Origin: an uncultured bacterium
GTDB lineage: Bacteria > CAIWAD01
DNA length: 45,563 nucleotides
Reading direction: 5' to 3'
Assembly: GCA_903910645.1 (NCBI GenBank)
Contig: CAIWAD010000113.1
Coordinates: 1-45,563 of the forward strand
Shown in pieces: positions 1-45,563 of the stretch; positions within the stretch are counted from its first letter, which is position 1; each line of letters opens with the position of its first letter. A program made the position numbers and the translations under genes. Under the pieces are notes generated by a model. That model did not search any database. It was given only the letters and a program-made list of their open reading frames with translations, and was not told the origin of the DNA.

Positions 1-833
1 ACGCTGAAGATCATGCCCAGGGTGGAGGCCCAACCCGGCAGGGCCGTGTAATGCAGGTGATGCGGACCGGCCCAGATGTACATGAAGACCAGGGTCCAGA
101 AGTGCAGGATGGACAGGCGGTAGCTGAACACCGGCCGCTCCGCCGCCTTGGGCAGGAAGTAATACATCATGCCCAGGATGGGGGTGGTCAGGAAGAAGGC
201 CACGGCGTTGTGCCCGTACCACCACTGCATGAAGGCGTCCTGCACGCCGCTGTAGATGCTGTAGCTCTTCAAGGGGCCGGCAATGACCCACAGGTTGTTG
301 AAGATGTGCAGGATGGCGATGGTGATGATGGTGGCGATGTAGAACCACAGCGCCACATAAAGGTGCCGCTCCCGGCGCTTCCAGATGGTGCCGAAGAAAT
401 TCACCGCGAACACCACCCAGATGAGCGCGATGGCGATGTCGATGGGCCACTCCAGCTCCGCGTACTCGCGGCTCTGCGTGTAGCCGAAGGGCAGGGTGAG
501 CGCCGCCGACACAATGATCAGCTGCCAGCCCCAGAAGTGGATGTTGGACAGCAGGTCGTTGAACATGCGCGCCTTCAGCAGACGCTGGGTGCTGTAGTAC
601 ACACCGGCGAACATGCTGTTGCCCACAAAGGCAAAGATGACCGCGTTGGTGTGCAGGGGACGGAGGCGTCCGAAGGTGAGGAAGGGCAGATCGAAGCTGA
701 GGTTGGGCCAGATCAGCTGCAAAGCGATGATCAAGCCCACCAGCATGCCCACCACGCCCCACAGGAGCGTGGCCATCACGAATTTGCGGACGACGCCGTC
801 GTTGTAGGAGAACTGCTCAATGCGTGCGCTCAT
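1..833 (-). CDS. ccoN: cbb3-type cytochrome c oxidase subunit I (CcoN), 3'-truncated by window edge
   Basis: Catalytic subunit of the high-affinity cbb3 terminal oxidase in the inner membrane, which reduces O2 to water using electrons from c-type cytochromes. The frame is open from the ATG at 833 to the window edge, giving 277 residues of a protein normally near 480. The heme b ligand motif RPLHTNAV (His61) is visible. So are the CuB ligands in [11 protein letters not shown] (His208) and AGPHHLHYT (His258, His259), and the probable cross-linked Tyr252 in MYIWAG. These positions fit the known CcoN pattern (His207, Tyr251, His257/258 in Pseudomonas stutzeri). Several hydrophobic helices are present. 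The start has a good ribosome site (AGGGAGG, 4 nt upstream). It is divergent from a Crp/Fnr-type gene across two Fnr-like dyads, which suggests induction under low oxygen. ccoO and ccoP would be expected downstream, outside the window. Confidence 0.95.
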
Positions 834-916
834 GGCACCTCCCTGAATGCGGACTTTCGTCGTGACAAGCGGCGGATCAATGCGCAAGTTTAAGGAACAA
901 CAGGTTGGGTTTACAC

Positions 917-949
917 GACCTTTGTCAGACGACAGCTTGACAAAGGTCA
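917..949. promoter_or_regulatory. Two Fnr/Dnr-type operator dyads in the ccoN/regulator divergent region
   Basis: GACCTTTGTCA (917-927) and TGACAAAGGTC (938-948) form a perfect 11-bp inverted repeat with a 10-nt spacer. Each arm, read with its next base, is itself an Fnr-type dyad (TGAC-N4-GTCA): TGACAAAGGTCA at 938-949, and the complement of 917-928, TGACAAAGGTCG. The dyad centres are 21 bp apart, two helical turns. Fnr-family proteins recognise TTGA-N6-TCAA-like sites, so these are probably bound by the adjacent regulator and may control both divergent genes. Binding is inferred. Confidence 0.6.
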
Positions 950-993
950 TGTCACTGACGATTTTCCGCCATGCACTGGAATTCCTGCCGCGT

Positions 994-1746
994 ATGAGAG
1001 CCACTTCCGCCACCCTTGGCACTCAGTCGGGCACAGCCCCGACTCATGCCGCGCTGGAGGCCTGTGACCATTGCCCCCACATCAACAGCGCTTGCTGGAG
1101 TCTGGCAGACAGCCAGGGGCTTGGGCTGTTGGAGGAGTATCGCACGGTATTGAATCTGGCCCCCGGCCAGTTCCTTTTCCACGAGCACGCCCCCTGCCAT
1201 GGCCTGCATTGCGTGGCCAGCGGTTTGCTGGCCCTGCGCAAGTCCGATGGTGAAGGCAACAGCGTCATCCTGCGACTGGCCCATCCCGGCGAGATCCTGG
1301 GTTTTCCCGCCTACAGTGGCCACATGCCCTACCTGGCCAGCGCGGAAGCCCTGCAGGAGTGCAGGATCTGCTTCTTCCCCAGCCGCCTGCTGGACACGCT
1401 GATGGACCGCGTGCCCGCCCTGCGCAGTGAGTTCGCGCGCCTCCTGGCCCTGGAGCTGAAAGGCTACGGCGAAGCCCGCCTGCACATGGCCACCCGCACG
1501 GTGGAGACCCGCCTGCTGGATTTGCTGGCCCACCTGATGCCCAGCTGTGGCCGCGTGGACGAGGACGGCCTTGGCGCCTGGCTGGACCTGCCTTTGGCCC
1601 GTCGGGATCTGGCCGCCATGTTGGGCGTGCGCCCCGAAACAGTGGCGCGCAGCTTGCGCCACTTGTCCGCCCAGGGCCTGGCGGATTTCCACGGCCGGGA
1701 AGTGCGCATCCCCGATCTGCGCCGCCTGCGCAAGGACAGACGCTGA
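994..1746 (+). CDS. Crp/Fnr-family transcriptional regulator with N-terminal cysteine motif
   Basis: Predicted oxygen- or redox-responsive transcription factor of 250 residues from this start. An N-terminal cysteine cluster C-x2-C-x6-C (Cys24, Cys27, Cys34) precedes a cyclic-nucleotide-binding-like beta barrel. A further cysteine pair sits near LQECRICFF, in the central region where Fnr has its fourth cluster ligand. The C-terminal winged helix-turn-helix has the recognition helix RPETVARSL. Its Glu and Arg match those in Fnr (ETISR) that read TTGA half-sites, while the Fnr Ser is Ala. Fnr spacing is C-x2-C-x5-C, so an iron-sulfur cluster is plausible but unproven. The frame is open further upstream, with an ATG at 949 and the open frame reaching 847, but those starts would overlap the operator dyads. 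The ATG at 994 gives the usual family length, though its ribosome site is weak. It is divergent from ccoN. Confidence 0.85.
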
Positions 1747-1785
1747 CCCCACGCCCATTGACACTGGATTTTGGAGCCTTGCTTG

Positions 1786-1801
1786 AATTGAAAGCTCAAT
1801 T
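1786..1801. promoter_or_regulatory. Palindrome AATTGA-N4-TCAATT upstream of the FAS1 gene
   Basis: AATTGA (1786-1791) and TCAATT (1796-1801) form a perfect 6-bp inverted repeat around AAGC, 67 bases before the FAS1 lipoprotein start. It lies in a short AT-rich stretch that could hold the promoter. The spacing (TGA-N4-TCA) differs from the Fnr core (TGA-N6-TCA), so it is probably not the same operator type. No protein can be assigned. Confidence 0.3.
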
Positions 1802-1867
1802 ACTACTCTTGCATAGGAGTTAATGGACTCCACCCTTAACCTTCAGCTGATCAAAAACGAGGTGCCC

Positions 1868-2407
1868 ATGAAGCGCGTGTGCCTGCTCTTGGCCTGTTTG
1901 TGGCTTGCCGGTTGCGGCGGTGGCGGCGAGGATCAAAGTGGCGGAACGAATGCCCCCGCGGCGGGACAGTCCGCCGTGCAGGACGATGTGTCCCAGAAGG
2001 ACATTTTGAAGGTGGCGGCGGGCAGCCCCGACCACGGCACCCTGGTGAAGGCCGTGCAGGCCGCCGGTCTGGTGGACGCCCTGGCCAACGCCGGGCCCTT
2101 CACGGTGTTCGCACCGGTGGACGCCGCGTTCGCCGCGCTGCCCGCGGGCGCGCTGGACGACTTGCTGAAGCCGGAGAACAAGGACAAGCTGAAGACCATC
2201 CTCTACCACCATGTGACCACCAGCGCCCTTGGGGTGGAGAGCTTCCAGGACGGCCAGACCCTGGGCATGGTGGATGGCAGCTCCGCCGCCATCACCAAGG
2301 CGGGGGATGTGGTCTCCATTGACGGCCACAAGATCCTGGCCAGCGTGAAGGCCTCCAACGGCATGGTGCATGTCATTGACGCCGTGCTGCTGCCGCCGAC
2401 GAAGTGA
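1868..2407 (+). CDS. Fasciclin (FAS1) domain lipoprotein
   Basis: Exported lipoprotein of 179 residues carrying one FAS1 (beta-Ig-H3) domain. The N-terminus MKRVCLLLACLWLAGC is a lipoprotein signal with a lipobox ending in Cys (LAGC), followed by a Gly-rich and polar linker. The FAS1 domain fills the rest: DILKVAAGSPDHGTLVKAV opens it, GPFTVFAPVDAAFAALP is the H1 motif, and HVIDAVLLP matches the terminal H2 motif. FAS1 domains mediate adhesion or surface interactions, but the partner is unknown. The frame is open upstream to an ATG at 1823 with its own AGGAG, but only the 1868 start puts the signal peptide at the N-terminus; GAGG precedes it. It follows the Crp/Fnr gene by 121 bases and ends in a strong bidirectional terminator. 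Confidence 0.92.
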   Translation: MKRVCLLLACLWLAGCGGGGEDQSGGTNAPAAGQSAVQDDVSQKDILKVAAGSPDHGTLVKAVQAAGLVDALANAGPFTVFAPVDAAFAALPAGALDDLLKPENKDKLKTILYHHVTTSALGVESFQDGQTLGMVDGSSAAITKAGDVVSIDGHKILASVKASNGMVHVIDAVLLPPTK

Positions 2408-2430
2408 TCCCAACATCATCCACCCAATGC

Positions 2431-2457
2431 AAAAGCCCGGCACGCAGCCGGGCTTTT
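2431..2457. terminator. Bidirectional hairpin terminator between the FAS1 gene and the RND pump
   Basis: AAAAGCCCGG (2431-2440) pairs perfectly with CCGGGCTTTT (2448-2457) around a 7-nt loop. The A-tract and T-tract flanks let it work on both strands, between two convergent genes. Confidence 0.9.
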
Positions 2458-2477
2458 GTTTGGATCCCATGGGTGTC

Positions 2478-5400
2478 TCAAGCAGGCGGGGCCACCGCGC
2501 TCCTTCCCCACCACAGCTGGTAGAGGGTGGGCAGCACCAGCAGGGTGAGCAGGCTGGAGGTGACCAGGCCGCCCATCACCACCACGGCCAGGGGTTTTTG
2601 AATGTCCGCGCCGGAGCCCGTGGCGTACAACATGGGCAGGTGGCCAATGAAACTGGTCAGGGCCGTCATGAGGAGGGGACGGAAGCGCAGGTCGCAGCCT
2701 GTGCGGATCACCTCGCCCAAAGGCCGTCCCTCCTGGCGCAACTGGCGGAAGAAAGCCACCAACACCACACCATTCTGCACCGCCACACCCAGGAGCACAA
2801 TGAAGGCCACCGCCGCCGACACGCTTAAGGGCATGCCAAAGGCCAGCACCGCCAGCACGCCTCCCACCAGGGCGAAGGGCAGGTTGAGCAGCACCAGCAG
2901 GGAATCCGCCACCGTGCCCAGCGCCAGGAAGAGCAGCACCAGAATGAGCAACAGGGCCACTGGCACCACCAGCCCCAGCTGGCGCATGGCACGCTGCTGG
3001 TTTTCAAACTGGCCGCCATACTCCAAATGGTAACCGGTGGGAAGGCGCTCCTCCAGTGGGTGCAGCCCTTCCTTCACCTCCTCCACGAAGCCACCCAGAT
3101 CACGGCCACGCACATTGGCCTCCGCCACCACGCGGCGCATGCCGTTCTCCCGGCTGATCTGCATGGGAGTCTCCACCTGGCGGAACTCCGCCAGCTGTCC
3201 CAGGGGCACACGCTCACCGCCGGGAGCCGCCACCAGCAATTGCTGCAGGGCCTCGCGGGTGGAGCGGGCGTGCTCCGGATAGCGCACCACCACTGCCGTG
3301 CGCATCTGGCCTTCAATCAGCGTGGTGGCCTGCCGTCCCGCCACCGCCAGCTCGATGGTGGCGTGGATGTCCGCCACGCGAATGCCATGGCGCGCCGCGG
3401 CCCGACGATCCACCACCACATCCAACTGGGTCATGCCGGAGACCTGCTCCACTTTCACATCCGTGGAACCCTCCACGCCCTGCAGAACGGCGGCGGCCTC
3501 GTCGGCCAGACCCTTCAACACCTCCAGATCCGGGCCGAAGATCTTCACCGCCAGATCACTCTTCACACCACTGATCAGCTCGTTCACACGCAGGGCAATG
3601 GGTTGGGAGAAGCTGTAGCGCAGGCCCGGCACAGTCGCCAAATCCTGCTGCATGGCCTCCACCAACCCAGCCTTGTCCCGCCCTGTTTCCCACTGTCTGC
3701 GTGGTTTGAGCAGGATGATGAGATCCGTCTGTTCCGGGCCCATGGGGTCCTCGCTGATCTCCGCGCGGCCCGTCTTGCTCACCACGGTCTCCACTTCGGG
3801 GAAGGCCAGCAGACGCCGCTCCAGCAGTCCCGCCACGGTGACAGAGCCCTCCAGCGAGGCGTTGGGCAGGCGCACCACATTGATGGCGATGGCGCCTTCA
3901 TCCAGCGGTGGCATGAACTCCGTTCCCAGAAAGGGCAGCGCCGCCGCGCTGGCGGCCAGCACACCCAGGGCAAGAGCCAGCGTGGCTCCCGGCTTGCGCA
4001 GGGAGCGGTCCAGCACGCGCAGGTAAGCGGCGTGCAGGCGGCGGGTGAAGGCGAAGCTCTTCTCCGGCTCCCGCTTCAGCAGCATGTCGGACACCACGGG
4101 CACCAGGGTGAAGGCCACCAGCAGACTTCCCATCAGGGCGATGAGCATGGTGGAGGCCAGGGGCGCGAACATTTTGCCCTCAATGCCCTGCAGAGTGTAG
4201 AGCGGCACCAGGATGATGGCCACGATGAGCACGGAGAAGGCCACCGGGCGGGCCACTTCCGCCGTGGCGCGGGCCACCACCTCCCGGGTGGCGCGGCCAG
4301 GATCCGCATGGGCCAGATGGCGTCTCACATTCTCCACCACCACAATGGACGCATCCACCACCATGCCCACGGAAAAGGCCAATCCGCCCAAACTCATGAG
4401 GTTGGAGCTTAGGCCCGTCCAGCCCATCACCAGGAAGCTGGCCAGGAAGGTCAGGGGCAGGCTGAGCACCACGATGAGGGCCGTGCGCAGCTCCGCCAGG
4501 AAAAGGAAAAGCACCAGGATGACGAAGAGACCGCCTTCCAGCAGGGCGTCGCGCACGGTGTGGATGCAGGCCTCAATGAGGCTGGTGCGGTCGTAGAAGA
4601 CATTCAGGCGCACGCCATCGGGCAGGGTGCCGCGCACGCGCTCCAGGGTCTGGTTCACGCGCTCCACCACATCCTGGGCATTCTCGCCCTTGAGCATGAT
4701 GATCATGCCCGCCACGGCTTCGCCCTTGCCATCCCGCGTCACCGCGCCCTGGCGGGTCTCCGAGCCGATCACCACTTGTGCAATGTCCCGCACCAGAATT
4801 GGCGTGCCGTCCCGGGCGCGCAGCACCACCTCCTCCACATCCCGCGGCGCCTCCAGCATGCCCACGCCGCGCAGCCAGGTCTGCTCCCAGCCCTGCACCA
4901 CCACACCGCCCCCGGCGTTGGCGTTGCCCGCATCCAGCGCCACGGCCACATCATCCAGGGTCAGGCCGTGGGCGAGCAACTTGTCCGGATCCACCAGCAC
5001 CTGCACCTGGCGCACCAGTCCGCCAAAGGAGTTCACCTCGTTCACGCCGGGAACCGGCTTCAGAAGCGGGGCCACCAGCCAGTCCTGCACGGAGCGCAGG
5101 GCCATGGCGTCCAGGGAATCGCTTTCCAGGGTGTATTGAAAAATCTCTCCCAGCCCTGTGGAGATGGGCCCCAGCTCCGGCTCCACGCCGGGCGGCAGCT
5201 GCTCGCGCGCCCCGGCCAGACGCTCGAAGACCTGTTGGCGTGTCCAGTAGGTGTCGGCGCCGTCCTCGAAAATCACCACCACCTGGGAGAGCCCTGCCTT
5301 GGACAGACTGCGCACCTGGGTGACCCGGGGCAGGCCGCGCATGGCCTGTTCAATGGGCCAGCTCACGCGGTCCTCCACATCGGTGGCGGCCAGGCCGGGC

Positions 5401-5552
5401 GCCTGGCTAAGCACCATCACCTGGGTGTTGGTCACATCGGGAAAGGCGTCAATGGGCAGGGCCTTCCAGGCCACGGCGCCCGCCACCGCCAGCACAATGG
5501 CCGCCAGCACCACCAACAGGCGATGCCGCAGCAGGATGTTCATGAATGGCAT
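2478..5552 (-). CDS. Heavy-metal efflux RND pump, CzcA/CusA family
   Basis: Inner-membrane proton-driven RND transporter of 1024 residues, the usual length, forming a tripartite metal pump with the two upstream genes. The N-terminus is family-typical: a first helix, then LPIDAFPDVTNTQVMVLSQA. A large periplasmic loop, helices 2-6, a second loop and terminal helices follow. The proton-relay helix reads GMVVDASIVVVENVRRH. It keeps the second Asp and the Glu of the CzcA motif DFGIIVDGAVVIVEN, but the first Asp position is Ser. CusA-type pumps also lack that Asp, so metal specificity (Cu/Ag versus Co/Zn/Cd) is open. The ATG at 5552 has AAGGAG upstream. It is last in the operon, 9 bases after the adaptor gene, and ends just before the shared terminator. 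Confidence 0.95.
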   Translation of the reverse strand: MPFMNILLRHRLLVVLAAIVLAVAGAVAWKALPIDAFPDVTNTQVMVLSQAPGLAATDVEDRVSWPIEQAMRGLPRVTQVRSLSKAGLSQVVVIFEDGADTYWTRQQVFERLAGAREQLPPGVEPELGPISTGLGEIFQYTLESDSLDAMALRSVQDWLVAPLLKPVPGVNEVNSFGGLVRQVQVLVDPDKLLAHGLTLDDVAVALDAGNANAGGGVVVQGWEQTWLRGVGMLEAPRDVEEVVLRARDGTPILVRDIAQVVIGSETRQGAVTRDGKGEAVAGMIIMLKGENAQDVVERVNQTLERVRGTLPDGVRLNVFYDRTSLIEACIHTVRDALLEGGLFVILVLFLFLAELRTALIVVLSLPLTFLASFLVMGWTGLSSNLMSLGGLAFSVGMVVDASIVVVENVRRHLAHADPGRATREVVARATAEVARPVAFSVLIVAIILVPLYTLQGIEGKMFAPLASTMLIALMGSLLVAFTLVPVVSDMLLKREPEKSFAFTRRLHAAYLRVLDRSLRKPGATLALALGVLAASAAALPFLGTEFMPPLDEGAIAINVVRLPNASLEGSVTVAGLLERRLLAFPEVETVVSKTGRAEISEDPMGPEQTDLIILLKPRRQWETGRDKAGLVEAMQQDLATVPGLRYSFSQPIALRVNELISGVKSDLAVKIFGPDLEVLKGLADEAAAVLQGVEGSTDVKVEQVSGMTQLDVVVDRRAAARHGIRVADIHATIELAVAGRQATTLIEGQMRTAVVVRYPEHARSTREALQQLLVAAPGGERVPLGQLAEFRQVETPMQISRENGMRRVVAEANVRGRDLGGFVEEVKEGLHPLEERLPTGYHLEYGGQFENQQRAMRQLGLVVPVALLLILVLLFLALGTVADSLLVLLNLPFALVGGVLAVLAFGMPLSVSAAVAFIVLLGVAVQNGVVLVAFFRQLRQEGRPLGEVIRTGCDLRFRPLLMTALTSFIGHLPMLYATGSGADIQKPLAVVVMGGLVTSSLLTLLVLPTLYQLWWGRSAVAPPA

Positions 5553-5561
5553 GGTGTCTCC

Positions 5562-6899
5562 TTAGTCCGCGCAGCCTGCGCCCATCTTGGAGCGCAGCAC
5601 ATCGGATTTAAGCAGGAAGCAGCCCTGTGCCACCACCTTGTCCATGCCTTCCGGGGCGGACAGCAGCTCCACCCAGCCCGCCCAGCGGCGTCCCGGTGTC
5701 ACAGGGCGCCGCACGAAGTAATCCTCCACGGCGGGCACGAACACGAAGAAGCGCCCCTCGTCCTCCAGCAGCGCGTCCTCCGGCAAGGCCGCCACTGTCT
5801 CGCTGCCCGGCTGGAAGACCTCCACCTGGGCGAACATGCCCGCCATCAGGCGCTGTCCTCCGTTGTCCACGGCCACGCGCAGGCGTGCCGTGCGCCGCTC
5901 CGTGTCCAGGGCCGGGGACAGGAAATCCACACGCCCCACAAAGGTCTCCCCTGGCCAGGCCTGCACGCGGATGCGGGCCGTGCGGCCCTCCACCGATTGG
6001 CCTCCCAAAGACGCCAGATCCCGCTCATAGACATCGCACCACACCCACAAGGCGCGACTGTCTCCCACGGTGGCCAGGGCCTCCTCCGGATGCACACTCT
6101 CCCCCGGCACAGCGTGCAGGCTTAACACCACACCCGCCTCCGGTGCCCGCAAGGCCACCAAACCGCGCGCCTCGCCGGACTTCATGGCGCGCACGGCGGC
6201 GGGATCCAGGCCCAGCCAGCTCAAGCGGCCCCGGGCCGTCTCCACCCGCAGGCGGGCCAGCTCCAGCTCCTGGCGGCTGCGCTGAAACTCCCGCTCCGAG
6301 CTGACCTCCTGGGCACGCAGATCCGCCACGCGCTCGTGCTCGCGCTGGGCCAATCGCTCCTCGGCTTCCGCCTCCAGGAAGCGTTCCTGGGCCTCCGCCG
6401 CCTCCGCGCTTTCGATCTCCAGCAAGAGCTGGCCCCTGCCTACACGGGAACCCAGGCGCACATGGGTGCGACGCACCACGCCGCTCACCACGGCACTCAC
6501 ATGGCTGACGCGCTCCTCATCAAAGGCCACCTGCCCGGTCAAGGGAACAGCGCTCTCCACCGCGCGCTTCTCCAGACTGGCCAAGCGCAGGGTGCCATCC
6601 TTGAACAAGTCCCGTGGCGCGCGCGCCACGCCCACCTCGTAGCGGCATTCCTCGCAGGTGTAGGTCTTGCGCTCGTGCTCGCAGGAGGCCTCCAGCAGCT
6701 CCTGCACGGACAGATCCAGATCCGAGGCCTCGGCCCCGTGCTCCACATCGCCGTGTCCCTCGTGCTCACCAGGCCCATCCACAGCCACGGCGCTGCTGTC
6801 CGCTTTCACCTCCGACGTGGCACGATCATCTCCGCAAGACAGCCACAACACACTGTTCAGGGCCAATAGCAGCAGGCCCGTTATGCTCAGGACTTTCAT
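5562..6899 (-). CDS. RND efflux membrane fusion protein, CzcB/CusB family, with Cys/His-rich N-terminus
   Basis: Periplasmic adaptor linking the RND pump to the outer-membrane channel. The N-terminus has a hydrophobic leader ending in LSCG, likely a lipoprotein or export signal. A His/Glu-rich stretch follows (GEHEGHGDVEHG), then a Cys-rich segment with CEH and TYTCEECRYEVGVA at about residues 75-93. That segment resembles metal-binding modules of heavy-metal adaptors. Next come a barrel-sandwich (lipoyl-like) half near VSHVSAVVSGVVRRTHV, a coiled-coil hairpin (about 165-215, rich in Glu, Arg, Leu), and the second half with beta-barrel domains. The last stretch FLLKSDVLRSKMGAGC is common in CzcB proteins. 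The ATG at 6899 overlaps the channel gene stop by 4 bases (ATGA), implying translational coupling. A GTG two codons earlier is possible. Confidence 0.93.
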   Translation of the reverse strand: MKVLSITGLLLLALNSVLWLSCGDDRATSEVKADSSAVAVDGPGEHEGHGDVEHGAEASDLDLSVQELLEASCEHERKTYTCEECRYEVGVARAPRDLFKDGTLRLASLEKRAVESAVPLTGQVAFDEERVSHVSAVVSGVVRRTHVRLGSRVGRGQLLLEIESAEAAEAQERFLEAEAEERLAQREHERVADLRAQEVSSEREFQRSRQELELARLRVETARGRLSWLGLDPAAVRAMKSGEARGLVALRAPEAGVVLSLHAVPGESVHPEEALATVGDSRALWVWCDVYERDLASLGGQSVEGRTARIRVQAWPGETFVGRVDFLSPALDTERRTARLRVAVDNGGQRLMAGMFAQVEVFQPGSETVAALPEDALLEDEGRFFVFVPAVEDYFVRRPVTPGRRWAGWVELLSAPEGMDKVVAQGCFLLKSDVLRSKMGAGCAD

Positions 6900-8161
6900 T
6901 TCCACTCCCTTTCATCCAGCAGATCCAGCCGCAGGCCTTCCACATGGGCCTTGGTCAGCAGCCCGGCCGCCTTGCGTTGGCATTCCCCCAGTTGACGCCG
7001 GGCTTCCAGAGTCTCGAAGAGGCTGGCCTCGCCCAGACTCCAGGCTTTCTGCAACGCCTCGGCGGCCTGCTCGGCATGGGGAAGCATGTCCTCCACCACC
7101 AGACGCGCAGCTTGCAGCGTGGCGTCCAGTTCCAGGGCAAGGGCCTTGCGTTCGGCCAGCAAGTCCCGTCGTTCCAGGTCCAGTCCAGCCTGGGAAGCCG
7201 TCTCCACGGCGCGGGCGGCCCGGCGCTCTCCCGTCTTCAAATTGAGCACGGGGAGAGTCCAGCCCAGCCCCAGGCTGCGCTGGGTGCGTCCCAAACTGGA
7301 CTCCGCCACCGCCACCAGGGCAAGGCCTTCGCTCCACCCGCCTTGCAGTTGGGCCCGGCTGGCTGCCGCATCATCCACGCGGCACTTGGCCGCCACCAGA
7401 CGGGGATGTCCACCGGGAAAGGCATCATTGGCCGTGGAAGGAATTGGCAAGGGGAGCCGCCGCAAATCCTCCCAGGTTTGGCTGGGAAGGTCGGTCCACT
7501 TCCATGCCTGAGCACGGACGCTCCAGCTTTCCCACTCCGCCGCGCTTTGGATGGAGTCCACGCGCGCCACTTGACAGGCCAGCCAGGCGCGATGGGCCTC
7601 CAACGGCCGCAATTCACCCACCTGCACCCGGGCTTCCACTGCGCGTGCCAAGGCCTCTTCACGCTTCAGGAGCCCGCTGGTGATCTCCATTTCCGCCTGC
7701 AGACGCAGACCCTCCCACCACAGGGCGCCGGCTTCCTCCATCAGCTCCCGGCGCAGGATTTCACGCTCGGCTTCCGCCAGGCGCAGGGCCGCCTGGCCTC
7801 CCCGTTGCGCCGCGAACCGTGTAACCAGGTTCTCCAGGGGAAGACGCAGTTCCACTTCGCGTGTGGAGGCGGTGGGCTCGCCAGGGGCGGCTTGGGGGCG
7901 GGTGTGGAGCCACTGGATCTCTGGATTGGCCAGAGCCCGGGCCTGGCGCAAGCGGCCCCGCGCCTCCGCCACGGCGGCATCGGCCTGCAACCAGCGTGGA
8001 TGCCGACGCGCCGCAGCATCCAGATCCGGGAAATCGTTCCCCAGAGCAGGCGGACAGAGGCAAAAACCAAGGGCCAGCACGAGAGTGCGGGCCGAAAAGG
8101 GGAACAGGGAGGACGGCGCCTTAGGCGTTGCGCGCCTTCCCCCCACAGAAACAGCATGCAT
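6896..8161 (-). CDS. Outer-membrane efflux protein, TolC/CzcC family
   Basis: Outer-membrane channel component of the metal efflux complex, 421 residues, normal for CzcC. After an N-terminal signal region the protein is dominated by long alpha-helical repeats: AVAEARGRLRQARALANPEI in the first half and QAGLDLERRDLLAERKALA in the second. This is the duplicated coiled-coil fold of TolC-type proteins, with AWSLGEASLFETLEARRQL near the end as in CzcC. The ATG at 8161 is preferred because AAGGAG lies 7 bases upstream; an in-frame start 21 bases earlier lacks this. It follows the small Cys-rich gene by 69 bases and overlaps the adaptor gene by 4 bases. Confidence 0.92.
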   Translation of the reverse strand: MHAVSVGGRRATPKAPSSLFPFSARTLVLALGFCLCPPALGNDFPDLDAAARRHPRWLQADAAVAEARGRLRQARALANPEIQWLHTRPQAAPGEPTASTREVELRLPLENLVTRFAAQRGGQAALRLAEAEREILRRELMEEAGALWWEGLRLQAEMEITSGLLKREEALARAVEARVQVGELRPLEAHRAWLACQVARVDSIQSAAEWESWSVRAQAWKWTDLPSQTWEDLRRLPLPIPSTANDAFPGGHPRLVAAKCRVDDAAASRAQLQGGWSEGLALVAVAESSLGRTQRSLGLGWTLPVLNLKTGERRAARAVETASQAGLDLERRDLLAERKALALELDATLQAARLVVEDMLPHAEQAAEALQKAWSLGEASLFETLEARRQLGECQRKAAGLLTKAHVEGLRLDLLDEREWK

Positions 8162-8230
8162 GGACAGCTCCTTGCAAGGCAAGTGGCGGAATCCGCCGAG
8201 ACAATGGAAAGGGTCAGGTGGGGGTGGGAA

Positions 8231-8584
8231 TCAGGCGCTGGGTGGACGGAATGGCGGGCGCGTGGCGCCGGGAACATGACAATTGGCGGGCTCGGCCCAG
8301 TTCATCCTTACGGACAAGGGATGGGTCAGGCTGTGGCCGGGGACCAGGGGCAAGCCCAGCCAGGAGTGGGAGGGACATCCTTCGCAGTTGCAGGAGGAGT
8401 CACACTCCCCCGGATGCCTGTCGCCCTCCGGGTGGCAATCCTCCCCCGCCGCGCAGCTCTGCCCGTGCAGCCACTGATCCACGGTGGCCGCCACCGAGCT
8501 GCCTTGCTGGATCAGCAGCACCAGCAGCAGGAGGACGCTGGCAAGGCGTCCCCAGGCGCGGGCTGTGTGGCTTGGGCGAGTCAT
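8231..8584 (-). CDS. Small exported Cys/His-rich protein heading the metal efflux operon
   Basis: Hypothetical 117-residue protein, first gene of the efflux operon. An N-terminal hydrophobic segment (SVLLLLVLLIQQGSSVAA) looks like a signal peptide or membrane anchor. It is followed by six Cys and several His within about 35 residues (CAAGEDCHPEGDRHPGEC, then CNCEGC), and a seventh Cys further on. Small Cys-rich exported proteins beside Czc/Cus pumps occur in FCB-group bacteria, so a periplasmic metal-binding or sensing role is inferred; no family is assigned with certainty. The ATG at 8584 has AGGGAAG upstream. The frame extends upstream into the antisense of fumarylacetoacetase, but that part is a shadow. 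Confidence 0.75.
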   Translation of the reverse strand: MTRPSHTARAWGRLASVLLLLVLLIQQGSSVAATVDQWLHGQSCAAGEDCHPEGDRHPGECDSSCNCEGCPSHSWLGLPLVPGHSLTHPLSVRMNWAEPANCHVPGATRPPFRPPSA

Positions 8585-8658
8585 GGCTTCCCTGGATTGC
8601 ATGCGTGTAGGGTAACACTCGCAAGGCCGGTGCGCAAAGGCCGCCCCGGAAACAGCCA

Positions 8659-9933
8659 TCAGCCAAGGGCAGGGAGTATTGTACCCCGTGCCTCGCCGAA
8701 GCCGATGCGCCAGCCATCCCCACGGGCCTGGCCCCGGATGATCACCGTGTCGCCGTCCTCCAGGAAGCGTCGCGTTTCCCCATTGGGCAGTTGAAGGGGC
8801 TCCGTACCGCGCCAGGTCAGCTCCAGCAGACTGCCGAAGGAACTCTTCTCCGGCCCGGAGATGGTGCCGGTGGCGATAAGGTCTCCCGGCCGCAGATTGC
8901 ACCCGGTGACGGTGTGGTGGGCCACCATCTGCTCCGGCCCCCAGTAGAGGTGGCGCAGATTGCTGCCAACAATGCGCACGGGTTCCGGCATGCGGGCGGT
9001 GGCCAGCAGCACATACAGCTCCACATCCCACAGGCGCGGATTCTCCTGGCGCAGATAGGGCAAAGGCTGTGGATCCTCCTGCTCAGGGCCAGCGCAGCGG
9101 AAGGGCTCCAGCGCCTCCATGGGCACCACCCAGGGGCTGATGGTGGTGGCGAAGTTCTTCGCCAGGAAGGGGCCAAGGGGCTGGTACTCCCACTTCTGCA
9201 CATCCCGGGCACTCCAGTCGTTCACCAGCACCATGCCGAAGAGCTGGCCGCCGGCCTCCCGCACAGGAATGGGCTGGCCCAGTGCGTTCCCGGGCCCCAG
9301 CAGGAAGCCCGCCTCAAGTTCGATGTCCAGCAGGCGACTGGGTCCGAAGAGGGGAAAGCCGCCCTCCGGTGCCTCCGTTTGTCCCATGGGACGCCGCACC
9401 GAAGTGCCTGAAAGCACCACGCTGCTGGCCCGGCCATGGTAGCCCACGGGCAGGTGCAGCCAATTGGGCATCAGCGCGTTATCCCTGCCCCGGAACATGA
9501 TGCCCACATTGGTGGCGTGATGGCGGCTGGCGTAGAAGTCCGTGTAATCGCCAATGGCGGCGGGCATCAACAAAGCCACCTGGGACTGGGGGAGCAGCAC
9601 GGCCTGACGCCACGCGCTGTTGTCGCGCAACTCGGGATTCTCCGCGTCCAGCAATGCGGCCAGACGGGCGCGCAGGGCGGACCACAGAGCCGGGCCCTGG
9701 GCCAGCAGGGCGTTCAGGCTTCCTTCGCGCCAGGGGCGATCACCGCAAGGCAGGTCCTTCAACAGACCCAGCTCGTCCAGGGCAAAAAGGTCCAGCACCT
9801 GGTCGCCAATGGCCACGCCCAGGCGCGCCGGGCGGCCCGGTGCGTGGAAAACGCCATAGGGCAGGTTTTGGATGGGAAAATCCGTGTCCCGGGCGCCGGG
9901 CACGAAAGTGTCACGGGTGGATTGACGGCTCAT
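8659..9933 (-). CDS. fahA: Fumarylacetoacetase
   Basis: Hydrolyses 4-fumarylacetoacetate to fumarate and acetoacetate, the last step of tyrosine/homogentisate degradation (cytosolic). At 424 residues it is full length. The metal and catalytic residues known from mammalian FAH (Asp126, His133, Glu199, Glu201, Asp233) are all present with a constant offset of six: Asp132 and His139 in YTDFYASRHHATNVG, Glu205 and Glu207 in LLDIELEAGF, and Asp239 in VLVNDWSARD. AAGGAG precedes the ATG at 9933. It is third in a tight run after an aldo/keto reductase and an unknown protein, 9 bases behind the latter. Neither homogentisate dioxygenase nor maleylacetoacetate isomerase is in the window. Confidence 0.97.
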   Translation of the reverse strand: MSRQSTRDTFVPGARDTDFPIQNLPYGVFHAPGRPARLGVAIGDQVLDLFALDELGLLKDLPCGDRPWREGSLNALLAQGPALWSALRARLAALLDAENPELRDNSAWRQAVLLPQSQVALLMPAAIGDYTDFYASRHHATNVGIMFRGRDNALMPNWLHLPVGYHGRASSVVLSGTSVRRPMGQTEAPEGGFPLFGPSRLLDIELEAGFLLGPGNALGQPIPVREAGGQLFGMVLVNDWSARDVQKWEYQPLGPFLAKNFATTISPWVVPMEALEPFRCAGPEQEDPQPLPYLRQENPRLWDVELYVLLATARMPEPVRIVGSNLRHLYWGPEQMVAHHTVTGCNLRPGDLIATGTISGPEKSSFGSLLELTWRGTEPLQLPNGETRRFLEDGDTVIIRGQARGDGWRIGFGEARGTILPALG

Positions 9934-9942
9934 GCCTTCTCC

Positions 9943-10847
9943 TTAGCTGGCTGTGGACGCGGGCCACCAGCCCAGCGCCTTCAAATCCTCCACGGGTTCG
10001 TCCACGCTGCAGCTGCCATGGCCGGTCACCCAGGCACTTGCACCGCCCAGGACGGCAGCGTCCCATACCAGATCCCTCCAGCGCACGCGCTGGCCCTCCA
10101 CGGCAAAGGCGGAGGCTTTTTCCTCCTCCAGCAGCGCCTTCAGCTGTGCCTCATCCACATGGGGAAGTCGGGCAGCCAAGGCGGCCAGGTAGAGGTTGAG
10201 GAAGCCATGCATGGGTCTGCCATCCCGCTGGTGGCGCAAGGGATGGTGCAGGCCCGCTGTCAACTTCAATGGCAAAGCATGGCGCGCCGCCAGGAAAAGG
10301 TCCTGGCACAGGCGCTCCACAGAGGGCAGTTCCTCCGCGCTGACGCCGCCGCAGCGCAACTTCAATCCCATGGCCGCCGGACCTGGATGATGGGCAAGGG
10401 CGAATGCCAGGTTGTCCCGCTCCGCCAGAGTCCAATCCGCCCCCGCCTCCCAGAATCGCGGAGCCAAACCGGGCAACAGGCACTGCCCATCCAGCCAGGG
10501 GGAAGGATCCGCCGCGGACTCTCTGGGCAACCGCAGCTCCCAGGCGCGGATCTCCACCGTGGTGGCCACGCCTTGGCGAAAGCTCTCCCAGGCGGCTTCG
10601 GCTTCCTCCATCTCCCTGGCCGTGCCTCCCACCAATAGGCTTAGGGCGAAATGGGCCGCGTGGGTGGTGGGAAGAAGCGCCAGCTCGTGCAGACGGCCAA
10701 CAGGGCAAACGAAGGATCCTGTCAGCCAGGATTCCTCACTGCCCCGATGGCGCTCAAAGGTCCGCCAGGCTTCCGCCATTCCCAGAGCCGCCGGGGGAAA
10801 AAGGCCGGCGTAGTCCAGCCGGCCTTCCAGCAAGCTGCGCAGAGCCA

Positions 10848-10848
<1 letters not shown>
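9943..10848 (-). CDS. Conserved hypothetical protein coupled to fumarylacetoacetase
   Basis: Protein of 301 residues that I cannot assign a function. The N-terminus LLEGRLDYAGLFPPAALGM and the blocks MGLKLRCGG, LKLTAGLHHPLRH and MHGFLNLYLAA look like conserved motifs of an uncharacterised bacterial family. The alternating pattern suggests an alpha/beta, perhaps barrel-like, cytosolic protein, with the LTAGLHHP block as a candidate active site. No signal peptide or membrane segment is evident. The ATG at 10848 shares one base with the stop of the upstream aldo/keto reductase (TGATG), so translation is coupled. The frame continues upstream as an antisense shadow of that gene. Position between an oxidoreductase and fahA suggests a role in aromatic amino-acid catabolism, by inference only. 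Confidence 0.85.
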
Positions 10849-11813
<965 letters not shown>

Positions 11814-11864
11814 GATCCCCTCCCAATGCTTGTGTGTAGAAGTTTGGCAAAACGGAGCGCAGGC

Positions 11865-13751
11865 TTAGCGCACCACCTTCACTTCCGCCTTCACCCGCTT
11901 TCGCACATGGGCGGCAGTCTTGCCATGGGCCAGGAAACCCGCCAGACCGTGGCCATGGCTGCCCATGATCAGCAGCTCCAGCGGGTGGCTCCGCGCAAAG
12001 GCCACCAGCTGATCCGCCGGCCGGCCGTGCAAAATGCGCCACTCCACCCTGGCTCCGGCCAAAGTCAGCTGGGCGCAGGTCTCCTCCAGATAGGCCACAT
12101 CGTCCATGGCGTGGCCGTCCCAACTCTCGCCACCGTAGACCTGGGCCTGGGCCGTGTCCGTCACATGCAGGAGCAGCAGGCGCTTTCCTTGAGTCGCCAA
12201 ATCCCGGCAATGGGCCACCACCGCGGCATCGGCGCCGCTGCGATCCAGGGCCGCCGCAACCCAGGGCAGACCATCGTCTCCTCCAGACGGGACAAAGGTC
12301 TCCGGCGGCGCTGTCGCAAAGGACATGGGCACGCGCCAGGCGACATCCTTCCCGCGCAAGGGCCACAAGGCCACCACCACCAGAAGCCCGGCCACCGCCG
12401 CCGCCGCCAGGGCCGCGCCCCAAGCCAGAGCGGGGTGGACATTCCCCAGCAGCCAAGCGGTGGTGACATCCCAAACCAGACGCGCGTTCAAGCCAACCAC
12501 CACTGCGGCCGTGACCCAGGCCAGCGCTTTCACCCAGGCTGCGTTCACAAAAGCGCCCATTTTGGCGCGGCTGCCGGTGAAGTGCACCAGGGGCAGGATG
12601 GCGAAAGGCAGTTGCAAACTGAGCACCACCTGGCTGGCGATCATCAACTGATAAGTGCCGGCTTCGCCCGTAAGACCAATCACCAGCACGGCGGGCACCA
12701 GGGCGGCGCTGCGCGTCACCAATCGGCGCAACCATGGCTGCAGGCGCAGGCTGACAAAGCCCTCCATCACAATCTGGCCGGCCAGGGTGCCGGTCAAGGT
12801 GGAGCTTTGTCCAGCGGCCAAAAGCGCCAGGGCGAACAGCACCTGTGCGGAGCGGCTGCCCACCAACTCGGCCAGCAAATGGTGGGCCTGCTGGATCTCC
12901 GTCACCACCACGCCATGGCGGAAAAAGACGGTGGCGGCCAGCACCAGGATGGCGGCATTGATGAGGAAAGCGGCGTTGAGCGCCACCACCGTGTCCACCA
13001 GGTTGTGCCGGCAGGCGGCGGCCTTGCCCGCGTCCCCGGGAGCCACGCGGCGGGTTTGCACCAGGGCGCTGTGCAGGTAGAGGTTGTGAGGCATCACCGT
13101 GGCGCCAATCAGGCCCAGGATGATGAGCAGGGAGCCTTCCGGCACCTGTGGCAGGAAGCCCGCGACGAAGTCGGGGAAGGAGGGCTTCACAATGAATGTC
13201 TGTGCCAGGAAGGCCATGCCGATGGTGGCCACCATCACCAGAATGAAGGCCTCCATGCGGCGGATGCCAAGGCGCTGGATGGCAAGCAGGAGGAAGGTGT
13301 CCAACAGGGTGATGACGCAGCCCCACAGCAGGGGCAGGCCGAAGAGCAGCTGCAGGCCGATGATGGTGCCCAGCACCTCCGCCAGATCGCAGGCGATAAT
13401 GGCGGCCTCGCAAAGGATCCACAAAGGAATGGCAACGGCGCGGGGATATTCACTGCGACAGGCCTGGGCCAGATCCCGCCCCGCCACAATGCCCAACCTG
13501 GCGCTAAGGGTTTGCAGCAGCACGGCCATGGCATTGGACATGAGCAGCACCCACACCAGGGCGGTTCCGAAGCGCGAGCCCGCCTCCAGATCCGTGGCCC
13601 AGTTGCCGGGATCCATGTAACCCACGCTGATCAGGAAAGCGGGGCCGAAGAAGGCCAGATGGCGTCGCCAGCCACCCGCGCGGGCGGGATCCACGGATGC
13701 GTGAAGCTCGGGCAGTGAGCGCGGGCTTTGGGCGGAGGACGATGCCATCAT
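11865..13751 (-). CDS. mntH: NRAMP-family Mn/Fe transporter fused to a C-terminal UspA domain
   Basis: Inner-membrane divalent metal importer (probably Mn2+) of 628 residues, versus about 410-450 for plain MntH. The TM1 metal-binding motif DPGN is at 47-50 (GYMDPGNWATDL) and the TM6 motif MPHN at 220-223 (GATVMPHNLYLHS). About eleven membrane segments reach residue ~470. From about 490 the protein is soluble and ends in a universal-stress-protein fold, with LLIMGSHGHGLAGF and a following HGKTAAHV matching the G-x2-G-x9-G(S/T) nucleotide-binding pattern in outline. The UspA part would be cytosolic and could regulate transport. The ATG overlaps the mntR stop by 4 bases (ATGA); a second ATG follows directly. 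Symbol by family; metal identity inferred from the adjacent DtxR/MntR regulator. Confidence 0.93.
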   Translation of the reverse strand: MMASSSAQSPRSLPELHASVDPARAGGWRRHLAFFGPAFLISVGYMDPGNWATDLEAGSRFGTALVWVLLMSNAMAVLLQTLSARLGIVAGRDLAQACRSEYPRAVAIPLWILCEAAIIACDLAEVLGTIIGLQLLFGLPLLWGCVITLLDTFLLLAIQRLGIRRMEAFILVMVATIGMAFLAQTFIVKPSFPDFVAGFLPQVPEGSLLIILGLIGATVMPHNLYLHSALVQTRRVAPGDAGKAAACRHNLVDTVVALNAAFLINAAILVLAATVFFRHGVVVTEIQQAHHLLAELVGSRSAQVLFALALLAAGQSSTLTGTLAGQIVMEGFVSLRLQPWLRRLVTRSAALVPAVLVIGLTGEAGTYQLMIASQVVLSLQLPFAILPLVHFTGSRAKMGAFVNAAWVKALAWVTAAVVVGLNARLVWDVTTAWLLGNVHPALAWGAALAAAAVAGLLVVVALWPLRGKDVAWRVPMSFATAPPETFVPSGGDDGLPWVAAALDRSGADAAVVAHCRDLATQGKRLLLLHVTDTAQAQVYGGESWDGHAMDDVAYLEETCAQLTLAGARVEWRILHGRPADQLVAFARSHPLELLIMGSHGHGLAGFLAHGKTAAHVRKRVKAEVKVVR

Positions 13752-14425
13752 GCCTCGCCCATGTGTACGAAGACCGCCGCCGCCGCCGCCGGGCCCACAT
13801 CCACGGCGCGGCCTTCCACCAGCAATTGCAGCGAGCCGCCATAGGGCTCGCGCAGCAGCAATTGAAGCCGGGCGCCGGGCACCAGGCCCCTGTCCTCCAG
13901 ATAGCGCAGCAGGGCGGCGTCGCGGGTGGTGACCCGGCGAATGCGGGCCTTGCCACCCATTGGCAGTTCCGCCAGCGCATGCTCAGCCACCTTGCCCAGG
14001 GAACCGTCGGCGGCGGGAATGGGCTCCCCGTGCGGATCCTCCGCCGGATGGCCCAGGAACTGCGCCAGCGCCTCGCAGAATCGCTCACTGACGGCATGTT
14101 CAAGGCGGTCGGCCTCGGCATGCACATCGTCCCAGCCATAGCCCAAATGTCTGTGAAGGAAGCTCTCCAGCAAACGGTGGCGACGCAACACGCGCAAGGC
14201 GTGCTGGCGTCCGGCCTCCGACAGGCGGGCTCCGCTGTGGGAGGCGTGCAGCACCAATGCCGGCGTGGCGGCGGCCAGGCGTTTCATCATGGCGGAGGCG
14301 GAGGCGGGGCTTACCCCAAGGGCAAGCGCCAACTCTCCCGTGCCCACTGGGCGGGGGCGGGTAGGCGTGGGTTCCTCACCCAACTGGTAGAGGGCTTTCA
14401 GATAATCATCAACGGATTCAGACAT
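13748..14425 (-). CDS. mntR: DtxR/MntR-family metal-dependent repressor
   Basis: Metal-sensing transcriptional repressor of 225 residues with the three-domain DtxR layout. An N-terminal winged HTH (ALALGVSPASASAMMKRLA) comes first. A dimerisation/metal domain follows, with RRHRLLESFLHRHLG and VHAEADRLEHAVSERF. A C-terminal FeoA/SH3-like domain begins near LPMGGKARIRRVTTRDAALL. In the metal site Glu and His of EH are kept and the DtxR iron-site Cys is Asp, which points to Mn2+ rather than Fe2+. At the N-terminus Asp7 fits MntR Asp8, but the MntR Glu11 position is Lys. It is first in a run with the NRAMP fusion (4-base overlap) and probably represses this operon, including itself, through the dyad over its start. 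The symbol reflects context. Confidence 0.88.
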   Translation of the reverse strand: MSESVDDYLKALYQLGEEPTPTRPRPVGTGELALALGVSPASASAMMKRLAAATPALVLHASHSGARLSEAGRQHALRVLRRHRLLESFLHRHLGYGWDDVHAEADRLEHAVSERFCEALAQFLGHPAEDPHGEPIPAADGSLGKVAEHALAELPMGGKARIRRVTTRDAALLRYLEDRGLVPGARLQLLLREPYGGSLQLLVEGRAVDVGPAAAAAVFVHMGEA

Positions 14426-14453
14426 GGCCGAAACTAATTTTAGCCATGTCTAA
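14418..14453. promoter_or_regulatory. Candidate MntR/DtxR operator over the mntR start
   Basis: AGACATGGC (14420-14428) and GCCATGTCT (14443-14451) form a perfect 9-bp inverted repeat with a 14-nt spacer. The distal copy lies in its own 14-bp near-palindrome, TTAGCCATGTCTAA (14440-14453, 12 of 14 positions symmetric). The proximal copy (14418-14431) is weaker and includes the mntR start codon. Placement directly upstream of a metal-dependent repressor suggests autoregulation. Repressor identity is inferred. Confidence 0.5.
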
Positions 14454-14818
14454 TTCCTACTCGACCCAGCAAGACCAATCCCCACACAAATGCCGCCAAG
14501 GCAATTGCCCTTCAGCAACTGGGCCTGGGCTGGGCGCGCCGCACCCTGGACTCCGCCATCATAGTCCGCTGGAGGGAGAGTGCGCCGCCCACTCCCCGGC
14601 GCTGGCCGCCCGTGGCCCAACGAGTGACCAACTGGATCTCAAATGGCGACTGGAGGGCTGTGGACTCCCTGGTATCCGCCTGCTGGAAGGCATAACGCGC
14701 ACGAGTCCACCCGCTCCACTATCCGTTGCCACTCACGGATTCATCGCATTCCCACCATGCCCCGCCCAGCCAATTCCCTGCCCACATGCGCCATATTCCC
14801 GCCCCAAAGGAGAGCGCC
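14454..14818. other. Intergenic region upstream of the ABC exporter
   Basis: About 365 bases between the divergent mntR and ABC-exporter genes. The promoters of both are expected here. A 170-codon plus-strand frame crosses it (14446-14958) but has no ribosome site or family signal and runs into the ATPase gene. No RNA gene, convincing riboswitch or repeat was seen beyond the mntR dyad. Confidence 0.5.
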
Positions 14819-15850
14819 ATGATCCATGTGCAGGGTTTGAGCAAGGAGTTCCGCGTCCACAAGAAGCAGGAAGGTCTGTTGGGCAGCCTTCGCAGTCTGG
14901 TGCGGCGCCAAAGCGTGGTGAAGCAGGCGGTGAAGGCCGCCACCTTCCATGTGGGTGAAGGCGAGATCGTGGGTCTGGTGGGGGCCAACGGCGCGGGCAA
15001 GACCACCCTGGTGAAGATGCTGGCGGGGATCATCCATCCCAGCGGCGGAGATGCGCGGGTGTTGGGACACCGGCCCTGGGAGCGGGCCCGGGACTTCCAG
15101 CGCGGCATCGCCCTCATCATGGGACAGAAGGCCCAACTGTGGTGGGATCTGCCCGCCGCCGACTGCTTTCTGCTGCTGAAAGAGATCTACCAGATCCCCG
15201 AGGAGCGATACCGCCAGACCCTGGCATTCCTCACGGAGACCCTGCAAGTGAAGGGCGAGCTGAACATCCAGATCCGCCGCCTGAGTCTGGGTGAGCGCAT
15301 GAAGATGGAACTCATCGCCGCGCTGCTGCACCAGCCCCGCGTGGTCTTCCTGGACGAGCCCACCATTGGCCTGGACCTGAGCGCACAGCGTTCCATCCGT
15401 GAATTCCTGCTGGGATACCGTGAGGAGCACCGCCCGGCCATGATCCTTACAAGCCATTACATGGAGGACATTGAGCGTCTCTGCGAGCGCATCCTCATCA
15501 TCCGCGAGGGCGAGCTGGTTTTCGACGGCCCGCTGGCGGAAGTGATGCGCACCCACGCCCGCCACAAGGTGATTTCCCTGCAGCTGAAGCCTGGCGCCTC
15601 GCCGGTTTCGCTCAAGCGCCTGCTGGGCGTGGGGCTGGATGTGGAGCTGCTGGAGGAAGGTCCGGAGCGCATCCGCATCCAGGCTCCCCGGGACGAGGTG
15701 CCCAACCTGGCCGGACGCCTGGTCTCCGAGCTGCAGGTGCACGATCTGGCGGTGGAGGAAATGGACATCGGCACAGTCATCGAGGGTCTGCTCCATGCCC
15801 GGGGCGCCAGCGCTGCGCCGTCGGCGGAAGCCGGGCAGGGGGCCGCGTGA
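14819..15850 (+). CDS. ABC-2 type exporter ATP-binding protein
   Basis: Cytosolic ATPase of an ABC exporter, 343 residues. Walker A is GANGAGKTT, the signature is LSLGERMKMEL, Walker B is VVFLDEPTIGLD, and the switch His is in TSHYMED. A C-terminal extension of about 100 residues (from VISLQLKPGASPVSLKRL) matches the COG4586 type of ATPase that pairs with two DUF990-like permeases, as found here. The substrate is unknown. The ATG at 14819 has AAAGGAG 6 bases upstream; the frame extends to 14726 but without such a site. It overlaps the first permease by 4 bases (GTGA). Confidence 0.94.
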   Translation: MIHVQGLSKEFRVHKKQEGLLGSLRSLVRRQSVVKQAVKAATFHVGEGEIVGLVGANGAGKTTLVKMLAGIIHPSGGDARVLGHRPWERARDFQRGIALIMGQKAQLWWDLPAADCFLLLKEIYQIPEERYRQTLAFLTETLQVKGELNIQIRRLSLGERMKMELIAALLHQPRVVFLDEPTIGLDLSAQRSIREFLLGYREEHRPAMILTSHYMEDIERLCERILIIREGELVFDGPLAEVMRTHARHKVISLQLKPGASPVSLKRLLGVGLDVELLEEGPERIRIQAPRDEVPNLAGRLVSELQVHDLAVEEMDIGTVIEGLLHARGASAAPSAEAGQGAA

Positions 15851-16665
15851 GACGCGCCTTCAGCCTGTACGGGCATGCCGCCAGCGTGGAGGCGCGCAAG
15901 GCCATGAGCTATCGCGCCGACTTCTGGATCAATGTGGTGCTCACCTTTTTCGCCCAACTGGGTGTGATGTGGTTCCTCTGGAAGGCCATCTTCGCCGCCT
16001 CCGGCCAGATCACCCTGGGTGGATGGGATCTGCCGGGCATTCTGCGCTACACCATCCTGGTGATCCTGGCAGGCAAACTGGTGCGTGGACCGGAGATGGC
16101 CAGCGGCCTGTCCCAGGACATCTACGACGGCGGGCTGAGCCGCTATCTGCTCTATCCCGTCTCCTATTGGGCCTTCAAGTATGCCCAGCATGTGGGATCG
16201 CTGGTGCCCAGCGCGGCGCAGTTCCTGCTCTTCTTCCTGCTGGCGCCGCTCTTGCCGGGCAGCGTGGGTGCCTTCCACCTGCAGCTTCCCCATCTGCTCA
16301 TGGGCGTGCTGGCGCTGGTGCTGGCCAATCTGCTCTACTGGTTGCTGCAGCTTCCCCTGCAGGCCGTGGCTTTCTGGGCGGACAATGTGTGGAGCCTGAG
16401 CGTGCTCCTGCGCTTCATCAGCGGCTTGTTGGGCGGCGCCATGCTGCCCCTGGATCTCTTTCCGGAAAAAGCCCGCGCCGTGCTGGAGCTCCTGCCCTTC
16501 GCCACCCTGTTCGATCTGCCGGTGAATGCGCTGCTGGGGCGCATGGAAGCGGGTCAGTGGGCCAGGGGCATGGCGCTGGGCATGGGCTGGTGTCTTCTGC
16601 TCTTCCTGGCATCCAGGCGCTTGTGGCGCGCGGGAGAGCGTGGCTACACAGGAGTGGGGATCTGA
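15847..16665 (+). CDS. ABC-2 type permease, DUF990/COG4587-like (first of pair)
   Basis: Integral membrane subunit, 272 residues, with about six predicted transmembrane helices (for example WINVVLTFFAQLGVMWFLW and LLMGVLALVLANLLYWLL). The block GGLSRYLLYPVSYWAFKYAQ is the cytosolic loop typical of this family. It begins with GTG at 15847, overlapping the ATPase stop. No better ATG is available and the overlap is typical of coupling. Its stop shares a base with the start of the second permease (TGATG). Likely forms the exporter as a heterodimer with that protein. The cargo cannot be deduced. Confidence 0.92.
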   Translation: MRRAFSLYGHAASVEARKAMSYRADFWINVVLTFFAQLGVMWFLWKAIFAASGQITLGGWDLPGILRYTILVILAGKLVRGPEMASGLSQDIYDGGLSRYLLYPVSYWAFKYAQHVGSLVPSAAQFLLFFLLAPLLPGSVGAFHLQLPHLLMGVLALVLANLLYWLLQLPLQAVAFWADNVWSLSVLLRFISGLLGGAMLPLDLFPEKARAVLELLPFATLFDLPVNALLGRMEAGQWARGMALGMGWCLLLFLASRRLWRAGERGYTGVGI

Positions 16666-17453
16666 TGCTGCGCCACCTTCGCCTTTATCTGCACTTCCTG
16701 CGCTTCTCCTTCAGCCGGGCCATGGAATTCCGCCTGGACTTCTTCTTCCGTGTGGTGATGGACGCCGCTTTCTACGCCGTGCAGATCGCCTTCTTCGGCG
16801 TCATCTACCGGCACACTGTCCTGCTGGGTGGCTGGAATCACGATCAGGCCCTGGTCTTCGTGTGCGGCTTCTTCCTCATCGACGCCCTGCATATGACGGT
16901 CTTCGCCAACAACCTGTGGTGGCTGCCCATCTTCGTCAACAAAGGGGATCTGGACTACTACCTGGTGCGACCGGTAAGTCCGCTCTTCTTCCTGAGCCTG
17001 CGGGATTTCGCCGCCAACTCCTTCCTGAACCTCCTGCTGGCGGGCGCCCTGCTGGCCTGGTCCCTGCTGCGTCTTCCCCAACACCTGGAGCCGGGAGCCA
17101 TTCTGCTCTACCTGGCCCTGCTGGTGAACGGTGCTTTCCTCTACTACCTGGTGCACCTGGCCTTCCTCATTCCCGTGTTCTGGCTGCACAGCGCGCGCGG
17201 CCTGGGGGACGCCTTTTACACGCTGGAGAAATACGCGGAAAAGCCAGATCGCATCTACAGCGGCTGGTTGCGCCGCCTGCTGGTAAGCGTGATGCCCTTC
17301 AGCCTGATCGCCAGCTTCCCGGCGGGGCTTCTGCTGGAAGGCCTTCAGGTGAAGGTGCTGCTGCATGTGTTGGGCGTTACGGCCCTGGCCTTCCTGGTGG
17401 TAAGGGCCTTCTTCCGCCTGGCTCTGCGCACCTATTCCTCGGCCTCCTCCTGA
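16665..17453 (+). CDS. ABC-2 type permease, COG3694-like (second of pair)
   Basis: Second integral membrane subunit, 262 residues, about six helices. [20 protein letters not shown] is the family's conserved loop, equivalent to the GGLSRYLLYPVS loop of the first permease. The C-terminal [17 protein letters not shown] is also typical. The ATG at 16665 shares its A with the stop of the preceding gene. The frame extends far upstream as an alternative reading of the first permease, which is a shadow. End of the three-gene exporter unit; 121 bases separate it from the acetyl-CoA synthetase gene, which may be transcribed separately. Confidence 0.92.
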
Positions 17454-17574
17454 TTTCATGCCAATGCCGCCCACTTTCCAGTGTGAGCAGGCCAGGGTGA
17501 TTTCTATTTTCCGCCCAGGCCGCCATGCCACGACGGCGGCCCCCCATCCACTGGGTTCAGCACAAGGAGCCACC

Positions 17575-19545
17575 ATGCAGCATCCGCCACGCACGGGAGA
17601 GATTGTGCCGGCCGTCGCGCCGACGGGCCGCCGCTCCCACCTCATCGACTTCGAGCACTACCGCGAACTCTATGCCCGCAGCATCCGCGACCCGGAAGGG
17701 TTCTGGGCGGAACAGGCCGAGAGCCTCAGCTGGTTCTTCAAGTGGGTGAATGTGCTGGACAGCTCCTTCCCTGAAGGCGATGTGGGTTGGTTCTCCGGTG
17801 GCCGCCTGAATGTGAGCTTCAATTGCGTGGACCGTCATCTGGCCACGCGCAGCGAGCAGGCCGCCATCATCTGGGAGGCCGACGAACCCGGCCAGCACCG
17901 GGTCATCACCTACCGCGAGCTGAAACACGAAGTGTGCCGCATAGCCAACACGCTGAAGAGCGCGGGGGTGATGAAGGGCGACCGCGTGGTGCTCTACATG
18001 CCCATGATCCCCGAAGTGGCCTACACCATGCTGGCCTGCGCGCGCATTGGAGCCGTGCACAGCGTGGTTTTCGCCGGCTTCTCCGCGGAAAGCCTGCGCG
18101 ACCGCATCGTGGACTGCGGCGCCAAGGTGCTGGTCACCGCCAACGAGGGCTTGCGCGGTGGCCGCCCCATTCCGCTGAAGGCCATCGCCGACAAGGCCAT
18201 CCAGGGCCTGCACCAGGTTCACACGGTGTTTGTGGCCAAGCGCACGGAGGCGGATGTGCCCATGGTCAGCGGCCGCGACCAGTGGCTGCATGAGGCCATG
18301 GAGCGCGAGCGCCGCGTCTGCCCCACGGAGTGGATGGCGGCGGAGGATCCCCTCTTCATCCTCTACACTTCAGGCTCCACGGGCAAGCCCAAAGGACTGA
18401 TGCACACCCAGGCGGGCTACCTGCTGCACGCCAGTTTGACGCACAAGTACATTTTCGACTACCAGCCCGGCGAGATCTATGCCTGTGTGGCGGATGTGGG
18501 GTGGATCACCGGCCACAGCTACATCGTCTACGGCCCCCTGTGCAATGGCGCCACCACGGTGATGTTTGAATCCACGCCCCTCTATCCGGATCCGGGACGC
18601 TACTGGGAAGTGGTGGAGCGGCTGAAGATCAATGTGTTTTACACCGCTCCCACGGCCATTCGCGCCATTGCGCGGGAGGGCGATGAGTGGGTGAAGAAGT
18701 ATGACCGCAGCAGCCTGCGCGTGCTGGGCACCGTGGGCGAGCCCATCAATCCCGAGTCGTGGAAGTGGTACCACGGCGTGGTGGGCGAGGGCCGCTGTCC
18801 CGTGGTGGACACCTGGTGGCAGACGGAAACGGGCGGCATCATGATCAGCCCCCTGGCACACATCACCGACATGAAACCCGGCAGCGCCACCCTGCCCTTC
18901 TTCGGCGTGGATCCCGTGGTGGTGGACGAGCAGGGCGTGGTGCAGAAGGGCAACGGCGTCAGTGGACGCCTCTGCCTGCGTCAGCCCTGGCCGGGCATGG
19001 CCCGCACGGTGTTCAGCGACCATCGCCGCTACCAGGACACCTACTACACCACCTACGCCGGCTACTACTTCACCGGCGATGGCTGCCGGAGGGACGAGGA
19101 CGGTTACTACTGGATCACCGGCCGCGTGGACGATGTGATCAATGTGAGCGGCCACCGCATTGGCACCGCAGAGGTGGAGAGCGCCCTGGTGGCCAACCCG
19201 CTGGTGGCGGAAAGCGCCGTGGTGGGCGTTCCCCACGAGATCAAGGGCACGGGCATCTTCGCCTTCGTGGTGCTGAACCGCGAAGCTGAGGGCATGCGGC
19301 CACAAGAGCTGGAGGGCGTGCTGAAAGAGGAAGTGCGCAAGGACATTGGTCCCTTCGCCGCGCCGGACTGGTTCCTCTTCGTGGAAGGTCTGCCCAAGAC
19401 GCGCTCGGGAAAGATCATGCGGCGCATCCTGCGCAAAATTGGCGAGCACGAGTACCAGGAGCTGGGCAACCTTACCACTCTGGCCGATCCCGGCGTGGTG
19501 GACAAGATCATCGAGGCCCACAAGGACCTGGTGGCGCGCAACTAG
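17575..19545 (+). CDS. acs: Acetyl-CoA synthetase
   Basis: AMP-forming acetate:CoA ligase that activates acetate to acetyl-CoA in the cytosol. It has 656 residues, normal length. An N-terminal ACAS domain ([17 protein letters not shown]) is followed by the adenylation motif [10 protein letters not shown] (from about 265), [16 protein letters not shown], and the acetate-pocket Trp in [10 protein letters not shown]. The C-terminal [15 protein letters not shown] carries the catalytic Lys613, which lysine acetylation (Pat/CobB type) commonly controls. AAGGAG precedes the ATG at 17575; an in-frame ATG at 17458 gives a non-conserved extension. It ends at a strong hairpin facing glnA. Confidence 0.97.
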
Positions 19546-19594
19546 AGCATGTGATTCCACTCGCTATCGGGATTGAAATCCAAGCACCACAGAT

Positions 19595-19627
19595 AAGGGC
19601 CGAGGGAGAGGATCTCCTTCGGCCCTT
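19595..19627. terminator. Hairpin terminator between acs and glnA
   Basis: AAGGGCCGA (19595-19603) pairs with TCGGCCCTT (19619-19627), and the stem continues inward for six more pairs (one G-T) to a GGA loop. This gives about 15 pairs between two convergent genes. T-tracts are weak on both sides. Confidence 0.75.
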
Positions 19628-19716
19628 GTTTCGCATGCTCGACCGTGCGCCCAGCCTTTCTACTCGTCTCGTTCTCGGATCACCTTCACGATCCCGATGG
19701 CGAAGGCTATCTGGGA

Positions 19717-21144
19717 TCAGACATCGTAATAGAGCTCCATCTCGTAGGGATGGGGCCGACGCCGCAGGGCCGCCGCTTCCTCGCGCTTGCGGGAAATCCA
19801 GGTCTCCAACAGATCCTGGGTGAAGACGCCGCCCGCCAGCAAAAAGTCCTGATCCTGCTCCAGGGCGCTCAGCGCCTCCTCCAGACTGGTGGGCAGGCTG
19901 GCAATTTTGTCCCGCTCCGCCGGCGGCAGATTGAAGACATTCACATCGAAGGGTCCGAAGCCCATTTCCCGCGGATCCAGGCGCCGCTGGATGCCGTCGA
20001 TGCCCGCCATGAGCTGGGCGGCCATGGCCAGGTAGATGTTGCAGGTGGCGTCGGGCGGACGGAACTCAATGCGCTTCTCGTGGGGCTCGGTGGCGTACTT
20101 GAGGATGCGGATGGCCGCGCTGCGATTGCCCAGGCTGAAGAAGGACTTGATGGGCGCTTCGAATCCCGGCACCAGGCGCTTGTAGCTGTTGGTGCTGGGG
20201 TTGGTCAGGGCCAGCAGGGCTGGGCCGTGGGCCAGCAGTCCTCCGATGTAGTGCAGGGCCGTGTCCGACAAGTCGGCATAGCCGCCCTTGTGGTAGAAAA
20301 GCGGCTCCTCGCCACGGAACAAATGCTGGTGGAAGTGCATGCCGGAGCCCGCCACATTGTAAAGCGGCTTGGGCATGAAAGTGGCCGTCTTGCCATGGTT
20401 GCGCGCCACCATGCGGATGACATACTTCGTCCACATGGCCTTGTCCGCCGCCCGGCGCAGGCTGTCCAACAGGATCTCGATCTCGTTCTGGCCCGGGCCG
20501 CCCACCTCGTGGTGGTGGTAGTTCACGGGAATGTCCGCCGCCTCCAGCAGCCGCACCATTTCGCTGCGCAGGTTGTAGCTGCGGTCCATGGGCGGCGCCG
20601 CGTGGTAGCCGGCGTGGGCACCCATGCGATGGCCCTGGTTGCGCCCTGGGAGCATGCTGTTCCAGCCCGCCTCCTCGCTGTCAATGCTGTAGGCGGATTC
20701 GTTCTCCGTGTTGCGGTAATTGATGGAGTCGAAGATGTAGAACTCGAACTCCGGCCCCCACTTGCTGTGGGTGGCAATGCCGCAATCCGCCAGGTAGCGC
20801 TCGGCCCGGGCGGCAATGCTGCGTGGATCCCGGCTGAACGGCGCCCGCGTGTCCGCTTCGGCAATGCTGCAGAACATGGACAGGGTGGGCACATCCCAGA
20901 AGGGATCGTGGTAGGCCGTGCGCGGATCCGGCAGAAGCACCATGTCGCCGGCTTCAGTGGTCTTGAATCCCGGCGTGGAGCTGCCATCGAATGCGATGCC
21001 GCGGTCAAAGGTCTCGTGGAGAACATGGCTGGCGGGCAGGGTGATGTGGTGCCACCCGCCGAAGAGATTGACGAACTTGAGGTCCACCATCTGGATCTGG
21101 TGGTCGTGCAGGTAATCCAGCACTTCCTCGCGCGTGATGAACAT
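19717..21144 (-). CDS. glnA: Glutamine synthetase type I, lacking the adenylylation tyrosine
   Basis: Condenses ammonia and glutamate with ATP to glutamine; cytosolic dodecamer. At 475 residues it is of normal GSI length. Visible motifs include FDGSSTPGFK, the metal-binding KWGPEFEFYIFD, NYHHHEVGGPGQNEIE, the catalytic GSGMHFHQHL, and NRSAAIRI with KRIEFRPPD. The adenylylation region, NLYDLPPEE in E. coli with Tyr397, reads NVFNLPPAE here, with Phe404 (codon TTC, 19933-19935) in place of Tyr. The flanking alignment is unambiguous, so covalent control by GlnE at this site is not possible. The ATG at 21144 has TTGGAGG upstream and matches the GSI N-terminus. The longer frame to 21297 overlaps the divergent gene. 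A stable hairpin lies in its leader. Confidence 0.96.
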   Translation of the reverse strand: MFITREEVLDYLHDHQIQMVDLKFVNLFGGWHHITLPASHVLHETFDRGIAFDGSSTPGFKTTEAGDMVLLPDPRTAYHDPFWDVPTLSMFCSIAEADTRAPFSRDPRSIAARAERYLADCGIATHSKWGPEFEFYIFDSINYRNTENESAYSIDSEEAGWNSMLPGRNQGHRMGAHAGYHAAPPMDRSYNLRSEMVRLLEAADIPVNYHHHEVGGPGQNEIEILLDSLRRAADKAMWTKYVIRMVARNHGKTATFMPKPLYNVAGSGMHFHQHLFRGEEPLFYHKGGYADLSDTALHYIGGLLAHGPALLALTNPSTNSYKRLVPGFEAPIKSFFSLGNRSAAIRILKYATEPHEKRIEFRPPDATCNIYLAMAAQLMAGIDGIQRRLDPREMGFGPFDVNVFNLPPAERDKIASLPTSLEEALSALEQDQDFLLAGGVFTQDLLETWISRKREEAAALRRRPHPYEMELYYDV

Positions 21145-21161
21145 GCCGCCTCCAATGTTGG

Positions 21162-21183
21162 GATGAGCCGGCTTCGGCTCATC
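21162..21183. promoter_or_regulatory. Leader hairpin upstream of glnA
   Basis: GATGAGCCG (21162-21170) pairs perfectly with CGGCTCATC (21175-21183) around a 4-nt loop. It begins 17 bases upstream of the glnA start, just before its ribosome site, in the 117-base divergent region. It could affect mRNA stability or translation, or be an operator. No T-tract follows on the minus strand, so termination is unlikely. Confidence 0.4.
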
Positions 21184-21261
21184 GGGGTGGTCAAGGAAGC
21201 AAAGCACGGCGGATATGTGAACTGTTTGACAGGCCCCCGCAGGCCCTTGAAAGGACGAGAC

Positions 21262-22356
21262 ATGGCCCGTTACACACACTTGGATTCCCCCATGCAACTG
21301 GGTGAACTGCAGCTGCGCAATGGCATGGTGATGGCGCCCTGCACGCGCTGCTTCTGTCCTGGCTTCCTGCCCACCCGGGACATGGCCGCCTATTACGCCC
21401 GCCGCGCCGCCAGTGGCGTGGGGCTAATCATCAGCGAGGGCACGGTGGTCTGCCAGCGTGGCAGTGGATATCCGGATGTGCCGGGCATTTGGTCGGACGG
21501 GCAAGTGCGGGCCTGGCGCCCCGTCACCCAGGCGGTGCACGAGGCGGGCGGTCGCATGGCCTGCCAGCTGTGGCATGTGGGGGCGGTGGCCCATCCCGTC
21601 ACCACCGGCGGGCCCTTGCCCGAATCCCCCAGCGGCCTTTCGCCGGAGGGTCCCGTGCGCAGATTGCGCGGCGCCCATGGGGAGGCGCTTCACTACGGAG
21701 CCTCGGAAGCCATGAGCGCGACACGCATCAAGGAAGTGGTGGAGATTTTCGCGGCGGCTGCCGGGCGGGCCCTGGAGGCGGGCTTCGACGCCGTGGAGAT
21801 CCACGGCGCCCACGGCTACCTCATCGATCAGTTCATCAACCTAAGCTGGAACATGCGGGAGGATGAGTGGGGAGGCCAGGGGCGCTGCCGCTTGGCGGAG
21901 GACATCACCCGCGCTGTGGTGGCGGAAGCCGGGCCTGGGCGCGTCATCTTTCGCTTCTCCCCCGCCACGGGAGCCTCGGGCAAGGTGTGGAAGCGTCCGA
22001 CGGAGACCCTGCCCCTGCTGTTGGACACCCTGTGGGGAGCCGGGCTGCGCATCCTACATGCCAGCCACGGCAACTTCGATGCCCCCTGTGTGCCGGCGGA
22101 GCTGGCTCCCCTGGCGCAGGCTTCGCCAGATGGGATGGTGCCCCTCCACGCCGCCACCCGGGCCCACTGGCAAGGACAGATCATTGGAGTGGGTTCCTTA
22201 AGCCCAGGACGGGCGGATGAGGCGCTGGCCGCCGGAGAAGTGGATGCCTGCGCCTTCGGACGGCTGCTCATCGCCAACCCCGATTTGCCCAGCCGCATGC
22301 GCATGGATCTGGATCCGCGCCCTTACGATCCTGCCATGTTGGAGACTCTGTTCTAA
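21262..22356 (+). CDS. NADH:flavin oxidoreductase, Old Yellow Enzyme family
   Basis: FMN-dependent ene-reductase-like TIM barrel, 364 residues. Family motifs: LRNGMVMAPCTRCFCPGFLP, YYARRAASGVGLIISEGT, GGRMACQLWHVGA, and the active-site HGAHGYLIDQFINLSWNMR. The catalytic His pair is at HGAHGYL. FMN-phosphate binding is at IIGVGSLSPGRADEAL and CAFGRLLIANPDLP. The pattern is close to NemA/OPR reductases, which reduce activated C=C bonds; the true substrate is unknown. AAAGGA lies 7 bases before the ATG at 21262. The frame runs open far upstream through the antisense of glnA, which is not coding. Divergent from glnA. Confidence 0.94.
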   Translation: MARYTHLDSPMQLGELQLRNGMVMAPCTRCFCPGFLPTRDMAAYYARRAASGVGLIISEGTVVCQRGSGYPDVPGIWSDGQVRAWRPVTQAVHEAGGRMACQLWHVGAVAHPVTTGGPLPESPSGLSPEGPVRRLRGAHGEALHYGASEAMSATRIKEVVEIFAAAAGRALEAGFDAVEIHGAHGYLIDQFINLSWNMREDEWGGQGRCRLAEDITRAVVAEAGPGRVIFRFSPATGASGKVWKRPTETLPLLLDTLWGAGLRILHASHGNFDAPCVPAELAPLAQASPDGMVPLHAATRAHWQGQIIGVGSLSPGRADEALAAGEVDACAFGRLLIANPDLPSRMRMDLDPRPYDPAMLETLF

Positions 22357-22516
22357 TGGTCTGTGGGACTTTGGCCTTCAATGGAATTCGTGCCCGTGAT
22401 GCATGCCGACCCTGGGGCGTTTCGCGTGGACATCACAAGGGGGCCTTGGTTCAGCGCCAATGAAGAAGCTTCATGTGGAAACAGGTCCACCTGATGGCTA
22501 AAGGTGCTGCACGCTT

Positions 22517-25330
22517 TCAGGAAGTGGCCTGCTTGCCGGAGAGGGCATCGCGCACGGCGCGCAGCAGGGTGGCCTGATCGAAGGGTTTCTGCACCACGGG
22601 AATGCCCATGTCGCGGATGCCTTGCCGCGCCAGGGAATCCTCCGTGTAGCCGGTCATGTAGATCAAAGGTGGCGGCAAAGGCCGCTGGGCCAAGCGCTCG
22701 GCCAGTTCGCGGCCGCCCATGCGCGGCATCACCAGATCGCTAAGCACCAGATCCACGCGCCGCAATCCTTGATCCACCTGGCGCAGGGCCTCCACACCAT
22801 CGCAGGCCATCAACACCTTGTAGCCCTGGGCGGCCAGCAGATGCTGGGCCAGCTCCCGCACCAGCACCTCATCCTCCACCACCAGAATGGTCTCGCCGCC
22901 GCCCACGCCATCCATGGTGGCCACTGCGGCGCCTTCCACCACCACAGCGGCGCGCAAGGGTGGCAGGAAAATGCTGAAGGTTGTTCCCTGACCGGGCGTG
23001 CTGTCCACCCAGACATAACCGCCCGTCTGCTTCACAATGCCGTAGACCGTGGCCAGACCCAGCCCGGTGCCCCGCCCTTCCTCCTTTGTGGTGAAGAAAG
23101 GCTCAAAGATGCGGCCCACCACATCGGAGCTCATGCCGGTGCCTGTGTCACACACCTGCAGGCGGCACCAGGTGCCCGGATGCATGGGCGGATGGCTCTT
23201 GCAGAAGGCCTCGTCCACCTCCACATGGGAAGTGCGGATGATGAGCGTGCCGCCCTCGGGCATGGCGTCCCGGGCGTTCACCGCCAGGTTCACCACCACC
23301 TGCTCCAGCTGGCCATAATCGGCCATGACCTGCTGCAGCTCCGGCTCCAGTTCCGTCACCAGCTGCACATCCTCGCCAATAAGGCGCTGGAGCATGCGCT
23401 GCATGTCCGTCACCACGGAGTTCAGCGCCACCGCCTCCAGCTGCAGCACCTGGCGGCGGCTGAATGCCAGGAGCTGTCGTGTAAGCCGCGCCGCCCGCTC
23501 GCCGGCCTGGCTGATCTGGGAGAGCAGATCCCGTGAGGTGTCGCCCTCCGCGCTCTGGGCCAGTAGCAAGTCGGAGTAGCCGTTGATCACCGTCAGCAGG
23601 TTGTTGAAATCATGGGCCACGCCGCCGGCCAGGCGTCCGATGCTCTCCATCTTTTGCGCCTGGTTCAATTGCTGCTGAAGGAGTTTGTACTTGGTGATGT
23701 CGAAGAGATAGCCCTGCATGCGCTCCATGCGGCCCTGCTCGTCCACCAGACCCAGCACATTCATGATCACATGCAGGGGCTTGCCCTCCAGGTCCCGCAG
23801 CTCGGTCTCCATGTACTCCACCTTGCGGTCCGTCAGCAGGCGCTCCAGCATGGCCTGGCGATGCTCCGTGTCCGGGTAGAGGGTTTGGACCGGCGTCTGC
23901 AAAGCCTCCTGCCGGCTCTTGAATCCGAACAAACGCAGGAAGGCCGGGTTGCAGTCCAGCAATCGGCCGTCGGATGTGGAGATGTAATCCGCCGTGAGAT
24001 CGTGTTCGAAGAACTGTCGGTAGTGGGCTTCGCTGGAACGCAGCGCCTCCTCCGCCTGTCGCCGATCCGAAATGTCCTGGATGATGCCATAGGTGCGCGT
24101 GGTGCGACCGTCGGCGCCTTTGCTCAGGAAGGTGCGCACGCTTATCCAGCCCTCGCCCCCATCGGCGAAGCGCACCTTTTGCTCGATCTGGTGAGTGTAG
24201 TCAGGGCTGCTGGCCTCCTGGGCCATGCGATCCTCTTCCACCACCGTGTGCCGCTCGTCCGGGTGCAGGAAGCGGCGCTGGTAGTCGCGCAGGCTCATGG
24301 TATAGCCGCCCGCTTCCCGGGCCGATGTGCGCAGCACCTGGTAGAACTGGTCGTTGAATGTGAACAGGTCGGCGACGGGATCGTATTCCCAATGCCCAAG
24401 TCGGGCCATCTCCACCGCGTCGGCAAGACGGCGCTCGCTGGTGCGCAGGGCTTCCTCGGCACGGTGCCGCTCGCTTACATCCAGGGTGATGATGACAATG
24501 CGATCCACTTCACCTGTGCCATCGTGAATGGCATAGAAGTGCTGGGCAATCCATTCCGCCGTTTGCGGACGCTGCCCCATGATGCGCGTGTCGGGAATGG
24601 TCAGGCGGCCCCTGTGGCCCACACGCTGCACCACTTCCCACCAGGGCAGGCTGAAATCGTCCAGCCCTTCCCGACCCCACACGGCCAGGGAGTCCGCCTG
24701 GCCGGTCTCCTCCGCCAGAGCCCAGATGCGCCGCCAGGCGCGGTTGCATGACAGAAGCAGGCCGTTGCGGTCCCGCACACTGATGCCCAGGGGAGAATGA
24801 TCCAGCACCGCCCGCATGAAGAGCTCGTCCCGCACGCGCGGGTTCAGACGGCAACTGGCGCCCTGGGCATCCTTGCCCAGCGCACGGGTGATGGCAATGG
24901 ACAAGCGATCCGGCAGGTCCAGATCAACAAAATCCACCGCGCCGGCCCGCATGCCATCCACGACCTGCTCGGCCCTGGGGCATTTCGACACCAGGAGCAC
25001 GGGCGGCATGGGATCCTGCTCTGCCGCCAACTCCACCGCATGGCTGGCGTCCAGCCAGGAGATTCCGTCCTCCAGCAGGATCAAATCCGGCTTGAAGCGG
25101 CACAGCAGCTCCAGAAAGTCCTGAAGGGAGTGGGCGCTGCGGCGATCCGCCAGGGCGCCGGCCACAAGCAGTCCCTGCTCCAGCAACTGGCCGCAGGTTG
25201 GATTGGCCATCACCACCAGCAGGCGGGCGCTTTCCACCTGGGGAGCCACACGCGGCGCCACCGCCCCGGCTCCGCCGGAGGGGTTTTGTTCAGCGCAGAT
25301 GGCACCTGCCTGTCCGCCGAAATGCCGCAT
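22517..25330 (-). CDS. Hybrid sensor histidine kinase (REC-like, PAS repeats, HisKA, HATPase, REC)
   Basis: Multi-domain signalling protein of 937 residues. Order: an N-terminal receiver-like domain (about 35-150); three PAS domains, the first starting near MRAVLDHSPLGISVRDRNG and the second near TSERRLADAVEMARLG, with PAC segments; HisKA with the phospho-acceptor in GGVAHDFNNLL (His near 573); and HATPase with NLAVNARDAMPEGG, CDTGTGM and GTGLGLATVYG. A C-terminal receiver follows, with VVEDE, the phospho-Asp in LVLSDLVMP, and Lys in VVQKPF. No transmembrane helix is evident, so it is probably cytosolic. The N-terminal receiver lacks the acidic pair and the Lys, so it looks degenerate. AGGAT lies upstream of the ATG at 25330; an ATG two codons earlier is the alternative. 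No output regulator adjoins it. Confidence 0.93.
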   Translation of the reverse strand: MRHFGGQAGAICAEQNPSGGAGAVAPRVAPQVESARLLVVMANPTCGQLLEQGLLVAGALADRRSAHSLQDFLELLCRFKPDLILLEDGISWLDASHAVELAAEQDPMPPVLLVSKCPRAEQVVDGMRAGAVDFVDLDLPDRLSIAITRALGKDAQGASCRLNPRVRDELFMRAVLDHSPLGISVRDRNGLLLSCNRAWRRIWALAEETGQADSLAVWGREGLDDFSLPWWEVVQRVGHRGRLTIPDTRIMGQRPQTAEWIAQHFYAIHDGTGEVDRIVIITLDVSERHRAEEALRTSERRLADAVEMARLGHWEYDPVADLFTFNDQFYQVLRTSAREAGGYTMSLRDYQRRFLHPDERHTVVEEDRMAQEASSPDYTHQIEQKVRFADGGEGWISVRTFLSKGADGRTTRTYGIIQDISDRRQAEEALRSSEAHYRQFFEHDLTADYISTSDGRLLDCNPAFLRLFGFKSRQEALQTPVQTLYPDTEHRQAMLERLLTDRKVEYMETELRDLEGKPLHVIMNVLGLVDEQGRMERMQGYLFDITKYKLLQQQLNQAQKMESIGRLAGGVAHDFNNLLTVINGYSDLLLAQSAEGDTSRDLLSQISQAGERAARLTRQLLAFSRRQVLQLEAVALNSVVTDMQRMLQRLIGEDVQLVTELEPELQQVMADYGQLEQVVVNLAVNARDAMPEGGTLIIRTSHVEVDEAFCKSHPPMHPGTWCRLQVCDTGTGMSSDVVGRIFEPFFTTKEEGRGTGLGLATVYGIVKQTGGYVWVDSTPGQGTTFSIFLPPLRAAVVVEGAAVATMDGVGGGETILVVEDEVLVRELAQHLLAAQGYKVLMACDGVEALRQVDQGLRRVDLVLSDLVMPRMGGRELAERLAQRPLPPPLIYMTGYTEDSLARQGIRDMGIPVVQKPFDQATLLRAVRDALSGKQATS

Positions 25331-25427
25331 GGACATCCTGTTCGTTGCAAACCGAGCTCAAAGCGGCGTTTTGCCGCTTCTAGCCATTATCGGCCGCAAG
25401 TTCCCGGAGTTGACAGCGCAGGAGGGC

Positions 25428-26216
25428 TTAAACGCAAGGATTTCCATCCAGGAGGATGGAACGCATGGACAGGCTGCCCATCACCACGCCCTGGCAGGGG
25501 AAATGCAGATCCTCCCCTTCCGCCCGCAAACCCAGAATGGACAGCAAGGGCAGGAAATGCTCCCGGCTGGGAGCCGCCAGCGGCCACAGGGGATGGGATT
25601 CCGCGTCCGCCAAGGCCGCCAGGTCGCCCGCCTGGGCACGCCCGGCCACCCAATTGTCGAATTCCACAGCCCAACCGGCGGGGCGGATGCCTTCAACATC
25701 CTCCCAGTCCAGGCGCCCCAGATGGTGCACAATGTTGCCACTGCCCAACACCAGCACGCCCTCCCGGCGCAACGGCCGCAACCGTTTGCCCAGCTCTACG
25801 AAAGCGACCAGATCCGAGCGGCGGTCCAGGCCCAGCTGCACCACCGGCACATGGGCCTGAGGGTAAAGCCGGCACAACAAGGACCAGGCGCCGTGATCCA
25901 GGCCCCAGGACAGATTGGGCTGAGCCCCTTCCACCAGCTGGCAAACGCGGGCGGCCAGCTCCGGGCTGCCGGGGGCGGGATACTGGAAGGCCTGGAGCTC
26001 TGGGGGAAAACCACGGAAATCATGGATGGTGCGCGGCTTCTCCGTGGCCGTCACCTGCCAGCCATCGGTCTCCCAATGTGCGCTAAGGCATAAAACGGCG
26101 CGGGGGCGGGGCAGCCGGCGGCCCAGTTCTTCCCACTGACGGCTGTGAACTGTGCCCTCGATGGCGTTCATGGGGCTGCCGTGGCCCAGGAAAAGCGCGG
26201 GCATGCATGGAGTCAT
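25428..26216 (-). CDS. ygiD: Extradiol ring-cleavage dioxygenase, YgiD (DODA) family
   Basis: Zn/Fe-dependent class III extradiol dioxygenase related to E. coli YgiD, a 4,5-DOPA dioxygenase; 262 residues, normal length. Conserved metal-site blocks are FLGHGSPMNAI (His12), LCLSAHWETDG, the His pair in GSGNIVHHLG and SREHFLPLL. FRGFPPELQAFQYPAPGSPE and LDHGAWSLL are also family blocks. Cytosolic; the natural substrate here is unknown, perhaps a catechol. The ATG overlaps the stop of the DinB-like gene by 4 bases (ATGA). It is last in the group of genes from 28611 down to 25428. Confidence 0.93.
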   Translation of the reverse strand: MTPCMPALFLGHGSPMNAIEGTVHSRQWEELGRRLPRPRAVLCLSAHWETDGWQVTATEKPRTIHDFRGFPPELQAFQYPAPGSPELAARVCQLVEGAQPNLSWGLDHGAWSLLCRLYPQAHVPVVQLGLDRRSDLVAFVELGKRLRPLRREGVLVLGSGNIVHHLGRLDWEDVEGIRPAGWAVEFDNWVAGRAQAGDLAALADAESHPLWPLAAPSREHFLPLLSILGLRAEGEDLHFPCQGVVMGSLSMRSILLDGNPCV

Positions 26217-26692
26217 GAATGCAGCCCTGTTTCACTTCCCAGCCAGCGCTCCACCTGGCGGCGGTGACGCAGCACATGGGCCAGGGCGTGTTCCAGCAAT
26301 TGCTCCAGGTCGAAGCGTTGGCCCCAGGAGGCGTCCATGACCACCGCACACACTTGGTCATCATCCCAGTGTGCCTTGTCCTCCAGCAGTTCCCAGGCCT
26401 GGGCGGCCAGGGATTCCAGTTCGCGGCGCAATGCCTGACCATCGCCAGGAGCCGCGCCCATGGCTTCCGTCGCCATGCCAAGGGCCTTGCGTTGCAGGTT
26501 CCGGTAAATGCCCGCCGCCATGAGCACATGCTCCACCACCGCGCGCACCGTGCGCAGCTCGCCCTGCGCGGTCCGGACGCGGTCCAGTGCCGCATCATCC
26601 AGATCCATCAGCAATCGACTGAACTCCATCGCCGCGCGGCCGCTCTCGTCTACCAGCGCTCCCAGTGGGCCGGGCCGATAACAGTGCTCCAC
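26213..26692 (-). CDS. DinB-superfamily-like four-helix protein
   Basis: Protein of about 159 residues, all helical, with weak similarity to the DinB/YfiT-type four-helix-bundle superfamily. VRAVVEHVLMAAGIYRNLQR and LEQLLEHALAHVLRHRRQVE resemble its metal-binding His helices. Function unknown; relatives include metal-dependent thiol transferases. The chosen start is GTG at 26692 with GGAAGGA 7 bases upstream. An ATG at 26707 is in frame but has no good ribosome site. It sits 56 bases after the YicG-type gene and overlaps ygiD by 4 bases, so coupling with the dioxygenase is likely. Confidence 0.75.
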   Translation of the reverse strand: MEHCYRPGPLGALVDESGRAAMEFSRLLMDLDDAALDRVRTAQGELRTVRAVVEHVLMAAGIYRNLQRKALGMATEAMGAAPGDGQALRRELESLAAQAWELLEDKAHWDDDQVCAVVMDASWGQRFDLEQLLEHALAHVLRHRRQVERWLGSETGLHS

Positions 26693-26748
26693 CCTGCTTC
26701 CTTCCATTTTCAATCCGTGGTGCTTCCTGCAAGACCAGGATTCCCCGG

Positions 26749-27387
26749 TCAGGACGCGCCATCCTTCAGTTCCAGCGCGGGCAGGCGCCAACCCAGCACC
26801 ACCGCGCCCAGACGCAGGGCCAAGACCAGTCCCATGCCGCCCAGGGCAGCCCAGCCCGGATCCAGTCCCAAGCGCTGGCCCACCTGGTGAAAGGTGACGC
26901 CGGCCAGGCTGGCGGTGGCATACAAGGGCTCGGTGGGCCGGAAGAGCAAAGGGATTTCCCCCGCCAGCACATCGCGGATAACGCCGCCCGCCACGCCGGT
27001 GAGCAGGCCCATCACCACCACAATGACGCCGCCCTGTCCCGCCGCCTCCGCCACCTGGGCCCCGCTGATGGTGAAGAAGGCAAGACCGAGGGCATCGGCC
27101 ACTTGAAGGGCCCGCCACGGTGGGCGCGCGAAACGCACCCACAAGAGGGCCAGCACGGTGGCGGCCAGCGTGGTCCACAGGATGGCGGGGCGCTCCACCC
27201 AGAAAACCGGGTGGCGGTCCAGCAGAAGGTCGCGCAGGGTTCCTCCCCCCAGGGCGGTGGCACAAGCAAGAAAGGAGGCGCCAATGAGATCCAGGCGCTT
27301 GCGTCCCGCCGCCAGGGCCCCGGAAGTGGCGCACACCGCCGCGCCCGCCAGACCGGCCAGGGGCAGGATCAATCCCTCGCCGCTCAT
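26749..27387 (-). CDS. TRIC/UPF0126 (YicG-like) membrane protein
   Basis: Integral membrane protein of 212 residues with about seven helices, in two repeats as in the UPF0126/TRIC family of putative cation or small-molecule channels. Repeat marks are the Gly-rich turns ATALGGGTLRDLLL and VAGGVIRDVL, each followed by a charged/hydrophobic break (DRHPVFW and AGEIPLLF). Relatives of YicG have been implicated in glycine or cation movement, but the substrate cannot be read from sequence. The ATG at 27387 overlaps the stop of the hemolysin-III gene by 4 bases (ATGA), so the two are coupled. Confidence 0.9.
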   Translation of the reverse strand: MSGEGLILPLAGLAGAAVCATSGALAAGRKRLDLIGASFLACATALGGGTLRDLLLDRHPVFWVERPAILWTTLAATVLALLWVRFARPPWRALQVADALGLAFFTISGAQVAEAAGQGGVIVVVMGLLTGVAGGVIRDVLAGEIPLLFRPTEPLYATASLAGVTFHQVGQRLGLDPGWAALGGMGLVLALRLGAVVLGWRLPALELKDGAS

Positions 27388-28022
27388 GCCGCCAGGGGAA
27401 TCACATAGAAGAGGATGGCGAAGTAGTGCAGTGCGCCGCCCGCCAGGACGAATACATGCCACACGGCGTGGCTCCAGGGCAGGCTCTTCCACGCATAGAA
27501 CACGCTGCCCAGGGTGTAGGCCAGGCCTCCCGCCCCAAGCAGCACAAGGCCGCCCGTATCAACATGTCTCCACAAGGGCACAATGGCCGTTACAATGGCC
27601 CAACCCATGAGCAGATAAATGGTCAACCGCAGACGCTGCAAGCGTCCATGCAGGAGGATGCCCAACACGGCCAAGCCCCACACCACGCCAAAGATGCCCC
27701 AGCCCCAGGGACCGCGCAGGTTCACCAGGGTGAAGGGCGTGTAGGTCCCGGCGATGAGCAGATAGATGGCGCTGTGGTCCACCATGCGCAGGATGGCCTT
27801 CACGCGGGGATGGGTGACGGCGTGGTAAATGGTGGAGGCGCCAAAGAGCAGGATGAGTGTGGCCCCATAGACGCTGCAGGCGGTGATGTGCCAAGCCGTG
27901 CCCCTCAGGGCGGCAAAGGCGGTAAGCACGCCCAGCCCGGCCATGGCCAGCACCAGACCCACGCCGTGGATGATGCTGGATGCAATCTCTTCACGCAGGG
28001 GAATGGAACGGACAGAGCTCAT
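27384..28022 (-). CDS. Hemolysin III / PAQR-type seven-helix membrane protein
   Basis: Inner-membrane protein of 212 residues with seven hydrophobic segments. It shows the HlyIII/PAQR signature metal residues: GASTIYHAVTH in the first conserved block, MVDHSAIYLLIAGTYTPF in the second, and SHAVWHVFVLAGGALHY at the end, which supply the Ser/Asp and His ligands of the zinc-dependent hydrolase-like site. The opening EEIASSIIHGVGLVLAM is also typical. Bacterial members such as YqfA are of uncertain role in membrane homeostasis. The ATG at 28022 is weakly preceded by GAGG; the frame reaches further upstream without family similarity. It follows the DinB gene by 67 bases and overlaps the YicG-type gene. 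Confidence 0.93.
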   Translation of the reverse strand: MSSVRSIPLREEIASSIIHGVGLVLAMAGLGVLTAFAALRGTAWHITACSVYGATLILLFGASTIYHAVTHPRVKAILRMVDHSAIYLLIAGTYTPFTLVNLRGPWGWGIFGVVWGLAVLGILLHGRLQRLRLTIYLLMGWAIVTAIVPLWRHVDTGGLVLLGAGGLAYTLGSVFYAWKSLPWSHAVWHVFVLAGGALHYFAILFYVIPLAA

Positions 28023-28089
28023 GGCAACCTCGAAAGGTGGGGGCCGCATCCCGCGGGAGCCATCCCGCAGGATGCCGTCCACCGCTGGA

Positions 28090-28611
28090 TCAGGCCCACA
28101 GGTGCATGGTGTTCACCGGCTTGCCTTGCAGCTTCAAGTAATAGAAAAGCTGGCCTTTGTGCTGGGCCAAATGCTGAACCATCTGCAGAAGACGGCGTCC
28201 CAGCATCATGGTGCTGCCGTCCCAGGGCGCGGGCGCGGGTCGCGTATCAAGTTCAACCTCGTCCACCTGGGCCAGGCAGGCCAAGGCCAAGGCATGGTCC
28301 TCCGCCAGCAGGCGGCGCGCCTCGGCCACCGAGGCCACAGTGGGCAGTTTGTCCGCGCTGGGCATCATGTCCTCCTCGCTCATGGAGGAAGGATCGAAAT
28401 CGGCGGGGAAGCCCCAGTCACCTGTGATGAATCCCTTGAATCCACTGCCGCAGGCATTGGAGACATGCTTCAACAGTTGGCCCGTGCTCATCCAGTTCTC
28501 GCCCGTGGCGGGTTTCCAATCCAGGCTCCCCTCGTCCACCAGATCCAGCAGGCGCTGGGTGACGGCATAGCCGTCGGCAAGCTCGGCCTTGAGAAGGTCG
28601 ATGGCGTTCAT
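28090..28611 (-). CDS. DinB superfamily protein
   Basis: Protein of 173 residues of the DinB four-helix-bundle superfamily (putative metal-dependent hydrolases/transferases; function unknown). The metal-binding His pattern is visible in NWMSTGQLLKHVSNACGSG and MVQHLAQHKGQLFYYLKLQG, with the Trp-containing block SLDWKPATG between. AAGGA precedes the ATG at 28611. It appears to open a minus-strand group with the hemolysin-III and YicG-type genes, and is divergent from the large secreted-protein gene. Confidence 0.9.
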   Translation of the reverse strand: MNAIDLLKAELADGYAVTQRLLDLVDEGSLDWKPATGENWMSTGQLLKHVSNACGSGFKGFITGDWGFPADFDPSSMSEEDMMPSADKLPTVASVAEARRLLAEDHALALACLAQVDEVELDTRPAPAPWDGSTMMLGRRLLQMVQHLAQHKGQLFYYLKLQGKPVNTMHLWA

Positions 28612-28784
28612 GTGGTTGTCCTTCCGCTGTGTTGCGTGTGTGTGGCGCCCAATATTCTTGAGACCTTCCAGCCCCACAAGAGACAAAGCAAGGCTGCCAC
28701 AACCTTCACAAGTGCCATGCCGGAGGCCACAGGCGCCCCTGCCGCTTCCTACTTTGCCTCCACTTGTCACACCCGGGAGACACC

Positions 28785-31700
28785 ATGCGTCCAGCCGCCC
28801 GATTCCATTGGCCCGCCCCCTTCCTCCTCCTTGTGCTTGCCGGCCTGCTGCTGCCGTGGAGCGCGCCCCAGGCGGACTACCTCATCAAGGAAGGCACCGT
28901 GCACAAAGGCGGACGGGCCGACGCCCTGCCATGGCTGGACAACCGCACCCACCGCTTCGGCACCATGTGGCTGACCGTGAACAACTGGGGCTGGCTGGGA
29001 AACTTCAACGATTACGATGCCGACGCCTACAACGATGACGAGGCTCTGGACTGGGCGCCCCAGTGCGAAGTGCCCGGTGGCAGCCGCGTGCAGTATCTCT
29101 TCGCCGCCGGCCTGTGGGTGGGGGCCTTGATCGTGGATGAATACGGGCTGGCGGAGCCTCGCGTCTCCACCGGCGCCGACGGCTATGTGGCCGGCGAGGC
29201 CCATGAGTTCTATCCCGACGACAAGTCGCCCATTGAGGAGCGCAGCACGCGCAGCAACGCCATCAACGGCCTGGGCGCCAATGTGAGCAGCCCGCTGGCG
29301 GTGAGCGAGCAGGACTTCATCGCCGTGTACTCGGACACCCTGGTGGACACGCAGTTCACGCCCCCTGTGGAAGGCGTGGTGCACCAGCCCCTGGGCATCC
29401 GCATTACCCAGAAGAGCATGTCCTGGAGTTACGAGTACGCCAGCCGCACCATCATCATCGACTACGAGGTGGAAAATGTGGCCGAGCGCTACTTGAAGAA
29501 CCTCTACATCGGGCTCTATGTGGATGGCGATGTGGGGCGGCGGGGCTACCAGGAGAAGAACCTGGACGACATCGCCGGTTTCATCACCCAGGCTTACGAC
29601 AGCGCCCGCGGCCAGTGGATTGATGTGAACACCGCGTGGATTGCCGACAACGACGGCCGCGATGTGGATATCGATAGTGGCAACCAGTTCACCGCACCCC
29701 ATGTGACCGGCTTCCGCGTGCTGCGCAGCCCCAATCCCAAACTGCGCACATCATTCAACTGGTGGACCTCCTCCTTGAGCGCCGAGCAGGACTACGGTCC
29801 CAGCTGGCTAAGCTGGTCGGGCAGCCCGGAAGGCAACTGGAGCCAGCTGCGGGGCACGCCCCTGAACGATCCGGAGAAGTACTTCGTGCTCTCCAACGGG
29901 GAATTCGATTACAACCAGTGGATGGTGGACAACAGCCCGTGGATCGCCGCCCACCCCCAGGAATGGCGCAATGGCGAGGGCGTGGTGACGCGCAGCGAGG
30001 GCTGGCAGGATCCCGCCATCAGCGGGGTGAACGCCGCCGATGTGGCCAACGGCTACGACACGCGCTATCTGGTCAGTTGGGGACCCATGGGCGTGTTCGA
30101 CCACATCGACACCAGTGGTCGCTGGATATACCGCCTGAATCCTGGTGAGAAATTCTCCTTCACCGTGGCCCTGGTGGCCGGCATGAACTTCCACGATGTG
30201 AACGCTCCCCAGCAGCCGGAAGGCCCGCTGGATCCCGGGCTCTTCAACTTCCGCGGCCTGGAAAACAGCGCGCTGTGGGCCCAGCGCATCTACGACAACG
30301 AGCTGGTGGACACGCCGGTCTTCGACTTCGGCCAGGACGGCGTGCCCGACACGGGGGACCTGGACGAGGGCGATGGCGTGCCCGACACGGGCGACGGCTG
30401 GTATGGCGAGGATCTGGGCAGGGACGGCCTCTACGCGCCACTGGGAGCAGATCAGGACAGCGCCGCCGTGTGGTACTTCGGTCACTTCATGGGCTGGTAC
30501 AAAGGCCCGGACGCCGATGGCAGCGAGAACAACAGCTTGTTGGATGAGGGCGAGGACGAGCTCTTGTGGAGCCTGCAGAACTTCGTGGCCGACTCGGGCT
30601 ATGTCTACGCGGGGCCCAAATTGAGCCGCGGAGGCCACGCCTGGGTGAACAATGGCCAGGGCGGTCGTGCGCGACGCTCTTTTGGCGAAGGCGATGTGTG
30701 CGACTGGTTCATTGGCCACCTGAATTTGAACGGCGTGCTGGATCGGGGTGATGGCATCCCGGACTTCCAGGGTCCACCCCCCCCGCCGCCGCCAGTGATC
30801 CTGGCAGAGACCGGCGACGAGGAGGTGATCCTGCGCTGGAAGGACAACTCTGAGCGCTATGTGGATCCCTTCAGCCACCTGCGGGATTTTGAAGGCTACC
30901 GCGTGTGGGTGGCCAATGAGAACGCCGAACAGGGCTACGGCCTGCTGGGCGAGTGGGACAAGGTGGACTTCGCCTACTACGATAGAGAGGGAAGGCTGCG
31001 CACCATGCCGGACGGCCGCGGGTTCAATGAAGCCCCACCGGACAGCACGGTGGAGAACTGGAACCGCCAGGCGGTGGGCCCCAACAATGGACTGGCGGCC
31101 ATCCGCAATCCCCATGGCTGGACCGAGCCCTTCAGCGACGCCAACAGCGACCTGGTGTGGAATGCGCCGGAGCCCTTTGCCGACAGCAACGACAATGGCG
31201 TGTGGAATGCCGGGGAGGCCTTCCAGGACCTGAACGCCAACCATGTGTGGGATGCCGGCGAGGCCTACACGGACGAGAATGGCGACGGCCAGTTCAATGT
31301 GGCCGAGGACTACACGGTCTATGAGCTGCGCCTCTCCCCCGTGCGCAGCCACTTCCCGCGCTGGTACGCCGTTACGGCCTACGACTTCGGGGACTATCTG
31401 ACCGGCACAGAGCCCCTGGAAAGCGCCCGCATGGCCAATGCCACGCGCCTGGCCCCCAGCGGACTGCCGTCACGGCCGGTGGGCGTGGTGCCCAATCCCT
31501 ATCGCATGGACCAGGATTACACCCGGCGCTACATGGTCGGCCATGGCGGCGGGGATGGCCTGGCCTGGGAGAACCAGGATGACGGCAGTCCCGATTACTA
31601 CCCACAACAGGACCGGCGTCTGGACTTCATCAATCTCCCGTCACGCTGCGTCATCCGCATCTACACCGTGGCCGGGGATCTGGTGCAGATCCTTCCCCAC

Positions 31701-31874
31701 AATGTGGACGGGGACACCAACGCCCGCTGGTCCAGCCCCTTCAGCGAGAGCTGGGACTTGAACAGCCGCAATTACCAGCAGGTGGCCCCCGGCCTCTATT
31801 ACTTCAGCGTGGAGGACGCCACGGAGGAAGATGGAGGCACCATTCAGACCGGCCGTTTCGTGATCATCGGGTAG
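28785..31874 (+). CDS. Large secreted protein with EF-hand-like repeats and C-terminal secretion-type domain
   Basis: Exported protein of 1029 residues, function unknown. The N-terminus has a signal peptide (FLLLVLAGLLLPWSAPQA). The main body is rich in Trp, Asp and Gly (WLGNFNDYDADAYNDDEALD), as in large secreted proteins of FCB-group candidate phyla. A proline tract (GPPPPPPPV, about 665) leads to a fibronectin-III-like region (VILRWKDNSERYVDPFSHL). Four 15-residue Asp/Asn repeats follow (about 785-844). The final ~130 residues begin with GVVPNPYR and hold CVIRIYTVAGDLVQ and APGLYYFSVED, ending in GRFVIIG. That layout resembles C-terminal domains of type IX secretion cargo or structural repeats. 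GGGAGA precedes the ATG at 28785. Divergent from dinB and 165 bases before the OmpA-like gene. Confidence 0.88.
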   Translation: MRPAARFHWPAPFLLLVLAGLLLPWSAPQADYLIKEGTVHKGGRADALPWLDNRTHRFGTMWLTVNNWGWLGNFNDYDADAYNDDEALDWAPQCEVPGGSRVQYLFAAGLWVGALIVDEYGLAEPRVSTGADGYVAGEAHEFYPDDKSPIEERSTRSNAINGLGANVSSPLAVSEQDFIAVYSDTLVDTQFTPPVEGVVHQPLGIRITQKSMSWSYEYASRTIIIDYEVENVAERYLKNLYIGLYVDGDVGRRGYQEKNLDDIAGFITQAYDSARGQWIDVNTAWIADNDGRDVDIDSGNQFTAPHVTGFRVLRSPNPKLRTSFNWWTSSLSAEQDYGPSWLSWSGSPEGNWSQLRGTPLNDPEKYFVLSNGEFDYNQWMVDNSPWIAAHPQEWRNGEGVVTRSEGWQDPAISGVNAADVANGYDTRYLVSWGPMGVFDHIDTSGRWIYRLNPGEKFSFTVALVAGMNFHDVNAPQQPEGPLDPGLFNFRGLENSALWAQRIYDNELVDTPVFDFGQDGVPDTGDLDEGDGVPDTGDGWYGEDLGRDGLYAPLGADQDSAAVWYFGHFMGWYKGPDADGSENNSLLDEGEDELLWSLQNFVADSGYVYAGPKLSRGGHAWVNNGQGGRARRSFGEGDVCDWFIGHLNLNGVLDRGDGIPDFQGPPPPPPPVILAETGDEEVILRWKDNSERYVDPFSHLRDFEGYRVWVANENAEQGYGLLGEWDKVDFAYYDREGRLRTMPDGRGFNEAPPDSTVENWNRQAVGPNNGLAAIRNPHGWTEPFSDANSDLVWNAPEPFADSNDNGVWNAGEAFQDLNANHVWDAGEAYTDENGDGQFNVAEDYTVYELRLSPVRSHFPRWYAVTAYDFGDYLTGTEPLESARMANATRLAPSGLPSRPVGVVPNPYRMDQDYTRRYMVGHGGGDGLAWENQDDGSPDYYPQQDRRLDFINLPSRCVIRIYTVAGDLVQILPHNVDGDTNARWSSPFSESWDLNSRNYQQVAPGLYYFSVEDATEEDGGTIQTGRFVIIG
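31137..31316 (+). repeat. Four 45-bp units encoding Asp/Asn-rich EF-hand-like repeats
   Basis: Four in-frame 15-residue units: DANSDLVWNAPEPFA, DSNDNGVWNAGEAFQ, DLNANHVWDAGEAYT and DENGDGQFNVAEDYT. Each has D-x-N-x-D/N spacing and a Glu at position 13 (12 in the last unit), like calcium loops of dockerin or EF-hand type. Confidence 0.85.
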
Positions 31875-32039
31875 CGCGGCGCCGCCACCCGGTCGGACCT
31901 TCTTCCGTGCAGCCATTTCCCGCTTGGCGCGGCCAGGGCTTCATCTTGCCCTCCGCCGCATGCCTTGGTATGTTGAATCGCCGTGCAGAACGCAGGGCCA
32001 CACAGCACGATCAAATCGCATAAAATCATTGGGGGACAC

Positions 32040-33416
32040 ATGAGACAGCTCACGCTGGGACTTTGCTTGTTGGGGGCGCTGGTCGCCCGCCAGAGCTGGG
32101 CGGAAAACGCGGGGAAGTGGGAGTACGGGGCCGCGCTGGGCCTGGGCACCTACGCGGGCGATGTGGACAAGAGCGGCATGGGGCCTTACGGGGATTTGCG
32201 CGCCCATCATTGGCTAAGTGAGAAAATGGCCCTGGGTCTGGTGGTGGGAGGCGTGCGCCTTTCCGCCAATGAGTCGGACAATCTGCGCTTCAAGACCCCG
32301 CTCCTGGGCCTTACGGGCCGCTTGAAGTACCTGCCCCTTGGCGAGCGCAGCTGGACTCCATATGTGACGGGTGGCCTGGAGTGGGTGACCTTCAACGCCG
32401 AGGACCTGGAAGGCTCCGACGACCACGCCCCCCAGCACGACATCACCGTGCAGAGCGAGACCACCGGCATGGCCGTGCCCCTGGGGCTGGGCCTGAGCCA
32501 TCGCTTGAATGAGAATTGGCTGCTCACGCTGGAAGGCCTCTTCCACCTGAGTTCCACGGACTGGATCGACGATCTGGAGCTGAACGACGACTCCGACCAC
32601 TGGACCACACTCAGCGCCGGCCTGGCCTGGTTCCCCGGTGAAGCCAAGCCGGTGGACACGGATGGCGATGGCATTGAGGACAAGCTGGACCGCTGCCCCA
32701 CCCGCCCGGAGGACAAGGACAGTTTCGAGGACAGCGATGGCTGTCCCGATCCGGACAACGACAAGGACGGCGTGCTGGATGCGGATGACAAGTGCCCGCT
32801 GAAGGCCGAGGACAAGGACGGCTTCGAGGACAGTGACGGCTGTCCCGATCCGGACAACGACAAGGACGGCGTGTTGGATGTGGACGACAAGTGCCCCAAC
32901 CAGGCCGAGGACAAGGACGGCTTCGAGGACGCTGACGGCTGCCCCGATCCGGACAACGACAAGGACGGCGTGCTGGACGAAGAGGACAAGTGTCCGGACA
33001 AGCCGGAAATCGTGAACGGCTACAAGGACCAGGACGGCTGCCCCGACACCAAGCCCGAGGTGCAGGTGGAGGCGGGCAAGTCCATTGTGCTGGAAGGCGT
33101 GAACTTCGACTCCGGCAAGGCCACCCTGCAGGCGGGCAGCGAAGAGCCCCTGGGCAAGGTGCTGCGCACGCTGCAGGAGAATCCGGAGATCACGCTGCAG
33201 ATCCAGGGCCACACGGACAACCAGGGCAAGGCCCAGCTGAATCGCGAACTGTCCCAACGCCGGGCGGACACGGTGAAAGCCTGGTTGGTGGAACGCGGCG
33301 TGGAGGCCGCGCGCCTGGAAGCCAAGGGCTTTGGCCCGGACAAGCCGCTTGTGGACAACGGCACGGCTGATGGTCGTGCGCGCAACCGGCGCATCGAATT
33401 CCTGCGCCTGAACTAA
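32040..33416 (+). CDS. OmpA-family outer-membrane protein with thrombospondin type-3 repeats
   Basis: Outer-membrane protein of 458 residues linking the membrane to peptidoglycan. A signal peptide (LGLCLLGALVARQSWA) precedes an eight-strand-like beta barrel (about 22-205, from KWEYGAALGLGTYAGDV). A Ca2+-binding linker follows, beginning VDTDGDGIEDKLDRCP, with three nearly identical 33-residue units (224-322) of the thrombospondin-3 type. The C-terminal OmpA domain carries GVNFDSGKATL, QGHTDNQGKAQLN and NRRIEFLRLN, with the Asp and Arg that bind diaminopimelate. The ATG at 32040 has GGGGGA close upstream and the signal peptide right behind it; an open extension to 31983 is not supported. Ends at a perfect palindromic terminator. 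Confidence 0.95.
   Translation: MRQLTLGLCLLGALVARQSWAENAGKWEYGAALGLGTYAGDVDKSGMGPYGDLRAHHWLSEKMALGLVVGGVRLSANESDNLRFKTPLLGLTGRLKYLPLGERSWTPYVTGGLEWVTFNAEDLEGSDDHAPQHDITVQSETTGMAVPLGLGLSHRLNENWLLTLEGLFHLSSTDWIDDLELNDDSDHWTTLSAGLAWFPGEAKPVDTDGDGIEDKLDRCPTRPEDKDSFEDSDGCPDPDNDKDGVLDADDKCPLKAEDKDGFEDSDGCPDPDNDKDGVLDVDDKCPNQAEDKDGFEDADGCPDPDNDKDGVLDEEDKCPDKPEIVNGYKDQDGCPDTKPEVQVEAGKSIVLEGVNFDSGKATLQAGSEEPLGKVLRTLQENPEITLQIQGHTDNQGKAQLNRELSQRRADTVKAWLVERGVEAARLEAKGFGPDKPLVDNGTADGRARNRRIEFLRLN
32709..33005 (+). repeat. Three tandem 99-bp units in the OmpA-like linker
   Basis: Units at 32709-32807, 32808-32906 and 32907-33005 encode near-identical 33-residue thrombospondin-3 repeats with core DGCPDPDNDKDGVLD. 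Similarity extends to the DNA (for example GATCCGGACAACGACAAGGA in all three), suggesting recent duplication or gene conversion. Confidence 0.93.
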
Positions 33417-33436
33417 GGCCTTCCACAGTCAACAAG

Positions 33437-33464
33437 GCAGAGGGCCCCCGCGGGGGCCCTCTGC
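33437..33464. terminator. Palindromic terminator after the OmpA-like gene
   Basis: GCAGAGGGCCCCCG and CGGGGGCCCTCTGC abut as a perfect 28-base palindrome between the convergent OmpA-like and hybrid-kinase genes. The plus strand continues with TGTTTG, so the T-tract is short. Confidence 0.85.
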
Positions 33465-33491
33465 TGTTTGTGGTGTAGGAAAAAGGGGGGA

Positions 33492-35111
33492 TCAGTGCAC
33501 GAGATCGGAGATCCAGTGGCTCAGCTCACGGATCTTCACAGGCTTCATGAGCAGAGGCACATGGGCAATCTGCTCCAGGCGCTGCAGGTTCTGCTGGCCG
33601 GCGAAGCCCGTTACCACCAGCACGGCCTGGTCATCTTTCAGCGCGCGGATGCGCCGCAGGGCCTCCAGGCCGTCCATGCGCGGCATCATGAGATCCAGCA
33701 GCACCAGGTCCCATCCGGTGCTGTCCGCCATGAAGGCCTCCACCGCTGCAAGGCCGTCCGACATGGGCACCACATCGTAACCCAGGGTGCGGATCAAATC
33801 GCACATGGTGCCGCGCACCACTTCATCATCGTCCACCACCATCACTCTTCCCTGGCCCTTCACCGTTTCCCGCTCTGTTTTGGGCAGGCTCGGCATGCGT
33901 GAGGCCATATCGTCCACCCAGGGAAAGAAGAGACGAAACTGCGTGCCCCAATCCTTCAGGGTGGTGACGCACAGACAGCCGCCCAGCTCCTCCACAGACT
34001 TGCGCACCATGGCCAGGCCCAGACCCGTGCCCAGTCCTTCCTCCTTGGTGGTGAAGAAGGGGTCGAAGATGCGGTGGAGACAGGCCAGGTCGATGCCTGT
34101 GCCCGTGTCGCACACATCCACCTGAACCAGCTGGCACCCGGGATCCATGCCCGACATCCGGGCTTCACCCATCCACAGGCCACCCGCCTCACGCCGGGCT
34201 TCGCGCAGATCCATCACGGTGCCACGCCGTGTGGACAGGCTCATTTCGCCTCCCTCGGGCATGGCATCGCGGGCATTCACACACAGGTTCATCAGCAGCT
34301 GGTGCAACACGGTGGTCTCCGCGCGCACGGTGCTGTCCGCGGAGTCCAGTTCCATGCGGATGGAAATGCGGGGATCCACGCTGCGCCGCATGAGCACGGC
34401 CACATCGCGCACCACCTGATTGAACTGCACGGTCTCGCGGCCGCCATCCTCCAGGCGGGCCACCCGCAGCACCTTGCGTGTCATGAGGGCGCCACGAGAG
34501 GTGGCTTCGGCAATTTGCGCCACCAGGGAGGCGCTTTCATCATCCAGCGTGCCGTGGGAATCCAGCAGCTCGGCGGCTCCCATGATGCAGGCCAGCACAT
34601 TGTTCAAGTCGTGGACAATGCCGGCCGCCAGAAGCCCAAAGCTCTCCATGCGCTGGCTGCGCTGCAGCTGGTTCAACAGGCGTGTTCGCTCCACATCGTC
34701 CAGCGGGCCTTCAAGTGGCGGATCCAGCACCAGCAGGAAATCCTGCAGTCGGCCATCCCGATCCTGCACGGCCAACCCGCGCACGCGGCTGCGGCGCATG
34801 CTGAAGGCCTTGTTCCCCGAAAGGAGGATCTCGCCCTCAAATGCCTCCAGCCTGTCCAGCAAGGCCTGCACCGGTGCCGACAATCCGCAGGCGGCCAGTG
34901 GCACGAAGTGCCGTAGACTGCGCCCCACCACGGAACCCTGGACATCCAGCAGTTCCCGTGCCGGGCCGTTGAGTTCCCGGATGATGCCTTGACGATCCGC
35001 CAGCAGAACCCCGGTACCCACCTGCTTCAACAAGGTTTGCAGGGTCGTCCGGGGAGCCAGGGCGTTCAGGGCTTCACCCCTTCGTCCAGTCTGGATGGGA
35101 GTCACTTGCAT
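33492..35111 (-). CDS. Hybrid histidine kinase (PAS, HisKA, HATPase, REC)
   Basis: Soluble sensor kinase of 539 residues. An N-terminal PAS domain (LLKQVGTGVLLADRQGIIRE to about 140) leads to a HisKA domain with GIVHDLNNVLACIMGAAELL (His near 195). HATPase follows with the N box NLCVNARDAMPEGG, then CDTGTGID, DPFFTTKEEG and GTGLGLAMV. A C-terminal receiver has VMVVDDDEVV, phospho-Asp in LVLLDLMMPRMDG and Lys in LLMKPVK. No membrane helix is apparent. The ATG at 35111 has GAGG upstream; the longer frame to 35156 is less likely. It resembles the kinase half of the larger protein at 22517-25330. No partner gene adjoins; fbaB lies upstream behind a terminator. Confidence 0.93.
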   Translation of the reverse strand: MQVTPIQTGRRGEALNALAPRTTLQTLLKQVGTGVLLADRQGIIRELNGPARELLDVQGSVVGRSLRHFVPLAACGLSAPVQALLDRLEAFEGEILLSGNKAFSMRRSRVRGLAVQDRDGRLQDFLLVLDPPLEGPLDDVERTRLLNQLQRSQRMESFGLLAAGIVHDLNNVLACIMGAAELLDSHGTLDDESASLVAQIAEATSRGALMTRKVLRVARLEDGGRETVQFNQVVRDVAVLMRRSVDPRISIRMELDSADSTVRAETTVLHQLLMNLCVNARDAMPEGGEMSLSTRRGTVMDLREARREAGGLWMGEARMSGMDPGCQLVQVDVCDTGTGIDLACLHRIFDPFFTTKEEGLGTGLGLAMVRKSVEELGGCLCVTTLKDWGTQFRLFFPWVDDMASRMPSLPKTERETVKGQGRVMVVDDDEVVRGTMCDLIRTLGYDVVPMSDGLAAVEAFMADSTGWDLVLLDLMMPRMDGLEALRRIRALKDDQAVLVVTGFAGQQNLQRLEQIAHVPLLMKPVKIRELSHWISDLVH

Positions 35112-35199
35112 CGTCGCCTCATACTCATGGCGGGCGCCCCGCGGCGCAGCTTCCAACTGCTATCGACAAACGAGACATGTGGATTTAGCCTGCATGGAA

Positions 35200-35233
35200 A
35201 AGCCCCCCCGCAGCCAATGCCACGGAGGGGCTT
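35200..35233 (-). terminator. Terminator of fbaB
   Basis: On the minus strand AAGCCCCTCCG pairs with CGGGGGGGCTT (11 positions, one mismatch) around a 12-nt loop, followed by TT. It lies 21 bases after the fbaB stop. Confidence 0.85.
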
Positions 35234-35253
35234 GAAGGTCCTGCGGAAAAGGG

Positions 35254-36306
35254 TCAGGCCACGGTGACCTCGGGGCAGAGGTACACGTCCTGCACGGCGT
35301 TGATGATCTCCACGCCTTCCTTCATCGGCTTCTGGAAAGCCTTGCGCCCAAGGATGAGGCCCATGCCGCCACCACGCTTGTTCACCACGGCAGTGCGCAC
35401 GGCCTGGGACAAATCGTTCTGGCCGGAGGCGCCGCCGCTGTTGATAAGGCCGGCGCGGCCCATGTAGCAATTCACCACCTGCCAGCGCACCAGGTCAATG
35501 GGATTGTCGCTGATCAAGTCGCCGTACATGCGGGGATCGCTCTTGCCGAAATGCAGGGACGGGAAACCGCCATTGCATTCAGGGAGCTTCTGCTTGATGA
35601 TGTCCGCCTGAATGGTGACGCCCAGGTGGTTGGCCTGGCCGGTAAGATCCGCCGCCACATGGTAGTCCTTGTCCCCGGTGGAGAAAGCGGGATTGCGCAG
35701 GTAGCACCACAGGATGGTGAAGAGGCCGCGCTCGTGGGCGTAGGCGAAAGCTTCGGAAACCTCCAGGATCTGGCGATTGCTCTCGTCGCTGCCGAAGTAA
35801 ATGGTGGCTCCCACACCGGCGGCGCCCATTTCCACCGCCTGGTCCACCTGGGCGAACATGATCTGGTCATACTGGTTGGGATGGCTGAGCAACTGATTGT
35901 GGTTCAGTTTCACCACGAAGGGGATGCGATGGGCATAGCGTCGACTGACAATGCCCAGCACGCCCAGGGTGGAGGTGACGCCGTTGCAGCCCGACTCCAT
36001 GGCCAGCCGCACGATGTTTTCCGGATCGAAATAATCCGGATTGCGCGAGAAACTGGCGCCGGCGCTGTGCTCAATTCCCTGATCCACTGGTAAAATGGAC
36101 AGATAACCGCTGCCACCCAAGCGGCCACATTCGTGCAACCACTGCAGTTGGCGCAGGACACGATTGCTGCGATCACTTGCGGCGAACACTTTGTCCACAT
36201 GGTTGGGGCCGGGCAGATGCAGTCGGCTGCGGTCAATGGTTTGACACTTGTGTTCCAGTAGACTTGCCGCTTCGGAACCCAGATGGGACTGAATTTTCGA
36301 AATCAT
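35254..36306 (-). CDS. fbaB: Fructose-bisphosphate aldolase class I, FbaB/DhnA type
   Basis: Cleaves fructose 1,6-bisphosphate to dihydroxyacetone phosphate and glyceraldehyde 3-phosphate (glycolysis/gluconeogenesis), cytosolic. At 350 residues it matches E. coli FbaB. The Schiff-base Lys238 in [13 protein letters not shown] corresponds to FbaB Lys237. Phosphate-binding [13 protein letters not shown] and [13 protein letters not shown], and the opening block [12 protein letters not shown], are family-typical. AAGGAG precedes the ATG at 36306. Divergent from a small HTH regulator across 245 bases containing a 16-bp palindrome, so regulation by that protein is plausible. Confidence 0.97.
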
Positions 36307-36340
36307 TTTCTTGCTCCTTGGACTGATGTCGACCGAAAAA

Positions 36341-36505
36341 GTAGGAAATGAAAGGCCAAAGGGTGGCGTGTGCGCAATTCTCTCGATACATTGTGCTTGT
36401 GTTGTTGTCAGTCATGGCTTTGCAACACCTGTTGCACTTCGTTCACTTGTGAGCATTGTGTGACTATTCATTTCTTCGCAGTTTGCTACTTGACTGTAGG
36501 AAATG
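36341..36505. repeat. Direct repeat GTAGGAAATG in the fbaB/HTH-gene intergenic region
   Basis: The 10-mer GTAGGAAATG occurs at 36341-36350 and 36496-36505, flanking the palindrome at 36421 at similar distances (70 and 59 bases). It could be a regulator box; chance cannot be excluded. Confidence 0.4.
36421..36436. promoter_or_regulatory. 16-bp palindrome TGCAACA-CC-TGTTGCA, candidate operator
   Basis: TGCAACA (36421-36427) and TGTTGCA (36430-36436) form a perfect inverted repeat with a 2-nt centre. It lies 114 bases upstream of fbaB and 115 bases upstream of the divergent HTH gene, so it is central to both promoters. Size and symmetry suit a dimeric HTH repressor. The protein is inferred. Confidence 0.5.
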
Positions 36506-36551
36506 GGCTGGGGTTCGACACTTTCACCTGGAATAATTGATGGGGACCGCC

Positions 36552-37010
36552 ATGGTACGCAAACGCATTGACCCGCAGGCCCGGGTGATCCACACCCAGG
36601 TCGGCAAAACCCTGCGCAAGCTCATGAACGAAAACGGCGACGGCAAAGGCATCGGCATCATCCGCCTGGCCAAGCATGCCGGTATCGGTGTGGGTAGTGT
36701 GCAGAGTATTCTGAACGATCCGGATCACAGCCCCAGTCTGCGCGTGCTGGATCGCCTGTCCAAATACTTCAAGCTGAACGGCGTATGGACGCTGGTTCGG
36801 GGTCTGGAGTACGAAGATGAGGTGAACGCCTGGCTGGCCAACAACAAGCTGCCCTTCAAACTAACCCAGGAAGACATCCTGCGCATCCAGAAAATGTGCC
36901 ACAAGGTGCAGAATTTTGATGCCATTGCCTTCGCCATGGGTGCCGCCCAGGACATGTCCCGGGAAGAGTTTGAGACCTATTTGGGCCGTCTTGAAAAGGC
37001 CGCGGGCTGA
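36552..37010 (+). CDS. Small helix-turn-helix DNA-binding protein
   Basis: Predicted transcriptional regulator of 152 residues. The HTH (about 38-75) reads GIIRLAKHAGIGVGSVQSIL, resembling the LacI/XRE type (LacI: DVAEYAGVSYQTVSRVVN), followed by helices LRVLDRLSKYFKL. The remaining ~75 residues are helical and charged, with no known ligand domain (LTQEDILRIQKMCHKVQNFD), so it is too short for a classical LacI repressor. The ATG at 36552 is chosen for its moderate site GGGGA; starts at 36537 and 36540 are close alternatives. It is divergent from fbaB across the palindrome and ends in a strong terminator. Target genes are not proven. Confidence 0.82.
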   Translation: MVRKRIDPQARVIHTQVGKTLRKLMNENGDGKGIGIIRLAKHAGIGVGSVQSILNDPDHSPSLRVLDRLSKYFKLNGVWTLVRGLEYEDEVNAWLANNKLPFKLTQEDILRIQKMCHKVQNFDAIAFAMGAAQDMSREEFETYLGRLEKAAG

Positions 37011-37030
37011 TTCTCACAGCATGAGTTGTG

Positions 37031-37059
37031 AAGAACGCCGGCTTGCCGGCGTTCTTTTT
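37031..37059 (+). terminator. Terminator after the HTH gene
   Basis: AAGAACGCCGGC and GCCGGCGTTCTT form a perfect 12-bp stem with a TT loop, followed by TTT. It ends only about 10 bases before the next start codon at 37069. Confidence 0.92.
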
Positions 37060-37068
37060 GAGTGAACC

Positions 37069-37632
37069 ATGGACCAGAGACTCCCCTCACAAGCTTCCAT
37101 TCTGGCCAGCCGCTGCCTGTTGGGCACGGCCTGCCGCTTTGATGGCCAGTCCAAGCCTCAAGCCGCCCTTGGCCTGCTGCCATCCTCCTGGACTCTGTTG
37201 GATTTGTGCCCGGAAGCCGATTTGGGCATGGACACGCCACGCCCGCCCATTGGCCTGCTAATGCGGGATGGGCGACTTCACCTCATGGAGTGCAACAGCC
37301 CCAGGGAATGGACGACGGAAATGGAATCCTGGTGTGCTTTCCTGGCGCATGTGCTGGTGGCGGACGGCGTGGCGGGAGCCGTGCTGAAGGCTCGGTCCCC
37401 CTCCTGCGGCAAAGGGGATGTGGCGATATACGGTGAACATCGGTTGATGGCTTGGCCAGGCCCGCCGGAAGCCGCACTGAGTCATGGGGGTGATGGCTTC
37501 CTTGTGCAGGCCTTAAGGCGCCGGGATGCCTCCTTCCCCATTTTGCGGGACGAGGATCTGCTGCACGAAGGCAAACGCCTGGCCTTTGTCCAGGCGGTGG
37601 AAAGGCGCTGCAGCCTTAGCGCGCCAAGGTGA
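37069..37632 (+). CDS. DUF523 (YbbK-like) family protein
   Basis: Cytosolic protein of 187 residues in the DUF523 family, biochemical function unknown. The conserved Cys blocks are SRCLLGTACRFDGQ at the N-terminus, LDLCPEADLGMDTPRPPIGL, and LKARSPSCGKGDV, which together look like a metal or cofactor site. The ATG at 37069 follows the terminator hairpin directly, so its ribosome site (GAGTGA) is weak and the transcript must initiate inside or read through the hairpin. Its last 17 bases overlap the 3' end of the convergent sorting-domain gene. Confidence 0.85.
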   Translation: MDQRLPSQASILASRCLLGTACRFDGQSKPQAALGLLPSSWTLLDLCPEADLGMDTPRPPIGLLMRDGRLHLMECNSPREWTTEMESWCAFLAHVLVADGVAGAVLKARSPSCGKGDVAIYGEHRLMAWPGPPEAALSHGGDGFLVQALRRRDASFPILRDEDLLHEGKRLAFVQAVERRCSLSAPR

Positions 37633-38563
37633 TACGCAGACTCTGGCTACCCGCCCGGGCCACATAGGCGCCGGAAGGTGCGGGTCGGCCACGCTGATCC
37701 AGCCCGTCCCACACCACTTCCCGCGTGCCGCTGCCCGCCAGGGGCAAACGGCGCACTTCTTCACCGAGCACATTGAAGATCCCCAGATCCGGCGCAGGCG
37801 CAAGGCCGTCCAAGCGGATGATGCACAAAGGGTTGAAGGGATTGGGACGGGCACTTAAGCCCATGGATTCCGGTCGCTGCGGGGGTGTTACCGCCACGGC
37901 ATTGGTGCCCCAACACACCAGTTCGGATGTTCCGCTGGTCCAGTACCAGTTCAGGAGCAGTTCGTCGGCTTCAGACCCTTCCACATTGCCCACGAAGGGG
38001 CCCGCCAGAAAGCCATCGCCCGTTTGCTCCGCCAGCTCCACCGCGCCTGTGGCCAGATTGCGCACGGTCCAATGGCTGGTGTAGGCGCTGCCATCCCAGG
38101 AGTGCCAGGAGTAGGCCAGCTCCTGTTGTCCGTCGCCGTCCAGATCGCCAATGCCGCCTTCCGTGATGTTGCCGGGCAGCACGGCCGTGCTCCAGGCAGG
38201 ACTGGCGGCCCCCGCCGGATAAACATCCAGGCGCGACTGCTGATCCACGGCGTTCTGCTGGCGGAACACCAGGAATCCCGCCTTCTGTTGCCACAACTGG
38301 AAGAGCGTGTTGGTGCTGGAACTGGAATCCTCCACCAGCCATACCTGGGTGTAGGTGTCGGCGCCATCGAAGAACCAGGAGGACACGCCGTCCTCCATCA
38401 CCAGCTCCTGGATGCCATCACCGTTGAGATCGGGCCAGGCCCAGCTGACCACCACATCGGACTCCGCAACCGTCCACTTTTGCACAATCTGGGCCATGGC
38501 TTGGGGTGCCGTCAGGGCCGCCAGGGACAGCAGCGCCAGGGTGGCGCCCAATCGGGAATTCAT
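37616..38563 (-). CDS. Secreted protein with FG-GAP-like repeats and C-terminal sorting domain
   Basis: Exported protein of 315 residues. A signal peptide (LALLSLAALTAPQAMAQ) is followed by a domain with Ca2+-type motifs DLNGDGIQELV and DLDGDGQQELAY, as in FG-GAP/VCBS beta-propeller repeats. A C-terminal domain of about 85 residues starts at LSARPNPFNP and holds APDLGIFNVLGEEVRRL, VVWDGLDQRGRPAPSGAYVA and SLRITLAR. This is the FlgD-Ig-like/type IX cargo signature, so export through T9SS and surface display are likely. GGGGGAG precedes the ATG at 38563. It is the last gene of the 44898-37616 operon, overlapping the fusion gene by 4 bases, and runs into the 3' end of the convergent DUF523 gene without a terminator. 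Confidence 0.9.
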   Translation of the reverse strand: MNSRLGATLALLSLAALTAPQAMAQIVQKWTVAESDVVVSWAWPDLNGDGIQELVMEDGVSSWFFDGADTYTQVWLVEDSSSSTNTLFQLWQQKAGFLVFRQQNAVDQQSRLDVYPAGAASPAWSTAVLPGNITEGGIGDLDGDGQQELAYSWHSWDGSAYTSHWTVRNLATGAVELAEQTGDGFLAGPFVGNVEGSEADELLLNWYWTSGTSELVCWGTNAVAVTPPQRPESMGLSARPNPFNPLCIIRLDGLAPAPDLGIFNVLGEEVRRLPLAGSGTREVVWDGLDQRGRPAPSGAYVARAGSQSLRITLAR

Positions 38564-40782
38564 GCGTCCTCTCCCCCATTCTGTTGCAGGCGGAAATCGG
38601 CCAGCACCCGTCCACCTTCCTGTGTCAGCACCAGGCGCGTGATGCCCCGGTGGGCCTCCGCGCGATACTCCGCCTTCATGCGCCGCTTGCCTTGGGCGCC
38701 AAGTTGCGCGCCTCCCAGCAGGGAAAGCGTGGGTCCTTCCTCCACCCGGGCGCTCAGTTCCACATCCCCGTCCTGTTCCAGAGTCAGCAGGCGTCGCCAA
38801 CCCTGGGCCAGACCATGGGAACGCACCTGGCAGCGCGTGCGCAGTGTGCCGTCCACCCGGCAGGACAGGGCCGGAAGCATGAGCAGCATTAGATCCACCA
38901 GACCGTGCCGCCCGGGCAGGGACAGGCGATCCGGATCGCCTTCCGCCAATGGAAGGAGTTGCACCCAGCCCGGCCACCACACCACCTGGGCCGTGCTGAC
39001 ACCGTCGTCCAGGATAAGGCGTCCCCACAACCCGGCACGCAAGCGCAGCAGCACTTCTTCCTGGCGGCGGCCGCGCGTCACCGTGTAGCGCCACTGGCGC
39101 CCTGGCACGGCGAATGGATAGCAGGCCGAACACTCCTGCCCGTCCATGCCTTCCAGAGAGCCCACGCGCATGCCGCGATCCGGCTGCCCCAGCGGATGGA
39201 AAATGGCGGTCTCGCCGGGCGGGAACTCCACCCAGCTGCCAAAGCGGGCGGGCAGGCTGCGCGAAGCCAGCCAGGGGCCTTCGTTGAGCTGAAGATGCAG
39301 GTGTGGCTCCGGGCTGCGGCCGCTGTTGCCCACCTGGGCCAGTTCCTGCCCCCGGCTGACCCGTTGTCCCGCCGCCACGCCGATGCTGCCGGAGCGCAAA
39401 TGGGCAAGCAGCGTGCAGCTGCCTTCAACATGAGCAATGAGCAGCCAGTTTCCCCAAGGGCTGAAAGTGTTGGCGGCGTGCACGGGATTGTCCGGCTGGG
39501 AGGATTCAAGCGCCACCACGGTGCCGTCCGCCGGAGCCAACACGGGACAGGCCCAGCCATGGAAATGTTCCACCTGGTCCGCCGGCCAATCGGCGCCGCG
39601 TCCATCCTCCTCCAGCAACATGAAATCCCAGGCCTGTGCGCCCAGCAAGGTGTTGTGGGTAAGGTCGCCGCCGGGACCCTGGGTAACCGTCCAGACTCCG
39701 CGCAAGGGAAGGCTGAGCACCGGGCCGGGCAACTCGCGCAGCCGCTTCCAACGCTCGAAGGCGCGCAGATTGTCCTCCGCCCGCCCCACCAGCTCCAGGG
39801 GTGGCGCCCATATGCCCAATCGCTCAGAATCCAGCGTGCCCATGCGCAGGGGCAAGAGGAAGAGCCAGACGGTCAGGGTGAAGGGCAGGGCCAGCACGGG
39901 CAGTCCCAGCACCGAGAGGACAGGATGCAGAGCCATGGCCACCAGCATGCTGGAACCCACCGCCAGGGCTGCGTACACCAGGCTGCGCGCGTTGATGGCC
40001 AGGAAGAGACCGCTTAGGGCCGCCGCCGTCAGGATGGCGTTGAATGCCACCAGACCAAAGGCACTCTTCTGGAAGATCCCGCCAGACAGCACCTGCAGGA
40101 GCCCCGTGCCCAGCAGTCCACCCGCCAGCATGGCCAGCACGGTTATGCGCGATCCCGCCAGCAGCCCCGCCACCACCAGCAGGCCACCCGTGAGGGAGGG
40201 CAGGAAGAGCAGAGAACCGAAACTGCGCAGATACTCCTGCGCCAGCAAGGGCAGACGGCTGCCCAACCACACTTCCATTTGTTCCAGTCCAGGAAGCAGA
40301 GGCTGCATCTCGGCCAGAGGCAGGGATCCCTGGAAAAGCAGGGTGGCCGTGGACAATGTCACGAAGGTGGCCAGCACGAAAGGCAAGGCCAGCACCGGCA
40401 GTCCATTGCGGCTCAGCAAAGGCGTCAGGGCGGAGACCAGCAAGGCCGCCAGCAAGGCGGCGGCCGGCACCAGGAACCAGGGGAAGAATCCGTCCGGCAG
40501 ATAAGTGGCCAGGGCCGCTCCTGCCAAGAGGCCCGCGCCATGGTGCAGGCCCAGGCGATGGATGGCCGCCTGGGGCGAGAGCAGGCGTCCGGCCCACATT
40601 GCGGTGAAGAGTCCAAGCAGGGCGAAGACAATGTGTCGTGGACTGCTGCCCAGCGCCGCCAGAAAGAGCACGCCACTGCGTCGGCGAGGCGTGAAGAGCA
40701 CGCCGCCGATGGTGTTCAGCACCTCATCGATCAAGGGCTGCCAGGGCCCTTTGGCGATGCGTGTGGCGCGTCCGGGGCTCAT
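38560..40782 (-). CDS. Urea-transporter-like membrane domain fused to M23 metallopeptidase
   Basis: Inner-membrane protein of 740 residues. Residues about 35-320 form roughly ten helices with the duplicated urea-transporter (UT) pattern: GLPVLALPF appears in both halves (SRNGLPVLALPFVLATF and SVLGLPVLALPFTLTVW), plus QKSAFGLVAFNAILTAAAL. Residues about 355-520 form an M23 (lysostaphin-type) zinc peptidase, with His376 and Asp386 in THNTLLGAQAWDF and the HxH motif HLHLQL (494-496). A C-terminal beta-rich domain of about 210 residues (Cys pair CSAC) has no known family. M23 enzymes cleave cell-wall peptides, so this may import or sense small products of peptide cleavage. ATGA overlaps join it to both neighbours. 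Urea as substrate is unproven. Confidence 0.85.
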   Translation of the reverse strand: MSPGRATRIAKGPWQPLIDEVLNTIGGVLFTPRRRSGVLFLAALGSSPRHIVFALLGLFTAMWAGRLLSPQAAIHRLGLHHGAGLLAGAALATYLPDGFFPWFLVPAAALLAALLVSALTPLLSRNGLPVLALPFVLATFVTLSTATLLFQGSLPLAEMQPLLPGLEQMEVWLGSRLPLLAQEYLRSFGSLLFLPSLTGGLLVVAGLLAGSRITVLAMLAGGLLGTGLLQVLSGGIFQKSAFGLVAFNAILTAAALSGLFLAINARSLVYAALAVGSSMLVAMALHPVLSVLGLPVLALPFTLTVWLFLLPLRMGTLDSERLGIWAPPLELVGRAEDNLRAFERWKRLRELPGPVLSLPLRGVWTVTQGPGGDLTHNTLLGAQAWDFMLLEEDGRGADWPADQVEHFHGWACPVLAPADGTVVALESSQPDNPVHAANTFSPWGNWLLIAHVEGSCTLLAHLRSGSIGVAAGQRVSRGQELAQVGNSGRSPEPHLHLQLNEGPWLASRSLPARFGSWVEFPPGETAIFHPLGQPDRGMRVGSLEGMDGQECSACYPFAVPGRQWRYTVTRGRRQEEVLLRLRAGLWGRLILDDGVSTAQVVWWPGWVQLLPLAEGDPDRLSLPGRHGLVDLMLLMLPALSCRVDGTLRTRCQVRSHGLAQGWRRLLTLEQDGDVELSARVEEGPTLSLLGGAQLGAQGKRRMKAEYRAEAHRGITRLVLTQEGGRVLADFRLQQNGGEDA

Positions 40783-42170
40783 GCGGGGGAGGATCCCCCA
40801 GCCAAATGCCCGGGCAGGCGATCCAACTGCCGCCAATAGGCCGGCGTCTCCTTCTCACGCACCACATGCGCGCCACCGTGGGGATCCACCAGCACCACTG
40901 GCGGACGGCCGTGGATGAACTGGGTGCTCTGGCTGAGGTTGTAAGCGCCAATGTGACGCACCACCAGCAGGTCGCCAGGCGCAAGGGCCGGCAGGGGCAC
41001 GCCCTTGCGCAACACATCGATCTGCATGCACAGGTTGCCCAGCAGGGTGGTCTCTTCCAGGATCATGGAGGGCTGGCTGCGCACGGGAATCACATCGTAA
41101 CGATACCAGGCCGTGCTGGAGAGCAGGTTCACGCCGGCGTCCACCACCAGGGCGCGGCTGCCGTCGCCCAGACGGCGCTCGGAGATGACGCGCACCACCA
41201 GATGCATGGCCTCATCGATGAGCGCGCGACCGGTTTCAAAGAAGAGTTCCGGCAATTCCTCGCCTGGCTCCAGGGGCAGGGTGGAGAGCACGGGGCAGAT
41301 GGCCTCGGCATACTGCTGCATTGTGGGACAGCTCACCTCGCCGGACTGGTAGGCCCAGTGCAGCGTGTTGCGTGTGGCGAAACCACCGCCCATGTCCCAC
41401 CAGCGGATGCGCGCCCCGGTGTAGCGCCGCACCCACAGGGCCAACTCCACCATGCGGCCGGCGGCGCGGCGGTAAATGTCCACATTGTCCACATAGGTGC
41501 CCACATGGGTGTGCAACCCTGCCAGCTCCAGCTCCGCGCTGTCTGCCAGGCGCCGGGCGGCCTCGTGGGCGCGGCCGGACTCCAGGTTGAAGCCGAAGCG
41601 ATCCCAATGCTGGGCGTCCAGCTGCATGTTCACGCGGATGGCCACCGGCAGCTTGGCCACGCCTTCCGGCAGGCCGCACTCACGCACCAGCTCCTCCACA
41701 CGGGCGATCTCCTCCAGGTGGTCCAGATGGATGCGCGCTCCGCCGCGGATTGCCTCGCGCAGGGAGTCGTCGTCCTTGTGCGGGCCGTTGTAGATGATGC
41801 GGGAGGCCGGCACGCCCAGTTCGCGGGCCAGTTGGAACTCGTGGCCGGAGACCACTTCCGCCCAGGATCCTTCCTGATGCATGATGGAGCACACGGCGGA
41901 GAGGTAATTGGTCTTGTAGGACCAGCCCAACCGCACGCGGGGATAGCGGGTTTCAAAGGCGCGGCGGAACTGCTGCACCTTGCGCCGGATGGCATTCTCG
42001 CTGATGAGGTACAGGGGCGATCCGAAGCGTTCCGCCAGGGATGCCAGAGGAATTCCGTCCAGCTCCTCCATGACACGCAGGCCCGGGGCGCGTCCGAATT
42101 TGTTCTGCAGGCCGGACTGGTGTCGGATGAGGACAGGCTTCTCGTAGAGGCGACGCTCCGGGGATGCCAT
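40779..42170 (-). CDS. Diaminopimelate-decarboxylase-like PLP enzyme
   Basis: Fold type III PLP-dependent decarboxylase of the LysA/SpeC-like family, 463 residues. The PLP Lys86 is in LGWSYKTNYL. The His of the PLP stack is in LHTHVGTYV (LysA HSHIGSQ). WDMGGGFATRN and the phosphate loop FETGRALIDEA follow. In the C-terminal beta domain the LysA motif CESGD reads GNLCMQIDV: the catalytic Cys is kept but Glu-Ser is Met-Gln, so specificity probably differs from meso-DAP. GAYNLSQSTQFIHGRP closes the site. It does not look like the housekeeping lysA. CAGGAG precedes the ATG at 42170, 4 bases after the ATP-grasp stop; it overlaps the fusion gene by 4 bases. Confidence 0.85.
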   Translation of the reverse strand: MASPERRLYEKPVLIRHQSGLQNKFGRAPGLRVMEELDGIPLASLAERFGSPLYLISENAIRRKVQQFRRAFETRYPRVRLGWSYKTNYLSAVCSIMHQEGSWAEVVSGHEFQLARELGVPASRIIYNGPHKDDDSLREAIRGGARIHLDHLEEIARVEELVRECGLPEGVAKLPVAIRVNMQLDAQHWDRFGFNLESGRAHEAARRLADSAELELAGLHTHVGTYVDNVDIYRRAAGRMVELALWVRRYTGARIRWWDMGGGFATRNTLHWAYQSGEVSCPTMQQYAEAICPVLSTLPLEPGEELPELFFETGRALIDEAMHLVVRVISERRLGDGSRALVVDAGVNLLSSTAWYRYDVIPVRSQPSMILEETTLLGNLCMQIDVLRKGVPLPALAPGDLLVVRHIGAYNLSQSTQFIHGRPPVVLVDPHGGAHVVREKETPAYWRQLDRLPGHLAGGSSPA

Positions 42171-42174
42171 GGGC

Positions 42175-43269
42175 TCAGGCTCCTGTTGGGCGATGCAGGA
42201 CGCGGCCGGAGACATTGATGCTCTCCAGTACATCCAGGTCGCAGATGATGTCCACCGCCGCGCGGCTGTAAATGACTCCGCTGCGTGCGGGGGGCAGCTT
42301 GCCGGGATGGCCGTTCAAGGCCACCTGGGCCAGGGCTGCGGGCAGGTTCTGGCCCGCTCCGGCGCACAGGTAGCACCAGGCGGGAAAGCGCGGGTTGATT
42401 TCAATGAGACAGAGGCGGTCGGTCTCCTCCTCACAGAGGATCTCCAGCTCGCAGGGGCCGCGCCACTTCAAGGCGTGGATCATGCGTTCCGCCAGCTCCA
42501 GCAGCCGGGGCTCGCCCACGGTGACGCCACTCCAGGCCTTGCCTTTGTCCGTTACGCCCAGCTTGCGCATGGGCACGGCGCCAATCAGTCCACCTTCGCC
42601 ATCTCCCAGACAGCACACATTGTACTCGAAGCCGGGCAGGCCGCGCTGCAGGATGATGGGCAGGCCCCATTTGGCGCTGATTTCGATGAAGGCCGCCGTG
42701 GCCTGATCCAGGGTCCAGGCCTTGCGGGCGTCGTAGAACACGCCCTTCACATAGACCGGCTCCCGTCCCGTGGGATCCTGGATCTCCTCCCACACATCGT
42801 GCATGCTGGACAGACTGTTCACCACTTCCGTGGCGGGCACTTCGAAATCATGGGTGCGGCAGAAGTGGGCCAGCCGGGACTTGGCGCGCATGGACAAGCC
42901 CTGCTCATCCGGCAGGAAGGAGCGCACGCCCAGTTCAGCCAGCTCGTCCTGCAAGGTCAGGTAGAGTTCCATTTCGCTGTCCAGGGTGGGCAGCACCAGA
43001 TCCAGGGGCCCGTGGGACAACACCTGGCGCAACTGGCCCATGAGGGCATCGCTGCCCCGGCTGGGAAAGGGCACCTGATAGATCTCGTCGAAGAGTTCGC
43101 GCTGGTAGACGCCGGCGTCCATGGCGTCGTAGGCCAGGCCCACCAGGCGTCCCGTGTGGCCCGCCTCCCGCAGGCTGCGCGCCACGGCGATGCCCGGCGC
43201 GGGATTGTCGGCGGCATTGAGGCCACTTACCGCAATGGCGCCCTCGCGCCATGACGTGAGACTGCGCAT
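42175..43269 (-). CDS. ATP-grasp ligase-like protein
   Basis: Enzyme of 364 residues with an ATP-grasp fold (carbamoyl-phosphate synthetase/biotin carboxylase type). An N-terminal Rossmann-like part (AIAVSGLNAADNPAPGIAVA) is followed by the ATP-binding lid around YVKGVFYDARKAWT and PIILQRGLPGFEYNV. The Mg2+/ATP site CELEILCEEETDRLCLIEIN ends in Asn-Pro-Arg. Such enzymes couple a carboxylate to an amine or thiol using ATP; the acceptor here is unknown. AGGAGG precedes the ATG at 43269, inside the end of pqqD, 2 bases after its stop. A TTG start 6 bases earlier is possible. Context with PqqD-like and PLP-decarboxylase genes suggests synthesis of a modified amino acid or peptide. Confidence 0.85.
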   Translation of the reverse strand: MRSLTSWREGAIAVSGLNAADNPAPGIAVARSLREAGHTGRLVGLAYDAMDAGVYQRELFDEIYQVPFPSRGSDALMGQLRQVLSHGPLDLVLPTLDSEMELYLTLQDELAELGVRSFLPDEQGLSMRAKSRLAHFCRTHDFEVPATEVVNSLSSMHDVWEEIQDPTGREPVYVKGVFYDARKAWTLDQATAAFIEISAKWGLPIILQRGLPGFEYNVCCLGDGEGGLIGAVPMRKLGVTDKGKAWSGVTVGEPRLLELAERMIHALKWRGPCELEILCEEETDRLCLIEINPRFPAWCYLCAGAGQNLPAALAQVALNGHPGKLPPARSGVIYSRAAVDIICDLDVLESINVSGRVLHRPTGA

Positions 43270-43271
43270 GC

Positions 43272-43538
43272 TCAAGCCTCCTGGCTCCGGGCCTCGCGGG
43301 GGAGCACCCGGTTCTGGCGCAGACTGGCCAAATACTCGTCCAGGTCACTGGCCGCCTGGTCCGGTGTCACATCGAAGTGCAGGATCATGGAGTTGAGAAT
43401 CTCCTGGCGGGCGTCACCGTGGATGAGCCGCTCCAGGATGTAGGCGCCTGTGCTGTTGGTGCTGAAGCTTAGCCCGCTGTGGTGGTCGAAAAGGAAACCC
43501 TGCGGACTCAGATGGAGATGGGACAGGTTGGCCGCCAT
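43272..43538 (-). CDS. PqqD-like (RiPP recognition element) protein
   Basis: Small protein of 88 residues with the PqqD fold (winged helix that binds peptides in RiPP pathways). LHLSPQGFLFDHHSGLSFST, then NSTGAYILERLIHGDARQEI, and FDVTPDQAASDLDEYLASL match the family order: D-x-x-S/T-G, N-x-T-A/G-x-x-I-hydrophobic, and V-x-x-D-hydrophobic-x-x-F/Y-hydrophobic. No radical SAM partner is present. The ATG at 43538 is separated from the upstream stop by one base, and its ribosome site (GGAAAGGG) lies in that gene. It probably presents a peptide or carrier substrate to the ATP-grasp enzyme downstream, by analogy with PqqD. Assignment is by pattern, not alignment. Confidence 0.75.
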   Translation of the reverse strand: MAANLSHLHLSPQGFLFDHHSGLSFSTNSTGAYILERLIHGDARQEILNSMILHFDVTPDQAASDLDEYLASLRQNRVLPREARSQEA

Positions 43539-43539
43539 G

Positions 43540-43968
43540 TTACTTGCCCTTTCCACCAGCCGCCGACTGGGCCAGGCTGCCGTAGACATAGAGGATCTGG
43601 TTCTCCAGGTGGTAACCGTTCTTCTTGCACCACTCGCAGGGACCGGCACAATTGGCTGACGGAACCTTCTTCTCCCACAGGGCCGCCTCCACGCCGCCTC
43701 CCAGCAGACGATCGGCAATGGTGAAACTGTGCTCGAAACGGCCCACGGGGATTTGCAGAACCTGATGGGTGCCATCGGCCAACACATTCTGCGTGCCATA
43801 TGGGTAAAAGGACACGCCCAGCCACACAGCCTTGCTCACCTGGCCCTCCACCACCAGCTTGGCCGGGCGCTTGCCCTTGGCGTCAAGCTTCAATGAAAGA
43901 CCCAGTTCCTGGGACCACGCGGTGGCACACAAGGCCAGCGTCAGCAGCAGGGGCACCAGCTTCCTCAT
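43540..43968 (-). CDS. Exported small protein with Cys motif, coupled to pqqD
   Basis: Hypothetical exported protein of 142 residues. A clear signal peptide (LVPLLLTLALCATAWSQ) is followed by a beta-rich domain (KRPAKLVVEGQVSKAVWLGV, GRFEHSFTIADRLLGGG). Near the C-terminus three Cys lie close together in SANCAGPCEWCKKNGYHL, and the end is Gly/Lys-rich. No family recognised. GGAGAGGAAA precedes the ATG at 43968. The stop is one base from the pqqD start. It could be a periplasmic partner, the sensor part of the operon, or even the protein modified by the downstream enzymes; none is proven. Cys clustering suggests metal or disulfide binding. Confidence 0.75.
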   Translation of the reverse strand: MRKLVPLLLTLALCATAWSQELGLSLKLDAKGKRPAKLVVEGQVSKAVWLGVSFYPYGTQNVLADGTHQVLQIPVGRFEHSFTIADRLLGGGVEAALWEKKVPSANCAGPCEWCKKNGYHLENQILYVYGSLAQSAAGGKGK

Positions 43969-43995
43969 TTTCCTCTCCCCATAAAAGAGGGCGCG

Positions 43996-44898
43996 CTATT
44001 CCAGCGTCGCCCAGTGAAGTTGTGTCCAGCGCAGGGAGGCAAAGGCCCAACGGCTGCGGGAATCCTCTGTCCGATCCTGACCCACGCTTCCTTCAACGCT
44101 CAAGCCCTTCCACAATTGCCAGGACAGGCCCAGCGATGCGGCACTACGCAAGTCTGAGGCACCATCGTGCACCACCAGTCGCTCCGCTTCGAACCAATGG
44201 GCCTGCCTGCCCACCATGGCACGCCCCTGCAGGCCCAGCGAACCCCGACGCGCCGCAATGGCCACCAGAGCCGCCACCTTGGTTTTGGCCTGCTTGCGGT
44301 TGCCCAACAGGCCCACCTTTTCCTCCACATACCAGTCGCCCCGGGCTCCCTTGCGCGCCAGGGCCACTTCCATGGCGGGATGCCTGCTCGCCTTGCTGTT
44401 AGCCGCCATGACAGGGGCACGCAAGACGCGCAAACCAATGGTTTCAATGTCCTCCTTGAAAGGATTGGGACACCAGTTAAGCCCCGCTCCCGCTCCCCAA
44501 TTGGACGCCTCCGAGTGCACAGCGGAATCGGGGGCCTGGGCATCTGCCCCATACCAGGTTTCCTGAAAGGCCGTGGTGGAATGGCCCAGCAGCTCCACGC
44601 CCCAATGGGATCCCACGGCCACCTTGGCCACTGCCATGCGCGTCAGGCCTCGGTAGCTCCACCAATCCTGCCACAAGACCTGCCGCGAAAATCCAGCAAG
44701 GGCTGTCCAGCGGTTGCCCGCGCCTGCGCCGGCATAGAGGCTTGCCGTGCGGCCCTGGGCATCCCGGAACATGATGGGGTTCTGGTCGTGATGCCATGTT
44801 CCTTCGGTGCCGGCGGACAGGCTCCACCAGCGCGCCTCCAGGGCCGCCTGTGCTGGCAGCTGAAGCAAAAGAAGCAGCATGGACAGCAGATGCTTCAC
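43996..44898 (-). CDS. Predicted outer-membrane beta-barrel protein
   Basis: Hypothetical exported protein of about 300 residues, first in the seven-gene operon. The signal peptide is VKHLLSMLLLLLQLPAQA from a GTG start at 44898 with GGAAAGG upstream; an in-frame ATG at 44952 with GGGGAAAT would add 18 residues. The mature part shows alternating hydrophobic and Gly/aromatic strands (SLYAGAGAGNRWTALAGF, SLGLQGRAMVGRQAHWF) typical of beta barrels, ending in a Trp/aromatic-rich strand (WAFASLRWTQLHWATLE). No family recognised. By position it could be the outer-membrane receptor or exporter of the pathway. It faces a divergent response-regulator gene across 131 bases. Confidence 0.7.
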   Translation of the reverse strand: MKHLLSMLLLLLQLPAQAALEARWWSLSAGTEGTWHHDQNPIMFRDAQGRTASLYAGAGAGNRWTALAGFSRQVLWQDWWSYRGLTRMAVAKVAVGSHWGVELLGHSTTAFQETWYGADAQAPDSAVHSEASNWGAGAGLNWCPNPFKEDIETIGLRVLRAPVMAANSKASRHPAMEVALARKGARGDWYVEEKVGLLGNRKQAKTKVAALVAIAARRGSLGLQGRAMVGRQAHWFEAERLVVHDGASDLRSAASLGLSWQLWKGLSVEGSVGQDRTEDSRSRWAFASLRWTQLHWATLE

Positions 44899-45029
44899 CC
44901 TTGACCTTTCCTGGACACCTGACGGGTCTTCACAAAGCCTGAAAAGACTCATATTTCCCCTGAAGCTGTGTGGCAAACCTGTGACAGACCAAGCCACGCG
45001 TCATAAAGACACCGCACCTGGAGAGTGTC

Positions 45030-45563
45030 ATGGCCAAGGCCCGTTTGCTGGTGGTGGAGGACGATCCCCATATCCGCGAGCTGATCTGCAGCAACCTGGA
45101 GAGTGAGGGCCTGGAATGCACGCCCTGCGGGGATGTGCGCAGTGCCCTGGCCCACCTGCAGAAGGAGCTTCCGGACCTCATCCTCCTGGATCGCATCCTG
45201 CCCGGTGGCGACGGCCTGAAAGTCCTGCAAAAGGTGCGGGAACTCAGCAGCCTGCCCGTGCTCTTGCTTACCAGCCTGAAGAGCGAGGACGACAAGGTGG
45301 AGGGCCTGGAGGCAGGCGCCGACGATTACCTGGGCAAACCCTTCTCCCTGCGAGAACTGAAGGCCCGCGTGCAGGCCCTGCTGCGCCGCAGCCGCATGCA
45401 GCCCGGCGCCAGCTTGCGCTTGGGCAGCTTGTACTTGGACGCCGAAGGCCACCAGGCATTCCGTGACGGCCAGCCTTTGGATTTGAGCCCGCTGGAAGTG
45501 CGTGTCCTGCGCAGCCTGCTCATGAACCAGGATCGCATCCTCCGCCGTGACGAGCTGATTGAG
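45030..45563 (+). CDS. OmpR/PhoB-family response regulator, 3'-truncated by window edge
   Basis: Two-component response regulator, 178 residues visible. The receiver domain has VVEDDPH, the phospho-Asp in LILLDRILPGGDG, the Thr/Ser of LLLTSLKS and Lys in GKPFSLREL. A linker and the start of a winged-helix DNA-binding domain follow (LRLGSLYLDAEG, LDLSPLEVRVLRSLLMN, ILRRDELIE), as in OmpR/PhoB. TGGAGAG precedes the ATG at 45030. It is divergent from the seven-gene operon, so it may regulate it; a sensor kinase is expected beyond the window. The DNA-binding domain is cut. Confidence 0.95.
   Translation, partial: MAKARLLVVEDDPHIRELICSNLESEGLECTPCGDVRSALAHLQKELPDLILLDRILPGGDGLKVLQKVRELSSLPVLLLTSLKSEDDKVEGLEAGADDYLGKPFSLRELKARVQALLRRSRMQPGASLRLGSLYLDAEGHQAFRDGQPLDLSPLEVRVLRSLLMNQDRILRRDELIE

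Follow-up and report, generated by a model that had tools for sequence, protein, structure and literature searches.

A candidate FNR-type operator, conserved upstream of a cbb3 oxidase gene that is divergent from the gene of an FNR-like regulator, in an uncultured bacterium

Results

Gene layout and intergenic repeats

The stretch of DNA under study (45.6 kb, hereafter the window) begins within ccoN, the gene for subunit I of a high-affinity, cbb3-type cytochrome c oxidase. A gene for a Crp/Fnr-family regulator runs divergently from it, and the interval between the two harbors an inverted repeat made of two dyads (Table 1). An earlier note, written from the sequence, had located the repeat between ccoN and a Crp/Fnr gene, and profile matches agree with that description. 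The ccoN product matches TIGR00780 with an E value of 3.4e-118, the score lying under the full-length cut-off of 583 bits because the gene is cut by the contig end and the window holds 277 residues only. C51, a further contig of this genome, starts with an overlapping piece of ccoN, identical over 46 residues.

Table 1. Features of the ccoN–regulator region (positions in the window)
Feature	Position	Strand	Sequence or remarks
ccoN, cbb3-type cytochrome c oxidase subunit I	1-833	-	ATG 833-831; gene truncated by the contig start
Proposed ccoN core promoter	887-905	-	ACCTGTTGTTCCTTAAACT; 19 bp identical in congener G001
Proximal dyad (nearer ccoN)	916-927		CGAC-CTTT-GTCA on +, TGAC-AAAG-GTCG on -; one mismatch (CGAC) to TGAY-N4-RTCA; centre 921.5
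Inverted repeat	917-948		Arms 917-927 and 938-948
Distal dyad	938-949		TGAC-AAAG-GTCA; with flanking T, TTGACAAAGGTCA; perfect; centre 943.5
Crp/Fnr-family regulator	994-1746	+	CxxC-x6-C and a central Cys; alternative start ATG 949

The repeat is a perfect one of 11 bp, as the note had claimed, and its arms are separated by 10 bp. Of 2000 dinucleotide shuffles of the interval, 5 produced a perfect inverted repeat of 11 bp whose arms were no more than 20 bp apart; other perfect 11-bp repeats in the window, with gaps of 0-20 bp, make up eight rows (start, gap) that belong to three structures. The description of the repeat as two TGAC-N4-GTCA-type dyads 21 bp apart needs amendment: two dyads are present, with one mismatch in the left one, and their centres are 22 bp apart. 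The figure of 21 is the arm-to-arm distance of the repeat, as the dyads proper occupy 916-927 and 938-949. A dyad pair 20-24 bp apart with jointly at most one mismatch to TGAY-N4-RTCA was found in 1 of 5000 shuffles, and no second pair of that kind exists in the window; one perfect dyad alone is easier to obtain by chance (78 of 5000). Compared with the longer form TTGAY-N4-RTCAA, the distal dyad has a perfect core and one flanking base off (TTGACAAAGGTCAT), while the proximal dyad has one core mismatch. At the level of sequence, both dyads can be read as FNR operators. The distal dyad abuts the possible ATG at 949 and ends 45 bp ahead of the ATG at 994, so that it either adjoins coding sequence or sits upstream, depending on which start the regulator uses.

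On the other side of the regulator gene (1823-8182), visual inspection suggests an ORF for a fasciclin-type lipoprotein and, on the minus strand, ORFs resembling a CusA/CusB/CusC-type efflux operon. As cbb3 oxidases require copper, this neighborhood with putative Cus-type efflux ORFs may be functionally linked.

The regulator is FNR-like

Membership of the Crp/Fnr superfamily is indicated by matches to PF00027 (58.7 bits) and PF13545 (55.7 bits), both over their cut-offs, and the best solved relatives of the protein are FNR structures (E 5.4e-14). The curated NCBIfam cut-offs were not reached for FnrL (60.9 versus 300 bits) or for Fnr (54.6 versus 228 bits). Because these scores fall so far below, we regard the regulator as an FNR-like protein and not as a member of those families.

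A CxxC-x6-C motif lies near the N-terminus (the last spacing is x5 in solved FNR), and another cysteine aligns with the central cysteine of solved FNR. The regulator has, therefore, the three N-terminal cysteines plus a central one that are typical of FNR; by analogy, they may be the ligands of a [4Fe-4S] cluster. The recognition helix contains the Glu and Arg that the earlier note had pointed out (P-E-T-V-A-R). The helix reads R-P-E-T-V-A-R in the window and in the congener G001, and R-P-E-T-I-A-R in the sister genus (G003, see below); Glu and Arg are thus retained in the three family members, and the Ser of FNR is replaced by Ala in all three. The cysteine pattern of G001 is the same as that of the window, while in G003 the three N-terminal cysteines are arranged otherwise, with the third in another column.

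Linkage of the regulator to ccoN in related genomes

Relatives were sought in 60 genomes, 36 of which gave matches to the regulator at E <= 0.001. The genomes nearest to the question are the window's own (G000), a congener (G001), a congener without the regulator (G002) and a member of the sister genus that has it (G003). The best matches were in G001 (68% identity, E 5e-98) and G003 (38%, 7e-50), genomes of the same family as the window's; the next best is found in G035 (35%, 1e-27). Searches of G000-G004 located ccoN in G000, G001 and G003, each time divergent from the regulator; G002 and G004 (the latter genome 67% complete) yielded neither ccoN nor a close regulator homologue.

Among 34 loci with regulator homologues, ccoN is a neighbor in L012, L013, L014 and L073 only, and since L073 includes the L014 stretch (the contig of G003), three genomes in total show this arrangement. 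The flanks covered about 1.5 kb (4 kb for L073-L076), so that ccoN could lie farther out in other loci. Scanning genome contigs with the single regulator sequence yielded no relative, and a scan with the three-sequence alignment yielded four loci: L073, L074 and two distant ones. L074, from a metagenome-assembled genome titled Proteobacteria, encodes a 39% identical homologue and has no ccoN on its 8-kb contig. A palindrome, TTGACCTGAGTCAAG, is found there at position 4406, about 160 bp past the stop codon of the homologue.

The sites keep their distance to ccoN in a congener

If TAAACT at 892-887 of the minus strand is the -10 element of ccoN, and if transcription starts at 880, which is assumed as seven bases after the last base of TAAACT, simple arithmetic places the proximal dyad at -41.5 and the distal dyad at -63.5. 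Under that proviso, the arrangement would be that of a class II activator, whose promoters have a -10 element but lack a good -35, with an additional upstream site. When 800-1060 was scanned on either strand, no consensus sigma-70 promoter was detected; the scan favors, therefore, neither gene. The 19-bp core is fully shared by the two congeners (the window and L013), although the scan detected no sigma-70 consensus pair in it, and it may hold a lineage-specific promoter element.

The footprint was compared between two genomes, the window's and G001. A stretch of 63 bp upstream of ccoN aligns without gaps, and identity is distributed unevenly: the core is the same throughout (19/19), the proximal dyad matches at 10/12 positions and the distal dyad at 9/12, while the gap between the dyads matches at 5/10 and the spacer next to the core at 1/10. 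The distal counterpart in G001, TTGATTTTTATCAA, is a canonical FNR box. Both of its halves differ from those of the window (TGAT..ATCA in place of TGAC..GTCA), and the difference is symmetric: the fourth base pair, C:G in the window, is T:A in G001, and the four outer pairs of the dyad are kept. The proximal counterpart, TGACAAAAGCCG, lies at the same offset with two mismatches, and its pairing drops from 3/4 in the window to 2/4. Both dyads of G001 retain the 22-bp spacing and the distance to the identical 19-bp stretch before ccoN, and they are about 270-295 bp away from the likely start of the regulator gene (a GTG preceded by AAGGAG). Remoteness from the regulator together with a fixed distance to the core of ccoN points to a conserved role at ccoN.

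In G003, one clear dyad (TTGACTTAAGTCA; TTTGACTTAAGTCAC) lies between ccoN and the regulator, about midway between the two genes; the dyad pair is not, therefore, a feature of the whole family. Absence from related genomes would have spoken against the sites; the actual observation is that both occur also in G001, where the proximal one has two mismatches, and that G003 has one dyad.

Motif distribution across genomes

The earlier note had also proposed a genome-wide scan for dyad sites. In the window's own genome, the form TTGAC-N4-GTCA (TTGACNNNNGTCA) gave 11 rows versus 11 for the control; with the motif unenriched, no wider regulon is supported or claimed there. The 11 rows correspond to 10 places, and the nine beyond the window's own comprise, according to a crude gene caller, four in genes, four intergenic and one unassigned. 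Visual inspection of the first 40 residues revealed no obvious respiratory target at these nine; one neighbor, an efflux adaptor, was also searched against Pfam.

Places with TTGAY-N4-RTCAA, compared with a reversed-pattern control, numbered 2/3 in G000, 7/4 in G001, 12/2 in G002, 31/4 in G003 and 16/7 in G004. G002 and G004, in which the regulator did not turn up, also exceed their controls, so the raw excess is not specific. A contrast between G003 and G002 appears when gene position is considered: 26 of the 31 places of G003 are outside called genes (the fetched stretches averaging 75% coding), while 10 of the 12 places of G002, which lacks the regulator, are inside, a comparison that depends on a crude, home-made codon-score gene caller trained on stretches of G000, G001 and G003 and not of G002, and outside-gene counts are accordingly rough. 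As the caller picks the highest-scoring start, even the window's own site is called "inside" (start at 922). Twenty-three of the 26 outside places of G003 precede one or more called genes, and three do not. The eight places of G001 and G000 other than the ccoN site are distributed otherwise: four are intragenic, two precede efflux genes, and of the remaining two, one does not precede a gene and the other is over 500 bp away from the closest gene.

The two sites ahead of efflux genes are a palindromic TTGACCCAGGTCAA 128 bp before a gene for a HlyD/CusB-type efflux adaptor in G000 (L114; C275:14607-14620) and TTGATTCGGGTCAA 134 bp before a gene for an outer membrane efflux protein in G001 (L112). 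The efflux genes behind them are a possible shared target.

Pfam searches were made for 20 of 34 downstream proteins, a non-random sample chosen by distance and by eye (18 of 30 in G003, and one each in G001 and G000). The picks from G003 include a NapC/NirT cytochrome, FeoA, a molybdopterin oxidoreductase, a multihaem cytochrome, a hemerythrin, Sdh_cyt (the transmembrane subunit of succinate/fumarate enzymes) and YgbA_NO, as well as ferredoxin-type, radical-SAM and pyridine-nucleotide oxidoreductase proteins; the rest are PepSY_TM, AlaDh/PNT, an aminotransferase, a methylguanine methyltransferase, an outer-membrane barrel, an HD protein and two proteins without a Pfam match. The motif set of G003 looks like an anaerobic regulon. 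Because G003 encodes another Crp/Fnr protein, with an R-E-T-M-S-R helix and without an N-terminal cysteine cluster, the motif cannot be attributed with certainty to the orthologue.

A tandem search with TGAY-N4-RTCA-N10-TGAY allowing one mismatch was discarded as too loose; among the matches listed for G001, the ccoN site was the sole mismatch-free row.

Discussion

The sequence and the comparative data point to a conserved FNR-type operator at the promoter of a cbb3 oxidase. The reading that we favor, with a probability of about 0.78, is that of an ordinary operator whose tandem dyads would be bound by the neighboring regulator and would serve mainly the ccoN promoter, activating the oxidase operon. 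Other readings deserve consideration. The proximity of the distal dyad to the candidate starts of the regulator gene, and the presence of TTGACA, similar to a -35 hexamer, at 937-942, suggest that the sites might mainly control that gene, with binding at 938-949 over its start region exerting negative autoregulation. The earlier note had envisaged binding at the regulator's own region as well; this view does not fit the congener, where the sites lie hundreds of base pairs away from the regulator start while their spacing to the ccoN core is constant, and we consider that control of the regulator is unlikely to be the main function of the sites. Autoregulation alongside control of ccoN is possible, though the layout that would permit it is not conserved. 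A different question is whether the repeat acts as RNA: a hairpin might mask AAAGG, a ribosome-binding-like sequence directly before ATG 949. The repeat of the window is indeed predicted to fold stably (z -2.1 on the plus strand, -3.2 on the minus strand), and among the four pairs of the long repeat that are altered in G001, one shows a compensating change. However, no hairpin is predicted for G001 (z +0.5), the G003 stretch folds differently (z -1.6), and sites and spacing follow ccoN rather than the regulator. Furthermore, pairing of the long repeat decreases to 8/11 in G001 (three pairs lost, one of them becoming T-G) while the symmetry of the distal dyad is still perfect (4/4). Two protein-type dyads fit this combination better than one hairpin, which we view as highly improbable.

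Binding by another Crp/Fnr-family member of the same cell must also be weighed, as two further proteins of this kind are detected in G000 at E <= 0.001. Against it, the neighboring regulator is linked to ccoN in the three genomes that have ccoN, and none of seven paralogues presents three N-terminal cysteines beside the sensor domain (G000_C25 is cut before its N-terminus, and G001_C25a has CxxC). In addition, one paralogue type, present in G000, G001, G002 and G003, has Arg before Glu in its helix (R-E-T-M-S-R), a feature that goes with TGTGA-type sites in the account of PMC1274295; this type occurs also in G002, whose motif places are mostly intragenic. That another protein is the cognate regulator seems quite improbable.

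An operator for ccoN, our preferred reading, would work as follows. When oxygen drops, the regulator, probably with its [4Fe-4S] cluster assembled, would dimerize and bind TGAY-N4-RTCA. The proximal dimer, near -41.5, would overlap the -35 region and touch RNA polymerase in class II fashion. The distal dimer, near -63.5 and on nearly the same face of the DNA, could raise occupancy or add a class I contact; the 22-bp spacing would allow for cooperative binding, as proposed in the earlier note. As a consequence, the cbb3 oxidase operon would be transcribed more strongly. As the distal site reaches the 5' end of the regulator gene in this genome, its occupancy may also dampen expression of the regulator itself.

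A bolder scenario, which we regard as speculative and rather doubtful, is that the [4Fe-4S] FNR-type regulator of this genus has come to serve almost only the cbb3 operon next to it, as a private switch: dimers side by side at 22 bp would produce a steep oxygen response, the distal site, fused with the regulator 5' end, would feed back, and the sister genus would keep an ancestral, broad anaerobic regulon. The wide motif set of G003 versus the little found in G000 and G001, an apparent contrast, would make such regulon shrinkage testable. The basic mechanism is a textbook one. With this locus, the regulatory pairing of ccoN and FNR reaches a sparsely sampled lineage, and its clean footprint, with a symmetric operator change and fixed core spacing, would render oxygen control of the cbb3 oxidase predictable without cultures.

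Literature retrieved for this layout of genes and sites dealt, by its titles, with other organisms and unrelated topics only. The closest parallel is alphaproteobacterial control of ccoNOQP by FNR/FnrN-type regulators (FnrN in Sphingopyxis, FnrL in Rhodobacter), in which an FNR box lies upstream of ccoN. For Sphingopyxis, excerpts of PMC7713065 give the Fnr box as TTGAc/t-N4-g/aTCAA, center most boxes, that of ccoN included, near -41.5, describe a third cysteine shifted by two in the FnrN group, and list Glu, Ser and Arg as important residues of the FNR recognition helix. In R. capsulatus, excerpts of PMC4634722 place one site bound by FnrL some 100 bp ahead of the start of ccoN, to be compared with about 89 and 111 bp for the dyads described here, and a second one inside ccoN; fnrL itself is among the listed FnrL targets. 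Judging from the locus numbers in these excerpts, fnr is also near ccoN in Sphingopyxis (2447 and 2449) and R. sphaeroides (0698 and 0696), while fnrL is away from ccoN in R. capsulatus, unlike the arrangement in the window. The window differs from the Sphingopyxis and Rhodobacter systems, as far as the excerpts describe them, in having two dyads 22 bp apart, a regulator far under the Fnr and FnrL cut-offs, and Ala for Ser in the helix. The regulator is divergent from ccoN here, whereas the divergent neighbors named in these excerpts are ompW and uspA.

The operator letters are shared with HcpR1, whose site is TTGACnnnnGTCAA and which has Ser or Pro at position 180, preceding the helix Glu, according to the excerpt of PMC1274295. 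The P-E-x-x-x-R helix of the window's regulator fits the correlation reported there between Pro/Ser-180 and TTGAC-N4-GTCAA. HcpR1, as portrayed in that excerpt, lacks FNR-type cysteines and controls hcp, whereas the regulator of the window has such cysteines and its proposed target is ccoN. The tandem arrangement itself is reminiscent of E. coli yfiD, where an excerpt of PMC11264516 describes one FNR site near -41.5 and another upstream. The 2003 work of Barnard, Green and Busby, as summarized in the same excerpt, indicates that artificial tandem FNR promoters accept many upstream positions, and the second site of the window, putatively near -63.5, would fall outside the -85 to -95 range in which tandem FNR sites repress.

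Follow-up and report, generated by a model that had tools for sequence, protein, structure and literature searches.

Results

A seven-gene operon-like unit and its surroundings

The stretch of DNA analysed here (the window) comprises 45,563 nucleotides from an uncultured bacterium (GCA_903910645.1 CAIWAD010000113.1:1-45563). Reading of its open reading frames (ORFs) confirmed seven minus-strand genes at 37616-44898 (Table 1). The successive junctions, in gene order, are a 27-base gap, a 1-base gap, a 4-base overlap, a 4-base gap and two ATGA overlaps, and the PqqD-like/ATP-grasp junction becomes a 2-base gap if the ATG start of the ATP-grasp gene is used. The first-pass annotation had described just such a row of genes joined by overlaps or by gaps of 1 to 27 bases, and an operon-like unit is indeed supported; its core is not a chance assembly, because it is conserved across phyla (see below). 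The count of terminator-like hairpin sites is about two standard deviations above that of shuffled sequences, and the single promoter-like match inside the operon region is at chance level.

Table 1. Genes, domains and signals of the operon region (window coordinates)
Feature	Coordinates	Strand	Remarks
Predicted barrel BAR1	43996-44898	-	GTG start; signal peptide; first operon gene
Cys protein	43540-43968	-	Small secreted beta-sandwich protein (from homologues and model)
PqqD-like protein, core gene 1	43272-43538	-	88 aa; RiPP-recognition-element fold; Pfam PqqD
ATP-grasp ligase, core gene 2	42175-43275	-	TTG start, or ATG at 43269; PRK12767 / ATPgrasp_Ter type
Decarboxylase, core gene 3	40779-42170	-	PLP-dependent, alanine-racemase fold; FslC-like, not LysA
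UT-M23 fusion, core gene 4	38560-40782	-	Pfam UT + Peptidase_M23
UT membrane domain of core gene 4	39850-40731	-	Pfam UT 2e-47; urea-filter residues replaced
M23 domain of core gene 4	39283-39546	-	Pfam 2e-15; first zinc His just upstream of the Pfam match
Sorting-domain protein	37616-38563	-	Secreted; FG-GAP, and FlgD_ig (T9SS-like) at the C-terminus; lineage-specific passenger
Terminator-like hairpin, weak	37576-37596	-	Directly after the last stop codon
OmpR-type response regulator	45030-45563	+	Divergent; runs off the window; possible regulator

The OmpR-type regulator is kept beside the operon in two genomes close to that of the window (G001 and G002), and it is followed by a sensor-kinase-like gene (13030-13713 and 13710-15173 in locus L018). 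In another locus (L014) a regulator/kinase pair lies directly after the decarboxylase. At the other end of the operon, the end of a small convergent gene (37069-37632, plus strand) overlaps that of the last operon gene, and a homologue occupies the same place in locus L011 (4310-4906).

Elsewhere in the window, AcrB, HlyD-type and OEP genes in tandem (2478-8182, minus strand) form an ordinary RND efflux operon, and an Nramp transporter is fused to a universal-stress (Usp) domain (11865-13751, minus strand). An ORF of 903 amino acids (19645-22356, plus strand) matches NADH:flavin oxidoreductase in its last 360 residues only; its first 540 residues are without assignment, and its start may be wrong.

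Conservation and co-occurrence of a four-gene core

Searches for the ATP-grasp covered first 98 and later 386 genomes, mostly one per family. Its scores are bimodal, 19 of the 386 genomes giving a best match better than 1e-100. Targeted searches found carriers in 3 of 52 genomes of one phylum (that of G083), 1 of 7 of a second (G260), 12 of 40 of a third (G122) and 3 of 9 of a fourth (G199). Together with the window's own phylum and the family of G014, a complete genome of 1,541,968 bases that is in none of the targeted lists, this makes at least six phyla, and the patchy spread within phyla fits an accessory trait.

The genes for PqqD, ATP-grasp and decarboxylase stand in the same order and on the same strand in 31 loci, with PqqD found in 30 of them (the remaining one, L068, has no PqqD match at 1e-8). 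The start of a gene lies at most 30 nucleotides from the previous stop in 29 of 30 cases for PqqD to ATP-grasp, 28 of 31 for ATP-grasp to decarboxylase and 13 of 26 for decarboxylase to UT-M23, the latter being within the locus in 26 of 31. A protein scan of contigs, which reaches close relatives only, found just two loci. The first-pass annotation had named homologues scattered without a conserved neighbourhood as the result that would count against it; we found the opposite, an order kept in 31 loci of at least six phyla.

The first-pass annotation had also proposed a search for co-occurrence of the PqqD-like, ATP-grasp and decarboxylase genes with UT-M23. A scan of the 386 genomes with the full UT-M23 profile found a full-length protein in 18 of the 19 ATP-grasp genomes and in 1 of the 367 others (Fisher p ~1e-28, or 7e-27 if partial UT-M23 matches are counted against). 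The remaining ATP-grasp genome (G134) has a UT protein without M23, so the peptidase domain is not indispensable, and two genomes lacking the ATP-grasp (G258 and G212) have truncated UT-M23 genes at contig edges. A genome counted as non-carrier, G099, has a full-length UT-M23 with a decarboxylase directly upstream and a TPR gene downstream, and is probably a carrier too. In this region (L112 10541-18000) the bases just upstream of the decarboxylase are masked (N), and ATP-grasp and PqqD genes are unreadable there.

In three genomes (G011, G301 and G108) UT-M23 is present but lies on a separate contig, and in G301 and G108 a barrel gene of the same type stands beside it. The module can therefore be divided in two: PqqD, ATP-grasp and decarboxylase make up a cytosolic half, and UT-M23, barrel and TPR an envelope half, and the two still occur together when unlinked. 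Moreover, the tree distances of the four core proteins are correlated in every pairwise comparison (r 0.73-0.88, reached by none of 2000 permutations, and also after thinning), these Mantel correlations being in part the shared history of the species. The earlier suggestion that the PqqD-like protein, the ligase and the decarboxylase work together is supported. The four-gene core is an ancient module. Its order, kept in at least six phyla, and a co-occurrence that stays nearly perfect when the halves are unlinked make it very probable that the pathway is real.

The barrel and the lineage-restricted genes

Neither BAR1 nor the Cys protein has a family match in Pfam (nor, for BAR1, in NCBIfam). 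The AlphaFold2 model of BAR1 (pLDDT 73, pTM 0.69) consists of an N-terminal helix and about 16 long strands, and its best solved matches in Foldseek are outer-membrane barrels such as EstA, OmpG and CymA (E 1e-8 to 1e-6), in support of the barrel proposed earlier. We regard BAR1 as a predicted outer-membrane barrel with a signal peptide. It has orthologues in three genomes (G001-G003). In the window's family the barrel leads the operon; in most of the distant loci a barrel or TPR-barrel fusion and/or a TPR protein comes after UT-M23. When BAR1 was compared with barrels from other phyla, hhalign gave a probability of 16% and aligned only the last 64 columns. The evidence for homology is weak, and the barrel could be a separate recruitment. 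Since the barrel groups align so poorly, their functional equivalence is something that we infer.

The Cys protein has six homologues, including those of loci L043 and L045. It also precedes PqqD in two genomes of a second phylum (G199 and G330, the latter with another barrel-like gene upstream), where two of its three cysteines (C107 and C111) are kept. Its model has a pLDDT of 85, and the fold search gave Ig/FnIII-like folds with no significant match. We found no evidence that it is a cargo modified by the other proteins, as had been suggested. The sorting-domain protein, which matches FlgD_ig (8e-7) and FG-GAP and gives no match to the Por tail model, occurs only in the window's family (G000-G003). 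Its secretion by a T9SS is possible, because the genome holds SprA; the earlier description as a T9SS-type cargo needs the correction that the gene itself matches FlgD_ig and not a T9SS tail model. The idea that all seven genes form one system is not supported, the T9SS-type gene being family-specific and the Cys protein lineage-restricted.

The PqqD-like protein and the ATP-grasp

The PqqD-like protein matches Pfam PqqD (6e-11), and its nearest solved relatives are the lasso-peptide proteins TfuB1 (4e-11) and TbiB1; judged from these matches, core gene 1 has the PqqD/RRE fold. The ATP-grasp matches ATPgrasp_Ter (Pfam, 3e-10). It belongs to the carbamoyl-phosphate-synthase-like ATP-grasps; 2pn1, the solved structure nearest to it, is annotated only as such. 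The metal/ATP motif E-N-P-R (E292, N294, P295, R296) of the ATP-grasp is invariant in a nine-member alignment. One locus (L049, 9331-13934) has a tandem duplicate of the ATP-grasp and a UT gene without M23, the sole such variant among the loci.

The likeness of the PqqD-like protein to the lasso-peptide recognition elements TfuB1/TbiB1 favours a RiPP-type system, in which it would bind the leader of a precursor encoded elsewhere, the ATP-grasp and the decarboxylase would install a C-terminal amine or something similar, and UT-M23 would export and trim the product. Likewise, MccE, a decarboxylase of the same fold and clade as that of the cassette, matures a peptide (PMC7857480), and a transporter-peptidase fusion might, by analogy, recall the peptidase-containing ABC transporters. 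However, a comparison of 985 small ORFs from the 31 loci revealed no conserved precursor-peptide ORF beside the core, the only matches being between near-identical species pairs or shadow-like ORFs. Nor was any ABC exporter, radical SAM, YcaO or lasso cyclase gene recognised beside the core by ORF reading, as distinct from a systematic scan. In addition, the normal targets of M23 enzymes are murein or peptides rich in Gly. On balance, we think that a RiPP-type system is unlikely, if still worth keeping in mind.

The UT-M23 fusion

The fusion protein matches Pfam UT (2e-47) and Peptidase_M23 (2e-15). Its UT domain matches dvUT and the mammalian UT and has the UT fold. UT proteins are channels, and Q24 of dvUT, which we take to be a further residue of its urea filter, is Gly in the window's protein. 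At E187, T130 and T294, the filter residues described for dvUT (PMC4357013), the alignment with dvUT places Ser, Ala and Ala, and E187 is replaced in all of 26 UT proteins. These replacements make urea transport by the domain unlikely; the reading as a urea transporter was discarded on this ground, and a transporter domain acting on urea finds no support. In the M23 domain, the zinc ligands His/Asp/His (TH, D, PHxH) are intact in all 25 proteins having such a domain, which makes peptidase activity likely; the spacing from the first His to the Asp is longer in the cassette fusions than the usual HxxxD. About 200 residues beyond the M23 match (in the window, within 38560-39240, minus strand) have no Pfam match. 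This region is conserved in part in other fusions and absent in L043 and L045.

An active M23 enzyme could also belong to a system for recycling or sensing murein, close to the first-pass annotation's idea of a product made from wall fragments: M23 would free pieces of stem peptide, UT and the barrel would move them inward, and the ATP-grasp and the decarboxylase would modify them. Besides the intact zinc ligands, the fold that the decarboxylase has in common with DAP decarboxylase and, in the window's genus, the presence of an OmpR-type regulator next to the operon are in line with this. On the other hand, the pore constriction of solved UTs is 2-3 angstrom (PMC10541013), too narrow for peptides; the same constriction is a difficulty for exporting any large product by way of UT. 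The decarboxylase, for its part, is without the Glu of the LysA motif CExxD, and no amidase, NagZ or Mpl was recognised in the loci read. We found no evidence for wall fragments as the substrate, and such a murein-linked system seems to us rather improbable.

The decarboxylase

The decarboxylase matches Pfam Orn_Arg_deC_N (5e-31) and the corresponding C-terminal sheet (2e-13). Its catalytic set of Lys, His, Glu and Cys (K90, H224, E316, C385) is invariant in nine aligned proteins, and among all 31, for which the catalytic motifs were displayed, two have Met for the first His of GLHxH. Among solved structures it is nearest to N-citrylornithine decarboxylase (5e-93), with DAP decarboxylases coming after it (4e-67). 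The LysA cut-off (TIGR01048, 297.9 bits) is not reached, either by the window's protein (216 bits) or by the cassette decarboxylases in general (about 201-243), and in all 31 the specificity loop is CM(N/Q)xD, with GAY, as in FslC, whereas LysA has CExxD. On these two grounds the reading as LysA was rejected, and the altered specificity claimed earlier is supported. The score of the window's protein against the NCBIfam model of FslC itself is 218, with a cut-off of 500. In a FastTree phylogeny with the LysA proteins of the same genomes and few outgroups, 30 of the 31 cassette decarboxylases form a clade (support 0.97), FslC being the nearest outsider and the node joining all 31 having a support of 0.23 (L082, a LysA comparison sequence read in the wrong frame, is to be disregarded in this tree).

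In the clade of N-citrylornithine decarboxylase there are enzymes, BtrK among them, that act on amino acids in acylated or carrier-bound form, and in FigC citrate is contacted by H357 and R387 (PMC7857480). The corresponding positions are Ile/Leu and Gln in all 31 cassette decarboxylases. This loss of the citrate contacts, combined with the FslC-like loop, suggests that the substrate is probably a side-chain-acylated, but not citrylated, amino acid.

The same residues bear on a carboxylate metallophore pathway of the rhizoferrin or vibrioferrin kind, with the ATP-grasp replacing the NIS synthetase. The nearest decarboxylase is the siderophore enzyme FslC/FigC, and a ligase and a decarboxylase combined with envelope export have the layout of siderophore systems. 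Yet, with hydrophobic residues and Gln in place of the two FigC contacts in every cassette protein, and with neither an NIS synthetase nor a TonB receptor recognised among the loci read, the siderophore reading was rejected, and we consider a metallophore very unlikely. Finally, a housekeeping decarboxylase of lysine biosynthesis among unrelated chance neighbours, which the failure to find another LysA in the window genome at E 1e-40 could suggest, is scarcely credible, given the scores and loop described above, the fact that 10 of 19 carrier genomes have a separate, true LysA that exceeds the cut-off, the order conserved over phyla and the co-occurrence data, which contradict it.

Discussion

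A possible module for making and exporting an acylated amine

The reading that we prefer, tentatively and at somewhat less than even chances, is that of a co-inherited make-and-export module yielding an N-acylated, decarboxylated amine. Synthesis would take place in the cytosol. There the PqqD-like protein would present a substrate (a peptide or a peptide-like acyl donor) to the ATP-grasp, and the ATP-grasp would link the acyl group to a free amino acid at its side-chain amine (or hydroxyl). Removal of the alpha-carboxyl by the FslC-like PLP decarboxylase would then give an N-acylated (peptidyl) amine. These steps draw on what is known of the families and on residue conservation. The product would leave through the UT-like pore, the periplasmic M23 domain attached to UT would trim the cargo or open the murein, and the outer membrane would be crossed via the barrel, which in most other phyla has a periplasmic TPR protein as its partner or as a fused part. 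For these envelope steps we rely on gene association and predicted topology; export, as against import, is the direction that we infer for UT.

The proposal is built on gene content and order, operon coupling, co-occurrence and correlated trees, together with the intact catalytic residues of the decarboxylase and M23, the changed substrate loop, the replaced urea filter and the predicted barrel. The substrate and product, the order of ligation and decarboxylation, the direction of transport and the role of M23 are our suppositions. Put in more general terms, this may be a widespread system of diderms, although we would not yet bet on it: an ATP-grasp guided by PqqD and a decarboxylase of acyl-amino acids would make a product with a terminal amine, which UT-M23 and an outer-membrane TPR/barrel port would export and process.

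Novelty and relation to known systems

The first-pass annotation knew of no described pathway with this set of genes, and we found none either: no paper combining PqqD, ATP-grasp and DAP decarboxylase turned up in the open-access literature searched, nor did searches within the graspetide and RRE papers reveal the gene set. No NCBIfam model cut-off is passed by any core gene of the window, and we know of no transporter-peptidase of the UT-M23 kind. Within the open-access literature searched, the system is thus undescribed; its parts belong to known families. The module gives a context to UT-M23 fusions otherwise labelled urea transporters or peptidases, to decarboxylases otherwise labelled LysA and to barrels without a family, and the model makes direct predictions for metabolomics.

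Several parts have known counterparts. At the outer membrane, the TPR-barrel exporters PgaA, BcsC and Slam also combine a periplasmic TPR and an outer-membrane barrel beside synthesis genes, but no such exporter family reached its cut-off and no polysaccharide synthase was recognised in our loci. The urea transporters dvUT and UT-B have in common with UT-M23 the UT fold over about 300 residues, the LPxxxxPF repeats and the SRI motif; they differ in their filter residues, and the window's UT is fused to M23 and a further C-terminal region. The PqqD-family chaperones of the lasso-peptide, HPr-rel-A and SCM systems have the same PqqD fold as core gene 1, and the motif GFxFD...G.....N is common to the members of the cassette family; the window's protein falls below the cut-offs of these chaperones, has other partner enzymes and comes with no precursor that we could find.

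Further parallels are with the decarboxylases. FslC/FigC, of rhizoferrin synthesis, and the other members of their clade (SbnH, AcsE, BtrK, MccE) have the same alanine-racemase fold as the cassette enzymes, and the catalytic Lys, His, Gly-rich loop, ExGR, Cys and Asp, the CMxxD loop and GAY are common to both; what sets the cassette apart from FslC/FigC is the absence of the citrate contacts and of any NIS synthetase recognised nearby. In butirosin synthesis, BtrJ, which we take to be the ATP-grasp of the pair, and the alanine-racemase-fold decarboxylase BtrK act on a carrier. The small partner in our cassette is PqqD-like, without the phosphopantetheine serine of an acyl carrier protein, but the logic would be alike: an amino acid is held, ligated and then decarboxylated.
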